Shown piece after piece: positions 1 to 64,000 of a stretch of DNA of 64,000 bases. The stretch spans positions 186,001 through 250,000 of the forward strand of contig CAIZZF010000015.1 in assembly GCA_903937385.1 (NCBI GenBank). Reading direction: 5' to 3'. The notes under the pieces were generated by a model. It was not told where the DNA came from. It did no database searches and saw only the letters and a list, made by a program, of their open reading frames with translations. The translations under genes and the position numbers were made by a program. The DNA comes from an uncultured Holophagaceae bacterium. GTDB lineage: Bacteria; Acidobacteriota; Holophagae; Holophagales; Holophagaceae. Positions within the stretch are counted from its first letter, which is position 1; each line of letters opens with the position of its first letter.

Positions 1-347
1 GGTCCGAAGAGGCCCTGAGTCCCCTGGAGCTCGACCAGGGCTTCGCCCAGGCGCAGCAGCTGCCCCTGGGGGGTCCACTGCTGTAGGAAGTCCCCCAGGG
101 AGACCTGGGCCTCCCACCAGACCTGGGGGGCCGGATCCAGCACCCGCAGGCCCGGCGCCGCCCGCAGGGCCCGGTCCAGGGGCAGGCCCGGCGCCAGCCC
201 CCCGGCCCGGGCCAGGCGGTTCACAAACCAGAGGCTGGGCGTGCGGGCCGTCTCCGGGTTCAGGAAGGCCAGAGGCCGGTCCCGCAGGACCCCGTCCCGG
301 CCACAGGCCAGCTGGAACGGTAGCTCAGGAACCCACATCGCCAGCAC
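1..347 (-). CDS. ImuB-like Y-family DNA polymerase, N-terminal part (runs off the window)
   Basis: This gene reads leftwards off the edge, so only about 115 N-terminal residues are visible. They follow the pattern of the Y-family polymerase-like protein ImuB: an opening strand (WVPELPFQLA), a run ending in ARTPSLWFVNRLA, the APGLPLDRALRAAPGLRVL segment, and LVELQGTQGLFG at the position of the ImuB 'L.LTGSLRLFGG' motif. ImuB is the non-catalytic partner in the ImuA-ImuB-DnaE2 translesion mutasome (family knowledge). I chose the GTG at 347 because GGAGG lies five bases upstream; an ATG at 338 is the alternative. ImuA and DnaE2 would be outside the window. The assignment rests on pattern similarity only. 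Confidence 0.6.
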   Translation of the reverse strand, partial: MLAMWVPELPFQLACGRDGVLRDRPLAFLNPETARTPSLWFVNRLARAGGLAPGLPLDRALRAAPGLRVLDPAPQVWWEAQVSLGDFLQQWTPQGQLLRLGEALVELQGTQGLFG

Positions 348-369
348 CCGAACCTCCAGAAGGGATCCA

Positions 370-397
370 AGTATGGCGAAAATTTAACGAAAAACAA
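370..397 (-). promoter_or_regulatory. Possible sigma-70-type promoter for the imuB-like gene
   Basis: On the minus strand TTGTTT (397-392) is followed after 16 bases by CATACT (375-370). The box lies about 25 bases upstream of the GTG start, in the only AT-rich patch of this gap. The match is weak. The rest of 398-580 shows nothing else I can support. Confidence 0.25.
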
Positions 398-580
398 GTC
401 CCCGGGTTCCAGGCAGACCGGCCTCGCCTGCGGGCAGGCCCAAGCCAGCAGGACTGAATCCTCTCATCGGCCCCTTGATGCGCGCTGAAGCATCCGTACC
501 CTTGCTCCAGAACAAGCCTAAGGAAGGCCCTGCTGGACGGGACGTCCAGCTCCGCTCGGTGAATTGGACTGCCGAATCTG

Positions 581-3292
581 ATGCCTCCCCAGTCCCCCTA
601 TGTCCTGCAGGTCGGTGACGAGGTCGGTCGTTACCGGGTCGAGGCCTTCGTGGCCGAGGGCGGCATGGGGCAGGTCTTCCGGGCCTGGGACACGCGACTG
701 GAGCGCCGCGTCGCCCTGAAGACCATCCGCGCGGGGCACGCCAGCGAGAAGGCCGCGCTCGTCCGGTTCCAGCGGGAGGCCCAGATTCTCGCCAAGCTCG
801 ATCACCCCGGCATCTGCCATGTCTACGACTGGCTGGATCACCAGGGCACCCTGGTCATGGCCATGGAGTGGGTGGAGGGGACGGCTCTGAAGAGCCTCCT
901 GGACCAGGGCGCCATGCCGCTGCCCCAGGCCACCCGGCTGCTGAAGGAGGTGGCCACCGCCCTGGCCGCGGCCCATGCCAGAGGCGTCGTCCACCGGGAC
1001 CTGAAGCCTTCGAACATCCTCATCACGAAGGAAGGGGCCGCCAAGATCCTCGACTTCGGCCTGGCCAAGTCCGCCGGGGATGGTTTCATCTTCGATGGCC
1101 AGGCCGGGTGGGCCTCTCCAGCGGGCGAGGATGAATCCACCCGCTCCTTTCCCGGTCCGGGCGGGCCGCTCACGGAACCCGGCATGATCATGGGCACCCG
1201 CGGGTTCATCGCCCCGGAGCTCCTGATGGGCGAGCCCGCCACCGTGGCCACGGACATGTACGCCCTCGGTGTGATCGCCTCCCTGGCCCTCACCGGCGAC
1301 CCAACTCCCGGGGCGCAGGGGAAGGGCGGGCCCTGGACCCGCAGGGTGCTCAAGCGCAGGGGCGGCTCCGGCGCCCATCCCGCCCTGGGGCACCGGACCC
1401 TCTGGAGCCTCGTGGACCACCTGCTCTCCCCTGATCCGGAGGCCCGCCCCTCGGCCCAGGAGGTGGCGGGGATCCTGGAGCAGTTCCAGGCGCCCGCCTC
1501 CCCCGTGTGGTGGGCCACTGCCGCCGCAGCCATCACCTTGGGAGTGGCCGGACTCGGCTTCTGGTTCTATGCGCGGGGGGCCATCCCGGAGTTCTCAACC
1601 TCGCACCGGGCCCGCTTGGTGGTGGTGCCGATTCGGAACCTGACCTCGGAGCGGCCCCTCGACGCCGAGGCCGAGATCGTCACGACGGACCTGCTTGAAC
1701 ACATCCTCCGGTCCTTTCCCCAGGTGCGCATCGTGCAGGACCGGGATGGGCAGGACAGGCGCCCAGGCCTCAAGGGGGACTCCCGCAGCGGCGAGGGAGG
1801 GTTCCTTCGCAGGCTGGCGGCGCGAACCGGCGCAGACCTCGTCCTGCTCGGAGAGCTGGAGCCCGTTCCGGGAACCGGGGGAAAGGCCCTGCGGGTGAGG
1901 CTGATGGATGCGGGAGGCAACGTGAGGGCCAGCCGGGAAGTGGTCTCCCGGAGGTCCGCCTTTGAGCCCGAGCTGGCCGTGCCCGAGCTGCTCAGGGAGC
2001 TCAGTCGCTCAATGACACCCCTGGGACGGCCACCCGACTTCCCGCCCCTGCCCTCCAAGGAAGCCCTGGAAGCCTATTCCGTGGGCCTTGCCCTGAAGGA
2101 GCGCGGGAATGCCCGCCAGGCCCTCCCCTACCTCGAGAAGGCGGCCGAGCAGGCCCCGCACTACGCACCGGCGATCATGCACTACGGGTCCACGCTGTTC
2201 AGGCTCGGGGATCCGAAGGCCCTGCCCACCTTCATGTGGGCCCGCACGGCGGCTCGGGAATCGGCGGACCGCTACGCCGAAGCCGAGTCCATGATCGGGC
2301 TGGCGCTCCTCACACGGAGAACCGACAAGCGATCGGGGGAGGAAGTCCCTCTCCTGGAGCAGGCGCTCAAGCTGGCGGAAACCACCGGGGACAGCGATCT
2401 CCAAGCAGAGGTGCTGGACCAGCTCTCCGTGCACTGGACCAACCAGGAGCGCTGGGATCTGGCGGAAAACCTGCTCGTCCAGGCCGACGAGAAGGTCACG
2501 GGCACGAAGAACCTGGCCCTCCGCTGCTCCATCCGGGTCAACCTCGCCAACCTTGCCAAATACGGTTCCGACCCCGCCAAGGCGCGCACCCTCTACCTGG
2601 CGGCCTACCAGGATGCCCTGGTCACCGAAAACCCTCTGTTGAAGGCCACCGCCCTGGTCAACCTTGCCGTCCTGGATCTGGACGCGGGCCGCCCGGACCC
2701 AGCGGAGAAGGCCATCCAGGATGTCCTGCTGCTGAGAAAGGAGCTGGGAGATGCGGAAGGAGAGTACCGGGCCCTGCTGCTGCAGGGCATCGCCGCCTAC
2801 ATGCGGGGCAAGCTGGATCTGGCCGCCGAGCGCTTCGAGGCCACCCTGAAGGGCGCCCGCGCTCACGACATGGTCCTGCTCCAGGGCCGCGCCCTCTATC
2901 GCCTGGGAGATGTCCAGAGGACCAGGGGCCGGTTCGCCGCGGCCTCCCTGCGGCTTCTGGAGGCGATGGACTGTCTGCGGAAGAAGGGGACGCCCCAGAA
3001 CCAGGCCGAGGCTCTGGCCACGCTCGCGGAGTGCAAGGCCCGCCAGGCGGACCTTCCGGGCGCGGAGCGGCTGCTGGAGGAGGCCCGGCGCTTGGCGGGC
3101 AAGGACACCCCCCACATCTGGCGGGCGAAGGCCTGGCTGGACCACCAGCGGGGCCGCGATCGCAGTGCCCAGGAAAAGCTGGTGGCAGCCTTGGCCCTGC
3201 CACGCAGCGAAGACCCGGAACACCAGGAGGAAATGCAGACCCTGTCGCACCAATGGGGGATGCGGGAAGGAAGCAGAGCGATACCCAGGTAA
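581..3292 (+). CDS. Membrane Ser/Thr protein kinase (PknB type) with C-terminal TPR repeats
   Basis: A 903-residue Hanks-type kinase. The kinase domain spans about residues 17-300: glycine loop AEGGMG (25-30), catalytic Lys47 in VALK, HRDLKPSN at 138-145 and DFG at 158-160, so all key catalytic residues are present. A hydrophobic segment at about 309-330 is the single membrane helix. Beyond it comes a region resembling the TolB-like/adenylate-cyclase-associated segment (RLVVVPIRNLTSE) and then a long helical TPR array to the C-terminus. It should phosphorylate proteins on Ser/Thr at the inner membrane, with the TPR part as sensor or docking platform. The start is the only ATG near the conserved N-terminus, without a strong ribosome site. 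Substrates are unknown. Confidence 0.9.
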   Translation: MPPQSPYVLQVGDEVGRYRVEAFVAEGGMGQVFRAWDTRLERRVALKTIRAGHASEKAALVRFQREAQILAKLDHPGICHVYDWLDHQGTLVMAMEWVEGTALKSLLDQGAMPLPQATRLLKEVATALAAAHARGVVHRDLKPSNILITKEGAAKILDFGLAKSAGDGFIFDGQAGWASPAGEDESTRSFPGPGGPLTEPGMIMGTRGFIAPELLMGEPATVATDMYALGVIASLALTGDPTPGAQGKGGPWTRRVLKRRGGSGAHPALGHRTLWSLVDHLLSPDPEARPSAQEVAGILEQFQAPASPVWWATAAAAITLGVAGLGFWFYARGAIPEFSTSHRARLVVVPIRNLTSERPLDAEAEIVTTDLLEHILRSFPQVRIVQDRDGQDRRPGLKGDSRSGEGGFLRRLAARTGADLVLLGELEPVPGTGGKALRVRLMDAGGNVRASREVVSRRSAFEPELAVPELLRELSRSMTPLGRPPDFPPLPSKEALEAYSVGLALKERGNARQALPYLEKAAEQAPHYAPAIMHYGSTLFRLGDPKALPTFMWARTAARESADRYAEAESMIGLALLTRRTDKRSGEEVPLLEQALKLAETTGDSDLQAEVLDQLSVHWTNQERWDLAENLLVQADEKVTGTKNLALRCSIRVNLANLAKYGSDPAKARTLYLAAYQDALVTENPLLKATALVNLAVLDLDAGRPDPAEKAIQDVLLLRKELGDAEGEYRALLLQGIAAYMRGKLDLAAERFEATLKGARAHDMVLLQGRALYRLGDVQRTRGRFAAASLRLLEAMDCLRKKGTPQNQAEALATLAECKARQADLPGAERLLEEARRLAGKDTPHIWRAKAWLDHQRGRDRSAQEKLVAALALPRSEDPEHQEEMQTLSHQWGMREGSRAIPR

Positions 3293-3332
3293 GTCCTCAG
3301 TCGAGTCCCAACGTCACCATCAGGGAGACCCC

Positions 3333-3614
3333 ATGAAACGGCATGAGCTCTTCGAGCAGACCCCTCCACTGGTACAACCCTCCAGTGCCGCCAAAAGTTA
3401 TCAGCTCAAAGGAGACAGACCTCGAACCATTCACATCCACGCCCAGGAGGACTGGATCCTGAAAGGTTGGACTGTGCCTACCGATGAGAGGGAGGCCCAG
3501 CCCCAACAGTCGGAACTCCACATGCGCCCGGGCGTCTACAGCTTCGAGTTCCCCCCGCACTCACCCAACCTGACCTTGATCATCATTGACCCGGATCCAG
3601 GCAGCTGGGAGTAG
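3333..3614 (+). CDS. Small protein of unknown function (93 aa)
   Basis: A 93-residue ORF that starts 40 bases after the kinase gene with a good ribosome site (AGGGAGA, 3322-3328). The product is polar, with no signal peptide or membrane segment. Its middle alternates His and hydrophobic residues (TIHIHAQEDWILKGWTV) and its end is proline-rich (FEFPPHSPNLTLIIIDPDP), which would fit a small beta-sandwich or cupin-like fold; that is speculative. It may be co-transcribed with the kinase and could be a substrate or accessory, but nothing in the sequence proves this. Confidence 0.55.
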   Translation: MKRHELFEQTPPLVQPSSAAKSYQLKGDRPRTIHIHAQEDWILKGWTVPTDEREAQPQQSELHMRPGVYSFEFPPHSPNLTLIIIDPDPGSWE

Positions 3615-3648
3615 GGCCTCAAGCAGGTCGGGAGCTACAGACTCAGGT

Positions 3649-4926
3649 TCACACCGCCGCTACGCCCGGCCCCGCTTCCTGCAGCCAGCACCGGATCTGC
3701 TCATAGACTTCCGGCCGATTCAGCAGCTCCAGGTGGCCCATCCCCTGGCCGATCCAGGTCTGGTCATCGGGGAAGGCGAGGTCGTGCTGGGAATCCGGGT
3801 GGCGCCCGAGGGCGCTGTCCAGGGGCACGAGGCCATCCCCCCACAGGTGACCCTTCCAGGACTCGGCGTCCTCTCCCGTCGTCCCCGCCAGGGCGCAGCA
3901 GCGCACCCCCTTCGGCAGAGGCACCGGTCGGCGCCGGTCCGTGCCATCGGTATGAGGATCCATTCCCTGCCAGTCCTCCTCCAGGAGGTTGCCATAGCGC
4001 AGGTCGGTGATGCCGGCGCTGCGGACCTTTCCCAGCCGCGCCAGGGGACTGGCGAAGGGACTGGCCTCCAGGCCGCGCTGCAGCCAGTGCCCCCACTGTT
4101 CCAGGGGTGAGCCATGGTGGGGGGTGCCCAGGAAGATCAGGTGCCGCAGGGAGGCCGGCCAGGCCTGCCCAGCTGCCTGGGCCTGATGGCAGGCGCTGCG
4201 AGCCACCAGGCCACCCATGCTGTGGGTGAGGACGTCCAGGCTCGCCACGGGCTGCGGCCACTGGGCGAGCAGGGTCTCCAGCAGCTCGGCCAGGGCCTTC
4301 CCGTTGGTGGAGACATGCTGGCCCGTGTTGTAGCGCAGATAGAGCGGTGTGCAGCCCAGGTCCCGGGCCAGGCCCGCCCCGTGATCCAGCCCATTCAGGC
4401 CCCACTGCCGCTCGTTGTGGCACAGCCCATGGATCAGGACCAGCAGGCGGGTGCCGGGCTGCGGGATCGCCGCGGCGAGGGCGGCGGTCTCCAGGACCAG
4501 GGGTTGGCCTGCGTGGTACAAGCGCATGGGCGTGGCCAGGGGATTGCCCGTGGCGGCCAGGTGATCCCCCAGCACGCCATTCAGGACCGCCCGCAGGGCC
4601 TCCCACTGGGGCGAGGGATCCAGTTCCCCCTCCAGTGGGCCGAGGGGGGCCAGGGCGGCCTCCACGCCGAGGCCCACGGTGCGGGTCAGGGCGCGGATGG
4701 TTCCGTAGACCAGCCCGCTGAGGCCCCGGCCCCCGACCACATGGCGGGCCTTGCCCCCTGTCAGCGGATGCTGGATGCCCTGCTGCATGGCCTCCACCAG
4801 GTCCGTCACACCGACAGTCCCCTCCACCGCCAGCCGTGCCAGCCCACGCAGGTCCGAGGAAACAGCACGGAGGTAGGGGATCATCGTCGTCGATGATCCG
4901 CTGATTTCTTCAGGAGGCGAAGGCAT
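3649..4926 (-). CDS. Lipase-like alpha/beta hydrolase
   Basis: A protein of about 425 residues with an alpha/beta-hydrolase C-terminal half. It has an oxyanion HG motif (LIHGLCHN, about 164-171), a nucleophile elbow THSMGG with Ser236 (the first Gly of GxSxG is replaced by Thr), and a late GMGHLEL that can supply the catalytic His. A GTPHHGS segment is typical of triacylglycerol lipase/PGAP1-type esterases. The N-terminal 150 residues are a family-specific helical region. I see no clear signal peptide. I chose ATG 4926 because longer in-frame extensions run into the divergent glycosyltransferase gene; ATG 4884 is an alternative. A 9-bp inverted repeat (4878-4899) lies in this early coding region. 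The substrate is unknown. Confidence 0.8.
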   Translation of the reverse strand: MPSPPEEISGSSTTMIPYLRAVSSDLRGLARLAVEGTVGVTDLVEAMQQGIQHPLTGGKARHVVGGRGLSGLVYGTIRALTRTVGLGVEAALAPLGPLEGELDPSPQWEALRAVLNGVLGDHLAATGNPLATPMRLYHAGQPLVLETAALAAAIPQPGTRLLVLIHGLCHNERQWGLNGLDHGAGLARDLGCTPLYLRYNTGQHVSTNGKALAELLETLLAQWPQPVASLDVLTHSMGGLVARSACHQAQAAGQAWPASLRHLIFLGTPHHGSPLEQWGHWLQRGLEASPFASPLARLGKVRSAGITDLRYGNLLEEDWQGMDPHTDGTDRRRPVPLPKGVRCCALAGTTGEDAESWKGHLWGDGLVPLDSALGRHPDSQHDLAFPDDQTWIGQGMGHLELLNRPEVYEQIRCWLQEAGPGVAAV

Positions 4927-5047
4927 TTTGGGATTAGAACCCTGGGGATTAGAATCAGTCGCGGCTCCTGGGGATTTTCTCGCCTGCGCTCTGCATTTCT
5001 GAACCGCTGGACCACGATCGGCAGGCCCTATTCCTAGTGAGGCACTC

Positions 5048-5815
5048 ATGAGAACGGATATCTCGGTGGTGGTGGTCACGGTCTGCAGGAACTCCCTGTA
5101 CAGGGCCATCCGATCCGTGTTCCGTCAGGACTTTGAGGGCACCATCCACCTGCTCGTTGGCGCGGATGTTGAGCTGTTCGGGAACTTCTCAGAAATCATG
5201 AGCGAGTTGCTGGAGGAGTGCCCCCCCCGCATCACCTTGACGGGCATCAGCCTAGGCTATTCCACCTCCGCCCGACATGGGGGCGTTCACAGCTCGTGGT
5301 ATGGCGGATCCCTTCGCACTGCGCTCAGCTTCCTGTCTTCTTCCGAACTGGTCGCCTATCTGGATGACGACGACTGGTACGAGCCCCAGCATCTGCGCTT
5401 GCTGCACGAGGCCATCCAGGGCCATGACTGGGCCTTCACCCTGTCCAATTATGCGGACCCGAACACCGACGAGATCCTGGGCGTCGACACCCTGGAGAGC
5501 CTGGGCCCCAACAAGGGGGTCTACAAGAACAGCTTCGGGGGTTTCGTCCGGCCCTCTGCCCTGCTGGTCAACAAGGTCAAGCTCTCCCACATCCTCCACC
5601 TGTGGTCCATCTCGCCATATCCATCAGGTGATGGCGAGGACCGGCTCATCTTCAAGGAGCTGCTCAAGCACCGGAGATACGGACAGACCAGAGTGCCCAC
5701 CGTGAACTGCTCCCTGGACCCCGCCGATGGACTTCACGCACGACGGATGGAATCCGTGGGGCGGCAGGTCACGGAACCGCCGCCCAAGCACCAGTCCATC
5801 CGCGTACCTAGTTGA
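5048..5815 (+). CDS. Family 2 glycosyltransferase
   Basis: A 255-residue soluble GT-A type protein. It opens with the GT2 nucleotide-binding strand (DISVVVVTVCRN), has RSVFRQDFEG where GT2 enzymes have 'S...Q.....E', and has an acidic metal-binding cluster AYLDDDDWYEP with Asp106-109. Such enzymes transfer a sugar from a nucleotide donor in the cytoplasm. A ribosome site (GTGAGG) lies a few bases before ATG 5048. It stands alone between the divergent lipase and the sigma-54 promoter of the glycan operon, so it may belong functionally to that operon. Donor and acceptor cannot be read from the sequence. Confidence 0.8.
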   Translation: MRTDISVVVVTVCRNSLYRAIRSVFRQDFEGTIHLLVGADVELFGNFSEIMSELLEECPPRITLTGISLGYSTSARHGGVHSSWYGGSLRTALSFLSSSELVAYLDDDDWYEPQHLRLLHEAIQGHDWAFTLSNYADPNTDEILGVDTLESLGPNKGVYKNSFGGFVRPSALLVNKVKLSHILHLWSISPYPSGDGEDRLIFKELLKHRRYGQTRVPTVNCSLDPADGLHARRMESVGRQVTEPPPKHQSIRVPS

Positions 5816-6142
5816 GGATCAATCAAGACTGTTCCGCTCCTTACGGCCGTTCGTAGCACTGGGCCCACGACGAAAAACGAGGGGGGAGCAACTATTGCCT
5901 GATTAGTTAATACTGGACCCCGGATCTCTGAATGGACAAGTCGCTCAAGTCTTTCCATCTCGGTCCTAGTTTCGCCCTGTCCTTGGGTTCAACTGGACTG
6001 TATATGGTTTGATGTAGCCTAGGCGTTGGGACAAATTACATCCAAGCAGCAGATGGAGATTAGACAGGGCCTCGACGTGAAGATATTGGCACGTTGTCTG
6101 CTTAATTCTTTTTGAGTGTTCTGGCCTTCAGGGGGGTGACTC
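5816..6142. other. Intergenic region, lower GC, containing a sigma-54 promoter
   Basis: About 330 bases with clearly lower GC than the flanks and no convincing ORF on either strand. Apart from the sigma-54-type promoter near its right end I recognise nothing in it. Confidence 0.6.
6086..6102 (+). promoter_or_regulatory. Sigma-54 (RpoN) promoter of the glycan operon
   Basis: The sequence TTGGCACG-TTGT-CTGCT matches the sigma-54 consensus TTGGCACG-N4-TTGCT with one mismatch. The -24 GG (6088-6089) and -12 GC (6100-6101) have the correct ten-base gap. The predicted start of transcription near 6113 gives a short leader before the first gene. In many flagellated bacteria sigma-54 drives mid-class flagellar genes, so this would place glycan synthesis in the flagellar hierarchy (inference). 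No activator binding site was identified. Confidence 0.7.
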
Positions 6143-6166
6143 ATTCGAATCTCCGGCGAACACAAG

Positions 6167-7138
6167 GTGCTGGTAACGGGAGCAGGTGGGTTCATCGGAA
6201 GCCACCTTGTGCAGGAATTGCACACTCGTGGGTGCAGGATTCGGGCCCTTGTAAAATACAATTCAACGAACCACTGCGGCTGGCTGGAAGGAGTTCCTGG
6301 CCTATCCGACATTGACGTGGCCGCTGGCGACATCAGGGACCCCTATTTTTGCGACCAACTGATGGAAGGGGTCGACGTCGTCTTCAACCTGGCCGCACTC
6401 ATTGGCATCCCCTACTCCTATGTCGCGCCCCACAGCTATCTAGAGGTAAATGTCGGGGGAACGCTGAACCTGTGTCAGGCCGCCCTGAAGCATGACGTTC
6501 AAAGGTTCGTCCAAGTCTCGACCAGCGAGGTCTATGGGACCGCCCGATCTGTGCCAATCGCTGAAACCCATCCCCTTCAGCCCCAGTCCCCATATAGCGC
6601 GTCGAAAATCGGGGCGGACTCCATGGCCCTGGCCTACTACCACTCTTGGAACCTGCCTGTGGTAGTCGCTCGGCCCTTCAATACCTATGGTCCGAGACAA
6701 TCGGCGCGGGCAGTGATTCCTTCCATCATCAGTCAAATCCTGGGCGGCGCCGGCCAGGTGCGCCTCGGAGACACCCGCCCTACGCGAGATTTCAGCTATG
6801 TCACTGATACCTGCCGGGGTATGTTGGCCCTGGCCGAGGCCGATCCCGCCCTCGGGCAGGTCGTGAACATCGGTTCCGGCACCGAGATCTCCATCGGGGA
6901 CACGGCCCAGCTGATCCAGAAAATCATCGGCCGGGAGGTAGAATTCCTCCGAGATGAGCAGCGGATCCGGCCCGAGGGATCAGAGGTGTTCCGGCTCTGC
7001 TGCGATCCCTCACGGCTCCGCTCCCTGACGAATGCGAAGCCCCAGGTCGGACTGGAGGAAGGCCTCCAGAGAACCATTGACTGGCTCCGGGAGCCGGCGC
7101 ACTTGGCCCAATTCAAAACGCTCCAGTACAACCTTTGA
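6167..7138 (+). CDS. NAD-dependent sugar dehydratase/epimerase (LegB-like SDR)
   Basis: An extended short-chain dehydrogenase with the Rossmann motif VTGAGGFIGS at the very N-terminus, STSEVYG followed by PYSASK (the YxxxK catalytic pair), and the SDR arginine/ARPFNTYGPRQS segment. It is most like the 4,6-dehydratases that start nonulosonic acid synthesis (LegB of Campylobacter, which acts on GDP-GlcNAc), and its neighbour is the matching nucleotidyltransferase. GTG 6167 is the first canonical start but lacks a ribosome site. The same frame opens at 6140, and an ATT at 6143 sits just behind a GGGGGG stretch, adding eight residues typical of this family. The real start may therefore be ATT 6143. 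Confidence 0.85.
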   Translation: MLVTGAGGFIGSHLVQELHTRGCRIRALVKYNSTNHCGWLEGVPGLSDIDVAAGDIRDPYFCDQLMEGVDVVFNLAALIGIPYSYVAPHSYLEVNVGGTLNLCQAALKHDVQRFVQVSTSEVYGTARSVPIAETHPLQPQSPYSASKIGADSMALAYYHSWNLPVVVARPFNTYGPRQSARAVIPSIISQILGGAGQVRLGDTRPTRDFSYVTDTCRGMLALAEADPALGQVVNIGSGTEISIGDTAQLIQKIIGREVEFLRDEQRIRPEGSEVFRLCCDPSRLRSLTNAKPQVGLEEGLQRTIDWLREPAHLAQFKTLQYNL

Positions 7139-8250
7139 TGCTGCGGACAGCCCTCATGATGGACTCCAGAACTAAGCAGACCATCCTCGACCTCAATGCA
7201 ACCCTGGAAGACGCCATTCGGTCCATGAATTCGTCGAGCCAGCGCATTGTCCATGTAGTCGCCGAGGATGGCATATTGCAGGGGGTCGTGACGGATCCAG
7301 ACATCCGGCGGGCCACCTTGGCCCAGGTGCCCCTGGGGAGTCCCGTCACGGCCATCATGAAGCGCGATCCCGTCGTCGGGTACAACACATCTACGTATCA
7401 GGAACTCATCAATATCTTCGCGAAATGGGAGATCTACCAGCTGCCCATCCTGGATCAGACAGGACGGCTCGTGGGTCTACGGACCGTCAACGAGATGCTC
7501 AACCGGAGTATGATCACCTACCCATTTCACGTGGTGCTGATGGCCGGGGGCATGGGAACCCGCCTCCTCCCCCATACCACTCACCTGCCCAAGCCCTTGG
7601 TGCCTGTCCACGGCAAGCCGATCATCCGGATCATCCTCGACGACCTCCTGGAGCACGGGCTGCATAACATCCATATCTCCCTTTTCCACTTGGGAGACCT
7701 GATCAAGCAGGAGTTGAACCGCTTCCCTGCCTACGACAAGGTCCGCTTCCTCGAGGAGGACCAACCCCTCGGGACCGCTGGCGCCCTAACCCTGCTGAAG
7801 GACCAAGCCCACTTCCCCATCCTGGTGCAGAATGCGGACGTCCTCACGACGCTGGATTACCATAGTCTGCTCCGCTTCCATGCGGCAGAGAAGAATGACT
7901 TCACCATCGTGGTACGGCAGGAGAAGCTGGTCATCCCCTTTGGCGTAGTCTCGCTGGATGGCCAACGGGTCATGGCGATTAGGGAGAAGCCGGAACACCC
8001 CTACTTCGCCAACATGGGCATCTACCTGATGAACAAGTTAGTGGTCCAGCAGATCCCCGCCGGCAAGCGCTACGACATGACCACCCTCATCGATCACTGC
8101 ATCGCCATGGGCCTGAAAGTGGGCAGCTTCCCCCTCTATGAATACTGGGCAGACATCGGCAGTCCCTCGGATCTAGAAAAAGCCGGCGTGGACCTCAAGG
8201 CGGGTGATCAGGGCTTGATGCGGCATGCCAACCGCCCAGGAGATTACTGA
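7138..8250 (+). CDS. CBS-domain sugar-1-phosphate nucleotidyltransferase (PtmE-like)
   Basis: Two parts are visible. Residues about 1-120 form a pair of CBS domains (the repeat 'VVTDPDIRRA' and 'LVGLRTVNEML'). The remainder is a GT-A nucleotidyltransferase beginning VVLMAGGMGTRLLPHT, with KPL as the substrate lysine motif and YWADIGSPSDL near the end. This architecture is that of PtmE, which makes GDP-glucosamine/GlcNAc for legionaminic acid in Campylobacter. The CBS pair is probably regulatory. ATG 7138 overlaps the TGA of the preceding gene by one base, indicating translational coupling. The base specificity (GTP or UTP) is inferred from the family only. Confidence 0.85.
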   Translation: MLRTALMMDSRTKQTILDLNATLEDAIRSMNSSSQRIVHVVAEDGILQGVVTDPDIRRATLAQVPLGSPVTAIMKRDPVVGYNTSTYQELINIFAKWEIYQLPILDQTGRLVGLRTVNEMLNRSMITYPFHVVLMAGGMGTRLLPHTTHLPKPLVPVHGKPIIRIILDDLLEHGLHNIHISLFHLGDLIKQELNRFPAYDKVRFLEEDQPLGTAGALTLLKDQAHFPILVQNADVLTTLDYHSLLRFHAAEKNDFTIVVRQEKLVIPFGVVSLDGQRVMAIREKPEHPYFANMGIYLMNKLVVQQIPAGKRYDMTTLIDHCIAMGLKVGSFPLYEYWADIGSPSDLEKAGVDLKAGDQGLMRHANRPGDY

Positions 8251-9267
8251 ATGACCAGATGGAGTGGGGTAGAGCGGTTCAAGGTCATCGCGGAGATCGG
8301 TGGCAATTTCAAAACCTTCGAGCAGGCCCGCCTCCTGGTGGACGCCGCCGCAGCTTGTGGTGTCGACGCCATCAAGCTGCAGACCTTCCGGGCGCGGACC
8401 TTGGCCAGCACCGAGGCCGTGTTTCACTTCGAAAGCACCGGGGACATCCCCCAGTTGGATTTGTTCCGTGAATACGAGATTCCAGAGGCCATGCACCGAG
8501 AGATCTTCGCGCACATCGCGGCCAAGGGCCTGGAGTGGTTTTCCACCCCCAGCCATGAGGACGACCTGGCCCTGCTGGAGTCTCTGGGTGTGGCCAAGCA
8601 CAAGATCGGTTCGGATGACCTTACCAACCTGCCCTTGCTGGCAGCGGTGGCCCGCACGGGAAAGCCGATCCTACTCTCCACGGGAATGTCCACCCTGGCC
8701 GAGGTGGAGGAGGCGGTCCACATCATCCAAGCGAACACTGTCGCACCCCTGACCCTGCTCCACTGCGCCAGTAGCTACCCGACCCAACCCGAGCAGGTGA
8801 ATCTCCGAGCCATCAGGACCCTCCAGGAGCGCTTCCCGGGTGTGGTGGTCGGCTATTCGGACCATACTCTGGGCATCACGGCCTGTCTGGCAGCGGCGGC
8901 GCTTGGGGCGGAAGTCCTGGAGAAGCACTTCACCTGTGACAAGCAGGCCGTGGGGCCGGACCACTGCCATTCCTCGGACCCGGTGGAGATGGCAAGCCTT
9001 GTGGCCCAGTTGAGGGATCTCGAAAAGATGCTGGGGGATGGCTGCAAGCGACCTACGGGGCCGGAACTGCTCTCGCGGCGGAACACCCGAAAAAGTGTGG
9101 TGCTTGCGCAAACTGCCGCCGAGGGCACAGTGCTGGACTGCTCCATGCTCACGGTGAAACGGCCGGGGTGGGGCATTCCCCCAAAACACCAGAATGAGCT
9201 CATTGGGCGGCGCTTGCGCCGCGCCATGCAAGAAGACGCTGTCCTGACCTGGGAGGACCTGGCATGA
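8251..9267 (+). CDS. Nonulosonic acid synthase (NeuB/SpsE/LegI family)
   Basis: A 338-residue PEP-condensing sialic-acid-type synthase. It shows the TIM-barrel motifs VIAEIGGNF, IKLQTFRA, ILLSTGMS, LLHCASSYPT, GYSDHTLG and EKHFT, which include the metal- and PEP-binding residues of the family. The C-terminus (RPGWGIPP...LIGRRL) is the short antifreeze-like/SAF lobe. It would condense PEP with a six-carbon 2,4-diamino-type hexose to give a nine-carbon nonulosonic acid; legionaminic versus pseudaminic type cannot be told. It begins immediately after the upstream stop, and the order synthase, SpsF-like, SpsG-like matches the Bacillus spsE-spsF-spsG order. Confidence 0.9.
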   Translation: MTRWSGVERFKVIAEIGGNFKTFEQARLLVDAAAACGVDAIKLQTFRARTLASTEAVFHFESTGDIPQLDLFREYEIPEAMHREIFAHIAAKGLEWFSTPSHEDDLALLESLGVAKHKIGSDDLTNLPLLAAVARTGKPILLSTGMSTLAEVEEAVHIIQANTVAPLTLLHCASSYPTQPEQVNLRAIRTLQERFPGVVVGYSDHTLGITACLAAAALGAEVLEKHFTCDKQAVGPDHCHSSDPVEMASLVAQLRDLEKMLGDGCKRPTGPELLSRRNTRKSVVLAQTAAEGTVLDCSMLTVKRPGWGIPPKHQNELIGRRLRRAMQEDAVLTWEDLA

Positions 9268-9932
9268 CCGCGGAGCCTCAGATCGGGATCATCCTGCAGG
9301 CACGGATGGGATCGACCCGCCTGCCGGGCAAGGTGATGGCTGATCTGAATGGCCTGCCCTTGCTGAAGCACATCCTCCTGCGTTGGCAGTGGCTGGGTCG
9401 CTGGCCCCTGGTGCTGGCGACCACGGACCGTCCGGAGGACGATGCCCTGGAGTCCTTTTGCGGACAGGAGCAGGTCCCCTGCTTTCGGGGCAGCGCCCTG
9501 GATGTGCTGGACCGCTACCTGGGTTGCGCCCGGACTTTTGGCTTCGACCACGTGATCCGGTGGACTGGGGATAACCCCTTCGTGGATGTGGAGCATCTGC
9601 CCAGCCTGGTAGCTGGCCATCAGGGGGGTGCCTTCGACTACTCCAACAACTTTACCGGGCTGCCGCTGGGATGTGGGTCGGAGATCCTGTCGATGGGGGC
9701 GCTGTCCCGCAGTGCGGCCGAAGGCCTTGCTCCGGATCACCGCGAGCACGTGAACGAGTACATCCTCCAGAACCCGGCGCTGTTCTCCTGCTGGATCACC
9801 TCGGCACCCCATCCTGAGTCCTACGGCCTCCGCTGGACTGTGGATCTGCCGCAGGATCTGGAGGCAGCGCGGGTCCTGGCAGCGAAGGGGGGGGCTCCAC
9901 CGGCCCCGCTGGCGCGGTTGTTGGCGCCGTGA
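9264..9932 (+). CDS. SpsF-like cytidylyltransferase (CMP-nonulosonate synthetase family), copy 1
   Basis: A 222-residue nucleotidyltransferase with the family opening IILQARMGSTRLPGKVM, a DVLDRY motif and RWTGDNPFVD at the catalytic acidic site. Members activate nonulosonic acids with CTP, although SpsF itself is poorly characterised. It overlaps the synthase by four bases. A second family member lies at 15160, so the two may activate different sugars. Confidence 0.8.
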   Translation: MTAEPQIGIILQARMGSTRLPGKVMADLNGLPLLKHILLRWQWLGRWPLVLATTDRPEDDALESFCGQEQVPCFRGSALDVLDRYLGCARTFGFDHVIRWTGDNPFVDVEHLPSLVAGHQGGAFDYSNNFTGLPLGCGSEILSMGALSRSAAEGLAPDHREHVNEYILQNPALFSCWITSAPHPESYGLRWTVDLPQDLEAARVLAAKGGAPPAPLARLLAP

Positions 9933-10897
9933 TCGTCCTCTGCTTCGAGGCCTCTCATCGCCGTGGCCTGGGTCATGCCATGCGGATGCTGCGCTTGGCC
10001 TTGGAAATCCAGCGGCTGGGGGGCGCGCCGCTGCTGGTCTGCAATCCGGACGCCACCGTCGATCACTTGGTGGCGGAGTCCGGGCTGCCCTGCCGGCATG
10101 TACCCCTGGACCTGTTAGACACGGGCTGGGAGGCGGCCCTGCTGGATGCCGTGGGTCCCGTGCGCGTGTGGGTGGATGACCGCCTGGCCACCTCCCGCCG
10201 ACACGCCCAGGCCCTGAAGGCGCGGGGGCTCTGGCTGGCCACCGTGGATGATTCGGGAGAGGGTGCCGAGGAAAGCGACCTCCACCTCATCCCTCTGTTC
10301 TCCGGGGGGAGCCGGAAGGCAGGGCGGCGGATCCTGGAAGGCTGGGAGTGGGCCTTCCTGCCCGGCGACGAGATCCTCGCCGCCCGCGCCAAGCCGCGAC
10401 CAGTTCAGGCGGATCCACCTTCCATCGGGATCTGCCTTGGGGGCAGCGACAATCACGGCAGCATCCTGAATGTTCTGGATCGGCTCTTCGCCAAGCAGTT
10501 GGGGGCCAATGTATGCCTGGGTCCCGCCTTTCAGGGAGACAGCAGCATCCAGGCCCGTCTGGTGGATCCCAGGATCCGCGTGGTGCGGGAGGTGCCCTCC
10601 CTGGTCCACTGGCTCAGCGCTTATGATGTGGCCATCACCGGTGGCGGCATGAGTGCGTTGGAAGCTGCCGCCGTGGGGACGCCTCCCTGCATCGTGGCCA
10701 ACGAGCCGCACGAGGTTGAGACCGCCCGAAGGCTGGAGGAGGAGGGCCTGGGGATCTACTGGGGTACCCACGCAGGCCTCCCGGAGTGGCCGGTGGCGGC
10801 CTTCCAGGATCTGCCCCGCCGGTCCACGCTGGGGCGGGCATTGCGGGTGGATGGGGCCGCCAGGGTTGCCGGTATCTTGATGGAGGAGTCCAGATGA
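9929..10897 (+). CDS. PseG/SpsG-like nucleotide-sugar hydrolase or glycosyltransferase (GT-B fold)
   Basis: A 322-residue protein that begins with GTG inside the preceding gene. The N-terminal motif SHRRGLGHAMRMLRLA is the PseG-type G-rich loop (G.GH..R...L), and ITGGGMSALEAAAVGTP is the C-terminal nucleotide-binding motif shared by PseG and MurG. PseG removes UDP from the altrose-type precursor in pseudaminic acid synthesis. Here the upstream dehydratase looks LegB-like, so the exact substrate is uncertain. Position in the spsEFG-like trio supports a role before or at the synthase step. Confidence 0.75.
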   Translation: MIVLCFEASHRRGLGHAMRMLRLALEIQRLGGAPLLVCNPDATVDHLVAESGLPCRHVPLDLLDTGWEAALLDAVGPVRVWVDDRLATSRRHAQALKARGLWLATVDDSGEGAEESDLHLIPLFSGGSRKAGRRILEGWEWAFLPGDEILAARAKPRPVQADPPSIGICLGGSDNHGSILNVLDRLFAKQLGANVCLGPAFQGDSSIQARLVDPRIRVVREVPSLVHWLSAYDVAITGGGMSALEAAAVGTPPCIVANEPHEVETARRLEEEGLGIYWGTHAGLPEWPVAAFQDLPRRSTLGRALRVDGAARVAGILMEESR

Positions 10898-11523
10898 GAA
10901 TTCTCGCCATCGGCGCCCATGCGGATGATGTGGAACTGGGGTGCGGAGGCACCCTGGCCCGCTGGTCGGCTGAAGGCCATGAGATCCACCTTTGTGTCGT
11001 CACGGACTCCGCCTATGCGGACCCGGCCGGGACGCCCATTCGCAGCGAAGGGACCGCCCGTTCCGAGGCCGAAGCCGCCGCCCGGAAACTGGGTGCGAAG
11101 CTCCACTGGTTGGGGTTTCCCTGCCTGCAGGTGAGCTTCGACGAACCCCTGAACAAGGCCCTGCGAGGGCTGTTGGACGCGCTGCAGCCCGAGGTGGCGC
11201 TGAGCCACTGGACCGAAGACACGCACCACGATCACCGTGCGGTGGCCCTGGCGACCCTGCATTCGGCCCGGCACGTACCCCGGTTGCTCTGCTACCGGAG
11301 CAACTGGTACTTGGGAACCAATGCCTTCATGGCCTCGGTCTTCATGGACATCGGGCCCTGGTATGAGACCAAGCTGGAGCTCGTCCGACTTTACCAGGGC
11401 GAGCACACTCGAGCCGGGGACCGGTGGGAGCCCTTTCTCCAGGCCGAGGCTCGGCTGAGGGGACTCGAGGCCGGCTGCCAGCTTGCGGAGGGATTCCTGC
11501 CCATTCGTTGGGTGCTCGGATGA
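10894..11523 (+). CDS. PIG-L/LmbE family N-deacetylase
   Basis: A 209-residue zinc deacetylase with the signature AHADDVELGCGG (about 8-19) and a second metal motif in EDTHHDHRAV. The family removes N-acetyl groups from amino sugars such as GlcNAc-PI or mycothiol precursors. In a nonulosonic acid operon it could expose an amine on the sugar for later acylation or methylation (inference). It overlaps both neighbours by four bases (ATGA), so it is part of a coupled run. No signal peptide, so cytoplasmic. Confidence 0.8.
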   Translation: MRILAIGAHADDVELGCGGTLARWSAEGHEIHLCVVTDSAYADPAGTPIRSEGTARSEAEAAARKLGAKLHWLGFPCLQVSFDEPLNKALRGLLDALQPEVALSHWTEDTHHDHRAVALATLHSARHVPRLLCYRSNWYLGTNAFMASVFMDIGPWYETKLELVRLYQGEHTRAGDRWEPFLQAEARLRGLEAGCQLAEGFLPIRWVLG

Positions 11524-12389
11524 ACGCCCCCCGGGTGGGCATCACCGGACCCGGCGGCTACCTCGGAAGTCTGCTTTGCCGGCACCTCCAGGAGCGGGGC
11601 ATATCCTTCGCGCCATTGGGCCGTGCCGATGGCATTGAGGTGGACAAGCCCGCCGCTCTGGAAGCATTACCAGCCAGCGTCAGCACCCTGGTCCACATGG
11701 CTGCCCGCACAGGGGTGGCCGATTCCTGGGCCAACGCGGAAGAGGTGCTCCGGTTCAACGTCCTAGCAACCCTAGAGGCGGTGCGAGTGGCCCGCCAGCG
11801 GGGGCTGCGACTGATCATCCTGTCCTCCTATCCCTACGGGCGTGCCCCGCAGTTGCCCACGGATGAATCGCAGCCCACAGAGAGCATGAACCCCTATGGC
11901 AGCTCCAAGCTCCTGTCCGAGCAGCTAGTCCTGGATTCGGCGCGCCTCCACGGCTTCCCGGCCCTGTCGCTGCGGATCTTCAATGTCTACGGCCGGGAGC
12001 CCGAAGGACACCACACCCTCCCAGCCCAAATCTGGCAACAGCTGCGTACGGGTGGAGGCACGGTGCGGGTGAAGGATGCCGAACCCAGGCGGGATTACCT
12101 TTTTGTGGATGATCTGTGCGCGGCTCTGGTGCGGGCCATCGAGTCGGACTGGCCGAGCGCAGGAGTCTTCAATCTGGGGACGGGCTGCAACTACTCCGTC
12201 CGCGAATTGGTCGAGGCTTTTGGCGGGATGCTGGGACAGAAACTGGAACTGGTGGACGAGCGCCAGCTCAGGAAGGGGGAGATTCCGGCGACCCTTTGCG
12301 ACACCCGTCGCTTCGCGGCGGCCTTCACCTGGTCCCCGCAGGTCTCCCTGCAGGAGGGGCTGCGGTCCTACCTGGATCACCCATGCTGA
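11520..12389 (+). CDS. NAD-dependent sugar epimerase/dehydratase (SDR)
   Basis: A 289-residue extended SDR: N-terminal GITGPGGYLGS cofactor loop, ILSSYPYG, then NPYGSSK carrying the catalytic Tyr and Lys, and LRIFNVYGRE. The sequence fits nucleotide-sugar 4-epimerases/reductases but not a specific one. It overlaps the deacetylase by four bases and WbqC by seven. The likely role is a reduction or epimerisation of the same or a second nucleotide sugar. Confidence 0.8.
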   Translation: MNAPRVGITGPGGYLGSLLCRHLQERGISFAPLGRADGIEVDKPAALEALPASVSTLVHMAARTGVADSWANAEEVLRFNVLATLEAVRVARQRGLRLIILSSYPYGRAPQLPTDESQPTESMNPYGSSKLLSEQLVLDSARLHGFPALSLRIFNVYGREPEGHHTLPAQIWQQLRTGGGTVRVKDAEPRRDYLFVDDLCAALVRAIESDWPSAGVFNLGTGCNYSVRELVEAFGGMLGQKLELVDERQLRKGEIPATLCDTRRFAAAFTWSPQVSLQEGLRSYLDHPC

Positions 12390-13093
12390 GGACTGTCTGC
12401 ATCCATCAGCCGGATTTCGTCCCATGGCCCGGGTTCTTCCAGAGGCTTCTGGACTGCGACCTCTTCATCCTGCTGGATGATGCCCAGTACGAGAAGAATG
12501 GCTGGCAGAATCGGGACCGCATCAAGACGGCCCATGGCGCGAAGTGGATCTCCCTGCCGGTGGCCAAGGGGCCCCTCGGCCAGCTGATCCGCGAGGTAAC
12601 GTTGGCCCCGGTCCCCGGATGGCAGGACAAGCTGCTGAACCAGGTCCGAGAGAGCTACCGCAGGGCCCCGCATTTCGAGCCCTTCTTCTCAGAATTCGAG
12701 GAGCTGCTCCGCGCGCCCCACCTCCACATGGCGGATCTCAATGAGAGTCTCATCCGTTGGCTCATGGGCAAGTACGGTATCGATGTGCCCCTGCAAAGAT
12801 CCTCGGCTTTCGGCGTCCAGGAGCAGAAGAACGAGCGCCTTATCCAACTCCTGAAGGCTGCGGGCGCGACCCGCTACATCACTGGAGCGGGCTCCAGAAA
12901 CTATCTGGACGAAGGCCTCTTCGGCCACCATGGCATCGAGGTCCTCTGGCAGTCCTGGACCATGCCCTTGCACCCCCAGCAGCATGGTCCCTGGATTGGA
13001 ATGCTCTCTTCTCTGGATGCCCTGTTCAACATTGGGCCCCATCTGAAGAGCTGGGTGCGGGACCATGGGGCGGCCCTTGAGGAACGTCCATGA
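12383..13093 (+). CDS. WbqC family protein
   Basis: A 236-residue WbqC-like protein. The opening CIHQPDFVPWPGFFQRL and LLDDAQYEKNGWQNRDRIK are the family's most conserved stretches, and YITGAGSRNYLDE lies in the second half. WbqC proteins occur in O-antigen and nonulosonic acid clusters and are proposed to act as acyl- or aminoacyl-type transferases, but the reaction is not established. It overlaps both neighbours. Confidence 0.8.
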   Translation: MLRTVCIHQPDFVPWPGFFQRLLDCDLFILLDDAQYEKNGWQNRDRIKTAHGAKWISLPVAKGPLGQLIREVTLAPVPGWQDKLLNQVRESYRRAPHFEPFFSEFEELLRAPHLHMADLNESLIRWLMGKYGIDVPLQRSSAFGVQEQKNERLIQLLKAAGATRYITGAGSRNYLDEGLFGHHGIEVLWQSWTMPLHPQQHGPWIGMLSSLDALFNIGPHLKSWVRDHGAALEERP

Positions 13094-14196
13094 CCTCCTA
13101 TATTCCCATCAACAAAGGCAACTACAGCCTCGACACTCCTGAGCGTGAGGCGGCTTTCGAACGGCTGAGGGCCGGGGACCGGCCCGCTGACTATGCGGAG
13201 TACCGCCGCCTCTGGACCGATCTGCCCAGGGCCACGGAGCTGCGGGACTACCCTGTCCACGTGGATCTGGAGCTGGCTTCGGTCTGCAACCTCAAGTGCC
13301 CCATGTGCTATACGATCACGGCGGAGTTCAAGCGCAAGGTCAACGCCACCCTGATGAATTTCGACCTCTTCCGGCGCCTCGTGGATGAGATCCAGGGCAA
13401 GGTCTGGTCGGTGCGCCTCAGCCTCCGGGGCGAGTCCTTGCTGCATCCGAGAATCCTCGACGCGATCCGCTACGCGAAGGAGGCAGGCATCCTCGAGGTC
13501 TCGACCCTCACCAATGGCTCGAACCTTAAGTCACGGGATTTCTGCCGGGACCTGGTCCAGACGGGACTCGACTGGATCACGGTGTCCGCCGACGGAATCG
13601 AGGACACCTACAACCGCATTCGGGCCCCCATCACCTACCGAGAGATCCTCCAGAACCTCCGCAACCTGTTGGAGGTGAAGGCAGAGTTGCAAAGCGCCAA
13701 GCCGGTCGTCAAGGTCCAGGGCATCTGGCCTGCCCTACAGCAGGATCCTGGTGCCTATCTCGCTGCCTACTCGCCTCTGTCCGACCTGGTGGCCTTCAAT
13801 CCGCTGATCGACTACATCCGGGAACTCCCGGATTCGGAACTGCTCTTTGAGCCGAACTTCACCTGCCCCATGCCCTACCAGCGTCTGGTCATCGGGGCTG
13901 ATGGCACAGCGATGATGTGCTCCAACGACGAGGAGAACAACCACCCAGTCGGGAACGCCAACACCCAGACCATCCATGAGATCTGGCATGGTCTCGCCAT
14001 GAGGCAGGTCCGGGAACTCCACCAGGCACATGGTGGGGTGGCGGCCCTGGGTCCATGCAGCCGCTGCTATCTCCCGCGCCGCACCCGCGACGAGCCGCAT
14101 CTCGTGGACGGCCGCGAGGTAGTGGTGAAGAACTACGTCACCGTGCATGACTTGAAAACCACCATCGAGCAGATGACAAATCAGATTGATAAATAA
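13090..14196 (+). CDS. Radical SAM protein with SPASM-type C-terminus
   Basis: A 368-residue radical SAM enzyme. The [4Fe-4S] cluster motif CNLKCPMC gives Cys66, Cys70 and Cys73. The C-terminal part has CPMPYQRLVIGADGTAMMCSND and a later CSRCY, typical of SPASM/Twitch auxiliary cluster binding. Such enzymes in glycan operons modify sugars or peptides by radical chemistry (dehydrogenation, epimerisation). It starts four bases inside wbqC. The gene itself is GC-rich but is followed by an AT-rich junction. The substrate is unknown. Confidence 0.85.
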   Translation: MTSYIPINKGNYSLDTPEREAAFERLRAGDRPADYAEYRRLWTDLPRATELRDYPVHVDLELASVCNLKCPMCYTITAEFKRKVNATLMNFDLFRRLVDEIQGKVWSVRLSLRGESLLHPRILDAIRYAKEAGILEVSTLTNGSNLKSRDFCRDLVQTGLDWITVSADGIEDTYNRIRAPITYREILQNLRNLLEVKAELQSAKPVVKVQGIWPALQQDPGAYLAAYSPLSDLVAFNPLIDYIRELPDSELLFEPNFTCPMPYQRLVIGADGTAMMCSNDEENNHPVGNANTQTIHEIWHGLAMRQVRELHQAHGGVAALGPCSRCYLPRRTRDEPHLVDGREVVVKNYVTVHDLKTTIEQMTNQIDK

Positions 14197-14239
14197 GATA
14201 GCGATAAATACGTATTTCTAGGTGAGAGGTACATGAATC

Positions 14240-15136
14240 ATGTTCATCAGCAAAACATATTACCGTCAATACAATAATGATCATGAAATCGAAAATCACA
14301 AGGAATTCTATAAACACTTTAGCAATACACGGGAATTTGGGGGAGCCTTCACCCACTTCGACCATCTCGTCAAAAATCGTTTCATGAACATCTTCCAGCA
14401 CACCTACAATGCCGTTCTTCGGAAACAACCCAACAGGATCATTGATATCGGCTGTGGAGCGGGAGTCAACCTCCCCCTTGGAAGGCTCTTTCCGCAGGTG
14501 GAATTCCATGGAATCGACTACGCCGAGAAGGCCATCCAGGCCTCCAGCGCCATTTATCCTGAGATCAAATTCCACATCATGGATGCCTTCAATCTAAATT
14601 TTGAGGGGGGCCACTTCGACTTGGCCATCCTCTCCTCTGTTGTTATTTTATATAAATCCGAACAGGACCGGATCAAGCTTCTGACTGAAGCTGCGCGGGT
14701 CTTAAACGAAAAAGGCGTACTGATCTGCATTTTATGGAATGACGCTTCCTTCCTGCGCTGGAGCATCCGCCTTTCGCGTCTCTTCGCGAAACTGCGTGGG
14801 GTGGCGACACCGGAGGACTTCCTAGCGATCCACCTGAGCGAGCGTGAGGCCCGCCGGATGTTTGCCCTCAGCCCTTTCGAACTGGAGGAGGTGCAGCACA
14901 CCGGGAGTTTGTACGGGCTGCTGGAAATGGTTCGGTATCTCAATTTGGGGAAGTACCGCCGCACCTTCGGTGCAGCGGAACGGGAAGGCCTTGCTGAGCT
15001 GCCCCAGAACATCAAGGCAGATCTGGTCCAGGCCTCAGGCGGCTCGCAGCTCACCCGATTCCTGTTCAGGCTGCATCGGTGGTTCCCCCGGCAGTTTGCG
15101 ATGTACAGCTTCTACGTCCTGAGGAAAAAGGCCTGA
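14240..15136 (+). CDS. SAM-dependent methyltransferase
   Basis: A 298-residue class I methyltransferase: RIIDIGCGAGVNLP is the SAM-binding motif I (about residues 66-79), followed by FHGIDYAEKAI (motif II) and FDLAILSSVV. The first half of the gene is markedly AT-rich with many Lys, Asn and Tyr codons, unlike the GC-rich second half, which suggests a chimeric or recently acquired N-terminal part. It sits after a 43-base gap, one of the few gaps in this operon. The probable role is O- or N-methylation of the glycan. Confidence 0.8.
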   Translation: MFISKTYYRQYNNDHEIENHKEFYKHFSNTREFGGAFTHFDHLVKNRFMNIFQHTYNAVLRKQPNRIIDIGCGAGVNLPLGRLFPQVEFHGIDYAEKAIQASSAIYPEIKFHIMDAFNLNFEGGHFDLAILSSVVILYKSEQDRIKLLTEAARVLNEKGVLICILWNDASFLRWSIRLSRLFAKLRGVATPEDFLAIHLSEREARRMFALSPFELEEVQHTGSLYGLLEMVRYLNLGKYRRTFGAAEREGLAELPQNIKADLVQASGGSQLTRFLFRLHRWFPRQFAMYSFYVLRKKA

Positions 15137-15159
15137 ACCAGAATTCCGGGAGTGAGGAC

Positions 15160-15951
15160 ATGACGCGCATCATCGCAACAGTGGAAGCCCGCATGGGCTC
15201 GACCCGGCTACCCGGGAAGACACTCATGGCCTTGCCCACAGGTGAAACCCTGCTGGACTTGGTGGTGGCCCGGTTGCGCCAGGTGCCGAGTGTCGCGGAA
15301 GTCTGGGTCGCCACCTCCCTTTCGGCCAAGGATGATCGGGTGGCAGCGCATTGCCGCAGGGCTGGCATCGCCTGCCATAGGGGGGACGAGGAGGATGTCC
15401 TCGACCGGGTCTGCGCCACATTGAAGGCCGCCGCCGGGGACCTTGTCGTGCAGGCCGGGGGCGACGGACCCTATGTGCAGCCCTTCCTCATCGAGGAGCT
15501 GCTTCAACGGCTCCAGGCAGGGTCTTGGGATTACGTCTGCAATGATATGCGGCTGACTTATCCGCTGGGGGTCTACGGACATGTGCTGCCGGCAGGTCTG
15601 CTGCACGATCTAAACGCGCGCCGGGACCTTTCCGCCGCCGATCGGGTGGATGTGGTCCGCGCCATCTTTGAGCATCCGGAGACCTATCGGATCCTCAGCC
15701 TCACTGCGCCGGAAGCCTATCGCCATCCAGACCTGCGTCTGACCATTGATCATTCCGAGGACATGGCCCTTCTGAACCGCATCCTGACCAAACTGGGGCA
15801 TCCTGGCCTTGAGCTGGAGGCCCTCCTGGCGGCCGCCAGCGCCCATCCTGATTGGTTCGCCCCCGTACGGGCCCTGGTGCAGGTTTCCTCGGCCCACCTC
15901 TTCGGGGCGGCGGGTTTTGAAGAGGCTCCAGGCGGCCTCCGCCATGGCTGA
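15160..15951 (+). CDS. SpsF-like cytidylyltransferase family protein, copy 2
   Basis: A 263-residue paralogue of the gene at 9264, with the same opening pattern (ATVEARMGSTRLPGKTLM), DVLDRV and VVQAGGDGPYVQP. It differs in its C-terminal third and carries GGDGP where copy 1 has TGDNP at the acidic site. It may activate a second acid sugar or have lost CMP transfer. ATG 15160 follows the ribosome site GTGAGGA. Confidence 0.75.
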   Translation: MTRIIATVEARMGSTRLPGKTLMALPTGETLLDLVVARLRQVPSVAEVWVATSLSAKDDRVAAHCRRAGIACHRGDEEDVLDRVCATLKAAAGDLVVQAGGDGPYVQPFLIEELLQRLQAGSWDYVCNDMRLTYPLGVYGHVLPAGLLHDLNARRDLSAADRVDVVRAIFEHPETYRILSLTAPEAYRHPDLRLTIDHSEDMALLNRILTKLGHPGLELEALLAAASAHPDWFAPVRALVQVSSAHLFGAAGFEEAPGGLRHG

Positions 15952-16969
15952 GCTTCGGGTCGGCATCCTCGGCACAGGGCAGATTGCCGGCGGTTATGAC
16001 CTCGATCGGGCGCCCGGGGAGCGGGGCGTCTTCACCCATGCCGGAGCCTATCGGGCGCAGGGCGGCTTCCGCCTGGCCTGGGCTGCCGATCCCGATGCTG
16101 CGAGCCTGGCGCGCTTCGCGGCGGCCTGGCACCCCGAGCAGACAACCCAGGATGTGGACCGTCTGCTGCTGGAACCCCTGGACGTCCTAAGCATCTGCTC
16201 CCCCAACGCCTGCCACGTGGAGCAGGTGCTGCGCGCCCTGGAGGCGGGACAGGTGCGGGCCCTCTGGGTGGAGAAGCCCTTCGCGCCCACTCTGGGGGAG
16301 GCCGAGACCATTCGCCAGCTGGCCTTCCTGCACCAGGTCCAGCTCCTGATCAACTTCCAGCGGCGCTTCGATCCCGTGCTGCTGGCCCTACGGGAGCGGC
16401 TCCGGGGCGAGGACATCCGTCTGGTGCGCGGGCTTTACCATAAGGGCTGGTCGCACATGGGCACCACCCTGGTGGATCTGGCCCACCTCCTGTTCGGCCC
16501 TCCGGAGCGGGTGGAGGCCCGCAGTCATGGTGCCACCGGGTCGGGGGACTTGATCCTGGACGTCCAGATGCACTGGGCGGGTTTCACCGGGCACTTGCTG
16601 GCCCTGGATTCACCTGGGGCACCCAGCCCCTGTCATGTGTTTGACCTCGAGATCTTCACGGCCCGGGAGCGTATCCTCATCACCGACAACTCCCGGCGGA
16701 TACTCGTGCATCCCATTGGGGACTACGCCTATGGCGGTGTCAAGGTCTATCTGCCCGAGGCCGAGGCTCAGCAGACCGATTTCGACCAGTCCATGGTGCA
16801 TTCGGCCGGATTCATGGAGGGGTTCCTTCGAGGGGATCAGGCCTGGTCGGAACGTCCCTTGCTAGACAACCTGGAGGTATGTGCCACGGTTCAGGCAGGG
16901 CTGGAGGCCGCGCGGCAGAACGTGCCCATTTTCCTGCCCCCGGTTCCCCCCGACCTGGAGATGTCATGA
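15944..16969 (+). CDS. Gfo/Idh/MocA family NAD(P)-dependent oxidoreductase
   Basis: A 341-residue protein starting with the Rossmann motif VGILGTGQIAGGYD. The EKPFAP motif holds the catalytic-site lysine of the Gfo/Idh/MocA family (the EKP signature), and a beta-sheet C-terminal domain follows. These enzymes oxidise or reduce sugar hydroxyls, commonly at C3, ahead of transamination, which suits the aminotransferase gene directly downstream. The start overlaps the previous gene by eight bases. Confidence 0.85.
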   Translation: MAELRVGILGTGQIAGGYDLDRAPGERGVFTHAGAYRAQGGFRLAWAADPDAASLARFAAAWHPEQTTQDVDRLLLEPLDVLSICSPNACHVEQVLRALEAGQVRALWVEKPFAPTLGEAETIRQLAFLHQVQLLINFQRRFDPVLLALRERLRGEDIRLVRGLYHKGWSHMGTTLVDLAHLLFGPPERVEARSHGATGSGDLILDVQMHWAGFTGHLLALDSPGAPSPCHVFDLEIFTARERILITDNSRRILVHPIGDYAYGGVKVYLPEAEAQQTDFDQSMVHSAGFMEGFLRGDQAWSERPLLDNLEVCATVQAGLEAARQNVPIFLPPVPPDLEMS

Positions 16970-18201
16970 AGAGCCCCATGCAATTCCCGCCCTATCAGCC
17001 CCACGGACCCGAGGAGTTGCAGGCCGTCGTGGAGGTCATGAAAACCGGCCAGCTGTCCCCCTTTCTGGGCAAGCACGATCCAGCCTTCCATGGGGGACCC
17101 AGGGTCCAGGAACTGGAAGACCGCTGGGCTGAGGCCCATGGTGTGAACCATGCGGTCGCCTTCAATTCCGCCACCTCGGCCCTCATCGCCGGCCTGGCGG
17201 CCCTCCGGGTGAGCCCGGGGGATGAGGTGCTCGTCGTTGGCTACAGCATGTGCATCTCGGCCAGCGCCCCCCTCCTCTTCGACGCCATCCCGGTCTTCGT
17301 GGACATCGAGCCGGACTGCTTCTGCATGGACCCCGCAAAGATCGAGGCAGCCATCACCCCCCGGACCAAGGCCATCCTGCCCGTGGATCTCTTCGGCCAG
17401 TCTGCGGACATGCCCGCCATTCGGGCCATCGCCGCCAAGCATGGGTTGCGGGTCCTCAACGATGCCTCCCATGTGCCGGCCTGCCGGGCCTTCGGCGGCT
17501 ACGCCGGGACCCTTGGCGATATCGGCGTTTACAGCCTCAACCAGCACAAGATCATCCACTGCGGGGAAGGCGGCCTGGCGGTCACCAACGATGAGGACCT
17601 GGCCCTCCGCCTCAAGCTGCTCCGCAACCACGCCGAGGCGGTGGTCGGGGAGATGGGGCGCACGGATCTGGAAGGGATGGTGGGCGGGAATTATCGCCTG
17701 GGTGAGTTGGAGGCCGCCATCGCCATCGAGCAGCTGAAAAAGCTGCCGGGCCTGCTGGCCGCCCGGCAGGAGCTGGCCGGGAGGCTGGCCGAGCGCCTGA
17801 ACGCCCTCGGCTTCTTGGAGGCCCCCCGGGTCCGGGCCACCTGCGAGCACTCCTACTACCTGTTTCCGGTGCTGTTCGATGCGGCCAAGGCCCGCATGGA
17901 TCGGCAGACCTTCGTGTCCAACCTCAAGCACCAGGGCTATGAGCTCTACCGCCTGGCTGTGGGCTATGTGGAGCCGCTGCACCTCCTGCCCCTCTTCCAG
18001 AAGCCCCGGGAATTCCGGGCCGGCTATCCCTGGAATCTCTTGGCGGGCGAAGCCAAGCAGTCCTACGCGCCCGGCCTGCTGCCGGTCACCGAGCGGCTGC
18101 ACAACACCGAGATGCTGGTGCTGTCCCACATCTACCCGCCCCTGAGCCTGGGTGACATGGACCGCATCGCGGACGCCTTCGCAGCAGCTGCGGAGGCCTG
18201 A
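16966..18201 (+). CDS. DegT/DnrJ/EryC1 (ArnB) family sugar aminotransferase
   Basis: A 411-residue PLP enzyme. FNSATSALIAGL binds the PLP phosphate, NDASHVPACRAF carries the ring-contacting Asp, and SLNQHKIIHCGEGG contains the Schiff-base Lys195. It would aminate a 3- or 4-keto nucleotide sugar made by the SDR or Gfo/Idh partners, giving an amino sugar. It could be the LegC-equivalent step for the nonulosonic acid, or it could act with the upstream oxidoreductase on a different sugar. It overlaps the upstream gene by four bases. Confidence 0.85.
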   Translation: MKSPMQFPPYQPHGPEELQAVVEVMKTGQLSPFLGKHDPAFHGGPRVQELEDRWAEAHGVNHAVAFNSATSALIAGLAALRVSPGDEVLVVGYSMCISASAPLLFDAIPVFVDIEPDCFCMDPAKIEAAITPRTKAILPVDLFGQSADMPAIRAIAAKHGLRVLNDASHVPACRAFGGYAGTLGDIGVYSLNQHKIIHCGEGGLAVTNDEDLALRLKLLRNHAEAVVGEMGRTDLEGMVGGNYRLGELEAAIAIEQLKKLPGLLAARQELAGRLAERLNALGFLEAPRVRATCEHSYYLFPVLFDAAKARMDRQTFVSNLKHQGYELYRLAVGYVEPLHLLPLFQKPREFRAGYPWNLLAGEAKQSYAPGLLPVTERLHNTEMLVLSHIYPPLSLGDMDRIADAFAAAAEA

Positions 18202-18205
18202 ACCC

Positions 18206-19192
18206 ATGAGCGTCAATCATGACGAGGAATACCTCGTCGCCCTCAGGACCTGGATCAATGCCAGCTTCGAGCGAGCCGCCGAACTGGCCCGGGGACCGTT
18301 GGAACCCAGGCCCTGTCCGGTCTGTGGATCCCCCCAGGTAGGCCACCTGTTCAACAATGGAAACCTGGACTACAGCCGTTGCGAGGCTTGCGATCACGTC
18401 TTCATGAATCCCTGGTTTGGCCACCGGCCCGTGGACTATTCGGGCCACGACAAGCTCATGAACCAGTTCTTCGAAATCATGCAGCGCTATCGCACGCGCC
18501 CCTTCGAGGAACGGCAGGCGAACGCGGGGCGGGATCGGCGGATCTCCTTTTTGAGGCGCCATGTCCCCGATGGCGCCAGGCTTCTGGACGTGGGCTGCTC
18601 CACAGGCGATTTCCTGGACCTCGCGGCGCTCTTTTACGAGGTATCGGGCCTGGAGCCCAACGAGAAGACCTGGGCAATCGCCTCCCGCCGCCACGCAGTC
18701 CATCACGGCTACGTCGAGGATCTGCCCCGGGACCAGGTCTTCGATGTGGTGACCCTCAACCAGATCCTCTATGGGATCAAGGATCCGGCCGCCTTCATCC
18801 AGGCCCTCGTGCCCCGGATGCGCTCCGGAGGCAGGCTCTACATCAACACACCGAACGCAGACTCCTGGGCCGTGCGCCTCTTCGGTGGCCGGGCGAACCA
18901 CTTCGAAGGCTTCGCGGCCATGAACGTGTTTACCCCCGGCTCCCTACAACGGTTGATGCGAAATGCGGGTCTGAGGCTGGTCACATTGGAGACTGAGTGG
19001 CTGGATGTTTACTTGCCCGACCTCTTCGAGTGGCTGGACAATCCTTCTGCCTTTATCCACAAAAGAAACGTCCAGCGTCCCGACTACATCCAGGACATGA
19101 AGGATCAGGATGGGTTCCTGGCCAAGTGGAACGAACCCGAATTCCTTCATGAGCGCGGCAACTACCTGGTCGCCCTCTTCGAGAAGCCATGA
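18206..19192 (+). CDS. Class I SAM methyltransferase with N-terminal zinc-ribbon-like motif
   Basis: A 328-residue methyltransferase. Residues about 36-62 carry two Cys pairs (CPVCGSP and CEACDH), the putative zinc-binding head common in sugar C-/O-methyltransferases. The SAM site is RLLDVGCSTGDFLDL and the later FDVVTLNQILYGI is motif IV. It starts four bases after the aminotransferase. It probably methylates the nucleotide sugar or the finished glycan. Confidence 0.8.
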   Translation: MSVNHDEEYLVALRTWINASFERAAELARGPLEPRPCPVCGSPQVGHLFNNGNLDYSRCEACDHVFMNPWFGHRPVDYSGHDKLMNQFFEIMQRYRTRPFEERQANAGRDRRISFLRRHVPDGARLLDVGCSTGDFLDLAALFYEVSGLEPNEKTWAIASRRHAVHHGYVEDLPRDQVFDVVTLNQILYGIKDPAAFIQALVPRMRSGGRLYINTPNADSWAVRLFGGRANHFEGFAAMNVFTPGSLQRLMRNAGLRLVTLETEWLDVYLPDLFEWLDNPSAFIHKRNVQRPDYIQDMKDQDGFLAKWNEPEFLHERGNYLVALFEKP

Positions 19193-20244
19193 AGATCGTG
19201 GCTCTAACCGCCGATCCCGGTGGCGCCGCCGTCCTATCCCCCCTCATCCGGGGCCTGGAGTCCCGTGGGTATCTGGTCGAGACCTGGGCCAAGGGTAGCG
19301 GCTCGGAGCGCTTGCGACACGAGGGGATAGAGGCCCTGGCCATGCCGACCTGGGAAGGCGTTCCCGAGGCCTGGATGGAGGAGAGGGGGGCCTCCCTGCT
19401 GCTGACCTCCGCCACCTCTCTGCCCAGGGTGGATCTGTCCGAGCGCTGGGCCTGGTTGGCTGCTGCGGCCCTCGGCGTTCCCTCCATCGCCTTAGTGGAT
19501 TCCTGGCAGAACTACAGCCTCCGCTTCGCGGGTCCAGAACCCGGCCACCCCTTCATGGCTTTCCCTGACCTAATTGGATGTCCGGATGCCCTAGCCCAAG
19601 AGGAAATGGAGGCGGCCGGGCTGCCCGCGCCCCGCCTGCGGGCCTGGGGCCACCCGGGCCTAGATCGCTTCATCGAGTCTTTCCAGCCCTTGGATCGGCC
19701 CGAGTTCTGGAAGCAGGAACCCGGGCGCCGGGACATCCTGCAGGTGCTGTTCGTATCGGAGGCCATCGCAGAGCACTTCGGGCGGGACCGGGGCTACGAC
19801 CAGCACGACTGCTTCCGCGAATTGGCTGCCTGGCTCCAGGCTTGCGAGGAACCTCTGAACCTCCTGATCAAGCTCCACCCGAAAGAATCGAGAATCGGCC
19901 ACGAGGCCTGGTTCGCAGACCTCCATCCCCGGCATCGGGTGCTGACATTGGAGGGCCTGAGTCCTTTAGAGGCGGTGGGACTGGCGGATGTGGTGGTCGG
20001 CATGACCTCTGTCCTGCTGGTGGAGGCCCATGCGGTCGGCAAGCCGGTCATCAGCCTCCAACCTGGATTGCAGGGGGAGGATCCCTTCGTGCTGAGCAGG
20101 CGCGGCCTGGTCCAGCGCCTGGACCGGATGCCTCCACCGGATCAGTTGCGGCCCGCCAGGAAGGCCGGTCTGGACCGGAAGCCCTTTGCCTGGGATGCCT
20201 TTGTCCACGAGATTGAAACCCTCTGCAGGCCGATCGAAAGGTAA
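19189..20244 (+). CDS. Putative GT-B type glycosyltransferase, function uncertain
   Basis: A 351-residue protein with a two-Rossmann GT-B-like layout: an N-terminal ALTADPGGAAVLSPLIRGLESRG loop, LLIKLHPKES in the middle and VVGMTSVLLVEAHAVGKPVISLQP, a GT-B donor-binding motif like that of UDP-GlcNAc epimerase and capsule transferases. I cannot place it in a named family. Translationally coupled to the methyltransferase (four-base overlap). Confidence 0.6.
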   Translation: MKIVALTADPGGAAVLSPLIRGLESRGYLVETWAKGSGSERLRHEGIEALAMPTWEGVPEAWMEERGASLLLTSATSLPRVDLSERWAWLAAAALGVPSIALVDSWQNYSLRFAGPEPGHPFMAFPDLIGCPDALAQEEMEAAGLPAPRLRAWGHPGLDRFIESFQPLDRPEFWKQEPGRRDILQVLFVSEAIAEHFGRDRGYDQHDCFRELAAWLQACEEPLNLLIKLHPKESRIGHEAWFADLHPRHRVLTLEGLSPLEAVGLADVVVGMTSVLLVEAHAVGKPVISLQPGLQGEDPFVLSRRGLVQRLDRMPPPDQLRPARKAGLDRKPFAWDAFVHEIETLCRPIER

Positions 20245-20248
20245 ACCG

Positions 20249-22633
20249 ATGGTCCACTCCAATCGATATGAAGCAGCCATGGCCAGGTCCGCTGCGGCGT
20301 TCGTAGAGCTGCGCGGTTCGGCCAAGGGCCGGCCCGTGTTCGTCCTTGGCACCGGACCCTCGGCCAAGGATTTCAACCTCACACCACTGAAGCATGAACT
20401 CACCATTTCGGTGAACGGATTTGGCCGGATCCCCAGCATTGAAGAGATTTCGCCCAGCTTCCACCTGGTGGCTGACCCTTCCGCCTGGAATCCTGTCCAG
20501 TTCCCGACAGCCTTTGCGGACACACTCTCGGGGCTCTCCTTCCTGGATCACTGTCCCACCCAGCTGATCCTGCCGATGAATTACGCGGAAATGACCCTGG
20601 ATCACCCCGCCTATCAAAATTGGGCGCCGCTTTATTTCCAGTACACCGATGATCCGACCTGGCCCATCGACTTCTCCCGTCCCGTGCCCACCTGGGGTCA
20701 GAACATTCTCAATATCGGCCTGATGTTCTGCCTACATCTGGAGGCGAAGGAGGTCTTCCTGGTGGGCTTTGACAATGGCGGAGTGATTGATCGCTTGAGC
20801 GACCACGTGAACTTCTACCCTGCTGCGGAGCGATTCGAAGAAGCGGTGAAGGTCTACGACGATGCCGAGATGAGGCGCTGCATGGGCGTCCACTTGAATC
20901 AGCTCCATGCGCTGAAGCGGATCGCCACGGAAAACGGGATGGGAATCTATACCTGCTCGAAGCGGGGCAGTTTTCGGATGTTCCCCTACCTGGATTTCAA
21001 TAGCCTGGACCTGGCCAAGTTGCCGGAGGCAGCGGCCGCAGCTGAGGAATCCACTTTGGCTCTGCCAGAGCGTCCCGCACCAACGGGAGGTATTCTGTCC
21101 AGGATTTTTCATTACGCCCAGGACGATCCGGGCGTTCCCGCTCTCCACCTGCTGGAGCCCCCGGGTTGGAGGACAGTGACTCGAGGGGCATTGGCGGATT
21201 CGATCAGCCGTTATGCCGCGAACTTCAGCACGGTCGGGCGACCCGGCAGCCTGATTCTCTTCCTGAAACGGACGGACGAGGACTTGTTGGCGGCCTACCT
21301 GGGCGCCATTGCAGCGGGCCGCGTCCCCGCTCAGCTAAGTCCCCCCACCGCCAAGGTGCGCCCCGAAGAACACACTCGATGGATGAACCATCTTCTCAAT
21401 GTGACAAAGGCAGAGATCCTGTTCACGGACCCAGACTTCCCTCACGAATGTCTCCTGGAGCGTCAACTGACCTGGCTTTCGCCGGAGGGTCCCTGGGTCC
21501 AACCTGGCCAGGAGCCCTTCAGCTTTGCGGACCGACCTGACAACTTGGCCCTCGCCCAGATGTCCAGTGGGACCACGGGCCTGCAAAAGGCCGTGTTCCT
21601 CACCCATCAGGGAATCCTCGATCACATGGACAGCTATGGGAAGGCCATCGGTCTAAGGGCTGGGGATGTCGTAATCAGTTGGCTCCCGCTATATCACGAC
21701 ATGGGCCTTATGGCGGCCTACCTGATGCCCCTGATGGCGGGTGTGCCCCTGGTTCTCATGGACCCATTCCGTTGGATCTCGAATCCGAAGTTGCTGGTGG
21801 AAGCCGCCGAGCGATTCTCGGCCACCATCACCTTCCTTCCCAATTTCGCCTACCAGGTCCTCGCGGATAAATGTCCTGGGCGAGGACTCGGAGGCCTACG
21901 CCTCTTCGTGAACTGTTCCGAACCGGCGCGGCCTGAGACTCACGAGCGCTTTCTGGAGGCCTTCCCGGACGTGGATCGGGGGGCCCTGTCCGTGTGCTAT
22001 GCCATGGCGGAGAACACTTTCGGCGTCTCCCAAACGGAACCGGGGGTTCCTCCCCGCAGCGTGGTCATCGGCACCAAGAAAGTCCTCTCCTGTGGTCGCA
22101 TCCTTCCGGGAACGGACCTACGGATCAACGCGGAGGATGCAGACGGGGTCGGAGAGGTGGCCATCCGCGGGGCCTTCCTCTTCAGCCGCTTCCTGGATGG
22201 CGCGGAGCATCTCGTGGATGGATTCTATCCCACGGGCGACCTTGGGAAACTGGAGGGTGGAGAACTCTTCATCACTGGGCGGAAGAAGGATCTGATCATC
22301 GTGAACGGGAAGAACATCTACCCCCAGGATGTGGAACACGCGGCCTCCTCTTGTGAGGGGGTTTACCCTGGGCGCACCGTCTGCTTCGGCGTGGAAAATG
22401 AGGCTGCAGGCAGCGAGGATCTGGTAGTGCTCGTAGAACCCCGGGTGCCTGAACCCGGCGATGACCTGCTGGTTCGGATCTCCAATGCCGTGGAGCGGGA
22501 ATCCGGGATCCGCCCCCGGCATATCGGCGTGGTGCCCCACATGAGTTTGACGAAGACAAGCAGCGGGAAGGTCAGCCGGATGCGGAACAAGGAGCTCTTT
22601 CTGGAAGGCCGCTTGGGGAGTGCTCGATGCTGA
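20249..22633 (+). CDS. Fusion: Maf/MptE-like domain + FAAL-type acyl-AMP ligase
   Basis: A 794-residue two-part protein. Residues about 1-260 resemble the DUF115/MptE-like core of flagellin Maf glycosyltransferases: VFVLGTGPSAKDF (31-42), FHLVADPSAW and EVFLVGFDNGG. Residues about 280-794 are an adenylation enzyme: SSGTTG phosphate loop (439-444), SWLPLYHDMGL typical of fatty-acyl-AMP ligases, TGD (662-664), GRKKD hinge (677-681), and Lys774 in KTSSGKVSR, the catalytic lysine of the C-terminal lobe. It should activate a carboxylic acid as acyl-AMP. The next gene supplies a carrier protein and overlaps it by seven bases. I know of no described protein with this pairing. Confidence 0.8.
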   Translation: MVHSNRYEAAMARSAAAFVELRGSAKGRPVFVLGTGPSAKDFNLTPLKHELTISVNGFGRIPSIEEISPSFHLVADPSAWNPVQFPTAFADTLSGLSFLDHCPTQLILPMNYAEMTLDHPAYQNWAPLYFQYTDDPTWPIDFSRPVPTWGQNILNIGLMFCLHLEAKEVFLVGFDNGGVIDRLSDHVNFYPAAERFEEAVKVYDDAEMRRCMGVHLNQLHALKRIATENGMGIYTCSKRGSFRMFPYLDFNSLDLAKLPEAAAAAEESTLALPERPAPTGGILSRIFHYAQDDPGVPALHLLEPPGWRTVTRGALADSISRYAANFSTVGRPGSLILFLKRTDEDLLAAYLGAIAAGRVPAQLSPPTAKVRPEEHTRWMNHLLNVTKAEILFTDPDFPHECLLERQLTWLSPEGPWVQPGQEPFSFADRPDNLALAQMSSGTTGLQKAVFLTHQGILDHMDSYGKAIGLRAGDVVISWLPLYHDMGLMAAYLMPLMAGVPLVLMDPFRWISNPKLLVEAAERFSATITFLPNFAYQVLADKCPGRGLGGLRLFVNCSEPARPETHERFLEAFPDVDRGALSVCYAMAENTFGVSQTEPGVPPRSVVIGTKKVLSCGRILPGTDLRINAEDADGVGEVAIRGAFLFSRFLDGAEHLVDGFYPTGDLGKLEGGELFITGRKKDLIIVNGKNIYPQDVEHAASSCEGVYPGRTVCFGVENEAAGSEDLVVLVEPRVPEPGDDLLVRISNAVERESGIRPRHIGVVPHMSLTKTSSGKVSRMRNKELFLEGRLGSARC

Positions 22634-25548
22634 TCCTGGGGAACAGCCACGTCTCTGTCTTCGAAGACGGCATCCTCTGCCCCGAGGAAACAGTGGAGGT
22701 GCGCTGGATGGGGGCCCTGCTGGCCCGACACTTCCTGGATGGCCATCCGGCGGGGAGGGCCGCAGTGAAGGTAATCCACGCTGAGCCAGGCTGGACTTTC
22801 CTCTTCCTCGGGAACCACGATGTCCAGGCGCTCTGGCGTTCCGTCGGCGTAGGAGAATTTGACCTGGCATTGGAGCGGCTGCTGGCCGATTACGAGTCCA
22901 TGTTCAACCTCCTCTCCAGTAGCGGTTCCCTGGCCTGGGTAGCCAGCGTCCAGCAGGTCCGGAACGTGGCCCAGAGTCCCGCCGAGGAAACCGCGCTGCT
23001 GAGGCTGGAGGTCGCATTCCGCGAGGGGCTCACGGCACTCTGTACACGGATCGGCGTCGCGGTTTTGGATCCCCTCAAGCCCTATCGAGCTGCGGATGGC
23101 CGCATCGACGCGGCGATTCTCCAGACTGACGGCCTGCACATCCTCCATGAGCGAAGTGGACTCTTCCTGGAGGCATTTTCGACGCTATCAGGCCTTCATC
23201 TCAATCGGAATTCAGAGCCCCGGGGCCGCCGTTTCCGCCCGGATAATGAAGTGGGCTCCTTGGCTGGACTTGTGACAGGGCGCCTCGGCCTGCCGGCCCA
23301 AGCGATTCCGCCTAGGCAGCACCTCGCTAATCAGATTGCCCTCCAGGCCCGGGACCTGCTCGCCCGACGAGGTCTGGTGGTCGAAATCCTCTGCGACACC
23401 GACCTCGTCAGCTCTAGTCTCCTGGATTCCCTGGGGTTGGTGGAGCTCTATGCCTGGCTGCACGGTTATCTAGGTCAGACCCTGGATTTCGATGTGGACC
23501 TGCGCGCTTTTCCCACAGCCAACGACCTGGCGGAGCGATTTTCGAAAGTCGTACACTGGCAGCCCGGCCTGGAGGACTTCGTCATATCCCTGGAGGAGCC
23601 TGAAGACTCCCTAGCGGTGCTGGAAGCGGAGGACCGGATCGCAGAGGGAGGTGAAGCCCTGTTTGTGCGCCTAGCCCAGGTGGAGAAGGAGACCTTGCCC
23701 GAAGGCCATGGCTACGGAATCATCGACTACTGGAAGTCTCTAGCTTCCGGTGTCTCGGCCCGAGCCGTCTACCTTGCGGCTAGCGCGGGAATCCGCAGCT
23801 TTCCCATATCTTCAAAGCGGCTCCAGCAGCGAATGATTCGGTTGGTTTCTGGAGCGGGGGTGCCAAGCGGAGATCGCCATGGGGACCTGAGCATGGTGCA
23901 GGACTGGCTGCGGGTTTGGACGGCCATGGCCCATTCGGACTTTGCCGACCTGCTTCCAGCCCTCCTCCGGCCTTGGCGAGAGACTTTGCCCGATCACCTG
24001 GACCTGCTGGTCCTGGAAGCCAGGGCCATGAAGGTCGGGAAGGATTTTGCAGGGGCTCACAGCCTCCTCGATACGGTGGAGTCCGCCTGGCCCTGGATGG
24101 CCGATGCCAAGCTGTTGCGCGGCGAGTTGTTCCTGGAGGAGGGCCAGGCCACACAGGCACAGGAGTGTTTCAAGGCAGCACTTGCGCTGGACACCCAGGC
24201 AGTTGGCACCGAGTCCGCTATCTCTGGCTGGAATCGCTTCTGTGCCTCCAACCGGAAGCCTGCCGTTGTGGCGGCTGTCCCTGCCCCTGGCAACGCGCTG
24301 GATCCAGATACGGAGGCATCACCCGCCCAGGAGCTTCTGGAACAGGCGGACGAGGCCATCGGGCGGCAGGACTTCGGGGCGGCCCAGGAACTTCTCATTG
24401 CTGCACTGGACCTCAATCCGAACCTGCCCCTGGTCTATCGCGCCCTGTCGGGACTGCTGGACTCACAGGGGGATTCGGAAATGGCCCGCAAGATCCTGGA
24501 GGCAGGACTGGACCAGAACCCAGAGGACGAATCACTCTGGGACAGCCTGATCGATCTGGCCGAGGGATTGTGGCCCGCCCAGGCAGGGCTGGACGCCAAG
24601 GACGCCCTTTCGAGAGTTCCCACCGGCGGCGGAGGTCGCTGGCATCAACTGGCCGCTCAGACCCTGCTGGAACAGGGCCACCAAGATGCGGCGCTGCGGA
24701 TCCTGGAAGAGGGGCTTCGCCATTATCCTAGGCACGCAGCTTTGCGAGCCGTCAGAGAAGCGCACTACCCCACGCTGTTCAAGACTCCAAGCCCCCCGAT
24801 CCCTGACCAGGCGCCGCGCATGACCGTCATCTGCGCTGTCTGGCACAAGGATCCGGATCGCTTCTCCCTGCTGCGGGATCACCAGGCCTGCCTGGATGCC
24901 CAGACGGTGTCGGTAGACCGCATCTACGTTTTCGATGGCGGGGATCAGCCGCCCGAGTGGATGCACGGCAAGGTGGTAACGACCCGCGAGAAACTGACCA
25001 TCTACGAGGCATGGAACCTGGCCCTGCCCCTGGTGCGGACACCGTACCTCATGACCCTCAACCTCGATGACCGCCTAAACCTTGATTGCGTGGCCCTCTA
25101 TGAAGAGGCCCTGGACGCAGGGGCGGACCTCACCACAGGCGACTGGCGCATCACCTTCTCCCAGGAGGAGACCAACCGACTAGAACTGAGCTTCCCTGCG
25201 AAGGAGCTGCCCTTGGTCCGGGACCGCATATGGCCGCCGCCGCCTCATGAACCCGCCCGCCTTGGGAGCGCCGGGGAGAACTGGTCCCTGGGTCCGGCCT
25301 ATGCATGGAAGATGAAACTCCATCTGGAATTCCCGCGGTTTCCCTGGATGTTTGGTGATGGGACCCTGATCCGCACGATTGGTGACGCTGTATGGGGCAA
25401 GCTTCTCGAAGGGGCGGGGAAGAATATCGTACGGCTTCCATGGGTGATAGGGCACTACCACAGCCACCCAGGAGAACAGGCGGAATTCCGAAACCCCGCG
25501 ATGAAAGAAACAGAGACAGTCAATCGTGTGGGGATCGCTTACGTATAG
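22627..25548 (+). CDS. Fusion: SGNH hydrolase/acyltransferase fold + acyl carrier protein + TPR + family 2 glycosyltransferase
   Basis: A 973-residue protein with four recognisable parts. Residues 1-195 form an SGNH-like domain: GNSH with Ser7, GNHD with Asn63, and TDGLH with Asp168/His171 as catalytic candidates. Residues about 230-310 look like an acyl carrier protein, with DSLGLVEL and Ser268 as the likely phosphopantetheine site. Residues about 420-710 are helical TPR-type repeats. Residues 731-973 are a GT-A glycosyltransferase (MTVICAVWHKDPDR, metal motif LDDR at 813-816). The simplest model is that acyl groups activated by the upstream ligase are loaded on this carrier and moved to a sugar by the SGNH domain while the GT2 domain adds that sugar. 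That is inference. Confidence 0.75.
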   Translation: MLILGNSHVSVFEDGILCPEETVEVRWMGALLARHFLDGHPAGRAAVKVIHAEPGWTFLFLGNHDVQALWRSVGVGEFDLALERLLADYESMFNLLSSSGSLAWVASVQQVRNVAQSPAEETALLRLEVAFREGLTALCTRIGVAVLDPLKPYRAADGRIDAAILQTDGLHILHERSGLFLEAFSTLSGLHLNRNSEPRGRRFRPDNEVGSLAGLVTGRLGLPAQAIPPRQHLANQIALQARDLLARRGLVVEILCDTDLVSSSLLDSLGLVELYAWLHGYLGQTLDFDVDLRAFPTANDLAERFSKVVHWQPGLEDFVISLEEPEDSLAVLEAEDRIAEGGEALFVRLAQVEKETLPEGHGYGIIDYWKSLASGVSARAVYLAASAGIRSFPISSKRLQQRMIRLVSGAGVPSGDRHGDLSMVQDWLRVWTAMAHSDFADLLPALLRPWRETLPDHLDLLVLEARAMKVGKDFAGAHSLLDTVESAWPWMADAKLLRGELFLEEGQATQAQECFKAALALDTQAVGTESAISGWNRFCASNRKPAVVAAVPAPGNALDPDTEASPAQELLEQADEAIGRQDFGAAQELLIAALDLNPNLPLVYRALSGLLDSQGDSEMARKILEAGLDQNPEDESLWDSLIDLAEGLWPAQAGLDAKDALSRVPTGGGGRWHQLAAQTLLEQGHQDAALRILEEGLRHYPRHAALRAVREAHYPTLFKTPSPPIPDQAPRMTVICAVWHKDPDRFSLLRDHQACLDAQTVSVDRIYVFDGGDQPPEWMHGKVVTTREKLTIYEAWNLALPLVRTPYLMTLNLDDRLNLDCVALYEEALDAGADLTTGDWRITFSQEETNRLELSFPAKELPLVRDRIWPPPPHEPARLGSAGENWSLGPAYAWKMKLHLEFPRFPWMFGDGTLIRTIGDAVWGKLLEGAGKNIVRLPWVIGHYHSHPGEQAEFRNPAMKETETVNRVGIAYV

Positions 25549-25631
25549 GCCCAAGGGTGGGCAGATGGCACCAATTCTTGGATTTTGTATCCCCAACGTG
25601 AATTCGTTCCTGATTTTAAGTTGACCCATGA

Positions 25632-25670
25632 GCGGGAGCGGTAGTCCCGCACCCCCTGGTTCGTGGGGGT
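25632..25670 (+). terminator. Two adjacent hairpins, candidate terminator of the glycan operon
   Basis: GCGGGA/TCCCGC (25632-25650) is followed directly by ACCCCC/GGGGGT (25651-25670). Only a poor T stretch follows, so intrinsic termination is plausible but not certain. Confidence 0.4.
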
Positions 25671-25859
25671 TATGTGGGAACAATCCCCTAGGTCTACCCG
25701 TTGGGCTGCGAAGGGTGTAGCGAAATACCTATGATGGGAAGAACAACCGCCATTACCAATGATCCACCTGATGGCCTGCCAGGACTTTCCCCTATCGGCC
25801 CATGCTGCTTGGCACCATTTGCCCAGAATGGGTCCCCCCGAGGCTAGGCTCCTGATCAC

Positions 25860-25887
25860 TCATGTTGGGGTCCTGAAGTGCCGATAA
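25860..25887 (+). promoter_or_regulatory. Sigma-28 (FliA) promoter
   Basis: GCCGATAA at 25880-25887 equals the sigma-28 -10 consensus. The -35 TCATGTTG (25860-25867) matches TAAAGTTT at five of eight positions with a 12-base spacer, the same spacer as at the flagellin promoter. It lies about 20 bases upstream of the ATG at 25909. Confidence 0.65.
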
Positions 25888-25908
25888 TCTGTCCCAGAGG
25901 GGGCGATC

Positions 25909-26469
25909 ATGGACATCGGAGCGACGGCTTCCACCAATCCCTACACCTACCTGTCGGTTAATAAGAGCAGCCAGGGTTCGGTATCATCCGGTTCCTCAGC
26001 CACCGCGGTCCCTGCTATAGGCACAACCCAGAATTCGGTGGCGCTGCAGGCCCTGTCCGCCACGCTATCAAGTCAGCCGGACCTCTATGACGCCAAGGGG
26101 GCGCTCAACACTTCGGCGGCCAGCCATTACCTCTCCAACCTCACGAGCAGCCTCAGCTCATTGACTTCGGGGAGTGGCGCTTTCGGCCTCTTCTCGTCGG
26201 CCTCATACACAACCCTGACTACCCAGGATGGGCTCACCGCTGACGCGGCCGCCTCTCTCTTCGGGAACAGTGCCGCCAGCACCTCCTCCGTATTCCCCGC
26301 TTCGGTCCTCAACCTGAATGCCAGCATGGCGCTGGCCTCGTATAACTACCAGCAGAGCCTTTCAGGTTCAACGACCGGTTCAGCCCCCACACCGACGTCC
26401 ACCATCCAGGCCTCCATTGCCTCCGCCCAGGCCACCGTCTTCTCGAGCATGTTCAACCTGATTGGCTAG
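25909..26469 (+). CDS. Ser/Thr/Ala-rich protein of unknown function, sigma-28 controlled
   Basis: A 186-residue protein in which more than a third of residues are Ser or Thr and charged residues are very rare. There is no signal peptide, so export through the flagellar type III apparatus is the plausible route. The C-terminal 50 residues form a potential amphipathic helix (STIQASIASAQATVFSSMFNLIG). The start follows GAGGGGG. Its own sigma-28 promoter and its place between two glycosylation clusters suggest a late flagellar, possibly O-glycosylated protein. I know no homologue. Confidence 0.7.
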   Translation: MDIGATASTNPYTYLSVNKSSQGSVSSGSSATAVPAIGTTQNSVALQALSATLSSQPDLYDAKGALNTSAASHYLSNLTSSLSSLTSGSGAFGLFSSASYTTLTTQDGLTADAAASLFGNSAASTSSVFPASVLNLNASMALASYNYQQSLSGSTTGSAPTPTSTIQASIASAQATVFSSMFNLIG

Positions 26470-26515
26470 CTTCCAGCTTTCATTACAACAACAGTGTCGA
26501 ACTGGCACGGGCAGA

Positions 26516-28186
26516 TCAGACGGCTGCAGTGGAGTCCGAAAGGTAGGCCTGCACCTCCTTGTCGAGCATGTGCAGGTAATCTCTGAAAGCTTGGCTCTTC
26601 TCATTGGTTCGCATGAGGTGGCGCATGTGCTCTAGGTGATCCTGAGCGCCGGCCTCATCCCCTGAAAGGAGGCAAATTCTCCTCAAGCAGTCGAAGCCAA
26701 AGAGGTGGAAGTCGAGTGACTTCACGAAATTGCTGAAAATGACTCGGGCATTTTCCAGGTCGCCCGATAGGATGGTCGCGTTATGCACGAAATTGACATC
26801 CAGGTTGGCAGCATAGGCCATGCCCTTGATGTCGGCGGCACTGATTTCTGGCGTGTCAAAGAGGCGATCTCGAATCGTCGTCGCTCGCCAGGAGGAGGGC
26901 CCATCCTCGATACAACCCATGGCGACGAACTCGTCGTACATCTCTGAACCAGGCAGGGGGACGGCCACGTTGAACGTCGACCAATCGGCTCCGCATTTCC
27001 TGGCGTAGTCGATGGTTTCCTGCATCTCGGCGATGCTTTCTCCGGGGAATCCGAGGATATAGAAACAACGCACGTTTAGCTTCAACCGTTGGCAGTATTG
27101 GACGAGCTCGATGGCCCGGCCCAGGTTGCAGTATTTTTTGATGCGCTTCTGCACGACGGCAGACCCCGTTTCGATCGCAAAAGCAATGTTGTTGATCTTC
27201 ATTCGGGCAATGGCGTCGATGATGTCGTAGTCGGTGTGGTTGATGCTCAGATTCTGAATGACGATCTCGAAATCGGGGATCTCCAGCTCTGCGAGGGCGG
27301 TGAAAAGTTCGATGGCCTTGCGCTTCGGAACGAAGGTGTCGTCCATAAGGTAGATCTTGGTCACACCGTATTGGTCATGGAGCCAGCGAATCTCCGCAGT
27401 GATGTTGTCCATGGTCCGCCAACGAGCGGCATGGCCATGGATGGTGTGGGCCGCGCAGAAGGTGCAGTGTACCGGGCAGCCCCGTGATCCCATCACAGCG
27501 AAGGACTTCACGCTCAGGCTGGACTTGGAAAGGCTGAAGAGGGAGGTTCGCCCCGTAAAAAGGTCCATGTCCAGGACGCGGGAATAATTAGTGAAATGGA
27601 GATCTATGTCCTCCACGAAGGCCGTCATCTCGAATTTATTATCGGAAGACGTCTTGAGGTTCGACTTCGTGTGGACACCACGGATGTCCCGGGTCTCGCC
27701 GCAAGCCAAGCTACGGAGAAATTCCGGGAGGGCGGCCTCCGCCTCACCGCATACCACGACATCGACCTCAGGATTGTCTGAGAAGACGAAGGCAACCGTG
27801 TTGGAAGCATGAATCCCTCCGACCATGATGGTGGCCCCGACCCAGATCCGGCGGGCTACTGCGACGACCAGTTTGAAGAAGTCGTAGGATGAAGAGAACA
27901 TGAGCGAGACGCCGATGACGTCAGGGACAGCACCGCGCTGTGCCGCCAGCAGGGAAGTCTCGACCAGTTCCTCGATGGCCCCCTGGTCGGTCGCAGCCGA
28001 GAAATCAGTCAGGGCGAAATCCGTGAATCGCACCGTTTCAGCGGTTCCAGTGCGAAAGATGGCATCGACGAGGTATTGGATACCTAGCGGGGGAAGCACG
28101 TGCGACGCGATGGTGGCATCGGCCGTGTGGGTCAATTCAGGCGATACGGGTGGAAGGCTGACAAGCAATACATCGGGCAGTTTCAC
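26516..28186 (-). CDS. B12-binding-type radical SAM protein
   Basis: A 556-residue enzyme with an N-terminal cobalamin-binding-like domain (VLPPLGIQYLVDAIF, IGVSLMFSSSYD, VGGIHASN, VDVVVCGEAE) and a radical SAM core whose cluster motif CPVHCTFC supplies three Cys at 237, 241 and 244. The C-terminal 120 residues are helical. The family includes radical methyltransferases and ring-modifying enzymes; the substrate is not predictable. I chose GTG 28186 because GGGGG lies four bases before it and MKLPDVLLVSLPP is a typical family start; ATG 28216 is the alternative. It is convergent with the Ser/Thr-rich gene. Confidence 0.8.
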   Translation of the reverse strand: MKLPDVLLVSLPPVSPELTHTADATIASHVLPPLGIQYLVDAIFRTGTAETVRFTDFALTDFSAATDQGAIEELVETSLLAAQRGAVPDVIGVSLMFSSSYDFFKLVVAVARRIWVGATIMVGGIHASNTVAFVFSDNPEVDVVVCGEAEAALPEFLRSLACGETRDIRGVHTKSNLKTSSDNKFEMTAFVEDIDLHFTNYSRVLDMDLFTGRTSLFSLSKSSLSVKSFAVMGSRGCPVHCTFCAAHTIHGHAARWRTMDNITAEIRWLHDQYGVTKIYLMDDTFVPKRKAIELFTALAELEIPDFEIVIQNLSINHTDYDIIDAIARMKINNIAFAIETGSAVVQKRIKKYCNLGRAIELVQYCQRLKLNVRCFYILGFPGESIAEMQETIDYARKCGADWSTFNVAVPLPGSEMYDEFVAMGCIEDGPSSWRATTIRDRLFDTPEISAADIKGMAYAANLDVNFVHNATILSGDLENARVIFSNFVKSLDFHLFGFDCLRRICLLSGDEAGAQDHLEHMRHLMRTNEKSQAFRDYLHMLDKEVQAYLSDSTAAV

Positions 28187-28568
28187 GTGTCCCCCTTCGC
28201 ACTTCATTTTTACCATGACTATCGTAAGGCTCCTCGGATGTTCGAGGTTCGCAGGAGGCGTGGGTTCGGTTCAGGCAAGCCGGTCTGAATAATCCCTGAG
28301 ATGTGACTAGCCCCCTGCGGCATGGGCACTTTAGCCCTCCAATCCACCGGAGGAGAAGGAGTCCCGGGAATACCCCCGGATAATCACCCTGGAATCGACG
28401 GCTCGACGGGACACACCTGCCGCTATGATCCATGGTGATCCCATCGTCCCCCCTACCATTGGGGCCTTCTTTCGGAGCTCTGGTGAAGACCTTATCACTC
28501 TCAGGCGGTCTTCCACTTGACCCCCCCAAGGAGAGCGGGTGGGCTCACAGAAAGGTCCGGGGGTAACT
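28187..28568. other. Divergent intergenic region
   Basis: About 380 bases between the minus-strand radical SAM gene and the plus-strand epimerase. It must hold promoters for both, but I find no clear sigma-54, sigma-28 or sigma-70 match and no ORF worth naming. Confidence 0.5.
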
Positions 28569-29591
28569 ATGCGAATTCTGGTGACAGGCAACCTCGGATT
28601 CGTCGGCTCAGTGGTCGCCCCCTACTTGGCTGCACGGGGCCATGAGGTCCAGGGACTTGACGCGGGTTATTTCGAAAGTTGCCTGTTTGGGCGCCCTGCA
28701 GATCCTCCCACCGTGCGCAAGGATGTGCGGGACGTGGAACCCGAGGACCTTGAGGGATTCCAGGCGGTGGTGCACCTGGCCGCCCTTTCCAACGACCCCC
28801 TGGGGGAGCTGGATCCCGATCTCACCGCGGCCATCAACCTGGGTGGCACCTTGCGGGTCGCCGAAGCCGCGCGCAGGGCAGGAGTGGCACGCATGGTGTT
28901 CGCCTCCTCTTGCAGCCTCTATGGCCTCGGCGGTGCGGCGGCTGTGGACGAATCTGGCGACATGCGGCCGCAGACCGCATACGCCAAGTCCAAGATCGAT
29001 GCCGAAGCCGCCCTGGATGCATTGGGCAGAGATGATTTCAGTCCGGTCTTCCTGCGCTTTGCCACAGCCTATGGTGTTTCACCCCGGCTGCGCCTGGACC
29101 TGGTGGTGAACAACCTGGTGGGTTGGGCAGTCTCAGAGGGAGTGATCCGCATCCAGAGTGACGGCTCGCCCTGGAGGCCCCTGGTACACGTGGAGGACAT
29201 GGCCAGGGCCATCGCGGCAGCTCTGGAGGCGCCCCGGGAGGTGGTGCACCGGCAGGCCTTCAATGTAGGGCGCTCCGATGCCAACTACCAGGTCAAGACC
29301 ATCGCCGCCGATATTGGCAGGCTCCTGCCGCATTGCCAGGTGAGCATCAACCCCCAGGCCAGCCCAGATACCCGGTCCTATCGAGTGAGCTTCGACAGGA
29401 TCCACGCTGCGCTTCCTGACTTCCGACCGGAATGGGGGTTGGAGCGGGGCATCCTGCAGCTGCGGGATGCCTACCGGGAGCATGGTCTTGATCAGGCAAC
29501 CTTTCACGACCGCCGTTTCACCCGGCTGTTGCAACTTAAACACCTATTGGAAAATGGTCAGCTCGGTTCCAATCTGCGCTGGACTCATTGA
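28569..29591 (+). CDS. NAD-dependent sugar epimerase/dehydratase (SDR)
   Basis: A 340-residue extended SDR starting MRILVTGNLGFVGS, with HLAALSNDPLG, SSCSLYG, TAYAKSK (YxxxK) and LRFATAYGVSPR. The pattern is that of nucleotide-sugar epimerases often annotated as UDP-glucose 4-epimerase-like. ATG 28569 is chosen because the Rossmann strand begins there. It is the only plus-strand gene in this stretch and stands opposite the rfb-like operon, whose sugars it may share. Confidence 0.8.
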   Translation: MRILVTGNLGFVGSVVAPYLAARGHEVQGLDAGYFESCLFGRPADPPTVRKDVRDVEPEDLEGFQAVVHLAALSNDPLGELDPDLTAAINLGGTLRVAEAARRAGVARMVFASSCSLYGLGGAAAVDESGDMRPQTAYAKSKIDAEAALDALGRDDFSPVFLRFATAYGVSPRLRLDLVVNNLVGWAVSEGVIRIQSDGSPWRPLVHVEDMARAIAAALEAPREVVHRQAFNVGRSDANYQVKTIAADIGRLLPHCQVSINPQASPDTRSYRVSFDRIHAALPDFRPEWGLERGILQLRDAYREHGLDQATFHDRRFTRLLQLKHLLENGQLGSNLRWTH

Positions 29592-29704
29592 AAACAGTTC
29601 CTCGATTTGTGCCCTTCCTGGGATTCTCTGGGGCGATCCCGAAGTGGCTCGGATCGTGTTCCTTGGAACAGCTGATTGCGCCCATCCACCTGTAGGTCCG
29701 CGCC

Positions 29705-30469
29705 CTAGTTGCGCCTCAGCCAAGCCCCCGGCCAGTGTGTGATGTTCTGATCCAGGCCACTTTCGTTGAAGGGCCAGGCAGGCTGCTCGAGCATGAACTC
29801 CGGATGACCCAGGAGGAAATCCCGCGCCGCGGCAGTTGGGTTGTCCGTCGTCCAAGCGGACACGCCGCGAGGCACATCGGCCAAGTCGTGCATGATGCCA
29901 TCGGTGGCCACGAGGTAGGAGCCCGACGTCACTAGGCCCGCATAGGCTTCAAGCTCACTTGAGACATGCGCGTAGGTATGGTTCGAGTCCAGAATGACCA
30001 GCACCGTTTCCCCAGGGGCCACGAGCGCCTTCACGCGCGCCACGATATTGGGATCCGTCGAGCTGCCTTCGATGAGCGTGATGCGGTCGTTCAGGGGGTG
30101 AGCCTCGATGGCAGTGCGATTGTGGGGCCGGATCTCGATGTCGATCCCGATGACGCGGCCGCGGTCCATCGCCCGGCATAGGCTGGAATAGAAGATCAGC
30201 GAGCCACCATGGGCCACACCCGTCTCGATGATCACGTCCGGTTTCACGCGGAAAACCACTTCCTGGATCCGGAGCATGTCCTCGGGCAGCTGGATGATGG
30301 GACGCCCCATCCAGCTGAAGGTGTAGGGGTACTTCTGATCCCATCCCACGCGGACCCACTGCCGGGAGATGGCCTCGAAAGCCTCTTTGGAGTAGAGGTT
30401 CAGCGTGCGTGTCTGCCCCGCCTCTTCCAGCGTTAGGGTTCTCGCTTCTGTATCAAGGGTGAGTTTCAT
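29705..30469 (-). CDS. CmcI/cephalosporin-hydroxylase-family protein, probable sugar O-methyltransferase
   Basis: A 254-residue member of the CmcI family. It has IIETGVAHGGSLIFYSSL as the SAM-binding motif, GIDIEIRPHN, and VLVILDSNHTYAHV, which carries the metal-binding Asp and His of rhamnosyl O-methyltransferases. Despite the family name, most members near sugar genes are O-methyltransferases. ATG 30469 has GGAG six bases upstream. It is the last gene of the minus-strand sugar operon, after a gap of about 130 bases. Confidence 0.75.
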   Translation of the reverse strand: MKLTLDTEARTLTLEEAGQTRTLNLYSKEAFEAISRQWVRVGWDQKYPYTFSWMGRPIIQLPEDMLRIQEVVFRVKPDVIIETGVAHGGSLIFYSSLCRAMDRGRVIGIDIEIRPHNRTAIEAHPLNDRITLIEGSSTDPNIVARVKALVAPGETVLVILDSNHTYAHVSSELEAYAGLVTSGSYLVATDGIMHDLADVPRGVSAWTTDNPTAAARDFLLGHPEFMLEQPAWPFNESGLDQNITHWPGAWLRRN

Positions 30470-30603
30470 GGTTCGCTCCAATCAATCAACTCGACGGTCC
30501 AGCTGCGGCGGCCATTCGTTACCGATCATCGCCAAGGTAGTCCAATTTCAGCTACACCACACTTCCAACTCTGGGCGAAGCCAGGTCTACTTCATCATTA
30601 GAT

Positions 30604-31497
30604 TCATGACGCCTCCCTGGCCTCGGACACGGTCCGCTCCAGCCCCTTCGGCAGGGAAAGCCGGGGCTGCCAGCCCAGCGTTCTGAGCTTGAGGTTCTCA
30701 CCCACCAGGAGAGGCGGGTCCTCTGGACGCTCTGCAGCCAAGCTCTGCATGAGCTCCGGGTCGGCTCCCAGGAGCTGGGCCACTTCCCGAAGCACCTGAG
30801 CCAGGGAAACAGGATCACCGCAGCTGATGTTGTAGGCTCCGTCAGCACCGGCTCCGAGCAGGGCCAGGAATCCCTCGGCCACGTCAGAGGCGTGCAGGAA
30901 ATCACGAAGGGCCTGAGCATTCACCGGGAAAGGCGGACGCCGTCCCCGGAAGGCTCCGATCAGGGAGGGGATTAAGCGTCGCGCATCCTCGCCTGTCCCG
31001 TAGGGCAGGAACACCCGACCCCAGGCGCAGGGCACCTCATGCTGGCGGCAGATCGCCGCGGCTAGGCGGCGCGTCGCATCTTTGGCGGTGCCATAGAGAC
31101 TGGAGGGATTCAGGGGCGTGCTGTCCTCCCGGCAGAGGCCCTGGGACCAGTCGTACTCGGCGCAGGTCCCGGCGGCCACCACCCCCTTGCCGCCGGCGGC
31201 ACAGAAGGCCTCCACCAGCTGAGTGGTGGCCTCCACCCAACGCAGGTTCAGGGGTGAGGTCCAGAAGGCTCCGTGTTCGGTGTACCAGGCCAGGTGCAGC
31301 AGGTGGGTGGCGGAGGCCTCCTGGACCAGTCGGGGAAAGTCCGGCCTCGCCAGGAGGTCCACTTGAATGAACGCCGCGAAGGAACTTTCGGGCGGCCGGG
31401 TCCGGCCAAGGAGGACCGTATCGATGCCCCGACCACGCAAGGCCTCCAGGACATACCGTCCAAGGAAGCCATTCCCACCGGTCAGGGCGACTCTCAT
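30604..31497 (-). CDS. NAD-dependent epimerase/dehydratase or 4-reductase
   Basis: A 297-residue SDR with ALTGGNGFLGRYVLEAL at the N-terminus, GTCAEYDWSQG and SSLYGTAKDA (YxxxK). The sequence is like dTDP/CDP-4-keto-sugar reductases that complete deoxysugar synthesis after 3,5-epimerisation and C-methylation, the two activities encoded just upstream. AGGAG precedes ATG 31497 and overlaps the previous stop. Confidence 0.75.
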   Translation of the reverse strand: MRVALTGGNGFLGRYVLEALRGRGIDTVLLGRTRPPESSFAAFIQVDLLARPDFPRLVQEASATHLLHLAWYTEHGAFWTSPLNLRWVEATTQLVEAFCAAGGKGVVAAGTCAEYDWSQGLCREDSTPLNPSSLYGTAKDATRRLAAAICRQHEVPCAWGRVFLPYGTGEDARRLIPSLIGAFRGRRPPFPVNAQALRDFLHASDVAEGFLALLGAGADGAYNISCGDPVSLAQVLREVAQLLGADPELMQSLAAERPEDPPLLVGENLKLRTLGWQPRLSLPKGLERTVSEAREAS

Positions 31498-31506
31498 GCG
31501 GAGCTC

Positions 31507-32733
31507 CTAGCCGATCCAAAGGGTGGGAACGGCCGTGACGAACTGCCCACCCCACGTTCGGGCATAGGCCAGCTGCTCCACAACTTCATCTCGGAGGTTC
31601 CAGGGAAGGATGACGATGAAATCGGGTCGATGCTCTGCAAGGGCTGCTTCAGGAAGGATGCGGATGCGGCTCCCAGGCAGGTACCGACCCTGCTTGGCAG
31701 GGTTCCGGTCCACCACGAAGGGGAGGAGGTCGGGCCGCACTCCTGCGTAGTTGAGGAGGGTGTTGCCTTTGGCGGCAGCCCCATAGCCGGCGACCGTCTT
31801 TCCGGAGTTCTGGACTTCCAGGAGGAAAGACAGGAAGGCGTTCTTGATCTCATCCGCTTTTGGCTGAAGGGTGGCGTAGAAGGCCTCGTCCCTCAGCCCT
31901 GCCCGGGCCTCTAGTCCCAGACAGGCCGAAAGCCGTGCAGTGGCCTGCCTCGAGCCCCTGCCCTTCTTCTGGACATAAACCCGGAGGCTGCCACCGTGCG
32001 TCGTCAGCTGCTCCAGATCGAAGGGGGTCAGGCCATTTTGGTCAAAGATCCCAAGCAGGGCGGTCATGGACAGGTAGGAGAAGTGCTCGTGGTAGATCGT
32101 GTCGAACTGAGCGTTCCGGACCAGCTCAAGCAGGTGCGGAAATTCGAAGGTGGCGACGCCTTCCGGCTTGAGGAGCTCAGAGACGCCGAGGAGGAAATCA
32201 TTGATATCCGGGACGTGGGCCAGGACGTTGTTGGCCACGATCAAGTCAGCCTGCCTGCCGGATGCGGCCAGGCTCGAACCCATCTCCTGGGTGAAGAAGG
32301 ACTGGATGATCTCGATCCCCTTGCCCCGGGCGGCCTGGGCGGTGTTGGCGGTGGGCTCGATTCCCAGGCAGGGGATGCCACGGCGCTTCACATACTGCAG
32401 CAGGTAGCCGTCATTGGCGGCGAGTTCGACGACCAGGGACTCCCCACCCAGGTTGAACCGTTCAACCATGACCCGAACGTAGTCCTCGGCATGCTTCAAC
32501 CAGGATTCCGAGTAGGAACTGAAGTAGGCATAGTCTGCGGTGAACAAGGCCCCCGCATCGACCACGTCCTCGGTCTGGACCAGCCAGCAACGGGTGCAGA
32601 CCAGCACCTTGAGCGGAAACCAGAGCTCAGGGTCATGAAGGGTCTGAGCCGTCAGGTAGGCATTGGAGTGGGGTGCCGAACCCAGATCGAGAAAGGGCTC
32701 TTTCAACTCGGCATGGCAGTGGCGGCAGTTCAT
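31507..32733 (-). CDS. Sugar C-methyltransferase (TylC3/NovU-like)
   Basis: A 408-residue three-part enzyme: an N-terminal zinc site (CRHCHAEL and CTRCWLVQT, four Cys), a SAM-binding core (LVVELAANDGYLLQYVK), and the C-terminal C-methyltransferase domain with GYGAAAKGNTLLNY. IYHEHFSYLS contains the His residues used as catalytic base in the family. It methylates C3 of a 4-keto nucleotide sugar to make a branched-chain sugar. It overlaps rfbC by four bases. Confidence 0.85.
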   Translation of the reverse strand: MNCRHCHAELKEPFLDLGSAPHSNAYLTAQTLHDPELWFPLKVLVCTRCWLVQTEDVVDAGALFTADYAYFSSYSESWLKHAEDYVRVMVERFNLGGESLVVELAANDGYLLQYVKRRGIPCLGIEPTANTAQAARGKGIEIIQSFFTQEMGSSLAASGRQADLIVANNVLAHVPDINDFLLGVSELLKPEGVATFEFPHLLELVRNAQFDTIYHEHFSYLSMTALLGIFDQNGLTPFDLEQLTTHGGSLRVYVQKKGRGSRQATARLSACLGLEARAGLRDEAFYATLQPKADEIKNAFLSFLLEVQNSGKTVAGYGAAAKGNTLLNYAGVRPDLLPFVVDRNPAKQGRYLPGSRIRILPEAALAEHRPDFIVILPWNLRDEVVEQLAYARTWGGQFVTAVPTLWIG

Positions 32734-33296
32734 AGGGTGATCCCCGGGAAATGGGCTGGAAGGAAGGCCCAGGCCTGATCCCGATCCGAGATTTCACCGA
32801 TCCTGCGGGGCCACACAATATTCAACCCCGGGTCCTCTGCATGAAGCCCACCCTCGGCTTCGGGGTGATGGGGCTCGGAGTGCAGGTAGAGCATCTCGCA
32901 GTCATCGGTCAGGGCCTGGAAGCCATGGGCAAAGCCCTGGGGAATAACGAGGCTGGTGTGGTTCGTTTCGGATAGGACGACGCCCTGCCAAGACAGGAAG
33001 GTCGGAGAGTCCTTGCGCAGATCCACCGCGACATCGTAGACCTCGCCCCGAAGGCAAGTCACCACCTTGATCTCCGCATGCGGGGGATGCTGGAAGTGAA
33101 GTCCACGAAGGGTCCCCTGGCGCCTGGTGTGCGTGTGGTTAATCTGGCTCACAGGGTGGGGGAATCCGGCTTCCTTGAAAATCTCCGAACAGAACAGGCG
33201 GGAGAACGATCCCCGGTGATCCTCGAGGATCCACCTCTGGATGATCTTCAATCCAGGCAGGGTCCCGTCGCTGATCTCGAACCTAGGAGATGCCAT
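32730..33296 (-). CDS. rfbC: dTDP-4-dehydrorhamnose 3,5-epimerase family protein
   Basis: A 188-residue cupin-type epimerase. SQINHTHTRRQGTLRGLHFQ holds the substrate-binding Arg and catalytic His, VYDVAVDLRKDSPTF is the second family motif, and IPQGFAHGFQAL follows. It epimerises C3/C5 of a 4-keto-6-deoxy nucleotide sugar. With a C-methyltransferase next to it and a CDP-glucose-forming enzyme upstream, the substrate here is probably a CDP- rather than a dTDP-sugar (inference). Confidence 0.85.
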   Translation of the reverse strand: MASPRFEISDGTLPGLKIIQRWILEDHRGSFSRLFCSEIFKEAGFPHPVSQINHTHTRRQGTLRGLHFQHPPHAEIKVVTCLRGEVYDVAVDLRKDSPTFLSWQGVVLSETNHTSLVIPQGFAHGFQALTDDCEMLYLHSEPHHPEAEGGLHAEDPGLNIVWPRRIGEISDRDQAWAFLPAHFPGITL

Positions 33297-33405
33297 GGCC
33301 AGCCACCGGTGGTTTGGGCCATTCGGAGTATTCCTGAATCTGGCCCAGGGTGAACTCGGTCATGTCCAGCCCCCTCAAGTAGCCGTTGGGGCGAATCAAT
33401 CCCAT
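33283..33405 (-). pseudogene. Remnant of a CDP-glucose 4,6-dehydratase (rfbG) gene
   Basis: A 40-codon ORF starting at ATG 33405 inside the end of rfbF and ending just inside rfbC. Its product contains GLDMTEFTLGQIQEY, which resembles the C-terminal tail of RfbG proteins (a '..DM..FTL.QI..Y' pattern, from memory of the family). RfbG normally sits exactly between rfbF and a downstream epimerase or dehydrase. I read this as an internal deletion that left a few N-terminal codons joined to the last 25-30. It could instead be a chance ORF. Confidence 0.45.
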
Positions 33406-34169
33406 GTTTTCCACGGAGCCACTCCTTGCTGCCATAGGGCTTCCAGTTGGTTCTTGTCCCGGAGCGTATCCATGGGTTGCCAGAATCCGCGATGCTTGAA
33501 GGCCATGAGCTCGCCTCTCGAGGCCAGCCGGGCCAGGGGCTCGCCTTCCCAGGAAGTGGAGTCATCCGCGATGTCATCCAGGCATTCAGGCGAGAGGGCG
33601 AAGAAGCCCCCGTTGATCCATCCTCCATCCCCGAGCGGTTTTTCAATGAACCCTTGCACGCTCTCCCCTTCAAGTGCCAGGGACCCGTACCGGCCTGGAG
33701 GCTGGACTGCGGTGACCGTGGCCCTCTTGCCATGGGAGCCGTGGAAATCCAGGAGGGCTTTGATGTTGATATCGGATACGCCATCGCCGTAGGTCAGGCA
33801 AAAACTTGTCTCATTCTCCACATAGGGGGCGATCCGCTTCAGGCGCCCGCCCGTCATAGTGTCGGCGCCGGTGTCCACCAGGGTGACCCGCCAGGGCTCG
33901 GCGTGTTTTTCATGGACTTCCATCTGGTTTTCCTGGAAATCGAAGGTGACGTCGCTCATGTGAAGGAAGTAGTTCGAGAAGTACTCTTTGATCATGTAGC
34001 CCTTGAAGCCGAGACAGACGATGAAGTCATGCATCCCATAGCGGGAATACATCTTCATGATGTGCCAGAGGATGGGTCGGCCTCCGATCTCGATCATGGG
34101 TTTTGGCTTCAAGTGGGTCTCTTCGCTCAATCGGGTCCCAAGTCCGCCCGCGAGAATGACTACTTTCAT
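33396..34169 (-). CDS. rfbF: Glucose-1-phosphate cytidylyltransferase
   Basis: A 257-residue nucleotidyltransferase with VVILAGGLGTRLSEET, KPMIEIGGRPILWHIM, FCLTYGDGVSDIN and GFWQPMDTLRDKNQLE, all characteristic of RfbF. It makes CDP-glucose from CTP and glucose-1-phosphate, the entry to CDP-3,6-dideoxy and branched sugars. ATG 34169 overlaps the GT41 stop. The next expected enzyme, RfbG, appears reduced to a remnant, so its product may be used differently or supplied from elsewhere in the genome. Confidence 0.9.
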   Translation of the reverse strand: MKVVILAGGLGTRLSEETHLKPKPMIEIGGRPILWHIMKMYSRYGMHDFIVCLGFKGYMIKEYFSNYFLHMSDVTFDFQENQMEVHEKHAEPWRVTLVDTGADTMTGGRLKRIAPYVENETSFCLTYGDGVSDINIKALLDFHGSHGKRATVTAVQPPGRYGSLALEGESVQGFIEKPLGDGGWINGGFFALSPECLDDIADDSTSWEGEPLARLASRGELMAFKHRGFWQPMDTLRDKNQLEALWQQGVAPWKTWD

Positions 34170-36079
34170 GGAGCATCCCCCAGCTTCAGGGAAATTGGAC
34201 CCTCAACAGTGTCGCAGACAGAGGAATCCTCCTTCCTCCAGCGTTCGAACATCTCGCGGTAGGCATTCTCGATACCAGAGGCAATGCCCGGCCCATCCGT
34301 GAGGGGGGAGTTGAGCATGCGTTCCCGCATCCCCGACCGGAGTTCCTTCAGGGCCTGCCCATCGACTGCGAACTGGCAGGCCTTATCGATAAATTCTTCC
34401 TCGCTATAGGCCACCCATTCAGGCAGTCCGAGGTTCATCAGCAAGCCAAGCCCCAGTCGGCCCACTGGCGGGCGGCTTGCTAGGGTTAACACAGGAACAG
34501 CCATCCACAGGGCATCCATGAGCATGGTGCCCCCGCCGTGGGGGAAGCTGTCCAGGAGGATGTCGATATCATTCAAGCCCTCGAAAATGTTTGGGCTATT
34601 CCGCATGATCACCCGCTCCGTGTCCACACCGTGTTCGGCCAAAAAAGCTCGGTAGTGGTCCTGGGTCCTTGGGTCGGCGAAGGGGGGGTAGTCGAGAATC
34701 AGCCTCGCCTCTGGGAGACGCTTCAAGATCTCCCCCCAGACCCTGAATGTCCGGTGATTCAGCCGCTCAGTGCGCCCCGTGTAGCCAAAGGTGACGAACC
34801 CGTTTTTCAGGCAAGGCGGAGCCACGACATCCGGAGCATCCACTTTTGGCTGAAAGACCATGAAGGAGTGGGGAAGCCGAACAATGGTCTCGCTGGTCAG
34901 GGTGCCTTCAGGTGCAACGTTGTGGTCAAAAATGACATAGTCCATGGCCTTCAAACCCGTGGTCCAGGCCGACCCCAACCAGAAAGCCTGGATGGGCGCC
35001 GGTTTCAGAGCAAAGAGACCCAATCGTTCGCTAGCCATGTGGCCGCAAAGGTCCACGAGAATATCGATGCCATCCGCCCGCACCAACTCGGCCGCCGCCT
35101 CGTCATCGAGTCTCCGGATGTCCCGCCAGTGCTCGAACTGTTCTCGGAACAGGCCGGTCCACGCAACCTCGTCTTCCACATTGGAATAGGCGAACAGCTC
35201 AAAGGACTTCCGGTCATGGTACTGAAACAGTGGCCAGAAATAGAAGCGTGAGGTGTGCTTCCTGAAGTCGGGTGAGACGTAGCCAATGCGAAGGCGGCGG
35301 TTGGGGTTGCGGTCGTGAGAGCGGAAGTCCACCTGGGGTTCGGGGAATTGGCTCCCCCAGCGCACGAACTCTTTGTAAATCTCCTCCGCACTGAGGTCGG
35401 AATGATAGGAGTAGCAGTAGAGACGCTGTTCCCAGATCACCGGATGAACACTCGGCGCTTCAAACGCGCGGTCGCTCTCCTTCACAACCTCATCATATTT
35501 GGACTGCTTACCTAGAATGCTAGAAAGGAGCTGCCGCATTTCCACGAAATCTGGCTTGAACCGCAATGCCCTGCGGCACACCTCCTCAGCCTCCACGAGT
35601 CGACCAACTTGGGAGAGCACGAACTCCATGGATTGGTTCGCCTTGTAGTGGGTGGGATCGATCGCCAGGGCTGCGCGGTAGCTGTCGAGAGCCTCCTCGA
35701 CCAACCCCTGCTTTCGCAAAGCATTGCCAAGGAAGCAGTGGGCATTGGGGTACCAAGGGTTCAGCACCATGGCCTGCTGATAACTGGCTACCGCATCCTC
35801 GAACCGGTCCTCCAGTGCCAGGGCTACTCCCAGGTTGCAGTGAATTTCTGGGTTGTCTGGCAAGAGGCGCACCGCTCGCTCTAGGGCGCGAATGGCCGAC
35901 TTGCCCTGGGCATGCAGCGCAAGACCAAGGGCATGCCAGACTTGTCCCGAAAGGGGGAATACCTCCACCAGAATCCTGGCCTCGGCTTCCACTTCCGCAT
36001 GCTTTCCCTCATCGAATAGGCTGAACAGTCGATTCAAGATCTCAACGGGAGTTTCAGTCTCGCTCAGAAAAACCTCCAT
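34166..36079 (-). CDS. TPR-containing O-GlcNAc-transferase-like (SPINDLY/GT41) glycosyltransferase
   Basis: A 637-residue protein with N-terminal TPR repeats (to about residue 240) and a C-terminal GT41 domain. RIGYVSPDFRKHTSRFYFWPLF is the SPINDLY/OGT entry motif, ILVDLCGHMASERLGLFALKPAPIQAFWLG the family core, FGYTGRTERLN the region before the UDP-binding lobe, and DSFPHGGGTMLMDALWMAVPV the donor-site motif. Such enzymes O-glycosylate Ser/Thr of proteins, and bacterial members near flagellar genes modify flagellin. A truncated copy lies directly upstream. It is probably one of the protein-level transferases of this locus. Confidence 0.85.
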   Translation of the reverse strand: MEVFLSETETPVEILNRLFSLFDEGKHAEVEAEARILVEVFPLSGQVWHALGLALHAQGKSAIRALERAVRLLPDNPEIHCNLGVALALEDRFEDAVASYQQAMVLNPWYPNAHCFLGNALRKQGLVEEALDSYRAALAIDPTHYKANQSMEFVLSQVGRLVEAEEVCRRALRFKPDFVEMRQLLSSILGKQSKYDEVVKESDRAFEAPSVHPVIWEQRLYCYSYHSDLSAEEIYKEFVRWGSQFPEPQVDFRSHDRNPNRRLRIGYVSPDFRKHTSRFYFWPLFQYHDRKSFELFAYSNVEDEVAWTGLFREQFEHWRDIRRLDDEAAAELVRADGIDILVDLCGHMASERLGLFALKPAPIQAFWLGSAWTTGLKAMDYVIFDHNVAPEGTLTSETIVRLPHSFMVFQPKVDAPDVVAPPCLKNGFVTFGYTGRTERLNHRTFRVWGEILKRLPEARLILDYPPFADPRTQDHYRAFLAEHGVDTERVIMRNSPNIFEGLNDIDILLDSFPHGGGTMLMDALWMAVPVLTLASRPPVGRLGLGLLMNLGLPEWVAYSEEEFIDKACQFAVDGQALKELRSGMRERMLNSPLTDGPGIASGIENAYREMFERWRKEDSSVCDTVEGPISLKLGDAP

Positions 36080-36103
36080 TCCTCGATTCCCAAAGGGAAG
36101 GCG

Positions 36104-37955
36104 CTAGGCACAGATCCAGCGTTCGAACATCCCCCGATAGGCCGCCTCGATAGCACGGGCAAAACTCGGCCCATCCGTCAGTGGGGAGTTGAGCATGCGT
36201 TCCCGCATTCTCAACCGGAGCTCCGTCAAGGTCTGGCCATCGCCCGCTAACTGGCAGGCCTTGTCGATGAATTCCTCCTCGCTGTAGGCCACCCATTCGG
36301 GCAGTCCGAGGTTCATCAGCATGCCCAAACCCAGTCGGCCCACCGGCGGTCGGCTCGCGAGAGTAATAAAAGGTACCCCCATCCAAAGGGCATCCATGAG
36401 CATGGTGCCCCCACCATGGGGGAAGCTATCCAGCAGGATATCGATGTCATTCAAGCCCTCGAAGATCTTGGGGCTATTTCGCATGATCACCCGCTCGGTG
36501 TCCACACCGTGTTGCGCCAGAAATGCTCGGTAGTGGTCCTGAGTCCTGGGGTCGGCAAAGGGAGTGAAGTCGAGAACCAGCCTCGCCTCTGGGAGCCGAT
36601 TCAGAATCTCCCCCCAGATCCTGAAGGTCCGGGGGCTCAGTCGCTCGGTGCGCCCCGTGTAGCCAAAGGTAATAAACCCGTTTTTCGAGCAAGGGGGAGC
36701 CACAACATCCGGGGCGTCCACTTTCGGCTGAAATACCATGAAGGAGTTAGGAAGACGGACGATGGTCTCGCTGGTCAGGGGTGCCTTCGGGTGCGACATG
36801 GGGATCAAAAAACACGTAGTCCATGGCCTTCAGACCCGTGGTCCAGGCGGACCCCAGCCAGAATGCCTGGATGGGCGCCGGCTTCAAGGCAAACATTCCC
36901 AAGCGTTCGCCTTCCATGTGACCACACAGGTCCACGAGGATATCGATGCCATCCGCCCGCACCATCTCAGCTACCACCTCGTCATCGAGCTTCCGGATGT
37001 CTCGCCAGTGCTCGAACTGTTCTCGGAACAGGCTAGTCCAGGCCACCTCGTGTTCAACATTGGAATAGGCGAACAGCTCAACGGAATTCCGATCATGGTA
37101 TTGAAGCAACGGCCAGAAATAGAACCGGGAGGTGTGCCTCCTGAAGTCGGGTGAGACATAGCCAATTCGGAGGCGGCGCTTGGGGTTGCGGTCGTGAGCG
37201 CGGAAGTCCACTTGGGGTTCGGGGAATTGGCTCCCCCAGCGCACGAACTCGTTGTAGATCTCCTCCGCACTGAGGTCGGGGTGGTAGGAGAAGCAGTAGA
37301 GTCGCTGTTCCCAGATCGCCGGGTGGACACTCGGCGCTTCGAACGCGCGGTCGCTTTCCATCACCACGTCCGCATACTTGGACATATAGGCGAGGGTGTT
37401 GGAGAGGAGCTGCCGAACCTCCGCGTAATCCGGCTTGAAACTCAAGGTCCTGCGGCACAACTCCTCGGCTTCTACGAGCCGGCCAACTCGGGTAAGCGCC
37501 TCCTGTAGCCGTTGGGGCGCCCCATCATGGGTGGGGTCGATTGCCAGGGCTGCCCTGAAACTCTCGAGTGCCTCCTCGAACCTCCCTAGCTTTCGCCAGG
37601 TAGCACCTAGGTAGCAATGGGCGTTGGGGAACCAGGGGTTCAGCACCAAGGCCTGTTGGTAACTGGCGACCGCCTCCTCGAACCGGTCCTCCCTTGCCAG
37701 GGCCAAACCCAGGTTGTAGTGGGCCTCCGAATCATCGGGCAGGAGGCTCACCGCCCGCTCCAGGGCGTGAATGGCTGGCTTGCCCTGGGCATGCAAGGCG
37801 TGACCAAGGATCTGCCATGCCTTCCCTGAGAGGGGGAACGCCTCCAACAAGGCATGAGCCTGCTCTTCCGCCTCCAGGTGCCCTCCCTGGTTGAGCAGTG
37901 CAATCATTCGGTCCAAAATCTCGACTGGAGCTTCAGTTTCGCTCAGAAATACCTC
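36104..37955 (-). pseudogene. Frameshifted second GT41 TPR-glycosyltransferase
   Basis: This closely matches the intact gene at 34166-36079 along its length but is split in two frames. The N-terminal part (to about 36747) reads in one frame. After a run of four G at 36778-36781, where the intact copy has three, the homologous reading continues in another frame to the stop at 36104. In addition, the codon matching the paralogue's ATG is CAG (37958-37956), and the first standard in-frame start is TTG 37916. An SD-like AGGAGG is still present at 37957-37952. Both defects point to a decayed gene, though the G run could also be a sequencing error or a slip site. Confidence 0.75.
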
Positions 37956-38129
37956 CTGTCCTTACTGCCCAACTGAAATGCAACTAGGCAGCAATTTTCA
38001 CGCATGCAATACCTGGACCATCTATTCCCGAAGGACCTATCTGTAATCCAGTATGCCGAGGCCAGGTGCAGTGGCTCTAGCGATTTTTACCTAGAACATA
38101 AGAGCTCGGCGCCTGGGCCCAGAAAAAAT

Positions 38130-38157
38130 TAAAGGTTTTCGATTCCAAGCCCGAAGA
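38130..38157 (+). promoter_or_regulatory. Sigma-28 promoter of the flagellin genes
   Basis: TAAAGGTT (38130-38137) differs from the -35 consensus TAAAGTTT at one position. After 12 bases comes CCCGAAGA (38150-38157), a five-of-eight match to GCCGATAA. Transcription would start near 38165, giving a leader of about 70 bases. Confidence 0.6.
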
Positions 38158-38191
38158 AGGGATGGTCGGGAGGATTCTCCCCCCGCAACAA

Positions 38192-38209
38192 GGCAGCACG
38201 GATGCTGCC
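38192..38209 (+). promoter_or_regulatory. Leader hairpin of flagellin 1 with a GGA loop (putative CsrA site)
   Basis: A perfect 7-bp stem GGCAGCA/TGCTGCC encloses the loop CGGA. The same CACGGA core recurs at the ribosome site (38220-38225), 23 bases further on. The second flagellin leader repeats the arrangement with a compensated base pair. Another small stem, GGGAG/CTCCC, lies at 38168-38181. GGA in a hairpin loop plus GGA in the SD is the layout of CsrA-repressed flagellin mRNA in Bacillus (family knowledge). Confidence 0.6.
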
Positions 38210-38232
38210 CAACCAACTTCACGGAGGAAGAT

Positions 38233-38832
38233 ATGGTTACCATTCTTAGCAACGTCACCGCTCTGGCCGCCAGTCGCCAATTGGGTGTCAGCAAGATCGG
38301 CTTGACCACAGCCATCACCCGGCTCACCACGGGCCGACGTGTCAACAATGCTATGGACGATGCGGCCAGCCTCACCGCTGGCAACACCGCCCAGGCCGCT
38401 GCCCGTGGCGCCGCTGCATCAGTCGTGACCGATCAGGCTGCCTACTTCAAGGCCCTGAACGCAGACGGCCCGAACCTGCAGAAGACTCAGGACGCCTATC
38501 GCATGGCCGAACTGGAGGGCGGCGGCAATACGGCCACTACGGAATACACCAACCTTGTATCCAGTTTAGGAGCCAGTTCCACCGTTGCCCTTGCGACCAT
38601 CGCGAGCTCTCAGGCCACCAATGGTGCAGCCATGGCCTCCGCGTTGAGCAGTGCGCAGACCCACGGGATCGCGGCTGAGACTGGACAAGGCATCGCCGAC
38701 GCCTACCTGGGGGCAGACATGGGGGAAGAAATGGCGAACTTGACCAAGTATCAGATCCTCATGCAGGCGGGCACCAGTGCCCTGAACAACGCCAACCAGT
38801 CGGCACAGACCGTCATGGGCCTCTTCCGATAG
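38233..38832 (+). CDS. Minimal flagellin, copy 1
   Basis: A 199-residue protein with flagellin ends only. The N-terminal ALAASRQLGVSKIGLTTAITRLTTGRRVNNAMDD aligns with the D0/D1 pattern (S..L..S...L..G.RIN.A.DDAA). The C-terminal MANLTKYQILMQAGTSALNNANQSAQTVMGLFR matches the flagellin C-terminal helix (T..QIL.QA..S.L.QAN...Q.VL.LL). Typical flagellins exceed 250 residues, so D2/D3 and part of D1 are absent. It begins with ATG behind GGAGG and is exported without a signal peptide through the flagellar apparatus. It could instead be a minor filament or hook-associated protein. Confidence 0.8.
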   Translation: MVTILSNVTALAASRQLGVSKIGLTTAITRLTTGRRVNNAMDDAASLTAGNTAQAAARGAAASVVTDQAAYFKALNADGPNLQKTQDAYRMAELEGGGNTATTEYTNLVSSLGASSTVALATIASSQATNGAAMASALSSAQTHGIAAETGQGIADAYLGADMGEEMANLTKYQILMQAGTSALNNANQSAQTVMGLFR

Positions 38833-38852
38833 GATAGTCTTTTTCTCAACCT

Positions 38853-38870
38853 GGTAGCACGGATGCTACC
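38853..38870 (+). promoter_or_regulatory. Leader hairpin of flagellin 2 with a GGA loop (putative CsrA site)
   Basis: A 7-bp stem GGTAGCA/TGCTACC with loop CGGA, in the same position as in the first leader (23 bases between stem end and ATG). The third base pair changed from C-G to T-A on both sides, a compensatory change that keeps the structure. CACGGA also recurs at the SD (38881-38886). Confidence 0.6.
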
Positions 38871-38893
38871 TAACCAGTATCACGGAGGATAGT

Positions 38894-39493
38894 ATGGTTA
38901 CCATTCTTAGCAACGTCACCGCCCTGGCTGCCAGTCGCCAATTGGGTGTCAGCAAGATCGGCTTGACCACAGCCATCACCCGGCTCACCACGGGCCGACG
39001 TGTCAACAATGCCATGGACGATGCGGCCAGCCTCACCGCCGGCAACACCGCCCAGGCTACGGCCCGTGGCGCCGCCGCATCAGTCGTGACCGATCAGGCT
39101 GCCTACTTCAAGGCCCTGAACGCAGATGGCCCAAACCTGCAGAAGACTCAGGACGCCTATCGCATGGCCGAACTCGAGGGCGGCGGCAATACGGCCACCA
39201 CGGAATACACCAACCTTGTATCCAGTTTAGGAGCCAGTTCCACCGTTGCCCTTGCGACCATCGCGAGCTCTCAGGCCACCAATGGTGCAGCCATGGCCTC
39301 CGCGTTGAGCAACGCGCAGACCCACGGGATCGCGGCTGAAACGGGACAAGGCATTGCTGACGCCTACTTGGGCGCAGATATGGGCGCCGAAATGGCGAAC
39401 CTCACCAAGTACCAGATCCTCATGCAGGCGGGCACGAGTGCCCTGAACAACGCCAACCAGTCGGCACAGACCGTCATGGGCCTCTTCCGGTAA
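38894..39493 (+). CDS. Minimal flagellin, copy 2
   Basis: A 199-residue near-duplicate of copy 1. I count three differences: Thr for Ala in QATARG, Asn for Ser in SNAQTH and Ala for Glu in MGAEMAN. The DNA is also almost identical over the coding region and the leader, indicating a recent tandem duplication or ongoing gene conversion. I see no separate promoter between the copies, so they are probably co-transcribed. A strong hairpin follows the stop. Confidence 0.8.
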   Translation: MVTILSNVTALAASRQLGVSKIGLTTAITRLTTGRRVNNAMDDAASLTAGNTAQATARGAAASVVTDQAAYFKALNADGPNLQKTQDAYRMAELEGGGNTATTEYTNLVSSLGASSTVALATIASSQATNGAAMASALSNAQTHGIAAETGQGIADAYLGADMGAEMANLTKYQILMQAGTSALNNANQSAQTVMGLFR

Positions 39494-39508
39494 CTAGGAG
39501 TTTGAATT

Positions 39509-39541
39509 CCGGGAGGGGCAGATTCCATCTGCCCCTCCCGG
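39509..39541 (+). terminator. Strong hairpin after the flagellin pair
   Basis: A perfect 14-bp stem (39509-39522 with 39528-39541) and a five-base loop. The downstream T content is modest, so it may act as a partial terminator or as an mRNA-stabilising 3' end before flaG. Confidence 0.7.
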
Positions 39542-39568
39542 TTGTCTGAATTCCAACAGGGAGACACC

Positions 39569-39949
39569 ATGGTTGATCAGCTCTCATCCCTAAGCGGCAC
39601 TCCCATATTGGCCGTGAGTGCTGCGCCACAGGCCACCAGCTCGCGGTCGACTTCTGGGCCCGCTTCGGTTGCCAAATCCTCGCCCCAGGCCCAGGCCTCG
39701 GCACCGAGTTCCGGCTCGCAGGATGCGGCCGTTGCTCAGGTCAATCAGCACCTTCAGCAGACGCAGTCGGACCTGAAAATCCAAGTGGATCGGGGGTCCG
39801 GGCGAGCCGTCTTCCAGGTCGTCCAGGAGGGCACAGGACAGGTGCTGTTCCAGGTGCCTTCGGCCGAGGTGTTGGGGATGTCCCGCCGGGTACGCGAATT
39901 GCAGGCTGAGTCGATGAACGCAGGGGTCTTGGTGGATAAGCAGGGCTAG
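39569..39949 (+). CDS. flaG: FlaG family flagellar protein
   Basis: A 126-residue protein with a low-complexity Ser/Ala/Pro N-terminal half and a C-terminal FlaG domain: VNQHLQQTQSDLKIQVDRGSGRAVFQVVQEGTGQVLFQVPSAEVLGM, matching the 'lN..l.....L.F..de..g..vV.v.D..TgEVIRQIPpeevL' pattern. FlaG limits filament length in some species. ATG 39569 follows GGGAGA, and it sits just before fliD as in many genomes. A longer TTG start at 39542 would overlap the hairpin and is unlikely. Confidence 0.8.
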   Translation: MVDQLSSLSGTPILAVSAAPQATSSRSTSGPASVAKSSPQAQASAPSSGSQDAAVAQVNQHLQQTQSDLKIQVDRGSGRAVFQVVQEGTGQVLFQVPSAEVLGMSRRVRELQAESMNAGVLVDKQG

Positions 39950-39991
39950 CCAGCCCATCCCCCTATAGTCGACTGCGGATCGAGGTGTGGC

Positions 39992-41734
39992 ATGGTCTCA
40001 ATCACGACGAGTACGACTTCGAGCACAGCAAGCCTGAACGGCCTGAGCACGGGCATCGACACCACGGCCCTGGTCAACGCCATCGTGGCTCAGAAGGCCA
40101 CTACGCTTAACCGTCTGAAGGCCCAGCAGACCCTCAATAACCAGAAGACCACGTCCCTGATCTCCATCAGGACCCAACTTAGTACCTTGTTTAATAGTTT
40201 GGGGGCCCTGTCCGACAAGTTCAGTGCCCGGGCGGTGACGAGCACCGACAGCAACAACACCAATGTCACCGCTGCGGCCACCGGGAATGTGTCAGGCAGT
40301 TATGACCTCAACGTCAACACTGTGGCCACCCGGGGACGGCTATCGGCGAGCCTTGACGGGAGCGGCAACACCCTCAACATGGCCGTGGCCAGTCCGTCCA
40401 ATGCCTCCCTTTCCCCTATCTTCACGACGGGCACCCCCGCCACCTTCGCCCTCCAGGGTACGGATGGAACGGTCTATAAGATCACCCTGGATGCTGCCTC
40501 CAACACCCTGAATGGTCTGCGCGACAAGATCAACGCCGTGGCCGGTGGCAGCGTCACAGCCTCGATCGTGAACATGGGCAAGGGTGCCAACCCCTACCAG
40601 CTGGTGATCACGGCGAAGGATACCGGCACCGGGAGCACCGGGGGCAAGGTCAGCCTCGCAGACATCACCGCGAATGACGGTGTCACCTCGGCCAACAACC
40701 TGGGGATCAGCGCCGGCACGGTGGACAACCTAACGGCGCCCACCAAGATCACCCTGGGGGGGCTCACCTCCTCGGGGACCGGGGTCGCCACGGATGCCAA
40801 CTTCACCCTCAACGGCATCAACCTCACCCGCAGCACCAATGTGATCAAGGATGCCGTGGATGGCATGACCATCACCCTCAAACAGGGGGGTCAGGTTGGA
40901 ACCACAACGCTGACGGTCGGCCAGGACACGGCCGGTGCCACCGCCGCCCTGCAGACTGTCATCACCAACTACAACAAGCTGGTGGCAGACTACAAAACGG
41001 CCTCCACGGCCACCAAGAACGCGGATGGCTCCGTCGCCTTGGCACCCTTATCCAACGATGCCACCACCCGGACGCTAATGAACAGCCTCAGGGCCGCCAT
41101 GCAGGGCGCTTCCGCAGGCCTGCCCAGCGGTGCGACCTATAAGCTCCTGTCAGGCGTGGGGGTCACTAACCTGCCTGATGGCACCCTGTACCTGAACACC
41201 TACTCGTTTCAGCAGGCCATGAACAATGATGCGGCCTCCGTACAAAGCCTCTTCAATTTCTCGGGCACCTCCACCAATCCGGTCGTGACCGTCAAGAGTG
41301 GGAACTCCCAGACCACCACGGGCAGCGTGGATTTCGCTATCACGGACACGGGCGGCGGGAACCTGGTGGGAACCCTCACCCAGGGCGGCACCACGGTCGC
41401 CTCCATCCCGGTCACCAACGGGGTCCTGGCGGGCACGGGAATTTTTGCCGGGTTGAACCTCGGGGTCACCGGCACCGGCACGGGCACCTTGACCCTCAGC
41501 CGGGGTGCTGCACAGGCGGCCTCGGACCTCATGTCTACGCACACAAGTACAACCGGAGGCATCGCCAACCTGCTGAGCACCATCACCTCCCAGGACACCA
41601 ACCTGGTCACTCAGATCGCTCAGGCGCAATCAAGGTTGAACCGGGAGACAGCAGACCTGAAAGAGAAATTCGCCCAGATGGAAGCCATTGTGGGCCAGAT
41701 GAAGGCGACAACCGGTTCATTATTCGGGTCCTAG
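39992..41734 (+). CDS. fliD: Flagellar filament cap / hook-associated protein 2
   Basis: A 580-residue FliD. The N-terminus has LNGLSTGIDTTALVNAIVAQKATTLNRLKAQQTLNNQKTTS, the classical FliD_N pattern (G..SGlDt..lv..lm..e..pl..l...). The centre has the FliD_C region with LNGINLTRSTNVIKDAVDGMTITLKQ. The C-terminal 60 residues form a coiled coil (ETADLKEKFAQMEAIVGQMKAT). It caps the growing filament and guides flagellin folding. Low Cys content and export without a signal peptide are as expected. Length is in the normal range. Confidence 0.9.
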   Translation: MVSITTSTTSSTASLNGLSTGIDTTALVNAIVAQKATTLNRLKAQQTLNNQKTTSLISIRTQLSTLFNSLGALSDKFSARAVTSTDSNNTNVTAAATGNVSGSYDLNVNTVATRGRLSASLDGSGNTLNMAVASPSNASLSPIFTTGTPATFALQGTDGTVYKITLDAASNTLNGLRDKINAVAGGSVTASIVNMGKGANPYQLVITAKDTGTGSTGGKVSLADITANDGVTSANNLGISAGTVDNLTAPTKITLGGLTSSGTGVATDANFTLNGINLTRSTNVIKDAVDGMTITLKQGGQVGTTTLTVGQDTAGATAALQTVITNYNKLVADYKTASTATKNADGSVALAPLSNDATTRTLMNSLRAAMQGASAGLPSGATYKLLSGVGVTNLPDGTLYLNTYSFQQAMNNDAASVQSLFNFSGTSTNPVVTVKSGNSQTTTGSVDFAITDTGGGNLVGTLTQGGTTVASIPVTNGVLAGTGIFAGLNLGVTGTGTGTLTLSRGAAQAASDLMSTHTSTTGGIANLLSTITSQDTNLVTQIAQAQSRLNRETADLKEKFAQMEAIVGQMKATTGSLFGS

Positions 41735-41791
41735 GTGGTTTGTTCTCATGTACGGCGCGGTTTTGTCGATTAACAAGTGCAGGGGTTGACC

Positions 41792-42217
41792 ATGAATGCG
41801 TACGCCAGATCAGCTGATGCCTACCTCAGCCAGCGCATCCTCGGGACAAGCCCCGAAGAGCAGGCGGCCCTCATCATGGAGGCAGGGCAGCTTCATCTGG
41901 GCAGGGCCATCCAAGCCTTGAACCGGAGCGACCTCACGGCCGCAACCCGGAGCTACATTCGAGTCTCGGAAGTCATCCAGGAGGCCACCCTCCGTCTGGA
42001 CCTGGAGGGAGGCAGCGAACTGGCCCACAACCTTGCGAAATTGTACGACTGGTGGACGCGAGAAACCATGGCCGCCGCCCGAACCAAGGATACGAATCGG
42101 CTGGCCACCGTAGCTGATGGCATGGGCGAGATCCGTCAGGCCTGGGAGCAGTACCACAAAAAGAAGCTCGGGACCGGGGGGGGTCCCGCCTTCCAACTTG
42201 GGAGCCAGGTTGGTTGA
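41792..42217 (+). CDS. fliS: Flagellin chaperone FliS, copy 1
   Basis: A 141-residue FliS: AYLSQRILGTSPEEQAALIMEAGQLHLGRAIQAL corresponds to the FliS 'Y....v.tasp..Li.mLYdgal..l..A' pattern. Helical throughout. It binds the flagellin C-terminus in the cytoplasm and prevents premature polymerisation. ATG 41792 follows AGGGGT. A second copy lies 180 bases downstream. The C-terminal tail (GGGPAFQLGSQVG) is unlike that of copy 2. Confidence 0.8.
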   Translation: MNAYARSADAYLSQRILGTSPEEQAALIMEAGQLHLGRAIQALNRSDLTAATRSYIRVSEVIQEATLRLDLEGGSELAHNLAKLYDWWTRETMAAARTKDTNRLATVADGMGEIRQAWEQYHKKKLGTGGGPAFQLGSQVG

Positions 42218-42399
42218 ACGGAAACAGGATACGTCTGGCTATCGAACAGAGGGAACCCTGGCTGGTGCGCACGCGGATCCCGCTTCTGACAACCTGGCCC
42301 AAGGAAGGCTGGATTCCATATGGCTTTGACGTTGGCCTGGAGGGTCCTCGTTCTCATGCCTGGTGGGGACCGGACGATAGAAGGTTGTAGGGGTCGACC

Positions 42400-42825
42400 A
42401 TGAATGATCACGCCAGCTCTACCGAAGCCGACCGCAGCCAGCAGATCCTCGGGGCCAGCCCCGAAGAGCAGGCGGCCCTCATCATGGAGGCGGGACAGCT
42501 CCACCTGGGCCGAGCCATCCAAGCCTTGGACCTGAACGACCTCTCTGCCGCAACTCGGAGCTACATTCGTGTCTCGGCGGCCATTCAGGAGGCCACCCTT
42601 CGTCTGGATTTAGAAGGTGGCGGCGAGCTGGCCCACAACCTGGCGAAGCTGTACGACTGGTGGAAGCAGGAGATCATGGCCGCCAGCCGGACCAAGGATA
42701 CCCATCGGCTGGCCGCCGTGGCCCAGAGCATGGGCGAGATCCGCCAGACCTGGGTGCAGCTCCACGAGATGAAGGTCGGAACCACGGGAGCTTCCACCCC
42801 CCCGCCCGGGAAGCCAGTCACGTGA
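42400..42825 (+). CDS. fliS: Flagellin chaperone FliS, copy 2
   Basis: A 141-residue paralogue of the preceding FliS with long identical blocks (SPEEQAALIMEAGQLHLGRA, LAHNLAKLYDWW). The duplication parallels the flagellin duplication, but the copies have diverged more at their N- and C-termini than the flagellins have. It is coupled to the next small gene by a GTGA overlap. The 182-base gap before it shows no clear promoter. Confidence 0.8.
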   Translation: MNDHASSTEADRSQQILGASPEEQAALIMEAGQLHLGRAIQALDLNDLSAATRSYIRVSAAIQEATLRLDLEGGGELAHNLAKLYDWWKQEIMAASRTKDTHRLAAVAQSMGEIRQTWVQLHEMKVGTTGASTPPPGKPVT

Positions 42826-43121
42826 GCGACTCCAGGGTTCGTGCGGCCATTGAGCAGATGGAGGCTTGGCTGGCCGACCCGAATTGGGAACCCGACGCTG
42901 GCACGCTGGCCCAGTGGGATACCGAGTTCCAGTCAGCCCTCGCACAGGCCGAGAAGGCTTCGGGGTGGTCCGAGCTCAGAGAAAGGGCGCATGCGGCAGG
43001 ACACCAGCTGGAGGCACGGCGATTGGTGCTAGCTGATGCGCTGGATCAGGTGCGGCGAGAGCTTGAAGGGCATGAGCGTGGGGTCCGGGCGCTGAAAGGC
43101 TATGGCGCGGGCACCCGCTGA
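42822..43121 (+). CDS. Small helical protein, possible FliT-type chaperone
   Basis: A 99-residue, almost entirely helical protein that begins with GTG overlapping the fliS stop. The position directly after fliS and the C-terminal RRELEGHERGVRALKGYG, which recalls the FliT tail, suggest a FliD/FliT-type export chaperone. Sequence similarity is too weak for a firm name. Confidence 0.55.
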   Translation: MSDSRVRAAIEQMEAWLADPNWEPDAGTLAQWDTEFQSALAQAEKASGWSELRERAHAAGHQLEARRLVLADALDQVRRELEGHERGVRALKGYGAGTR

Positions 43122-43134
43122 TGCCAGCTGCCGG

Positions 43135-44631
43135 TTAGGCCTCCTGCGTCAGGTCTGTGATCACCTGCTGAATCACAGTTCCCCAATCCCCATAGGCTGG
43201 CTGCCGGTAGAGCCGCATCGTTGGGTACCAGGGACTGTCGAGCCGATCCAACAGCCATCGATAGTCTGGCTGCCAGGCCAGGAGGAGCAGGGTGGGAATG
43301 CCCATGGCTCCGGCCAGATGCGCCACGGAAGTGTCCACCGTGATCAGCAGATCCAGGCTGTCCAGCGCGAAGGCCGTGTCCGAGAAGGACTGCAGCAGGG
43401 GCTCCAATGACACCAGGCCTGGCAGGGGAGGGACGTCCTGCCTGCCTACCTGCAGGCTGAACCAGGACACGCCTGGCAGCGCCGCCAGGGGCGCCAGGGC
43501 CGCACCCGAAAGCGAGCGTTCGAGATCCCTGGCGTGGCTGGGTCCGCCGGCCCACACCAGCCCGATCCTGGTTCCGTCCTGCCCTCCCCCCAGCCTTTCC
43601 AGAAGCTCGTGCCGAGGGGCGACGGCCTTCGGCACGCCCAGGTAGGGAACGTCGGCAGGGATGGAGTCAAGGTCCGTCTCGAAGACCCAGGGCAAGGACA
43701 TGAGGGAGATCTGAAGGTCAAAGGGTGGCAGAGCGACCCCCTGGGAGATGACGAGGTCCACCCCCTGGCAGGTGGCCGCAACTGCCGTCAGGGCGGGTTG
43801 GGTCTCGAGGAGGACCCTGCCCCCTAGGGCCTTCACCAGGGCGAGGTACCGCACGAACATGAACGTGTCACCGAGCCCCTGCTCCGCCCAGACCAGGAGG
43901 GTCTTCCCGGTGAAGGATTCCCCGTTCCAGGTGGGCTCGGCAAAGCTCCGCTGCGGCCTCAGGGATTTTGGCACCTTCAGCCGTGCCTCGAACCGTTCCC
44001 AGCCCTGGCGCATATTGCCGAAGAGCAGCTCCACAAAGCTTTCCTCATAGTCCACGTAGGCCGAGGTGGGATCCACCCCCCGAAAGCGTTCAACCTCGGC
44101 CCGGTATTCGTTCCAGAGCCCCAGGGAGTAGTACGGCCCCATCACGCTCTTGTGCACGAGAAAGCTCTCGGGTTCCTGCTGAAGCACCGCAGCAACCTCC
44201 CGGCGGACGGAAGCCGAGTCCCCCATCCAGGTCAGGCAGGTGATCCACAACAGCCGGGCCTTCTCGTCGTGGGGGTGGTCAGCCACCAGCGTCCGGAAAT
44301 GGCCTTCAGCTTCGACCAGATTCCCCTGCGCCATCTGGATGGAGCCGAGATTGGCCTTCGCCCTGAAGTTGAGTGGATCAAGGCGGAGCGCGGTGGTGCA
44401 GGCTTCCCCGGCCTCTTGCAGTTTGCCGAGCGCGAGCAGCTTTCCGGCGTAGTCGGCCCATATGCCTGCCTGTCTCGGCGCCATTTGCAGGAGTTGTCTG
44501 TAGGCCACCGCAGCTTCCCCGGTTCTTCCTGCAAGGTCCAATGCCTGGGCCTGCTCCAGCAGCTTTAGGTGGTTCGGTTTCAAAGGCAGCCCCCGATATC
44601 CATGGCAGGTTTTCGACCCTAATGATCCCAC
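43135..44631 (-). CDS. TPR protein with GT9-like glycosyltransferase domain, copy A
   Basis: A 498-residue protein. The N-terminal 200 residues are TPRs (AYRQLLQMAPRQAGIWADYAGKLLALGKLQEAGEA and following). The C-terminal half is a heptosyltransferase-like GT-B fold with LLVWAEQGLGDTFMFVRYL as the entry motif and DLLITVDTSVAHLAGAMGIPTLLLL as the donor-site motif. The family occurs beside flagellar and adhesin genes and may glycosylate proteins. It starts with GTG one base after the stop of its paralogue, and the tandem pair is convergent with the flagellar genes. Confidence 0.75.
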   Translation of the reverse strand: MGSLGSKTCHGYRGLPLKPNHLKLLEQAQALDLAGRTGEAAVAYRQLLQMAPRQAGIWADYAGKLLALGKLQEAGEACTTALRLDPLNFRAKANLGSIQMAQGNLVEAEGHFRTLVADHPHDEKARLLWITCLTWMGDSASVRREVAAVLQQEPESFLVHKSVMGPYYSLGLWNEYRAEVERFRGVDPTSAYVDYEESFVELLFGNMRQGWERFEARLKVPKSLRPQRSFAEPTWNGESFTGKTLLVWAEQGLGDTFMFVRYLALVKALGGRVLLETQPALTAVAATCQGVDLVISQGVALPPFDLQISLMSLPWVFETDLDSIPADVPYLGVPKAVAPRHELLERLGGGQDGTRIGLVWAGGPSHARDLERSLSGAALAPLAALPGVSWFSLQVGRQDVPPLPGLVSLEPLLQSFSDTAFALDSLDLLITVDTSVAHLAGAMGIPTLLLLAWQPDYRWLLDRLDSPWYPTMRLYRQPAYGDWGTVIQQVITDLTQEA

Positions 44632-44632
44632 C

Positions 44633-46468
44633 TCAGGATTCCTGGGTCAGGTCTGAGACCACCTGCCGCAGGACAGACTTCCAGTCTCCATAGTCTGGTT
44701 GTCGGTAGAGGCGCAGGGAGGGATACCAGGGACTGTTGTCCCGTTCAAGCAGCCACCTGAAGTCCGGAACATAAGACAGGAGCAGCAGCGTGGGAATGCC
44801 CATTGCACCAGCCAGGTGGGCTATGGACGTGTCGACCGTGATCAGCAGATCCATGCCACTGAGGGCGTAGGCAGTGTCGGAGAAGTCGCTGAGAAGGTGT
44901 CCCAAGGAAATCAGGTTCGGCAGTGGGGGCGACTCCGGCCGACCGATCTGAAAGCTGTACCAGACAACACCCTGAAGATCCGCCAAGGGGGCCAGTTCCT
45001 CCATGGGCAAGGATCGCTCGATGTCCCGAACATGCCCCGGGCTTCCGGCCCACACCACGCCTATGCGGGTGTTCATTCCCGCGGCTTCCAGCCGCTGCAG
45101 TAGGGCTTTCCGGTTGGGGACCTCGGCAGGTACCCCCAGGTAGGGGACATCGTCTGGAATGGAGCACAGATCCGTCCGAAACACCCAAGGCAGGGACATC
45201 AGCGACACCTGCAGGTCGAAAGGAGGGAGGGGGGCCCCACTCGGCACGACCTCGTCGAGTCCGGCGCAAGTGGCCGCCACGGACACCAGGGCAGGTTGGG
45301 TTTCGAGGATGACCCGGCCCCCCAGGGCTTTCACTTGAGGCAGGTAGCGGGCGGCCATCAGCGTGTCGCCTAGTCCCTGCTCGGACCAGACTAGGAGAGA
45401 TTTCCCCTTGAATGATTCACCCCTCCAGGTTTGTTGCTCGAAAGTCCGCTGGGGACGTAGTTTCTGCGGAACCTTCAGGCGCGATTCGTAGCCTTCCCAG
45501 CCCTCGAGCATTCGACCAAAGAGTAGATCCGTAAAACATCTTTCATACTGGAGATAGGTGGAGGTGGGATCCACCCGTTTAAAGCGCTCAATTTCAGCCT
45601 CAAACTCAACCCAGCAGCCAAAGGAATAGAACAACCCGGTCAGCATCTTGTGTAGCTCAAAGCTGGTCGGTTGCTCCTGGATGGCCTGGGCGATTTCGAC
45701 TTCGACCCGTGTCGCGTCCTTCATCCGGAGCAGGGCCGAAATCAGGAAGAGGCGGAGAGCGGGTTCGTTCGCGTTTCCGGCGATCAGCTGCTTGAAGATG
45801 CTGGCGCCCTCATCCAGGCGGCCCTGGGCCAAGCGAATGGAGCCCATACTCTGGAGTGCGCCAAGGTTGCCGGGGTCGAACCGAAGGGCCTCCTTGGAGG
45901 CTTCCTCGGCGGCGGCGATGCGCTGCAGGATGAGCATATCGGCAGCAAAACGGGACCAAAGCTCGGCGAGCTGAGGCCTCAGGAGGGCGTACCGCCCCGT
46001 CATCGCACCGGGCCGGGAAGCGCCCTCCAGGACCCTGCGTGCAGCTATGATCTGCCGCTTTTCAAGCAGGCACTCCGCCAGAAACAGCTGGGCGTCCATG
46101 CGGCTGGGATCAGTCTTTACGGCGGCCCGGAACTGGGCTTCGGCCTCTTCTAGAAGATTCTGCCGCAGCAGGGCGGCACCCAGGTTGATGCGGAGCGAGG
46201 GATTCTGCGGGTCGATGGCGAGGGCAGTCGTGCAGGCGGTCTGGGCTTCCTTGAACTGGCCGAGGGCCAGGAGTTGGCCTGCATAATCCGACCAGGCATC
46301 GGCGTGCCGCGGCTCCTCCTCCAGGAAGCACCGATAGCCTTCGACCGCCCCAGGGTGGTCCCCCATGCGCTCCAGCGCCTGGGCCTTTTTCAGCAGCTTC
46401 AGGTGGTTGGGGTGCATCCGCAGGTCCTCAGGGTCCTTAAGTTTCTCTTCGTAGGCGGAGAGCGGCAT
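44633..46468 (-). CDS. TPR protein with GT9-like glycosyltransferase domain, copy B
   Basis: A 611-residue paralogue of the downstream gene with about 110 extra residues of TPR repeats. The GT-B domain carries LLVWSEQGLGDTLMAARYL and DLLITVDTSIAHLAGAMGIPTLLLLSYVPDFRWLL, in register with copy A. The tandem pair probably arose by duplication and TPR loss or gain. Both would act in the cytoplasm on proteins or sugar carriers. Start ATG 46468; no clear promoter seen in the 230 bases upstream. Confidence 0.75.
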   Translation of the reverse strand: MPLSAYEEKLKDPEDLRMHPNHLKLLKKAQALERMGDHPGAVEGYRCFLEEEPRHADAWSDYAGQLLALGQFKEAQTACTTALAIDPQNPSLRINLGAALLRQNLLEEAEAQFRAAVKTDPSRMDAQLFLAECLLEKRQIIAARRVLEGASRPGAMTGRYALLRPQLAELWSRFAADMLILQRIAAAEEASKEALRFDPGNLGALQSMGSIRLAQGRLDEGASIFKQLIAGNANEPALRLFLISALLRMKDATRVEVEIAQAIQEQPTSFELHKMLTGLFYSFGCWVEFEAEIERFKRVDPTSTYLQYERCFTDLLFGRMLEGWEGYESRLKVPQKLRPQRTFEQQTWRGESFKGKSLLVWSEQGLGDTLMAARYLPQVKALGGRVILETQPALVSVAATCAGLDEVVPSGAPLPPFDLQVSLMSLPWVFRTDLCSIPDDVPYLGVPAEVPNRKALLQRLEAAGMNTRIGVVWAGSPGHVRDIERSLPMEELAPLADLQGVVWYSFQIGRPESPPLPNLISLGHLLSDFSDTAYALSGMDLLITVDTSIAHLAGAMGIPTLLLLSYVPDFRWLLERDNSPWYPSLRLYRQPDYGDWKSVLRQVVSDLTQES

Positions 46469-46639
46469 CTTGATTTAGGGAGGAGCGTGGAGGGGGAAAC
46501 CTGAGGCAAGAATGGGATGAAAGGATGGGCTTACCCTCATAAATTCCGCCAGGCCGACGGGTTTCCCTGCCCTCGCCTGGTTCCTGGCGCCGGAGGAGTC
46601 AGACTCGCGGGGCTCCCACCCCCATCACTCGCCCGCCCC

Positions 46640-46670
46640 CTAGCCCAAACCGTGCAGCGGTTTGGGCTAG
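46640..46670 (-). terminator. Perfect 13-bp hairpin downstream of moaE
   Basis: CTAGCCCAAACCG pairs with CGGTTTGGGCTAG across a five-base loop. It lies 31 bases past the moaE stop on its strand. There is no T run on either side, so it may protect the 3' end rather than terminate intrinsically. The remainder of 46469-46701 holds nothing recognisable. Confidence 0.45.
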
Positions 46671-46701
46671 GGAGACTGAAAGTCCGGGACCGACAACCCC
46701 C

Positions 46702-47136
46702 CTACATCTGGAACCGGTGCGTGCACTCGACCCAGCTCTCGGACCCGTCCCGGTATCGCTCCCGTTTCCAGATGGGCACGCGCTGCTTGATCTCGTCCAT
46801 GATCCAGGCGGAGGCCTGGTAGCTCTCGGCGCGGTGGGCGCTGCTGGTGGCGACGATGACGGCGGCCTCGGTGAGGGGCACCACGCCGATGCGGTGGTGG
46901 ATGGCGCAGCGGGTGAGGCCGTAGCGCTCGATGGCCTTCTCCCGCAGGAGGCCCAGCTCCTTCTCGGCCATGGGGACATAGGCCTCGTAGGCCAGTTCCA
47001 GCACAGGCCGGCCTTCGTGGTGATCCCGGGCCCGGCCTTCGAAGAGGACCAGGGCACCCGCATGGGGATCTTCCATGACACTTCGTAAAGCCATCCCGTC
47101 GAGAGGCGCTTCCTGAACCGCTATCCAGGGGATCAT
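46702..47136 (-). CDS. moaE: Molybdopterin synthase catalytic subunit
   Basis: A 144-residue MoaE. FEGRARDHHEGRPVLELAYEAYVPMAEKEL is the N-terminal family motif, HRIGVVPLTEAAVIVATSSAHR the central one, and IMDEIKQRVPIWKRE contains the active-site lysines. It transfers sulfur from MoaD thiocarboxylate to cyclic pyranopterin to form molybdopterin. MoaD is not nearby. ATG 47136 is preferred over upstream in-frame codons that would overlap the divergent aminotransferase promoter region. Confidence 0.9.
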   Translation of the reverse strand: MIPWIAVQEAPLDGMALRSVMEDPHAGALVLFEGRARDHHEGRPVLELAYEAYVPMAEKELGLLREKAIERYGLTRCAIHHRIGVVPLTEAAVIVATSSAHRAESYQASAWIMDEIKQRVPIWKRERYRDGSESWVECTHRFQM

Positions 47137-47189
47137 GCGTGTCTCCGCTGCAGCCCCAACCATACACTGAACCGACACCGAGGTTCGCC

Positions 47190-48530
47190 ATGCCCAACCT
47201 GCACATTGCCCCGAACGCCGTCTTGGAGAGCCTGGGCCGCCACATGCTGATGGACGGCTTCCACCTGGTCATGGACCTGGAGAAGTCCCACGGCTCCTGG
47301 ATCGTGGATGCCCGCGACGGCCGTAAATACTTGGATTTCTATACCTTCTTCGCCACCGCGCCCCTGGGGCACAACCACCCGCGCCTGCGGGAGGCCGCCT
47401 TCATCCAGCGCCTGGGCGAGATCGCGGTCCACAAGCCCGCCAACTCCGACATCTACACCACGGCCTACGCGGAGTGGGTGGAGGCCTTCGGCACCCATGC
47501 GGCGCCTGACTATCTGCCCCACCTGTTCTGGATCGACGGCGGGGCCCTGGCCGTGGAGAACGCCCTGAAAGCCGCCTTCGACTGGAAGGTCCGCAAGAAC
47601 CTGGCCGCGGGCAAGGGCGAGAAGGGCTCGCAGGTGATCCACTTCCGCGAGGCCTTCCACGGCCGCTCCGGGTACACCCTGAGCCTCACGAACACGGCGG
47701 ATCCCCGGAAGCACCAGTACTTCCCCAAGTTCCCCTGGCCCCGCGTGCCGAACCCCAAGCTGACCTTCCCCATGGACCTCGCGAAGACCCAGGCTGCCGA
47801 GGCGGAGGCCATCGCCGCCATCGAGGCCGCCGTGGCGCAGAACCCCGATGACATCGCCTGCCTCATCGTCGAGCCCATCCAGGGCGAGGGCGGGGACAAC
47901 CACTTCCGCGGGGAGTTCCTGCGGCAGCTGCGGGTGCTGGCAGACCGTCACGAGTTCCTGCTGATCTTCGACGAAGTGCAAACCGGCTTTGGCGCCACGG
48001 GCAAGTGGTGGGCGCACCAGTGGTTCGACGTGCAGCCCGACATCCTCGCCTTCGGCAAGAAGTCCCAGACCTGCGGCATCGCCGCGGGCCGCCGCCTCGA
48101 CGAGGTGGAGAGCGTCTTCCAGGTGCCCAGCCGCATCAACAGCACCTGGGGAGGCAACCTGGTGGACATGGTGCGCGGCACGCGCATCATCGACGTCATC
48201 CGCGAGGAGAACCTGCTGGAACATGGCGTGCAGCAGGGCGAGCGGCTGCTCAAGGGCCTCCAGGAGATCCACCGGGACTTCCCCGAGGTCACCTCGAACC
48301 CCCGCGGCCGGGGCCTCTTCTGCGCCCTGGACATCGCCTCGCCCGAGCTGCGGAACGCCGTGGTGGCCAAGGGCCGCGACGAGGGCATGATGATCCTCTC
48401 CACGGGCGTCCAGGGCCTGCGCTTCCGCCCGGCCATGAACCTCTGCACCGAGGATCTGGACCTGGGCGTGGAGCTGCTCCGCAAGGCGGTTGCCACAGTC
48501 GCGGCCACTGCGCCTACTCTGGTGGGATGA
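47190..48530 (+). CDS. lat: L-lysine 6-aminotransferase
   Basis: A 446-residue class III aminotransferase that matches the lysine 6-transaminase type: [60 protein letters not shown] (the Asp contacting PLP nitrogen) and [11 protein letters not shown] with the PLP lysine. It converts L-lysine and 2-oxoglutarate to piperideine-6-carboxylate and glutamate, feeding lysine catabolism to 2-aminoadipate. ATG 47190 is 53 bases from the divergent moaE start. Its stop overlaps rnhA. Confidence 0.85.
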
Positions 48531-48970
48531 AGATCGAGCTTTACTGCGATGGCGCCTGTCTTGGCAATCCCGGCCCCGGCGGCTGGGGCTACCTCCTGCG
48601 GGTGCGCCTGGCCTCGGGCGTCCAGGAGAAGGAAGCCGCCGAGGCGGAGCCTGACACCACCAACAACCGCATGGAGCTCACTGCGGCCATTCGCGGTCTG
48701 GAGGCGCTCACCAAGCCCTGCGAGGTGTTGCTCCAGAGCGACAGCCAGTACGTGGTGAAGGGGATTCAGTCCTGGCTGAAGGACTGGAAGCGCCGTGGCT
48801 GGAAGAAGGCGGACGGCAAGCCCGTCCTGAACGCGGACCTCTGGCAGGCCCTCGACGCCCAGCTGGCGCGCCACCAGGTGGAGGCCCGCTGGGTCAAGGG
48901 CCATGCAGGCCACGCCGAAAACGAGCGCGTGGACCGCCTCGCCACCGAGGCCGCCCAGACCCTTCGCTAA
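48527..48970 (+). CDS. rnhA: Ribonuclease HI
   Basis: A 147-residue RNase HI with the complete active site: [14 protein letters not shown] (first Asp), NRMELTA (Glu), SDSQYV (second Asp) and [18 protein letters not shown] (His and final Asp). It degrades RNA in RNA-DNA hybrids. ATG 48527 overlaps the aminotransferase stop by four bases. Length is normal. Confidence 0.95.
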
Positions 48971-48978
48971 GGCGGCCC

Positions 48979-50784
48979 TCAGCGCCGCTTCTGGAACCGG
49001 TAGATGATGTCTGGGGTCCACCCGCGGGTAGGCTTGCCGTCCCGCGTGGCCGGGTTGAAGGTGGACCGGTTGGCGGCCTCGACGGCGGCCTCGTCGAAGC
49101 CGTAGGTGCCAGGCACCCCTTCGATGACCGTGACCTTCAGGGGCTGCCCCTGCTCACTCACGTAGACCTTCAGTCGGACCACGTGATCCTGGTTGACCTC
49201 CCAGCGCATCTGCGCCGCGCGCGGAGGGAAGCTCGGGGCCACCTGGCTCACCAGGCGGGCCGGCTCGCTCACCGGCGCGACGGCCGGCGGGGTGGCTTGC
49301 GGGACCGGCGCCAGCACAGGCTTGGCCGCTTCCGGGACCGGCGCCGGAGTGGCCTCCGCCGCAGGCGTCGGTGCCGGTACGGACGAGGTGGGCCTGGCCT
49401 CGGCGGCCAGCTTCTGCTCCGCGGCCTGCTGCTCACCCAGCCGCTGCTGAGCCAGCTTCTGCTGGCGCTCCACCTCTAGGCCGCGCTGGCGGGCCTCTTC
49501 CAGCTGCTTCTGGATCCGCGCCCGGTCCTCCACCGATCGGGTCTCACCCAGCTGCTTCTGAAGCTGGACTGTCTTTTCGGACTCGGCCTTGGCCCTGGCG
49601 TCGAGGTCGGCCTTCTGCTGCTCCAGCTGCTTCTTCAGGAGGGACAGCTCGGTCAGCTCCGCAAGCTGTTTCTGTACCGCGGGATCCGTCCGCGGGCGGA
49701 ACAAGTACATGGCGCCCAGGCCCAGGATCACCACGGCGGCAAGGCCACCCCCGATGAGCAGCGGGGTGTGCTTCGAGGCAGCTGGGGACTCAGGCTGGCC
49801 TTCGCTGGGCAGGACGCGCGTGGACCCGCTCCGCAGCGACTCGCCCGCGGCCGTATAGGGCTGGTAGGTCTCCTCCCGCTCGGCCTTCATGGCCAGGGCA
49901 TCCCGGTCGTTCTCCTCCCGGAACAGCGTGTGCATGAAAAAGGCCATGTTGAAGGTGGTGGGACTGTAGTCCCCGTCGTAGAGGACCCGCTCCAGCTCCA
50001 CGCTGAAGGCCTCCACCGTGGCGAAGGGCTGGCGGCCCAGCAGCAGCCGGCCGAGGAAGGCCTGGAGCTCCGCCGGCAGCGGCGCGTCTTCCTGGGCCGC
50101 CTTGAGCGTGGCCTGGTCGAGGATGGACTGGAGGTCGCCCCCCACAGGGAGCGGCTCGAAGGTCAGCAGCTCGTAGAGCACGGCGCCCAGGGCGAAGAGA
50201 TCCTGCTGGAGCGGCTGGGGATCCCCGCCCTGGAGGTAGGGGGCCAGCTTCTGCCGGAGTACCGGTGCCTTGGCCAGCAGGCTCTTGGCCAGCGGGGCAT
50301 AGGGCGCGTCCAGGAGCTGGGTGGAGCCTTCGATGCTCACCCAGACGCTGTGTGGGCTGAGCACGCCATGGCTGAGTCCCTTGGCCTGCATCTGCACGAT
50401 GCCCTGGGCCACGCCCTGGATCACCGTCAGGGCATGATCGACCCCGAAGGGGATCTGCTCCTGGCGCGCCTTCTCGATGAGCTGGGCCAGGCTACGCCCA
50501 GCCACATGGTCCCAGGCCAGGTGCGGCGTCTTCCCGTCCTCGATCTGGTAGCCCAGCCCGAAGATGCGCGCTCCACCCAGGAGCGGCACCACCCGCCCGG
50601 CCTCGGCCAGCCGGGTGTCCAGGCCCGCCTGGAAGAGCTCTTCCGAGAAGGTGCGGACCAGGACATGCCGATCGAACGCATTCCCGGCGATGACCACCGC
50701 TCGGTGGATGGTGCCAAAGGGATCACTGGTCAGCTCGGAGGCGAGCAGGTAGGACCCGAGGCGGGAATAAGTACCCATGTCCAT
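48979..50784 (-). CDS. Pseudokinase-transmembrane-coiled coil-TonB C-terminal fusion protein
   Basis: A 601-residue protein. Residues 1-290 keep the outline of a Ser/Thr kinase but have lost its catalytic residues: VLVRTF replaces VALK (Arg44 for Lys), SHGVLSP stands where HRDLKP should be (about 138-143) and LLDAPYA replaces DFG (about 157-163). A membrane helix follows at 341-362, then a Gln/Lys/Glu-rich coiled coil (about 370-465), an Ala/Pro linker, and a TonB-type C-terminal domain (RLKVYVSEQGQPLKVTVIEG). It is probably an inner-membrane signal-binding or scaffold protein reaching the periplasm. It is convergent with rnhA. Confidence 0.8.
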   Translation of the reverse strand: MDMGTYSRLGSYLLASELTSDPFGTIHRAVVIAGNAFDRHVLVRTFSEELFQAGLDTRLAEAGRVVPLLGGARIFGLGYQIEDGKTPHLAWDHVAGRSLAQLIEKARQEQIPFGVDHALTVIQGVAQGIVQMQAKGLSHGVLSPHSVWVSIEGSTQLLDAPYAPLAKSLLAKAPVLRQKLAPYLQGGDPQPLQQDLFALGAVLYELLTFEPLPVGGDLQSILDQATLKAAQEDAPLPAELQAFLGRLLLGRQPFATVEAFSVELERVLYDGDYSPTTFNMAFFMHTLFREENDRDALAMKAEREETYQPYTAAGESLRSGSTRVLPSEGQPESPAASKHTPLLIGGGLAAVVILGLGAMYLFRPRTDPAVQKQLAELTELSLLKKQLEQQKADLDARAKAESEKTVQLQKQLGETRSVEDRARIQKQLEEARQRGLEVERQQKLAQQRLGEQQAAEQKLAAEARPTSSVPAPTPAAEATPAPVPEAAKPVLAPVPQATPPAVAPVSEPARLVSQVAPSFPPRAAQMRWEVNQDHVVRLKVYVSEQGQPLKVTVIEGVPGTYGFDEAAVEAANRSTFNPATRDGKPTRGWTPDIIYRFQKRR

Positions 50785-50857
50785 CTCCGGAACGAAAGGC
50801 TTGTTGGGGCGATAACGGGAAAGCAGTGCTGGTGCAGGTCATGGAGAAGCGGGAGGG

Positions 50858-51529
50858 TCAGGGGCCGCCCGGGGGGAGCTCCCACTGATCCCCCGCGGCG
50901 CGCCAGAGCAGGATCCAGAGGTTGGCGGTGGCGTGGACGCCATTGGAGAAGGCCAGCTGGAGCTGCGCAAAGGGCAGCGAGAGCTCATCCCAGGGGCCGA
51001 TGCGCCGACCTGCGGACCCGTCGAAGTGCGCCTGGAGCCGCTGGTTGCGCTCCAGCTTGAGCGCCAGGAACCGGCGCAGAGGCGGACCGGGATCGAGGCT
51101 CCCCTGGGCAGCCCAGTAGGGTTCCTGGGTCACCAGCAGGTGGGGCAGGTGCTGCTCCGCATAGGCCTCGAAGGACTCCCGGAGCGGGCTCATGCCCTCC
51201 GTGGCCGAGGGATCCACCAGCAGCTGGACCTGGTGGGCAAGGACACCCAGATCCCGGACAAGCTCCTCGGGCCGACGGCCTTCCGCGCTCAGCCGCAGCA
51301 CGGTGCGGAACTGGGCCTCCACCTGCTCCACGGTGGGCGGCTGGTCGTTGGCCACGCCCCGGGCGCTCTCCAGCAGGACCTGCGGGTGGGCCCGGAGCAG
51401 GGCCGCCATGGGCCTGGGCAGGAGTCGGATGGCTCTGACGGTCTGGGCCTCATGGACCTTCGGGGACCAGGCACCCAGCGGACCGCCGGCCAGCAGCAGC
51501 GCCAGGATCGAACGGCTGCATCGGTTCAT
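50858..51529 (-). CDS. Secreted zinc phospholipase C / S1-P1 nuclease-like protein
   Basis: A 223-residue protein with a signal peptide (about 1-20) that would leave Trp as the first mature residue (A/WSPKVHEAQTVRAIRLLP). An N-terminal Trp that ligates zinc is a hallmark of phospholipase C and S1/P1 nucleases. Further His and Asp lie in VLAHQVQLLVDP and FSNGVHATANLW. The catalytic assignment is tentative. It overlaps the response regulator gene by four bases, so they are co-expressed. Confidence 0.6.
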   Translation of the reverse strand: MNRCSRSILALLLAGGPLGAWSPKVHEAQTVRAIRLLPRPMAALLRAHPQVLLESARGVANDQPPTVEQVEAQFRTVLRLSAEGRRPEELVRDLGVLAHQVQLLVDPSATEGMSPLRESFEAYAEQHLPHLLVTQEPYWAAQGSLDPGPPLRRFLALKLERNQRLQAHFDGSAGRRIGPWDELSLPFAQLQLAFSNGVHATANLWILLWRAAGDQWELPPGGP

Positions 51530-52941
51530 CGGCCGCCCTCCAGGGACAGCGTGGACTCGGCCTCGGCCATGGGATCCATGGGGATGCCCAGGGCCCGGAG
51601 CCGGTGCAGGAGGGTCGTGCGACGCATGCCCAGGCGGCGCGCGCTCTCGCTCTTGTTCCAGCCCGTGGCCTGGAGCGACTCGAGGATGAGGTGGCGCTCA
51701 AGGTCCGCCAGGAACTGCCCCAGGTCCTGGTTCTGGGAGAGACTCGGGAAGGCGACCGAGGGCAGCACGCCAGCGATGGAGGCCGGCAGATCCTGAAGCA
51801 GCAGGCGCTCGGGATCCGAGCCCAGGGCCATGGCCCGCTCCACCGCGTTCTCCAGCTCGCGCACATTGCCCGGCCAGCCATAGGCCTCCATGGCCTGCAG
51901 GGCCGTCGGCTCCACCTGCTTCAGGGGCAGCCCGAGCTCCCGGGCGAACTTCCGGGTGAAGTGCGCTACCAGCACCGGGATGTCTTGCGGGTGCTCGCGG
52001 AGCGGGTACAGCTGCACCGGGATCACGTTGAGCCGGTAGAAGAGGTCCTCCCGGAAGCGCTTCTGTTCTACCAGGGAGCCCAGATCCTCATTGGTCGCCG
52101 CCAGCAGCCGGAAGTCCGACTTCACCGTGCGCGTGGATCCCAGCGGCGTGAACTCCCGCTCCTGGATCACCCGCAGCAGCTTCACCTGCAGGCTCATGGG
52201 CATGGTGCCGATCTCGTCGAGGAAGAGGGTGCCACCCTCGGCCTGCTGGAACCGGCCCGGCCGGTCCGTGCGCGCATCGGTGTAGGCACCGCGCACATGG
52301 CCGAAGAGCTCGTCCTCCAGCAGCGTCTCGGGAATGGCGCCGCAGTGGATGGGCACGAAGGGCCCCTGGGCGCGCGGACTCCACTGATGGATGGCCCGGG
52401 CCGCCAGCTCCTTGCCGGTGCCCGAGGGACCGGTGATCAGCACCGTGGAGGGCGAGGGCGCCACCCGGCGAAGCAGGGACTGGAGGTTCTGCCAGGCCTC
52501 GGAGCGACCCACCATCTGGGGCCCGCTCAGCTTGCCCTGGATCTGCTCGCGCAGGCGCTTGTTCTCCTGGTTCAGCTGGGACTTCTCGATGGCGCGGAGC
52601 AGCGTGTGCTCCAGCTCCTCGGTGCGGAAGGGCTTGGGCACATAGTCATAGATGCCCATCTTCATGGCCTGCAGGGCTGTCTCCACCGACGTGGTGCCCG
52701 ACAGCACCACCACCACAGTGTCCGGCTTGGCGACCCCCTGACGGGCCAGTTCCAGGCCGCTCAGATCCGGCAGCATGAGGTCCACCACCGCCAGGTCGAA
52801 GTGCTCGGTGCGCAGGAACTGGGCAGCCCGCAGACCCGAGCCGGTGCCGACCACCTCGTGACCGTGCCGGGACAGCAGCGTGCCCACCACCTCAAGGATG
52901 GTGGGATCGTCATCCACCAGGAGAACCCGGGCTGTGAGCAT
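51526..52941 (-). CDS. Sigma-54-dependent response regulator (NtrC family)
   Basis: A 471-residue three-domain regulator: receiver domain with phospho-acceptor Asp54 (VVDLMLPD), AAA+ domain with Walker A GPSGTGKE (171-178) and Walker B GGTLFLDEIG (236-245), and a Fis-type HTH at the C-terminus (WNKSESARRLGMRRTTLLHRL). The sigma-54 contact loop reads GAYTDA (218-223) instead of GAFTGA. No histidine kinase is adjacent. The start is fixed by the receiver domain (MLTARVLLVDDD); the reading frame is open far upstream only because of GC bias. It is divergent from comEC. Confidence 0.9.
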   Translation of the reverse strand: MLTARVLLVDDDPTILEVVGTLLSRHGHEVVGTGSGLRAAQFLRTEHFDLAVVDLMLPDLSGLELARQGVAKPDTVVVVLSGTTSVETALQAMKMGIYDYVPKPFRTEELEHTLLRAIEKSQLNQENKRLREQIQGKLSGPQMVGRSEAWQNLQSLLRRVAPSPSTVLITGPSGTGKELAARAIHQWSPRAQGPFVPIHCGAIPETLLEDELFGHVRGAYTDARTDRPGRFQQAEGGTLFLDEIGTMPMSLQVKLLRVIQEREFTPLGSTRTVKSDFRLLAATNEDLGSLVEQKRFREDLFYRLNVIPVQLYPLREHPQDIPVLVAHFTRKFARELGLPLKQVEPTALQAMEAYGWPGNVRELENAVERAMALGSDPERLLLQDLPASIAGVLPSVAFPSLSQNQDLGQFLADLERHLILESLQATGWNKSESARRLGMRRTTLLHRLRALGIPMDPMAEAESTLSLEGGR

Positions 52942-53004
52942 GCCCCCAGGGTTCCAGTTCAACTCAAACCTGTCAAGAGTTGGACACTTTGGTAAACTTT
53001 GCCC

Positions 53005-55335
53005 ATGCTCTCCAGGTCCATCCTCTGGCAGCGCCTCTCTGGGGCTCCCCTCTGGCCCATGGCCTGGGCTCTGGCGGCGGCCTGCGCGGTGCCCTGGCTC
53101 ATTCCCGAGCGCTGGAGCGGCCAGATGGCGCCGCGCTGGGTGGCTCTGGGAGGCCTGGTTTGGGCACTCTCGCTGCCACTCCTCCTCCGTCGCCGCTGGC
53201 TCCTCGTGCCCCTGACCCTGAGCCTGGTGGGCAGCACCTTCCTGGGCCTGGCCCGGAAGGCCCAGTGGGAGACGAATCTGCCCACTGGCTTCCAGGCCCT
53301 GGAGGGCAGGATCGGCCTGCCCTGGACCCTGCAGGGGGAGCGACTGCGGAGCCAGCTGGACCTGACCGCGCCGCCCGCCCTGAAGGGCCTGTCGCTGCCC
53401 CTCACGGTGCCCGCGGCGGGCGAGCAGCCCCCGCCCGCCCCCGGCACCCCCATCCGGGTCCGCGCCGAGCTGCGCCCTGTCCAGCCCGCACCGGTCTTCC
53501 TGGCGGAGCGCCCCCTGTGGCGTGCCCGCAGCGACGAGGCCCCGCGCCGCCTCCACCTGGCCTCCGCCCAGCTGCTGGAGGCCACCGGACCCGCTGCGCC
53601 CAGCCCCCTGCTGCGCCTGCAGGCCTTCATCCGGCGCCGCTTTGATGCCCTGCCCCTGGGACCCACGGCCCGGGATCTGTGGGGGGCCCTGGCCCTGGGC
53701 ATTCCTCCGGCGGACGAAGCCCACTTCAGCGTCTTCGCGGAGAGCGGCACCATCCACATCCTGGTGGTCTCGGGCCTGCAGGTCACCCTGGTCCTGGTGG
53801 CCCTCGAGTCCCTGCTCCGCCGCCTGCGCCTGCGCGGTGCCGCCATCGGGGCCATGGCCGGAGGGCTGCTCTATGCCGCCCTGGTGGGCTTCTCCGCCCC
53901 GGTGTGGCGGGGGCTCTTCATGGGCTTTGCCTGGGCCATCGGGCGCGGCACGGGCTGGAAGCTGCCGCCGGTGGCGGGCCTGCACCTGGCCCTGGTGCTG
54001 TGGCTGCTGGGGCATCCGGCCGCCGGGGTGGAGCCCGGCTTCCTGCTGGCCTGGTGGGCCCTGCTGGGGCTGCTCTGGGGGGCTGAGCCTCTGGCGGGCC
54101 TGCTGGCCCCGCTGCTGGGTCGCCTGGCCCTGCCCCTGGCCCGCCTGGCCGCCCCCTGGCTCTCCACCCTGCCCCTCCTGGCCCTGCTGCACGGCGGCGC
54201 TCCCTGGTGGGGTGTCCTGGCCAACCTGCTGGTGCTGCCCCTCGTCGCCTTCCTCACCCCGGTCTGCCTCGCCCTGATCCTGCTGCCCCTGCCGAGGCTC
54301 ACCCAGGGTGCGGGCGCCCTCCTGGACTGGATGGGGAACCAGCTGGTCCCCGCCCTCACCGGGATCGCGCCGCTGGCCACTGGCATCCTCTGGCCCTGGC
54401 TGCTGCTGGCCCTCGGCTGGCTGGCCCTGGCCCACCTGCAGGGGCTCCTGCGGCGCACCCGGGCCCTGACCGTGGGCCTGGTGGCCTGTTCCCTGGGGCT
54501 GCTCGCCACCCGGGGCACGGGGCGGGCTCCTGCCACCCTCACGCTGGAGTCCGTGGACATCGGCCAGGGCGACGCCCTGCTGCTGCGGGTGCCCAGTGGC
54601 GAGGCCACCCTCATCGACACAGGGCCGGGGCCCTGGACGGGTCGCCGCCTGGCGCGGGTGCTCAGCCGCCGCGGCGTGCGCGAGCCGGTGCACCTGCTCC
54701 TGACCCACGCCCACGGGGACCATGCGGGCGGCTGGGCCACCCTCGCCCGGATCTGGCCCCTGGCCTCCACGAGCGCACCGGTCACCGCCGACGACGAGGA
54801 CCCCTGGGCACCCTACCGCCCCAGCGCTGGGAGCGAGCTGGCGGGGCTGCTACGCAACGATGCCTGGTCCCGCGGGCCGGCGGCCTTCAGCGTGCGCTGG
54901 CCCCCCGGCGCCCTCGCCCTGCCCGACGCCAACATGGTGTCCATCGTGCTGCGGGTGGCCTGGCAGGACCGGGAGCTCTGGCTCATGGGCGACGCCCTGG
55001 CCGTGCAGGAGCGGGACCTCCTGGACCTGGGGGAGCCTGGCCCTGGCCGCCACCGCCTGCTCAAGGCGGGCCACCACGGCAGCCGCAACGCCTCGGATCC
55101 TGTCTGGGTCGCGGCGCTCCAGCCCGAGCTGGTCATCATCCCGGCGGGCTACCGCAACCGCTTCGAGCACCCCCACGCCGAGACCCTGGAGACCTTCCGC
55201 CGCCACGGCCTGGCGCCCTGGATCACGGGGCCCGCCTGCGGAGTGCAGGTGGCGGCCGTGCCTGGCGGCTGGCGCATCCAGACCGGCGCGGGCAGTAACG
55301 CCTTCACGCCTCTCCGAACCAGCCCGCGGCCCTGA
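53005..55335 (+). CDS. comEC: ComEC/Rec2-type DNA uptake channel
   Basis: A 776-residue polytopic membrane protein. The N-terminus has two hydrophobic segments and an OB-like extracytoplasmic part. The central competence domain includes LWGALALGIPPADEAHFSVFAESGTIHILVVSGLQV, the ComEC signature. The C-terminal third is a metallo-beta-lactamase domain with the metal site LTHAHGDHAGGW. It forms the inner-membrane channel for single-stranded DNA in natural transformation. ATG 53005 is chosen; a TTG six bases upstream is possible. The 3' end overlaps the convergent nucleosidase gene by 32 bases. Confidence 0.9.
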   Translation: MLSRSILWQRLSGAPLWPMAWALAAACAVPWLIPERWSGQMAPRWVALGGLVWALSLPLLLRRRWLLVPLTLSLVGSTFLGLARKAQWETNLPTGFQALEGRIGLPWTLQGERLRSQLDLTAPPALKGLSLPLTVPAAGEQPPPAPGTPIRVRAELRPVQPAPVFLAERPLWRARSDEAPRRLHLASAQLLEATGPAAPSPLLRLQAFIRRRFDALPLGPTARDLWGALALGIPPADEAHFSVFAESGTIHILVVSGLQVTLVLVALESLLRRLRLRGAAIGAMAGGLLYAALVGFSAPVWRGLFMGFAWAIGRGTGWKLPPVAGLHLALVLWLLGHPAAGVEPGFLLAWWALLGLLWGAEPLAGLLAPLLGRLALPLARLAAPWLSTLPLLALLHGGAPWWGVLANLLVLPLVAFLTPVCLALILLPLPRLTQGAGALLDWMGNQLVPALTGIAPLATGILWPWLLLALGWLALAHLQGLLRRTRALTVGLVACSLGLLATRGTGRAPATLTLESVDIGQGDALLLRVPSGEATLIDTGPGPWTGRRLARVLSRRGVREPVHLLLTHAHGDHAGGWATLARIWPLASTSAPVTADDEDPWAPYRPSAGSELAGLLRNDAWSRGPAAFSVRWPPGALALPDANMVSIVLRVAWQDRELWLMGDALAVQERDLLDLGEPGPGRHRLLKAGHHGSRNASDPVWVAALQPELVIIPAGYRNRFEHPHAETLETFRRHGLAPWITGPACGVQVAAVPGGWRIQTGAGSNAFTPLRTSPRP

Positions 55336-55885
55336 GGGCCGCCACCAGCAGCTGGCTGCCCCGGGCGTGGTTGGCCTGCCACTGGGCCGCGGCGGCGGGT
55401 CCCACGTCGTTTACCACCACCAGCGCCCCGCCGCAGGGCACGCCCGCGGCGTGGCAGGCGGCGAAGACCCCCGTCAGCTCAAGGTGCTCCGCGGGCGCCA
55501 CCGTGCCCAGCAGGGCCACGCCCTCCAGGCTCGAGGTGATGGCCGGGGGCACCGCCACGGCCCGCGCAGGCCAGGGACCGCCCAGGGTCGCGGCCCAGCG
55601 GGTCGCTTCGAGACCTGGCCGGTAGGCGCCGCCGCGGAGTTCCTCCACGGAAGTGGCGATCGCTTCGCTTGCCCAGAGGCACTCGAAGAGCGCCAGCCGC
55701 TCGTCGTAGCGGCCGCAGGTGCCCAGGAAGAGCACCGCCTCGGGCCGCTGCTCGGCCAGCAGCCGCGCGGTCGTCGCCGCGGCTGTCACCGCTCCGATGC
55801 CCACGGTGGCCACGGTCCAGCCCGCGGGGCGCGCGGTGGCGAGGGGCCCGAGCTCGGGGGCGAAGGCGGACAGGAGGAGGCGCAT
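55304..55885 (-). CDS. Nucleosidase of the MTA/SAH-futalosine hydrolase family
   Basis: A 193-residue purine nucleosidase-type protein: VATVGIGAVTAAATTA and LGTCGRYDERL are the phosphorylase-fold glycine motifs, ELTGVFAACHAAGVPCGGALVVVNDVG is the C-terminal region with the active-site Asp (VNDVG). The closest named family is futalosine hydrolase (MqnB) of the menaquinone pathway, but MTA/SAH nucleosidase cannot be excluded. It belongs to a minus-strand operon behind ettA. Confidence 0.7.
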   Translation of the reverse strand: MRLLLSAFAPELGPLATARPAGWTVATVGIGAVTAAATTARLLAEQRPEAVLFLGTCGRYDERLALFECLWASEAIATSVEELRGGAYRPGLEATRWAATLGGPWPARAVAVPPAITSSLEGVALLGTVAPAEHLELTGVFAACHAAGVPCGGALVVVNDVGPAAAAQWQANHARGSQLLVAALRAAGWFGEA

Positions 55886-55894
55886 GGGGAGATT

Positions 55895-56755
55895 CTACGC
55901 GAGATGCTGCAGCGCCCAGGCGGCGACGGGGAGGGAGAGGCCGTTGCCCAGCAGGCGGTAGCGGACCTCCAGAGACAGTATCTCGGGAAAGCGGAACCCT
56001 TCGGGCAGGCCCAGCAGGCGCGCCACCTCCGAGGGCGAGAACCGGCGCACGCCGCGCGCCGTGCGCAGGAAGGAGCCGCTGCCCACATAGCGCCGTCCGT
56101 AGCCGCCGATGAAGCACGCCGACCGGCAGTCCCCGGCCTCGACGAGATCCAAGCCGTCGTAGTGGCGAGCCAGCACCTCCGGCGGCAGGTAGAGGCGCTC
56201 GTCCTCCTCCGCATCCAGGAACTCCGCCACGATGCGCGGCGCCAAGACCGGCAGCGGCAGGGCCTGCAGCGGCTGTCGGGAGGCCACCACATAGACCCGG
56301 GGCCGCTGGTTGGGCCAGGGAAACTGGCTGGGGCAGGCCTGCAGGTCCAGCTGGTGCATCCCGTGGGAGCGGATCCGCTCCGAGAGCAGTGCATGGGCGT
56401 CGGAGCCCAGGAAGCCGGTCACGTTCTCCAGCACCAGGTGGTCCGGCGGCGCCTCGCGGAACACCTCCATGAGGTGGCGGAAGGCCCGCGAGCGGCGGTC
56501 CTCCAGGCCCTGGTGGTTTCCCATGCGGCAGAAAGGCTGGCAGGGCGGGCTCAGCAGCCAGGTGTCGGCGCCGTGGGCGGCCAGCGCCGCCAGCGGCACA
56601 GCAGCCAGCTCCTGGGGCCGCGGGAGCTCGCCGTGGTTCAGCAGGTAGGTGGCGTTGGCGGCCTCGCTCACGTCATAGGCCGCCAGCACCTGACCGCGGT
56701 CCCCGAGGGCGCAGCGCCAGCCGCCCACGCCCGAGAACAGCTCGAGCACGCGCAT
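55895..56755 (-). CDS. Dnmt2-type (TRDMT1-like) cytosine-5 methyltransferase
   Basis: A 286-residue C5-methyltransferase. Motif I is RVLELFSGVGGWR, motif IV PPCQPFCRMGN with catalytic Cys72, motif VI ENVTGF (110-115) and motif X RYRLLGNGLSLPV. ACFIGGYGRRYVGSGSFL (about 213-230) corresponds to the Dnmt2-specific CFT signature region (usually CFTKGYG). Dnmt2 enzymes methylate C38 of tRNA-Asp rather than DNA. No restriction endonuclease lies nearby, which supports a tRNA role. ATG 56755 overlaps the preceding stop. Confidence 0.8.
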   Translation of the reverse strand: MRVLELFSGVGGWRCALGDRGQVLAAYDVSEAANATYLLNHGELPRPQELAAVPLAALAAHGADTWLLSPPCQPFCRMGNHQGLEDRRSRAFRHLMEVFREAPPDHLVLENVTGFLGSDAHALLSERIRSHGMHQLDLQACPSQFPWPNQRPRVYVVASRQPLQALPLPVLAPRIVAEFLDAEEDERLYLPPEVLARHYDGLDLVEAGDCRSACFIGGYGRRYVGSGSFLRTARGVRRFSPSEVARLLGLPEGFRFPEILSLEVRYRLLGNGLSLPVAAWALQHLA

Positions 56756-57372
56756 CAGCAGCCGCAGCCGCTGCCACAGCCTCCGCAGGCGGCCTGGAGG
56801 GTGGTGGCCTTGGCCAGCCCCTGGCCCGCGACAAAGAGCCGGAGCGCCAGCGCCAGCGCCGTCAGCGCATCGGCCCAGGGCACCCATAGGCCCACCAGGG
56901 TACCCGCCGCCAGCAGCGCCGCCAGCTCCAGCAGGACCCGGGTCCTCGCGGCATCGAGCTCCAGCGCGGGATGCAGGGCCGCCAACCCGCGCTTGGCGTT
57001 CCAGAGGAACTCCGGCACCACCAGCGCCGCCAGGGCCAGCCCCCGTGTGATCGCATCCGCGGAGGGCAGCCATTCGCCGCGCAACGCCAGCAGCCCTGCG
57101 CCAGCCAGCCCCAGGGCCAGGAGGCGCAGCAGGTGGGCGGTGGCCCGCAGGGTCACCCGGTCCCGCTCGAGGCCGTCATTCCCGAGACCGCCTCCGATGC
57201 GGGCGCCCAGGCTGAGCGCCGGTGCGACCTGCAGGAGGCAGGCCAGACCGAACCCCCCGAAGGCGACGGTGCTCTGAGCCCAGCCCAGCCAAAGCGCGGC
57301 GCCCCCCAGGAGCACTCCCGTCAGCGCCGTCACCTGCGTGAGGCGGAGGGACCGGGAGAGGTCCGCGGTCAT
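56755..57372 (-). CDS. CDF-like membrane protein with Cys-rich tail
   Basis: A 205-residue protein with about five or six hydrophobic helices in the layout of a cation diffusion facilitator membrane domain. HPALELDAARTRVLLELAALLAAG resembles the CDF TM5 region (H...D), but the TM2 metal site is replaced by GLERD and there is no cytoplasmic domain. It ends in a Cys/Gly tail (CGGCGSGCGC). It may be a degenerate transporter or a metal-binding membrane protein. It is coupled on both sides: its start overlaps the ettA stop. Confidence 0.6.
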   Translation of the reverse strand: MTADLSRSLRLTQVTALTGVLLGGAALWLGWAQSTVAFGGFGLACLLQVAPALSLGARIGGGLGNDGLERDRVTLRATAHLLRLLALGLAGAGLLALRGEWLPSADAITRGLALAALVVPEFLWNAKRGLAALHPALELDAARTRVLLELAALLAAGTLVGLWVPWADALTALALALRLFVAGQGLAKATTLQAACGGCGSGCGC

Positions 57373-59066
57373 CGGGTGAGCTTCCGGTATTTAATGCGGT
57401 GCGGGTCGAAGGGCTTCAGGCCCAGGACGTCCTTGCGGTAGTCCTCGTACTGGCTGTAGTTTCCGTCGAAGAACTGCACCTGGGAATCGCCCTCGAAGGC
57501 CAGGATGTGCGTGGCCAGGCGGTCCAGGAACCAGCGGTCGTGACTCACCAGCACAGCGCTGCCGGCGAAGGCCTCGATGGCTTCCTCTAGGGCCCGCATG
57601 GTGTTCACGTCCAGGTCGTTGGTGGGCTCGTCGAAGAACAGCAGGTTGGCTTCGCTCTTCAGCGTGAGGGCCAGGTTCAGGCGGTTCTGCTGGCCGCCGC
57701 TCAGCTCGGAGATCTTCTTCTGCTGGGAGTCGCCAGAGAAGCCGAAGCGGCTCAGCCAGGCCCGGGCGTTGATGAGCTTGCCGCCCAGCTCGATCTGCTC
57801 GTAGCCGCCGCTGACGGCCTCGAAGACACTCTTGTCGAGCTTCAGGTTCGAGCGGAGCTGATCCACGTAGGCCATGCGCACGGTCTCGCCAATGCGGATG
57901 GTGCCCGCGTCCGGACCCTCCTGGCCCGTGAGCAGGCGCAGCAGCGTGGACTTGCCAGCACCGTTGGGGCCAATGACCCCGAGGATGCCACCGCGGGGAA
58001 TGGCGAAGGTCAGGTTCTCGAAGAGCACCCGGTCCCCGTAGGCCTTGCTGACGCCGTTCAGCTCCGCCACGAGGTCGCCCAGGCGCGGGCCGCTGGGAAT
58101 GTAGATCTCCAGCTCCTGCTCCTTCTGCCGACCTTCCTCCCCGGCCAGGCTCTCGAAGTTGGCGATGCGGGCCTTGCTCTTGGTGTGCTGACCCTTGGGC
58201 GACATCCGGATCCACTCCAGCTCGCGCTCTAGGGTCTTCTGGCGTCGCTGGTCGGACTTCTCCTCCCGCGCCAGGCGGCCCTGCTTCTGCTCCAGCCAGC
58301 TCGAGTAGTTGCCCTTCCAGGGGATGCCCTCGCCCCGATCCAGCTCGAGGATCCACTCGGCGACGTGGTCCAGGAAGTAGCGGTCATGGGTGACGGCGAT
58401 GACCGTGCCCTTGTAGTCCTGGAGGTGCTTCTCCAGCCAGGCGACGGTCTCGGCATCCAGGTGGTTCGTGGGCTCGTCCAGCAGCAGAATGTCCGGCTGC
58501 TGGAGCAGGAGCCGGCACAGGGCCACGCGGCGTCGCTCGCCGCCGGAGAGCACGCCAATCTTGGTATCGGGATCGGGGCAGCGCAGGGCGTCCATGGCCT
58601 GGTCCAGCCGCGAGTCCAGGTCCCAGCAGTCGTGGGCGTCGATCTTCTCCTGGAGCTCGCCCTGCTTGGCCAGCAGGGCATCCATGTCGGCGTCGGGGTC
58701 CGCGAACTGCTCGCTGATGGCGTTGTAGGCCTTGAGCCAGCCCACCTGCTCGGCGGCGCCCTCCTCCACGATCTCCAGCACGGTCTTGTCGGGGTCGAGC
58801 TGGGGCTCCTGGTCGAGGATGCCCGTGGTGTAGCCCTTGCTGAGCACGGCCTCGCCGTTGAAGTCCTGGTCCACGCCCGCCATGATCCGCAGCACGGTGC
58901 TCTTGCCGGAGCCGTTGAGACCCAGGACGCCGATCTTGGCGCCGTAGAAGTAGCTGAGGGAGATGTCCTTGATGACCGGCTTGTTGTTGTAGATCTTGCT
59001 GACCCGCATCATCGAGTAGATGATCTCGGGCTGCTCGGTGACCGGTCGGGAGGAAGGCTTCGCCAT
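57369..59066 (-). CDS. ettA: Energy-dependent translational throttle protein EttA (ABC-F)
   Basis: A 565-residue soluble protein with two ABC ATPase domains. Walker A sites are GLNGSGKST and GPNGAGKST, signatures LSGGERRRV and LSGGQQNRL, and Walker B LLLDEPTNHLD and LFFDEPTNDLD. The arm and linker sequences (HDCWDLDSRLDQAMDALRCP; RMSPKGQHTKSKARI) are those of EttA. It binds the ribosomal E site and gates elongation by the ADP/ATP ratio. No membrane domain. It heads a minus-strand operon of four genes. Confidence 0.95.
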   Translation of the reverse strand: MAKPSSRPVTEQPEIIYSMMRVSKIYNNKPVIKDISLSYFYGAKIGVLGLNGSGKSTVLRIMAGVDQDFNGEAVLSKGYTTGILDQEPQLDPDKTVLEIVEEGAAEQVGWLKAYNAISEQFADPDADMDALLAKQGELQEKIDAHDCWDLDSRLDQAMDALRCPDPDTKIGVLSGGERRRVALCRLLLQQPDILLLDEPTNHLDAETVAWLEKHLQDYKGTVIAVTHDRYFLDHVAEWILELDRGEGIPWKGNYSSWLEQKQGRLAREEKSDQRRQKTLERELEWIRMSPKGQHTKSKARIANFESLAGEEGRQKEQELEIYIPSGPRLGDLVAELNGVSKAYGDRVLFENLTFAIPRGGILGVIGPNGAGKSTLLRLLTGQEGPDAGTIRIGETVRMAYVDQLRSNLKLDKSVFEAVSGGYEQIELGGKLINARAWLSRFGFSGDSQQKKISELSGGQQNRLNLALTLKSEANLLFFDEPTNDLDVNTMRALEEAIEAFAGSAVLVSHDRWFLDRLATHILAFEGDSQVQFFDGNYSQYEDYRKDVLGLKPFDPHRIKYRKLTR

Positions 59067-59169
59067 GTGTTTTGCCCGAAAAGGGTGATTCTATCGCGCT
59101 TCCCCGTTTGGGTCGCCCATCCAACGAGTTGTGCGGCATGGTGGCCGCAGCCTGCAGGCTGACAAGCCC

Positions 59170-59200
59170 AGGCCCCGGCTGCCGGAGCAGCGCGGGGCCT
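59170..59200 (-). terminator. Hairpin after ppdK
   Basis: AGGCCCC/GGGGCCT outer stem with an inner GCTGC/GCAGC stem closed by a four-base loop (TCCG on the minus strand, a stable UNCG-type tetraloop). It lies 16 bases beyond the ppdK stop. There is no T run. Confidence 0.5.
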
Positions 59201-59216
59201 GGTGCCGGGGTGGAGC

Positions 59217-61931
59217 CTAATCCAGGTTGGCCTGGGCGGCGGCCAGGGTGGCGATGGGCACGCGGTACGGGCTGCAGCTCACGTAGTCGAGTCCGACCTT
59301 GTGGAAGAACACCACGCTACGGGGATCGCCACCGTGCTCGCCACAGACACCAAGGTGGATGTCAGGACGCGCGGCACGACCCTTTTCGCAGGCGATGCGC
59401 ACCAGCTCTCCGATGCCCTCCTGATCAAGGCTCTGGAAGGGGTCGTCCTCCAGGATCTTCTTGCCGACATAATCAGGCAGGAAGCTGCCGGCATCGTCGC
59501 GGCTGAAGCCGAAGCCCATCTGGGTGAGATCGTTGGTGCCGAAGCTGAAGAACTCGGCTTCCTGGGCGATGCGATCGGCGGTGAGGGCGGCGCGGGGGAT
59601 CTCGATCATGGTGCCGATGGGGCAGGCGAACTGAGTGCCGCGCTCCTGGTTGACCAGGGCGATCTCAGCCAGCATTTCGGTCTTGGTGAAGGCCAGCTCC
59701 CGCACGGTGCCAATGAGGGGCACCATCACCTCGGGCACGGCCGTGATCCCCTTGGCGGCCACGTTGAGCGCGGCCTCGGCGATGGCACGGACCTGCATGC
59801 GGATGATCTCGGGGAAGGTGATGCCGAGGCGGCAGCCGCGGTGGCCCATCATGGGATTGAACTCATGGAGCTGCGCCACGCGGCGTTCCACGGTGCCGAG
59901 ATCCACGCCGAGCACCTCGGCCATTTCCCGCTGGCCGGCTTCATCCTGGGGCAGGAACTCGTGGAGCGGGGGGTCCAGCAGCCGGATGTTCACGGGCAGG
60001 CCGTCCATGGCCTTGAAGATGCCTTCGAAGTCTTCGCGCTGCATGGGCAGCAGCTTGGCCAGGGCTTTCTTCCGGCCTTCCACATCCGCGGCGAGAATCA
60101 TCTCCCGCACGGCGATGATGCGGTCGCCCTCAAAGAACATGTGCTCCGTGCGGCAGAGGCCGATGCCCTGGGCCCCGAAGGCACGGGCCACCGCGGCGTC
60201 ATGCGGCGTATCGGCATTGGTGCGCACCTTGAGGCGCTTGGCGGTGTGGCTCCAGGTCATGATCTTGGCGAAGCGCCCGTAGAGCTCGCTGTCCTCGGCC
60301 TTCAGGCTCCCGCCCACCAGGACCTGGTTCACCTCGGAGGGATGCGCGCTCAGCTGACCGGCGAATACCTCGCCGGTCGAGCCGTCAATGGAGATCCAGT
60401 CCACGCCGGCCTTCAGCTCCCGGTTGCCGACTCGCACGATGCCCTGCGCAACGTCGATCTGCAGGGCGGAGGCGCCGCAGACACAGGGCTTGCCCATGCC
60501 GCGGGCGACCACAGCCGCGTGGCTGGTCATGCCACCACGGGCCGTGAGGATGCCCTCGGAGGCCACCATGCCCGAGATGTCCTCGGGGCTGGTCTCGATC
60601 CGGACCAGCACCACTGGACCGTCCTTGGCCAGCTTCTCGGCCGCATCTGCGGTGAGGGCGATGCGTCCCGTGGCCGCACCAGGTCCAGCATTGAGACCCT
60701 TGGTAAGCAGCTCACCACTGCTGCGCAGGCGGTCCTTCTCCTTGGGATCGAAGACCGGCGCCAGCAGCTGCGACAGGCTGTCCGCATCAATGCGCCGCAG
60801 CGCAGTGTTGCTGTCGATGAGGCCCTCGTCCACCAGATCGATGGCGATGCGGATGCCGGCCATGGCCGTGCGCTTGCCGTTGCGCGTCTGGAGCAGGTAG
60901 AGCTTGCCGCGCTCGATGGTGAACTCGATGTCCTGCATGTCCTTGAAGTGGTGCTCAAGCCGCTTGCAGGTGGCATCCAGCTCCGTGAAGGAAGCGGGCA
61001 TCACGTCCTCAAGGCTCTGCAGCCCGGTGCCTTCGGCCTGGGCGCGGGTGATGGGCTGCGGCGTGCGAATACCTGCAACCACATCCTCGCCCTGGGCGTT
61101 GATGAGGTACTCGCCGTAGAAGATCTTCTCGCCCGTGGCCGGATCCCGCGTGAAGGCCACGCCGGTGCCGCAGTCATCGCCCATGTTGCCGAAGACCATG
61201 CTCTGCACGTTCACACCGGTGCCCCACTCGTCGGGGATGCGGTTCAGCCGGCGGTAGGTGATGGCACGGCCCGTGTTCCAGCTCTCGAAGACGGCGCGGA
61301 TGGCGCCCCAGAGCTGCTGCATGGGATCCTGCGGGAAGTCGGCGCCGGTTTCATCGCGAACGATGTCCTTGAAGGCAACGACCATGGCCTTCCAGTCATC
61401 CACATCCAGATCCGTGTCGAGGTGCTTGCCGAGCCGCTCCTTGGCGCGCTCGAGCTCGGCCTCGAAGAGCCCGTGTTCGACGTTGAGCACAACGTTGCTG
61501 TACATCGTGACGAAGCGGCGGTAGGAGTCCCAGGCGAAGCGGGGGTTGCCGCTGGCGCGCTCCAGGGCCACCACCGTCTGGTCATTGAGGCCAAGGTTGA
61601 GGACCGTATCCATCATGCCGGGCATGGACACCCGGGCGCCGGAACGGACCGACAGCAGGAGCGGATTTTCGGTTGAGCCGAAGCCGCAGCCTCGCACGCC
61701 TTCCAGCCAGCGCAGGGCCTCGACGATCTCGGCCTGCAGTTCTTCCGTGAGCTTCCGACCGTTGGTGTAGTAGGCGCCGCACTGCTCGGTGGTGAGGGTG
61801 AATCCCGGGGGAACGGGAATGCCCAACCCGGCCATCTCGGCGAGGTTGCAACCCTTGCCTCCCAACAGGTTGCGCATTGCTGCACCCCCTTCGTTGCGAT
61901 CTCCCCCGAAGGTATAGACACCCTTGCTCAT
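59217..61931 (-). CDS. ppdK: Pyruvate, phosphate dikinase
   Basis: A 904-residue PPDK. The N-terminal nucleotide-binding domain starts VYTFGGDRNEGGAAMRNLLGGKGCNLAEM, the phosphohistidine domain has GGMTSHAAVVARGMGKPCVCG with the catalytic His, and the C-terminal PEP/pyruvate barrel ends with GVCGEHGGDPRSVVFF, which carries the catalytic Cys. It interconverts PEP + AMP + PPi and pyruvate + ATP + Pi. ATG 61931 has GGAGG five bases upstream, so a slightly longer GTG start is rejected. It lies downstream of the rRNA operon on the same strand, separated by hairpins. Confidence 0.95.
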   Translation of the reverse strand: MSKGVYTFGGDRNEGGAAMRNLLGGKGCNLAEMAGLGIPVPPGFTLTTEQCGAYYTNGRKLTEELQAEIVEALRWLEGVRGCGFGSTENPLLLSVRSGARVSMPGMMDTVLNLGLNDQTVVALERASGNPRFAWDSYRRFVTMYSNVVLNVEHGLFEAELERAKERLGKHLDTDLDVDDWKAMVVAFKDIVRDETGADFPQDPMQQLWGAIRAVFESWNTGRAITYRRLNRIPDEWGTGVNVQSMVFGNMGDDCGTGVAFTRDPATGEKIFYGEYLINAQGEDVVAGIRTPQPITRAQAEGTGLQSLEDVMPASFTELDATCKRLEHHFKDMQDIEFTIERGKLYLLQTRNGKRTAMAGIRIAIDLVDEGLIDSNTALRRIDADSLSQLLAPVFDPKEKDRLRSSGELLTKGLNAGPGAATGRIALTADAAEKLAKDGPVVLVRIETSPEDISGMVASEGILTARGGMTSHAAVVARGMGKPCVCGASALQIDVAQGIVRVGNRELKAGVDWISIDGSTGEVFAGQLSAHPSEVNQVLVGGSLKAEDSELYGRFAKIMTWSHTAKRLKVRTNADTPHDAAVARAFGAQGIGLCRTEHMFFEGDRIIAVREMILAADVEGRKKALAKLLPMQREDFEGIFKAMDGLPVNIRLLDPPLHEFLPQDEAGQREMAEVLGVDLGTVERRVAQLHEFNPMMGHRGCRLGITFPEIIRMQVRAIAEAALNVAAKGITAVPEVMVPLIGTVRELAFTKTEMLAEIALVNQERGTQFACPIGTMIEIPRAALTADRIAQEAEFFSFGTNDLTQMGFGFSRDDAGSFLPDYVGKKILEDDPFQSLDQEGIGELVRIACEKGRAARPDIHLGVCGEHGGDPRSVVFFHKVGLDYVSCSPYRVPIATLAAAQANLD

Positions 61932-61987
61932 CGAATCCTCCACACGGAAGGATCAGTATATCCATGACATCGGGATCGCAAATGGAA

Positions 61988-62009
61988 AAGCCCCGCGAAT
62001 TCGGGGCTT
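61988..62009 (-). terminator. Second hairpin after the rRNA operon
   Basis: AAGCCCCG/CGGGGCTT with a six-base loop, followed on the minus strand by CTTTTCC. It acts with the hairpin at 62021-62048 as a tandem terminator. Confidence 0.7.
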
Positions 62010-62020
62010 GGTACACAAAA

Positions 62021-62048
62021 ACGGGTCACCCGTTACGGGGTGACCCGT
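62021..62048 (-). terminator. rRNA operon terminator hairpin
   Basis: An 11-bp stem ACGGGTCACCC/GGGTGACCCGT with a short loop, directly followed on the minus strand by TTTT. It begins about 10 bases after the 5S 3' end, as expected for an intrinsic rRNA terminator. Confidence 0.8.
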
Positions 62049-62058
62049 CTTGTTTTAA

Positions 62059-62173
62059 CGTCGCAGCGACCTACTTTTCCACTCCTGTGCAGAGCAGTAT
62101 CATCGGCCCTCCAGGTCTTAACGGCCGTGTTCGGGATGGGAACGGGTGTGACCCCTGGGGAAAAGCCACGACG
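62059..62173 (-). rRNA. rrf: 5S ribosomal RNA
   Basis: The minus strand reads as a typical 5S: TCACACCCGTTCCCATCCCGAACA (positions about 62151-62128) is the universal loop A/helix III segment. The first nine bases (CGTCGTGGC) pair with the last nine (GCTGCGACG) to close helix I, which I used to set the ends. About 115 nt. Confidence 0.9.
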
Positions 62174-62247
62174 AAGGGTAGAAGGGTGATTGAGAAGGGA
62201 TGCGAGGCGCATTGAGCGCGTTCGTGGTGATGCAATTCATTGATGAA

Positions 62248-64000
<1,753 letters not shown>

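Follow-up and report, generated by a model that had tools for sequence, protein, structure and literature searches.

A pair of overlapping genes in the 64,000-nucleotide stretch of DNA analysed here (the window) probably decorates a surface sugar with an acid group via a previously undescribed route, and on balance we favour, with some reserve, a cytoplasmic carrier-protein acyl-transfer line acting on flagellar sugars. Gene 1 (20249..22633, plus strand, 794 aa) joins a Maf/MptE-like domain to an acyl-AMP ligase of the FAAL clade, and gene 2 (22627..25548, plus strand, 973 aa) encodes an SGNH-ACP-TPR-GT2-like protein. The two reading frames, both present as the initial annotation had read them, overlap by 7 bases and form the end of a long same-strand operon. 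Every key residue named in that annotation was found, and Lys774, Ser268, Ser7, Asp168 and His171 are also conserved among relatives.

Domains of the two proteins

The ligase is the most clearly assigned part of gene 1. Its adenylation domain (residues 288–790; 21110..22618, plus strand) carries SSGTTG at residue 439 and the catalytic Lys774, both kept across the aligned relatives, and a search for an adenylation fold at residues 280–794 gave a match to the Pfam AMP-binding profile with an E-value of 1e-41. The top matches in a PDB sequence search were FAALs such as 7r7g and 3kxw, which reached 142 bits whereas no CoA ligase exceeded 77, placing the enzyme nearer to FAALs as the annotation had proposed. 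It differs from them in that the FAAL-specific insertion, a criterion for FAAL membership (PMC8460268), is absent, the protein being about 20–30 residues shorter than other FAALs past the YAMAEN motif. The motifs of the ligase and the carrier encoded by the partner gene are points of resemblance. Both Sericytochromatia relatives described below likewise have no insertion, and most other aligned relatives retain it. For the Maf/MptE-like (DUF115, PF01973) domain (residues 18–254; 20300..21010, plus strand) the direct Pfam match stays below the cut-off (E 0.008; 16.4 versus 34.6 bits), and the earlier assignment finds support through a relative: the domain is 27% identical to a Sericytochromatia Maf protein on contig L075 (BLAST E 7e-24), and that protein clears the PF01973 cut-off with 35.8 bits. 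When the whole genome of the bacterium itself was searched with the Maf profile nothing passed the threshold, and the weak domain of the window was missed as well.

Gene 2 opens directly on the SGNH motif MLILGNSHV. Its SGNH (GDSL-like) region (residues 1–191; 22627..23199, plus strand) gave no direct Pfam match, and the predicted fold comes from an AlphaFold model of residues 1–328 with a mean pLDDT of 80.6 and about 90 over residues 1–190. The modelled residues 1–190 match many GDSL/SGNH structures with Z-scores of 13–15, among them sialate O-acetylesterases, the peptidoglycan O-acetyltransferase PatB and the acyl-thioesterase TesA, and Ser7, Asp168 and His171, corresponding to the catalytic serine and the Asp-x-x-His motif, are invariant in an alignment of 23 sequences. 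Model and alignment thus both support the SGNH fold that had been proposed for this part of the protein. The Gly-x-Asn-Asp of block III is not kept, as Gly62 is retained within GNHD (G62-N63-H64-D65) here and the Magnetococcia sequences read GEPE.

The acyl carrier domain (residues 230–308; 23314..23550, plus strand) has its phosphopantetheine site at Ser268 in a DSL motif. Its PP-binding match (E 0.005) scores 17.5 bits and hence lies below the Pfam cut-off of 20.8, and the carrier fold, which had been placed at residues 230–310, is supported by the model, with predicted helices at 230–247, 268–282 and 298–308 that are positioned as in ACPs, Ser268 starting the second of them. Asp267-Ser268 is retained in every relative possessing a carrier domain, and the genome contains two matches to the phosphopantetheinyl transferase family. 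Between carrier and TPRs (23580–24010) lie about 130 residues without a Pfam match; a similar sequence follows the carrier on L075 and begins in genome G192. The TPR region (residues ~464–711; 24016..24759, plus strand) is clear in Pfam, in agreement with the earlier reading. The C-terminal GT2-like domain (residues ~720–973; 24784..25545, plus strand) is a weak assignment. The NLDDR motif is indeed present and tblastn links the region to a bona fide GT2 domain (3.6e-4), and for the family assignment of the annotation the other results were a Pfam E-value of 0.074, an hhalign probability of 34%, a pLDDT of 32 for a structure model built on a two-row alignment, and no sequence match in the PDB.

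The flagellar gene neighbourhood

The genes upstream of gene 1 (6167..20244, plus strand) encode a LegB-like protein, a CBS-nucleotidyltransferase (PtmE-like), NeuB, two cytidylyltransferases, a PseG-like protein and a PIG-L deacetylase, together with an epimerase, WbqC, a radical SAM protein, two methyltransferases, MocA and DegT, and this operon is a legionaminic/pseudaminic-type route. Downstream follow two tandem flagellin genes (38233..39493, plus strand) and the genes of FliD and two FliS proteins (39992..42825, plus strand), so that the nonulosonic acid genes and the flagellar setting noted initially are both borne out. The flagellins, at 199 aa each, are so short that hardly any outer domain, or none, remains for glycans, and adjoining their genes two TPR proteins with OGT-like (GT41) domains are encoded on the minus strand (34166–37916). 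Control of the operon by sigma-54, as suggested earlier, is only suggestive: a single candidate site with one mismatch lies at 6087–6102, 65 bases ahead of the legB-like gene, but once up to two mismatches are allowed, such sites occur no more often than expected by chance. Pfam scans of the operon identified neither a GNAT acetyltransferase nor an acyltransferase of another kind.

Relatives in other bacteria

Scanning the genome collection for both halves of gene 1 led to two Sericytochromatia contigs, L075 and L062, where Maf and FAAL are separate genes followed by an SGNH-ACP gene in the same order as in the window. On L075 the SGNH-ACP gene runs on into GT2 and TPRs and fliD is located 4 kb beyond, whereas L062 is a partial copy with the contig ending inside the SGNH-ACP gene and neuB upstream. 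The genome-neighbourhood search proposed in the initial annotation thus recovered the Maf/FAAL/SGNH-ACP order in a second phylum, with fliD or neuB close by. Upstream of the SGNH-ACP gene on L062 a GNAT acetyltransferase is fused to a carrier domain (7511–8404) and adjoins a second AMP-ligase and the Maf-FAAL-SGNH set. The same phylum search also returned G192, with three tandem SGNH-ACP-type genes on a single short contig (L219, 1–3656), the last of them ended by the contig edge. Among 297 genomes of the window's own phylum the only full-length match is the window's own copy, and in close relatives gene 2 found TPR matches only, which indicates that the genus did not inherit the module from its common ancestor. 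Pairs of ACP and FAAL occur in two relatives, G049 and G061, that belong to the bacterium's own family or class, with no SGNH match there.

In Magnetococcia, SGNH-ACP was found in 22 of 48 genomes, in all 22 behind a FAAL in one open frame with the SGNH domain starting directly at the ligase end; of the 398 Pseudomonadota genomes drawn, these 22 alone matched. A different bacterium (L069) also encodes FAAL-SGNH-ACP as a single polypeptide, bringing the fused form to 23 genomes, and all 23 copies retain the serine motif of the SGNH domain and the DS motif of the carrier. The L069 fusion appears to carry a methyltransferase-like tail and is adjoined by an FkbM methyltransferase gene, and in G419 (L212) an FkbM methyltransferase is fused on. 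The Magnetococcia copies (L157–L177, L143) stand beside genes for cytochrome bc1, a carbamoyltransferase and housekeeping functions, in varied settings, most of them not flagellar, and the flagellar link therefore rests on three genomes. Ligase, SGNH domain and carrier recur as neighbours or as one protein across genomes far beyond chance. Trees computed separately for ligase and SGNH-ACP both join the window with Sericytochromatia (SH-aLRT 100), although long branches leave internal details of the SGNH-ACP tree unsure, and their agreement shows that the unit travels together. Judged from the sequences, this agreement and the missing FAAL insertion would fit a transfer of the entire unit from one phylum to another.

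Proposed route, alternatives and known systems

From the named protein families we propose that the gene 1 ligase adenylates a carboxylic acid and that the activated acid would then be loaded onto the phosphopantetheine on Ser268 of the gene 2 carrier. The SGNH domain, with its serine and its constant covalent link to the carrier, would take the acyl group onto Ser7 and pass it to a hydroxyl, or less likely an amine, on a sugar that the upstream operon produces, either the nonulosonic acid or a different one. The bond would probably be an ester, formed before attachment to flagellin, and the gene context suggests that the Maf-like domain, perhaps with the GT2-like domain and the TPRs, may help to put the decorated sugar on flagellin. 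The analysis itself shows the motifs, the modelled SGNH and carrier folds, the recurring fusion and the position among flagellar and nonulosonate genes; the acid, the acceptor, the loading, the direction of transfer (as opposed to hydrolysis) and the final place on flagellin are what we infer. Activation, carriage and transfer had been read from the domains before; the FAAL-SGNH-ACP fusion in 23 other genomes and the order shared with a second phylum support this reading well, with the transfer itself as its conjectural step. The methyltransferases fused to or beside some copies count in its favour as well, as do the GNAT-carrier fusion on L062, the two phosphopantetheinyl transferase-family matches, the agreeing trees, the SGNH fold matches with PatB and TesA among them, and the nonulosonate and flagellar genes on either side of the pair. 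SGNH transferases are known mainly as O-acyltransferases, and an amide on the amine freed by PIG-L is hence possible but not favoured. Against an acyl-transfer line speak the loss of the block III Asn position, the non-flagellar Magnetococcia copies, the presence of the pair in just one of the 297 genomes of its phylum, and the nature of the SGNH family itself, whose members are more often hydrolases and whose nearest structures here include the sialate O-acetylesterases.

That last point bears on two other explanations. The SGNH domain could be a thioesterase or editing enzyme which clears the carrier or frees the acid, with the loaded carrier being used by another enzyme; TesA among the structure matches and the predominance of hydrolases in the family would agree with this, but the operon scans gave no other acyltransferase, leaving the loaded carrier without a user, and an editing domain fused into every FAAL-ACP copy would be unusual, so that we regard this explanation as unlikely, though it is the best of those competing with acyl transfer. 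Somewhat less probable still is a role as an O-acetylesterase in trimming the nonulosonic acid, with ligase and carrier acting separately, for example by forming an amide with the sugar amine that PIG-L frees. The closest solved structures and a PIG-L gene in an operon where no GNAT acetyltransferase gene was identified are compatible with such a role, but it is difficult to reconcile with an SGNH domain that in 23 genomes, mostly outside nonulosonate loci, is covalently joined to the ligase on one side and the carrier on the other. Production of a small acylated metabolite or lipid, with an incidental location in the flagellar operon, is the least probable explanation. In its favour are the varied Magnetococcia gene settings and the fact that FAALs are familiar chiefly as enzymes of natural-product pathways (PMC11837247). 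Against it, a Maf domain accompanies the ligase, fused or in a neighbouring gene, in the window and in the two Sericytochromatia genomes, flagellar genes are on the same stretch in two of these three, and the window genes covered by the Pfam scans gave no match to a PKS or NRPS domain.

Returning to the acyl-transfer line, its parts resemble those of teichoic acid D-alanylation, in which an adenylating enzyme, a carrier and the SGNH-like DltD together bring an acyl group onto a glycopolymer. The Dlt system depends on an MBOAT protein, DltB, and works on the outer side of the membrane, whereas in gene 2 the catalytic motif stands at the very start and leaves no space for a signal peptide. As Pfam scans of the operon genes gave no match to MBOAT, membership in the Dlt system was rejected. 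A Dlt-like set consisting of a 391-aa protein, an MBOAT protein, an ACP and an AMP-ligase does exist in the same class (L220, 10068–14616) and is closer to Dlt than the gene pair is. It is conceivable, if a little short of an even chance, that FAAL-SGNH-ACP represents a distinct, mobile class of acyl-transfer line that puts an activated acid on sugars through a serine acyl-enzyme, much like a compact Dlt system working in the cytoplasm, and to which Maf and glycosyltransferase domains have been added for use on flagella.

We know of no SGNH line in the system behind di-O-methylglyceric acid in Campylobacter. According to the available part of one report (PMC3068675), this acid is found there on pseudaminic acid of flagellin, dependent on the locus gene Cj1295, which resembles our proposal in placing an acid on a flagellin nonulosonic acid; in contrast to the ligase-SGNH-carrier line proposed here, the attaching enzymes are not named in that part. 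Genes for an AMP-dependent synthetase/fatty acid CoA ligase and an ACP are present in flagellin glycosylation islands of Aeromonas group II (PMC7874193), where they lie beside pse and maf genes, and of Enterobacteriaceae (PMC4875605), and the authors of both studies propose a lipid-bearing sugar. These islands share with our locus the AMP-ligase and ACP genes in a flagellin glycosylation context, but the genes are separate and accompanied by LuxC/LuxE/FabG, and neither paper describes a fused ligase-SGNH-carrier line or mentions SGNH. In view of these islands and of the acid-decorated pseudaminic acid, the statement of the initial annotation that no such system had been described was too strong. 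The part without a precedent known to us is the SGNH-linked line: unusual bacterial FAAL fusions have been catalogued (PMC8460268, PMC11837247), the term SGNH is absent from both texts, and the open-access literature, where absence is not proof, yielded no description of an SGNH-linked FAAL/carrier line.

Fatty-acid-type genes have been noted in flagellin islands for years without a route from the activated acid to the sugar. With ligase, carrier and a domain of transferase fold in one or two proteins, the line represents a testable candidate for this route, and its presence in almost half of the Magnetococcia genomes sampled suggests a wider, undescribed acylation of bacterial surface sugars.

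Follow-up and report, generated by a model that had tools for sequence, protein, structure and literature searches.

Why do two tandem flagellin genes of an acidobacterium each carry, directly before the start codon, the same small hairpin with GGA in its loop and a second GGA at the ribosome-binding site? The genes lie in a window of 64,000 nt (the whole stretch of DNA that was analysed) from a Geothrix-like Holophagaceae genome (Acidobacteriota). They encode proteins of 98% identity, their coding sequences differ at few positions, and they are followed by flaG and fliD. The features of the locus are collected in Table 1. Both flagellins are very short and consist mostly of the two helical ends; such short proteins are common to several Geothrix relatives, while those of other relatives comprise 270–300 aa. 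A plasmid collection searched with the locus returned no match.

Table 1. Features of the flagellin locus (positions are those of the window)
Feature	Position	Strand	Remarks
Probable sigma-28-type promoter of flagellin 1, TAAAGGTT-N11-GCCCGAAG	38130..38156	+	consensus match; predicted
5′-proximal hairpin H1 (GGGAGGATTCTCCC)	38168..38181	+	flagellin 1 leader only
CsrA-type hairpin, flagellin 1 leader	38192..38209	+	stem GGCAGC/GCTGCC, hexaloop ACGGAT
Second CsrA-type site, CACGGAGG	38220..38227	+	overlaps SD of flagellin 1
Flagellin 1, 199 aa	38233..38832	+	Flagellin_N + Flagellin_C domains
CsrA-type hairpin, flagellin 2 leader	38853..38870	+	stem GGTAGC/GCTACC, hexaloop ACGGAT
Second CsrA-type site, CACGGAGG	38881..38888	+	overlaps SD of flagellin 2
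Flagellin 2, 199 aa	38894..39493	+	Flagellin_N + Flagellin_C domains
Strong inverted repeat 3′ of flagellin 2	39509..39541	+	from sequence; probable transcript end

The promoter assignment relies on a match to the sigma-28 consensus; TAAAG...CCGAA is found at about −100 in the flagellin leaders of many relatives. No sigma-28-like match was seen, by eye or by pattern search, in the 61 nt that separate the flagellin genes, so the second operator is probably internal to a transcript.

In both leaders the hairpin starts 41 nt 5′ of the ATG, that of flagellin 2 being located between the two cistrons, and the loop GGA is separated from the SD GGA by 23 nt. An earlier note on this DNA, made from the sequence alone, had described hairpins at equal distances from the ATG, a third stem pair that is C-G in one leader and T-A in the other, a CACGGA core repeated at the ribosome site 23 bases downstream, and a greater divergence of the remaining leader sequence. 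All of this is borne out: the repeated core lies on the SD of both genes, and the flanks have diverged while the hairpin and the SD site are kept. The 7-bp stem with a CGGA loop proposed in the note needs revision, as the hairpins are present but their functional form is rather a 6-bp stem with a hexaloop ANGGAN, because relatives with ACGGAC or ACGGAA do not keep the innermost A-T pair. The ACGGAT loop thus delimited fits the CsrA/RsmE consensus ANGGAN, which is the loop in NMR structures of RsmE bound to high-affinity RNA (PMC7652899). The hairpin belongs to the predicted fold of each leader; the complete flagellin 2 leader is no more stable than its shuffles (z -0.74), and the small hairpin alone is notable. 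Reading the hairpin as a terminator or attenuator was rejected, since there is no T-run and the position is just before the SD. Rfam gave no family match for 38050-38950, even at E <= 5.

The two leader elements are not a product of chance. Nowhere else in the window (64 kb, both strands) is an ANGGAN hairpin of at least 5 bp closely followed by a CANGGANG site, the chance expectation for this combination being 0.025 per window (40 dinucleotide shuffles), and CANGGAG is present in only 5 of the 52 other SDs. A covariance model that comprises the hairpin plus the ribosome site finds the same two sites in the window, at 60.7 and 56.1 bits, with the next match at 9.6. When the model is applied to the whole genome, it yields three strong sites (56–61 bits), which are those of its three flagellins, and across 396 acidobacterial genomes almost all strong matches other than the training sequences belong to flagellins. 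As to a wider regulon in the same genome, no further CsrA target is claimed, because the hairpin loop of the fourth match (22 bits) lacks GGA and the remainder are weak.

The gene behind this fourth match (G000:C8:254346-254583, minus strand; L190/L290) encodes a small protein of about 53–69 aa (MTSIQGV.../MSSISGL...), which is also met in L191, L192, and L293-L295; the G000 copy has no Pfam match. The SD is CANGGAGG in most copies, a hairpin occupies the position known from the flagellin leaders with a loop mostly devoid of GGA (AAGGAC in L191), and a sigma-28-like CCGATAGA precedes some copies. This may be a flagellar gene of the late class whose leader is a relic, or a variant, of a CsrA target.

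The flagellin leaders of relatives, gathered by protein similarity and not by structure, mostly carry the same element. The Holophagae side is represented by 54 leaders, a few of which belong to different families of the phylum; 47 of the 54 have an ANGGAN hairpin with 4 bp or more, and 50 have a CANGGA ribosome site. The distance between the hairpin-loop site and the ribosome site is about 21–24 nt; in the SD site CANGGAGG, N may be C, T, A, or G, with CA and GGAGG constant. Stems as dissimilar as GACCACT/AGTGGTC, AGTCGCG/CGCGGCT, and TTCCGAC/GTCGGGA all bear an ANGGAN loop. Among 31 distinct hairpins, chosen solely for a GGA that lies 19–27 nt away from the CANGGANG site, standard pairs fill 91% of pair cells versus 67% in shuffles, two-sided changes occur at all seven of the seven stem pairs, and the covariation score is 0.648, as compared with 0.211 for shuffled and at most 0.273 for slid alignments. 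The stem is maintained in related genomes by compensatory changes with the loop GGA kept. The covariation that the earlier note saw in the two paralogues amounts by itself to a single pair and becomes convincing only together with the relatives.

These data bear on two other explanations. Given the near identity of the two flagellins, the likeness of their leaders could be a mere consequence of recent duplication or gene conversion, devoid of function. We give this idea virtually no credence: the flanks have diverged, yet the hairpin, in which one pair is compensated, and the SD site persist, and the relatives already contradict it, the element being found also before flagellins only 32–50% identical and in other families. 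In one relative (G023), each of three tandem flagellins has its own operator. It is also conceivable that the hairpin has a general role in mRNA stability or ribosome standby, that the GGA repeat is an SD-like decoy, and that CsrA is not involved at all; hairpins near the 5′ end are common on abundant mRNAs, of which flagellin mRNA is usually one, and the flagellin 1 leader has a second such hairpin, H1. This explanation is improbable, as the stem changes in a compensated manner around a constant A-N-GGA-N loop, strong occurrences in the genome lie only before flagellins, and the element is missing from the leaders of a flagellated family without csrA (f10, considered below). As for H1, relatives have GGGGG..CCCCC or a similar sequence at its position, mostly with no GGA in the loop; such a 5′ hairpin precedes the GGA hairpin in the leader of the first or only flagellin and is not found in internal cistrons. 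Perhaps its role is 5′-end stabilisation.

Some relatives have more elaborate leaders. Those of L129, L130, L139, and L140 (G046, G050) contain, in addition to the SD site, two GGA-loop hairpins in succession, spaced by about 22 nt, and so have three CsrA-type sites in series. In L118, L120, and L122 (G009, G030, G010), a short ORF lies upstream of a second type of flagellin (MSGSILNN...); its stop codon overlaps the ATG of the flagellin (ATGA), and its SD resembles CANGGAGG. This arrangement suggests translational coupling, and CsrA perhaps acts on the small upstream ORF.

The genome search for csrA and fliW that the earlier note had advised finds both genes, adjacent on contig C16: csrA at G000:C16:27886-28041 (76 bits to PF02599) and fliW directly upstream of it at G000:C16:27491-27847 (118 bits to PF02623). 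Inspection by eye indicates that this CsrA retains R6, V42, H43, and R44, which correspond to RNA-contact positions of E. coli CsrA. Among solved structures, both proteins are closest to their counterparts in the FliW–CsrA complex 5dmb. The two genes co-occur exactly, in the same 32 of 60 relatives' genomes, and Geothrix genomes without flagellin have neither. The leader is present with csrA undetected in a few incomplete genomes (G011, G028, G034; 72–87% complete). It might be argued that the loop is recognised by some other RNA-binding protein or by a pairing sRNA, short loops being possible sRNA targets. However, the loop fits the CsrA/RsmE consensus, two sites 21–24 nt apart suit a dimer with two RNA faces, and the presence of the element follows csrA and fliW; we therefore regard this possibility as very slight, even slighter than that of a stability element.

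The acidobacterial family f10, which has flagellin and lacks csrA, serves as a natural control. In its leaders, the hairpin is found in 0 of 19 and the CANGGA site in 2 of 19, while an SD is present in all 19; in csrA-bearing genomes outside the class, the respective figures are 18 (0.2 hairpins expected from shuffles) and 32 of 39 leaders. The corresponding Fisher p values, 2e-4 for the hairpin and 2e-7 for CANGGA, exaggerate independence because the genomes are kin. The comparison omits four leaders from csrA-undetected genomes that do not belong to f10 (G118, G148, G213, G311); in that of G311, a 6-bp hairpin occurs together with a CATGGAGG site, and csrA is perhaps missing there owing to incomplete assembly. 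Some flagellins of csrA-bearing genomes (e.g., G046_3, G050_3, G042_2) have CANGGA with no hairpin, and outside the class about half of the flagellins in such genomes lack a hairpin of at least 4 bp; therefore, the hairpin is not universal.

Taken together, csrA and fliW, the compensated stem, the constant SD site, and the contrast with f10 strongly support the hag-like interpretation put forward in the earlier note, and neither of the two outcomes that the note had named as contrary to it was encountered. What is found here is what characterises hag/flaA-type control: csrA, fliW, a GGA in an ANGGAN loop, a second GGA that overlaps the SD and is near enough to be bridged, and a flagellin downstream. 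From the conservation of sequence and structure, the covariation, and the co-occurrence with csrA and fliW, all directly observed, we infer CsrA binding, repression, FliW antagonism, and co-transcription. We have little doubt that both leaders are operators with two sites for CsrA and part of a CsrA–FliW–flagellin partner switch like that of hag, where the hairpin and the ribosome site very probably let CsrA restrain flagellin synthesis as long as the flagellum is not ready for it. One face of the CsrA dimer would hold the ANGGAN hexaloop and the other the CANGGAGG ribosome site about 21–24 nt downstream, so that ribosome entry would be blocked when both are bound. As in B. subtilis and C. jejuni, FliW would be held by cytoplasmic flagellin; upon hook completion, flagellin would be exported, and the freed FliW would remove CsrA and allow flagellin translation. 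Since each cistron has its own operator, the second flagellin would be controlled even though it seemingly shares the transcript of the first.

The simplest reading, a two-site operator bridged by one dimer and antagonised by FliW, is modelled on hag and flaA (PMC4894983, PMC7652899, PMC8523840). In B. subtilis, the hag leader likewise has two CsrA sites, the downstream one on the SD, and csrA adjoins fliW. The hag sites BS1 (A51-A55) and BS2 (C75-G82), as cited in a passage of PMC8523840, are by their coordinates about 25 nt apart, which is close to the 21–24 nt seen here. The present sites differ in that they are predicted, belong to another phylum, and give every cistron of a tandem flagellin array an operator of its own. 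The flaA leader of Campylobacter jejuni also contains two ANGGA sites, in a stem-loop and at the ribosome site, with compensatory changes; FliW is the antagonist, and csrA and fliW are absent from non-flagellated relatives (PMC4894983). The present locus resembles it in these respects, with FliW as the predicted antagonist. It differs in that the second site of C. jejuni is also in a stem-loop and that fliW of C. jejuni is not beside csrA, whereas here the two are adjacent.

Acidobacteria have been listed among the phyla that may use FliW (Zere et al. 2015, PMC4682653); the relevant part of that paper gives gene distribution only and names no target leader in Acidobacteria. No description of a CsrA target in Acidobacteria was found in open-access full texts, and a flagellin leader switch of the CsrA type is apparently undescribed in Acidobacteriota. 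Rfam lacks this structure, which is a candidate for addition. It is tempting, though rather speculative, to suppose that CsrA of Acidobacteriota is mainly a flagellin switch, with an operator for each flagellin cistron, including internal ones of polycistronic mRNAs, so that paralogues are separately tunable, with a second GGA hairpin (three sites) in some lineages, and with the site perhaps joined to an upstream small ORF in others. The finding brings the CsrA–FliW flagellin switch, known from Campylobacter and the Firmicutes, into a large phylum that has been little studied, and it offers a specific candidate RNA target. The same phylum holds a natural control, a flagellated csrA-less family without the element, which agrees with the published idea that controlling flagellin may be the more ancient role of CsrA.
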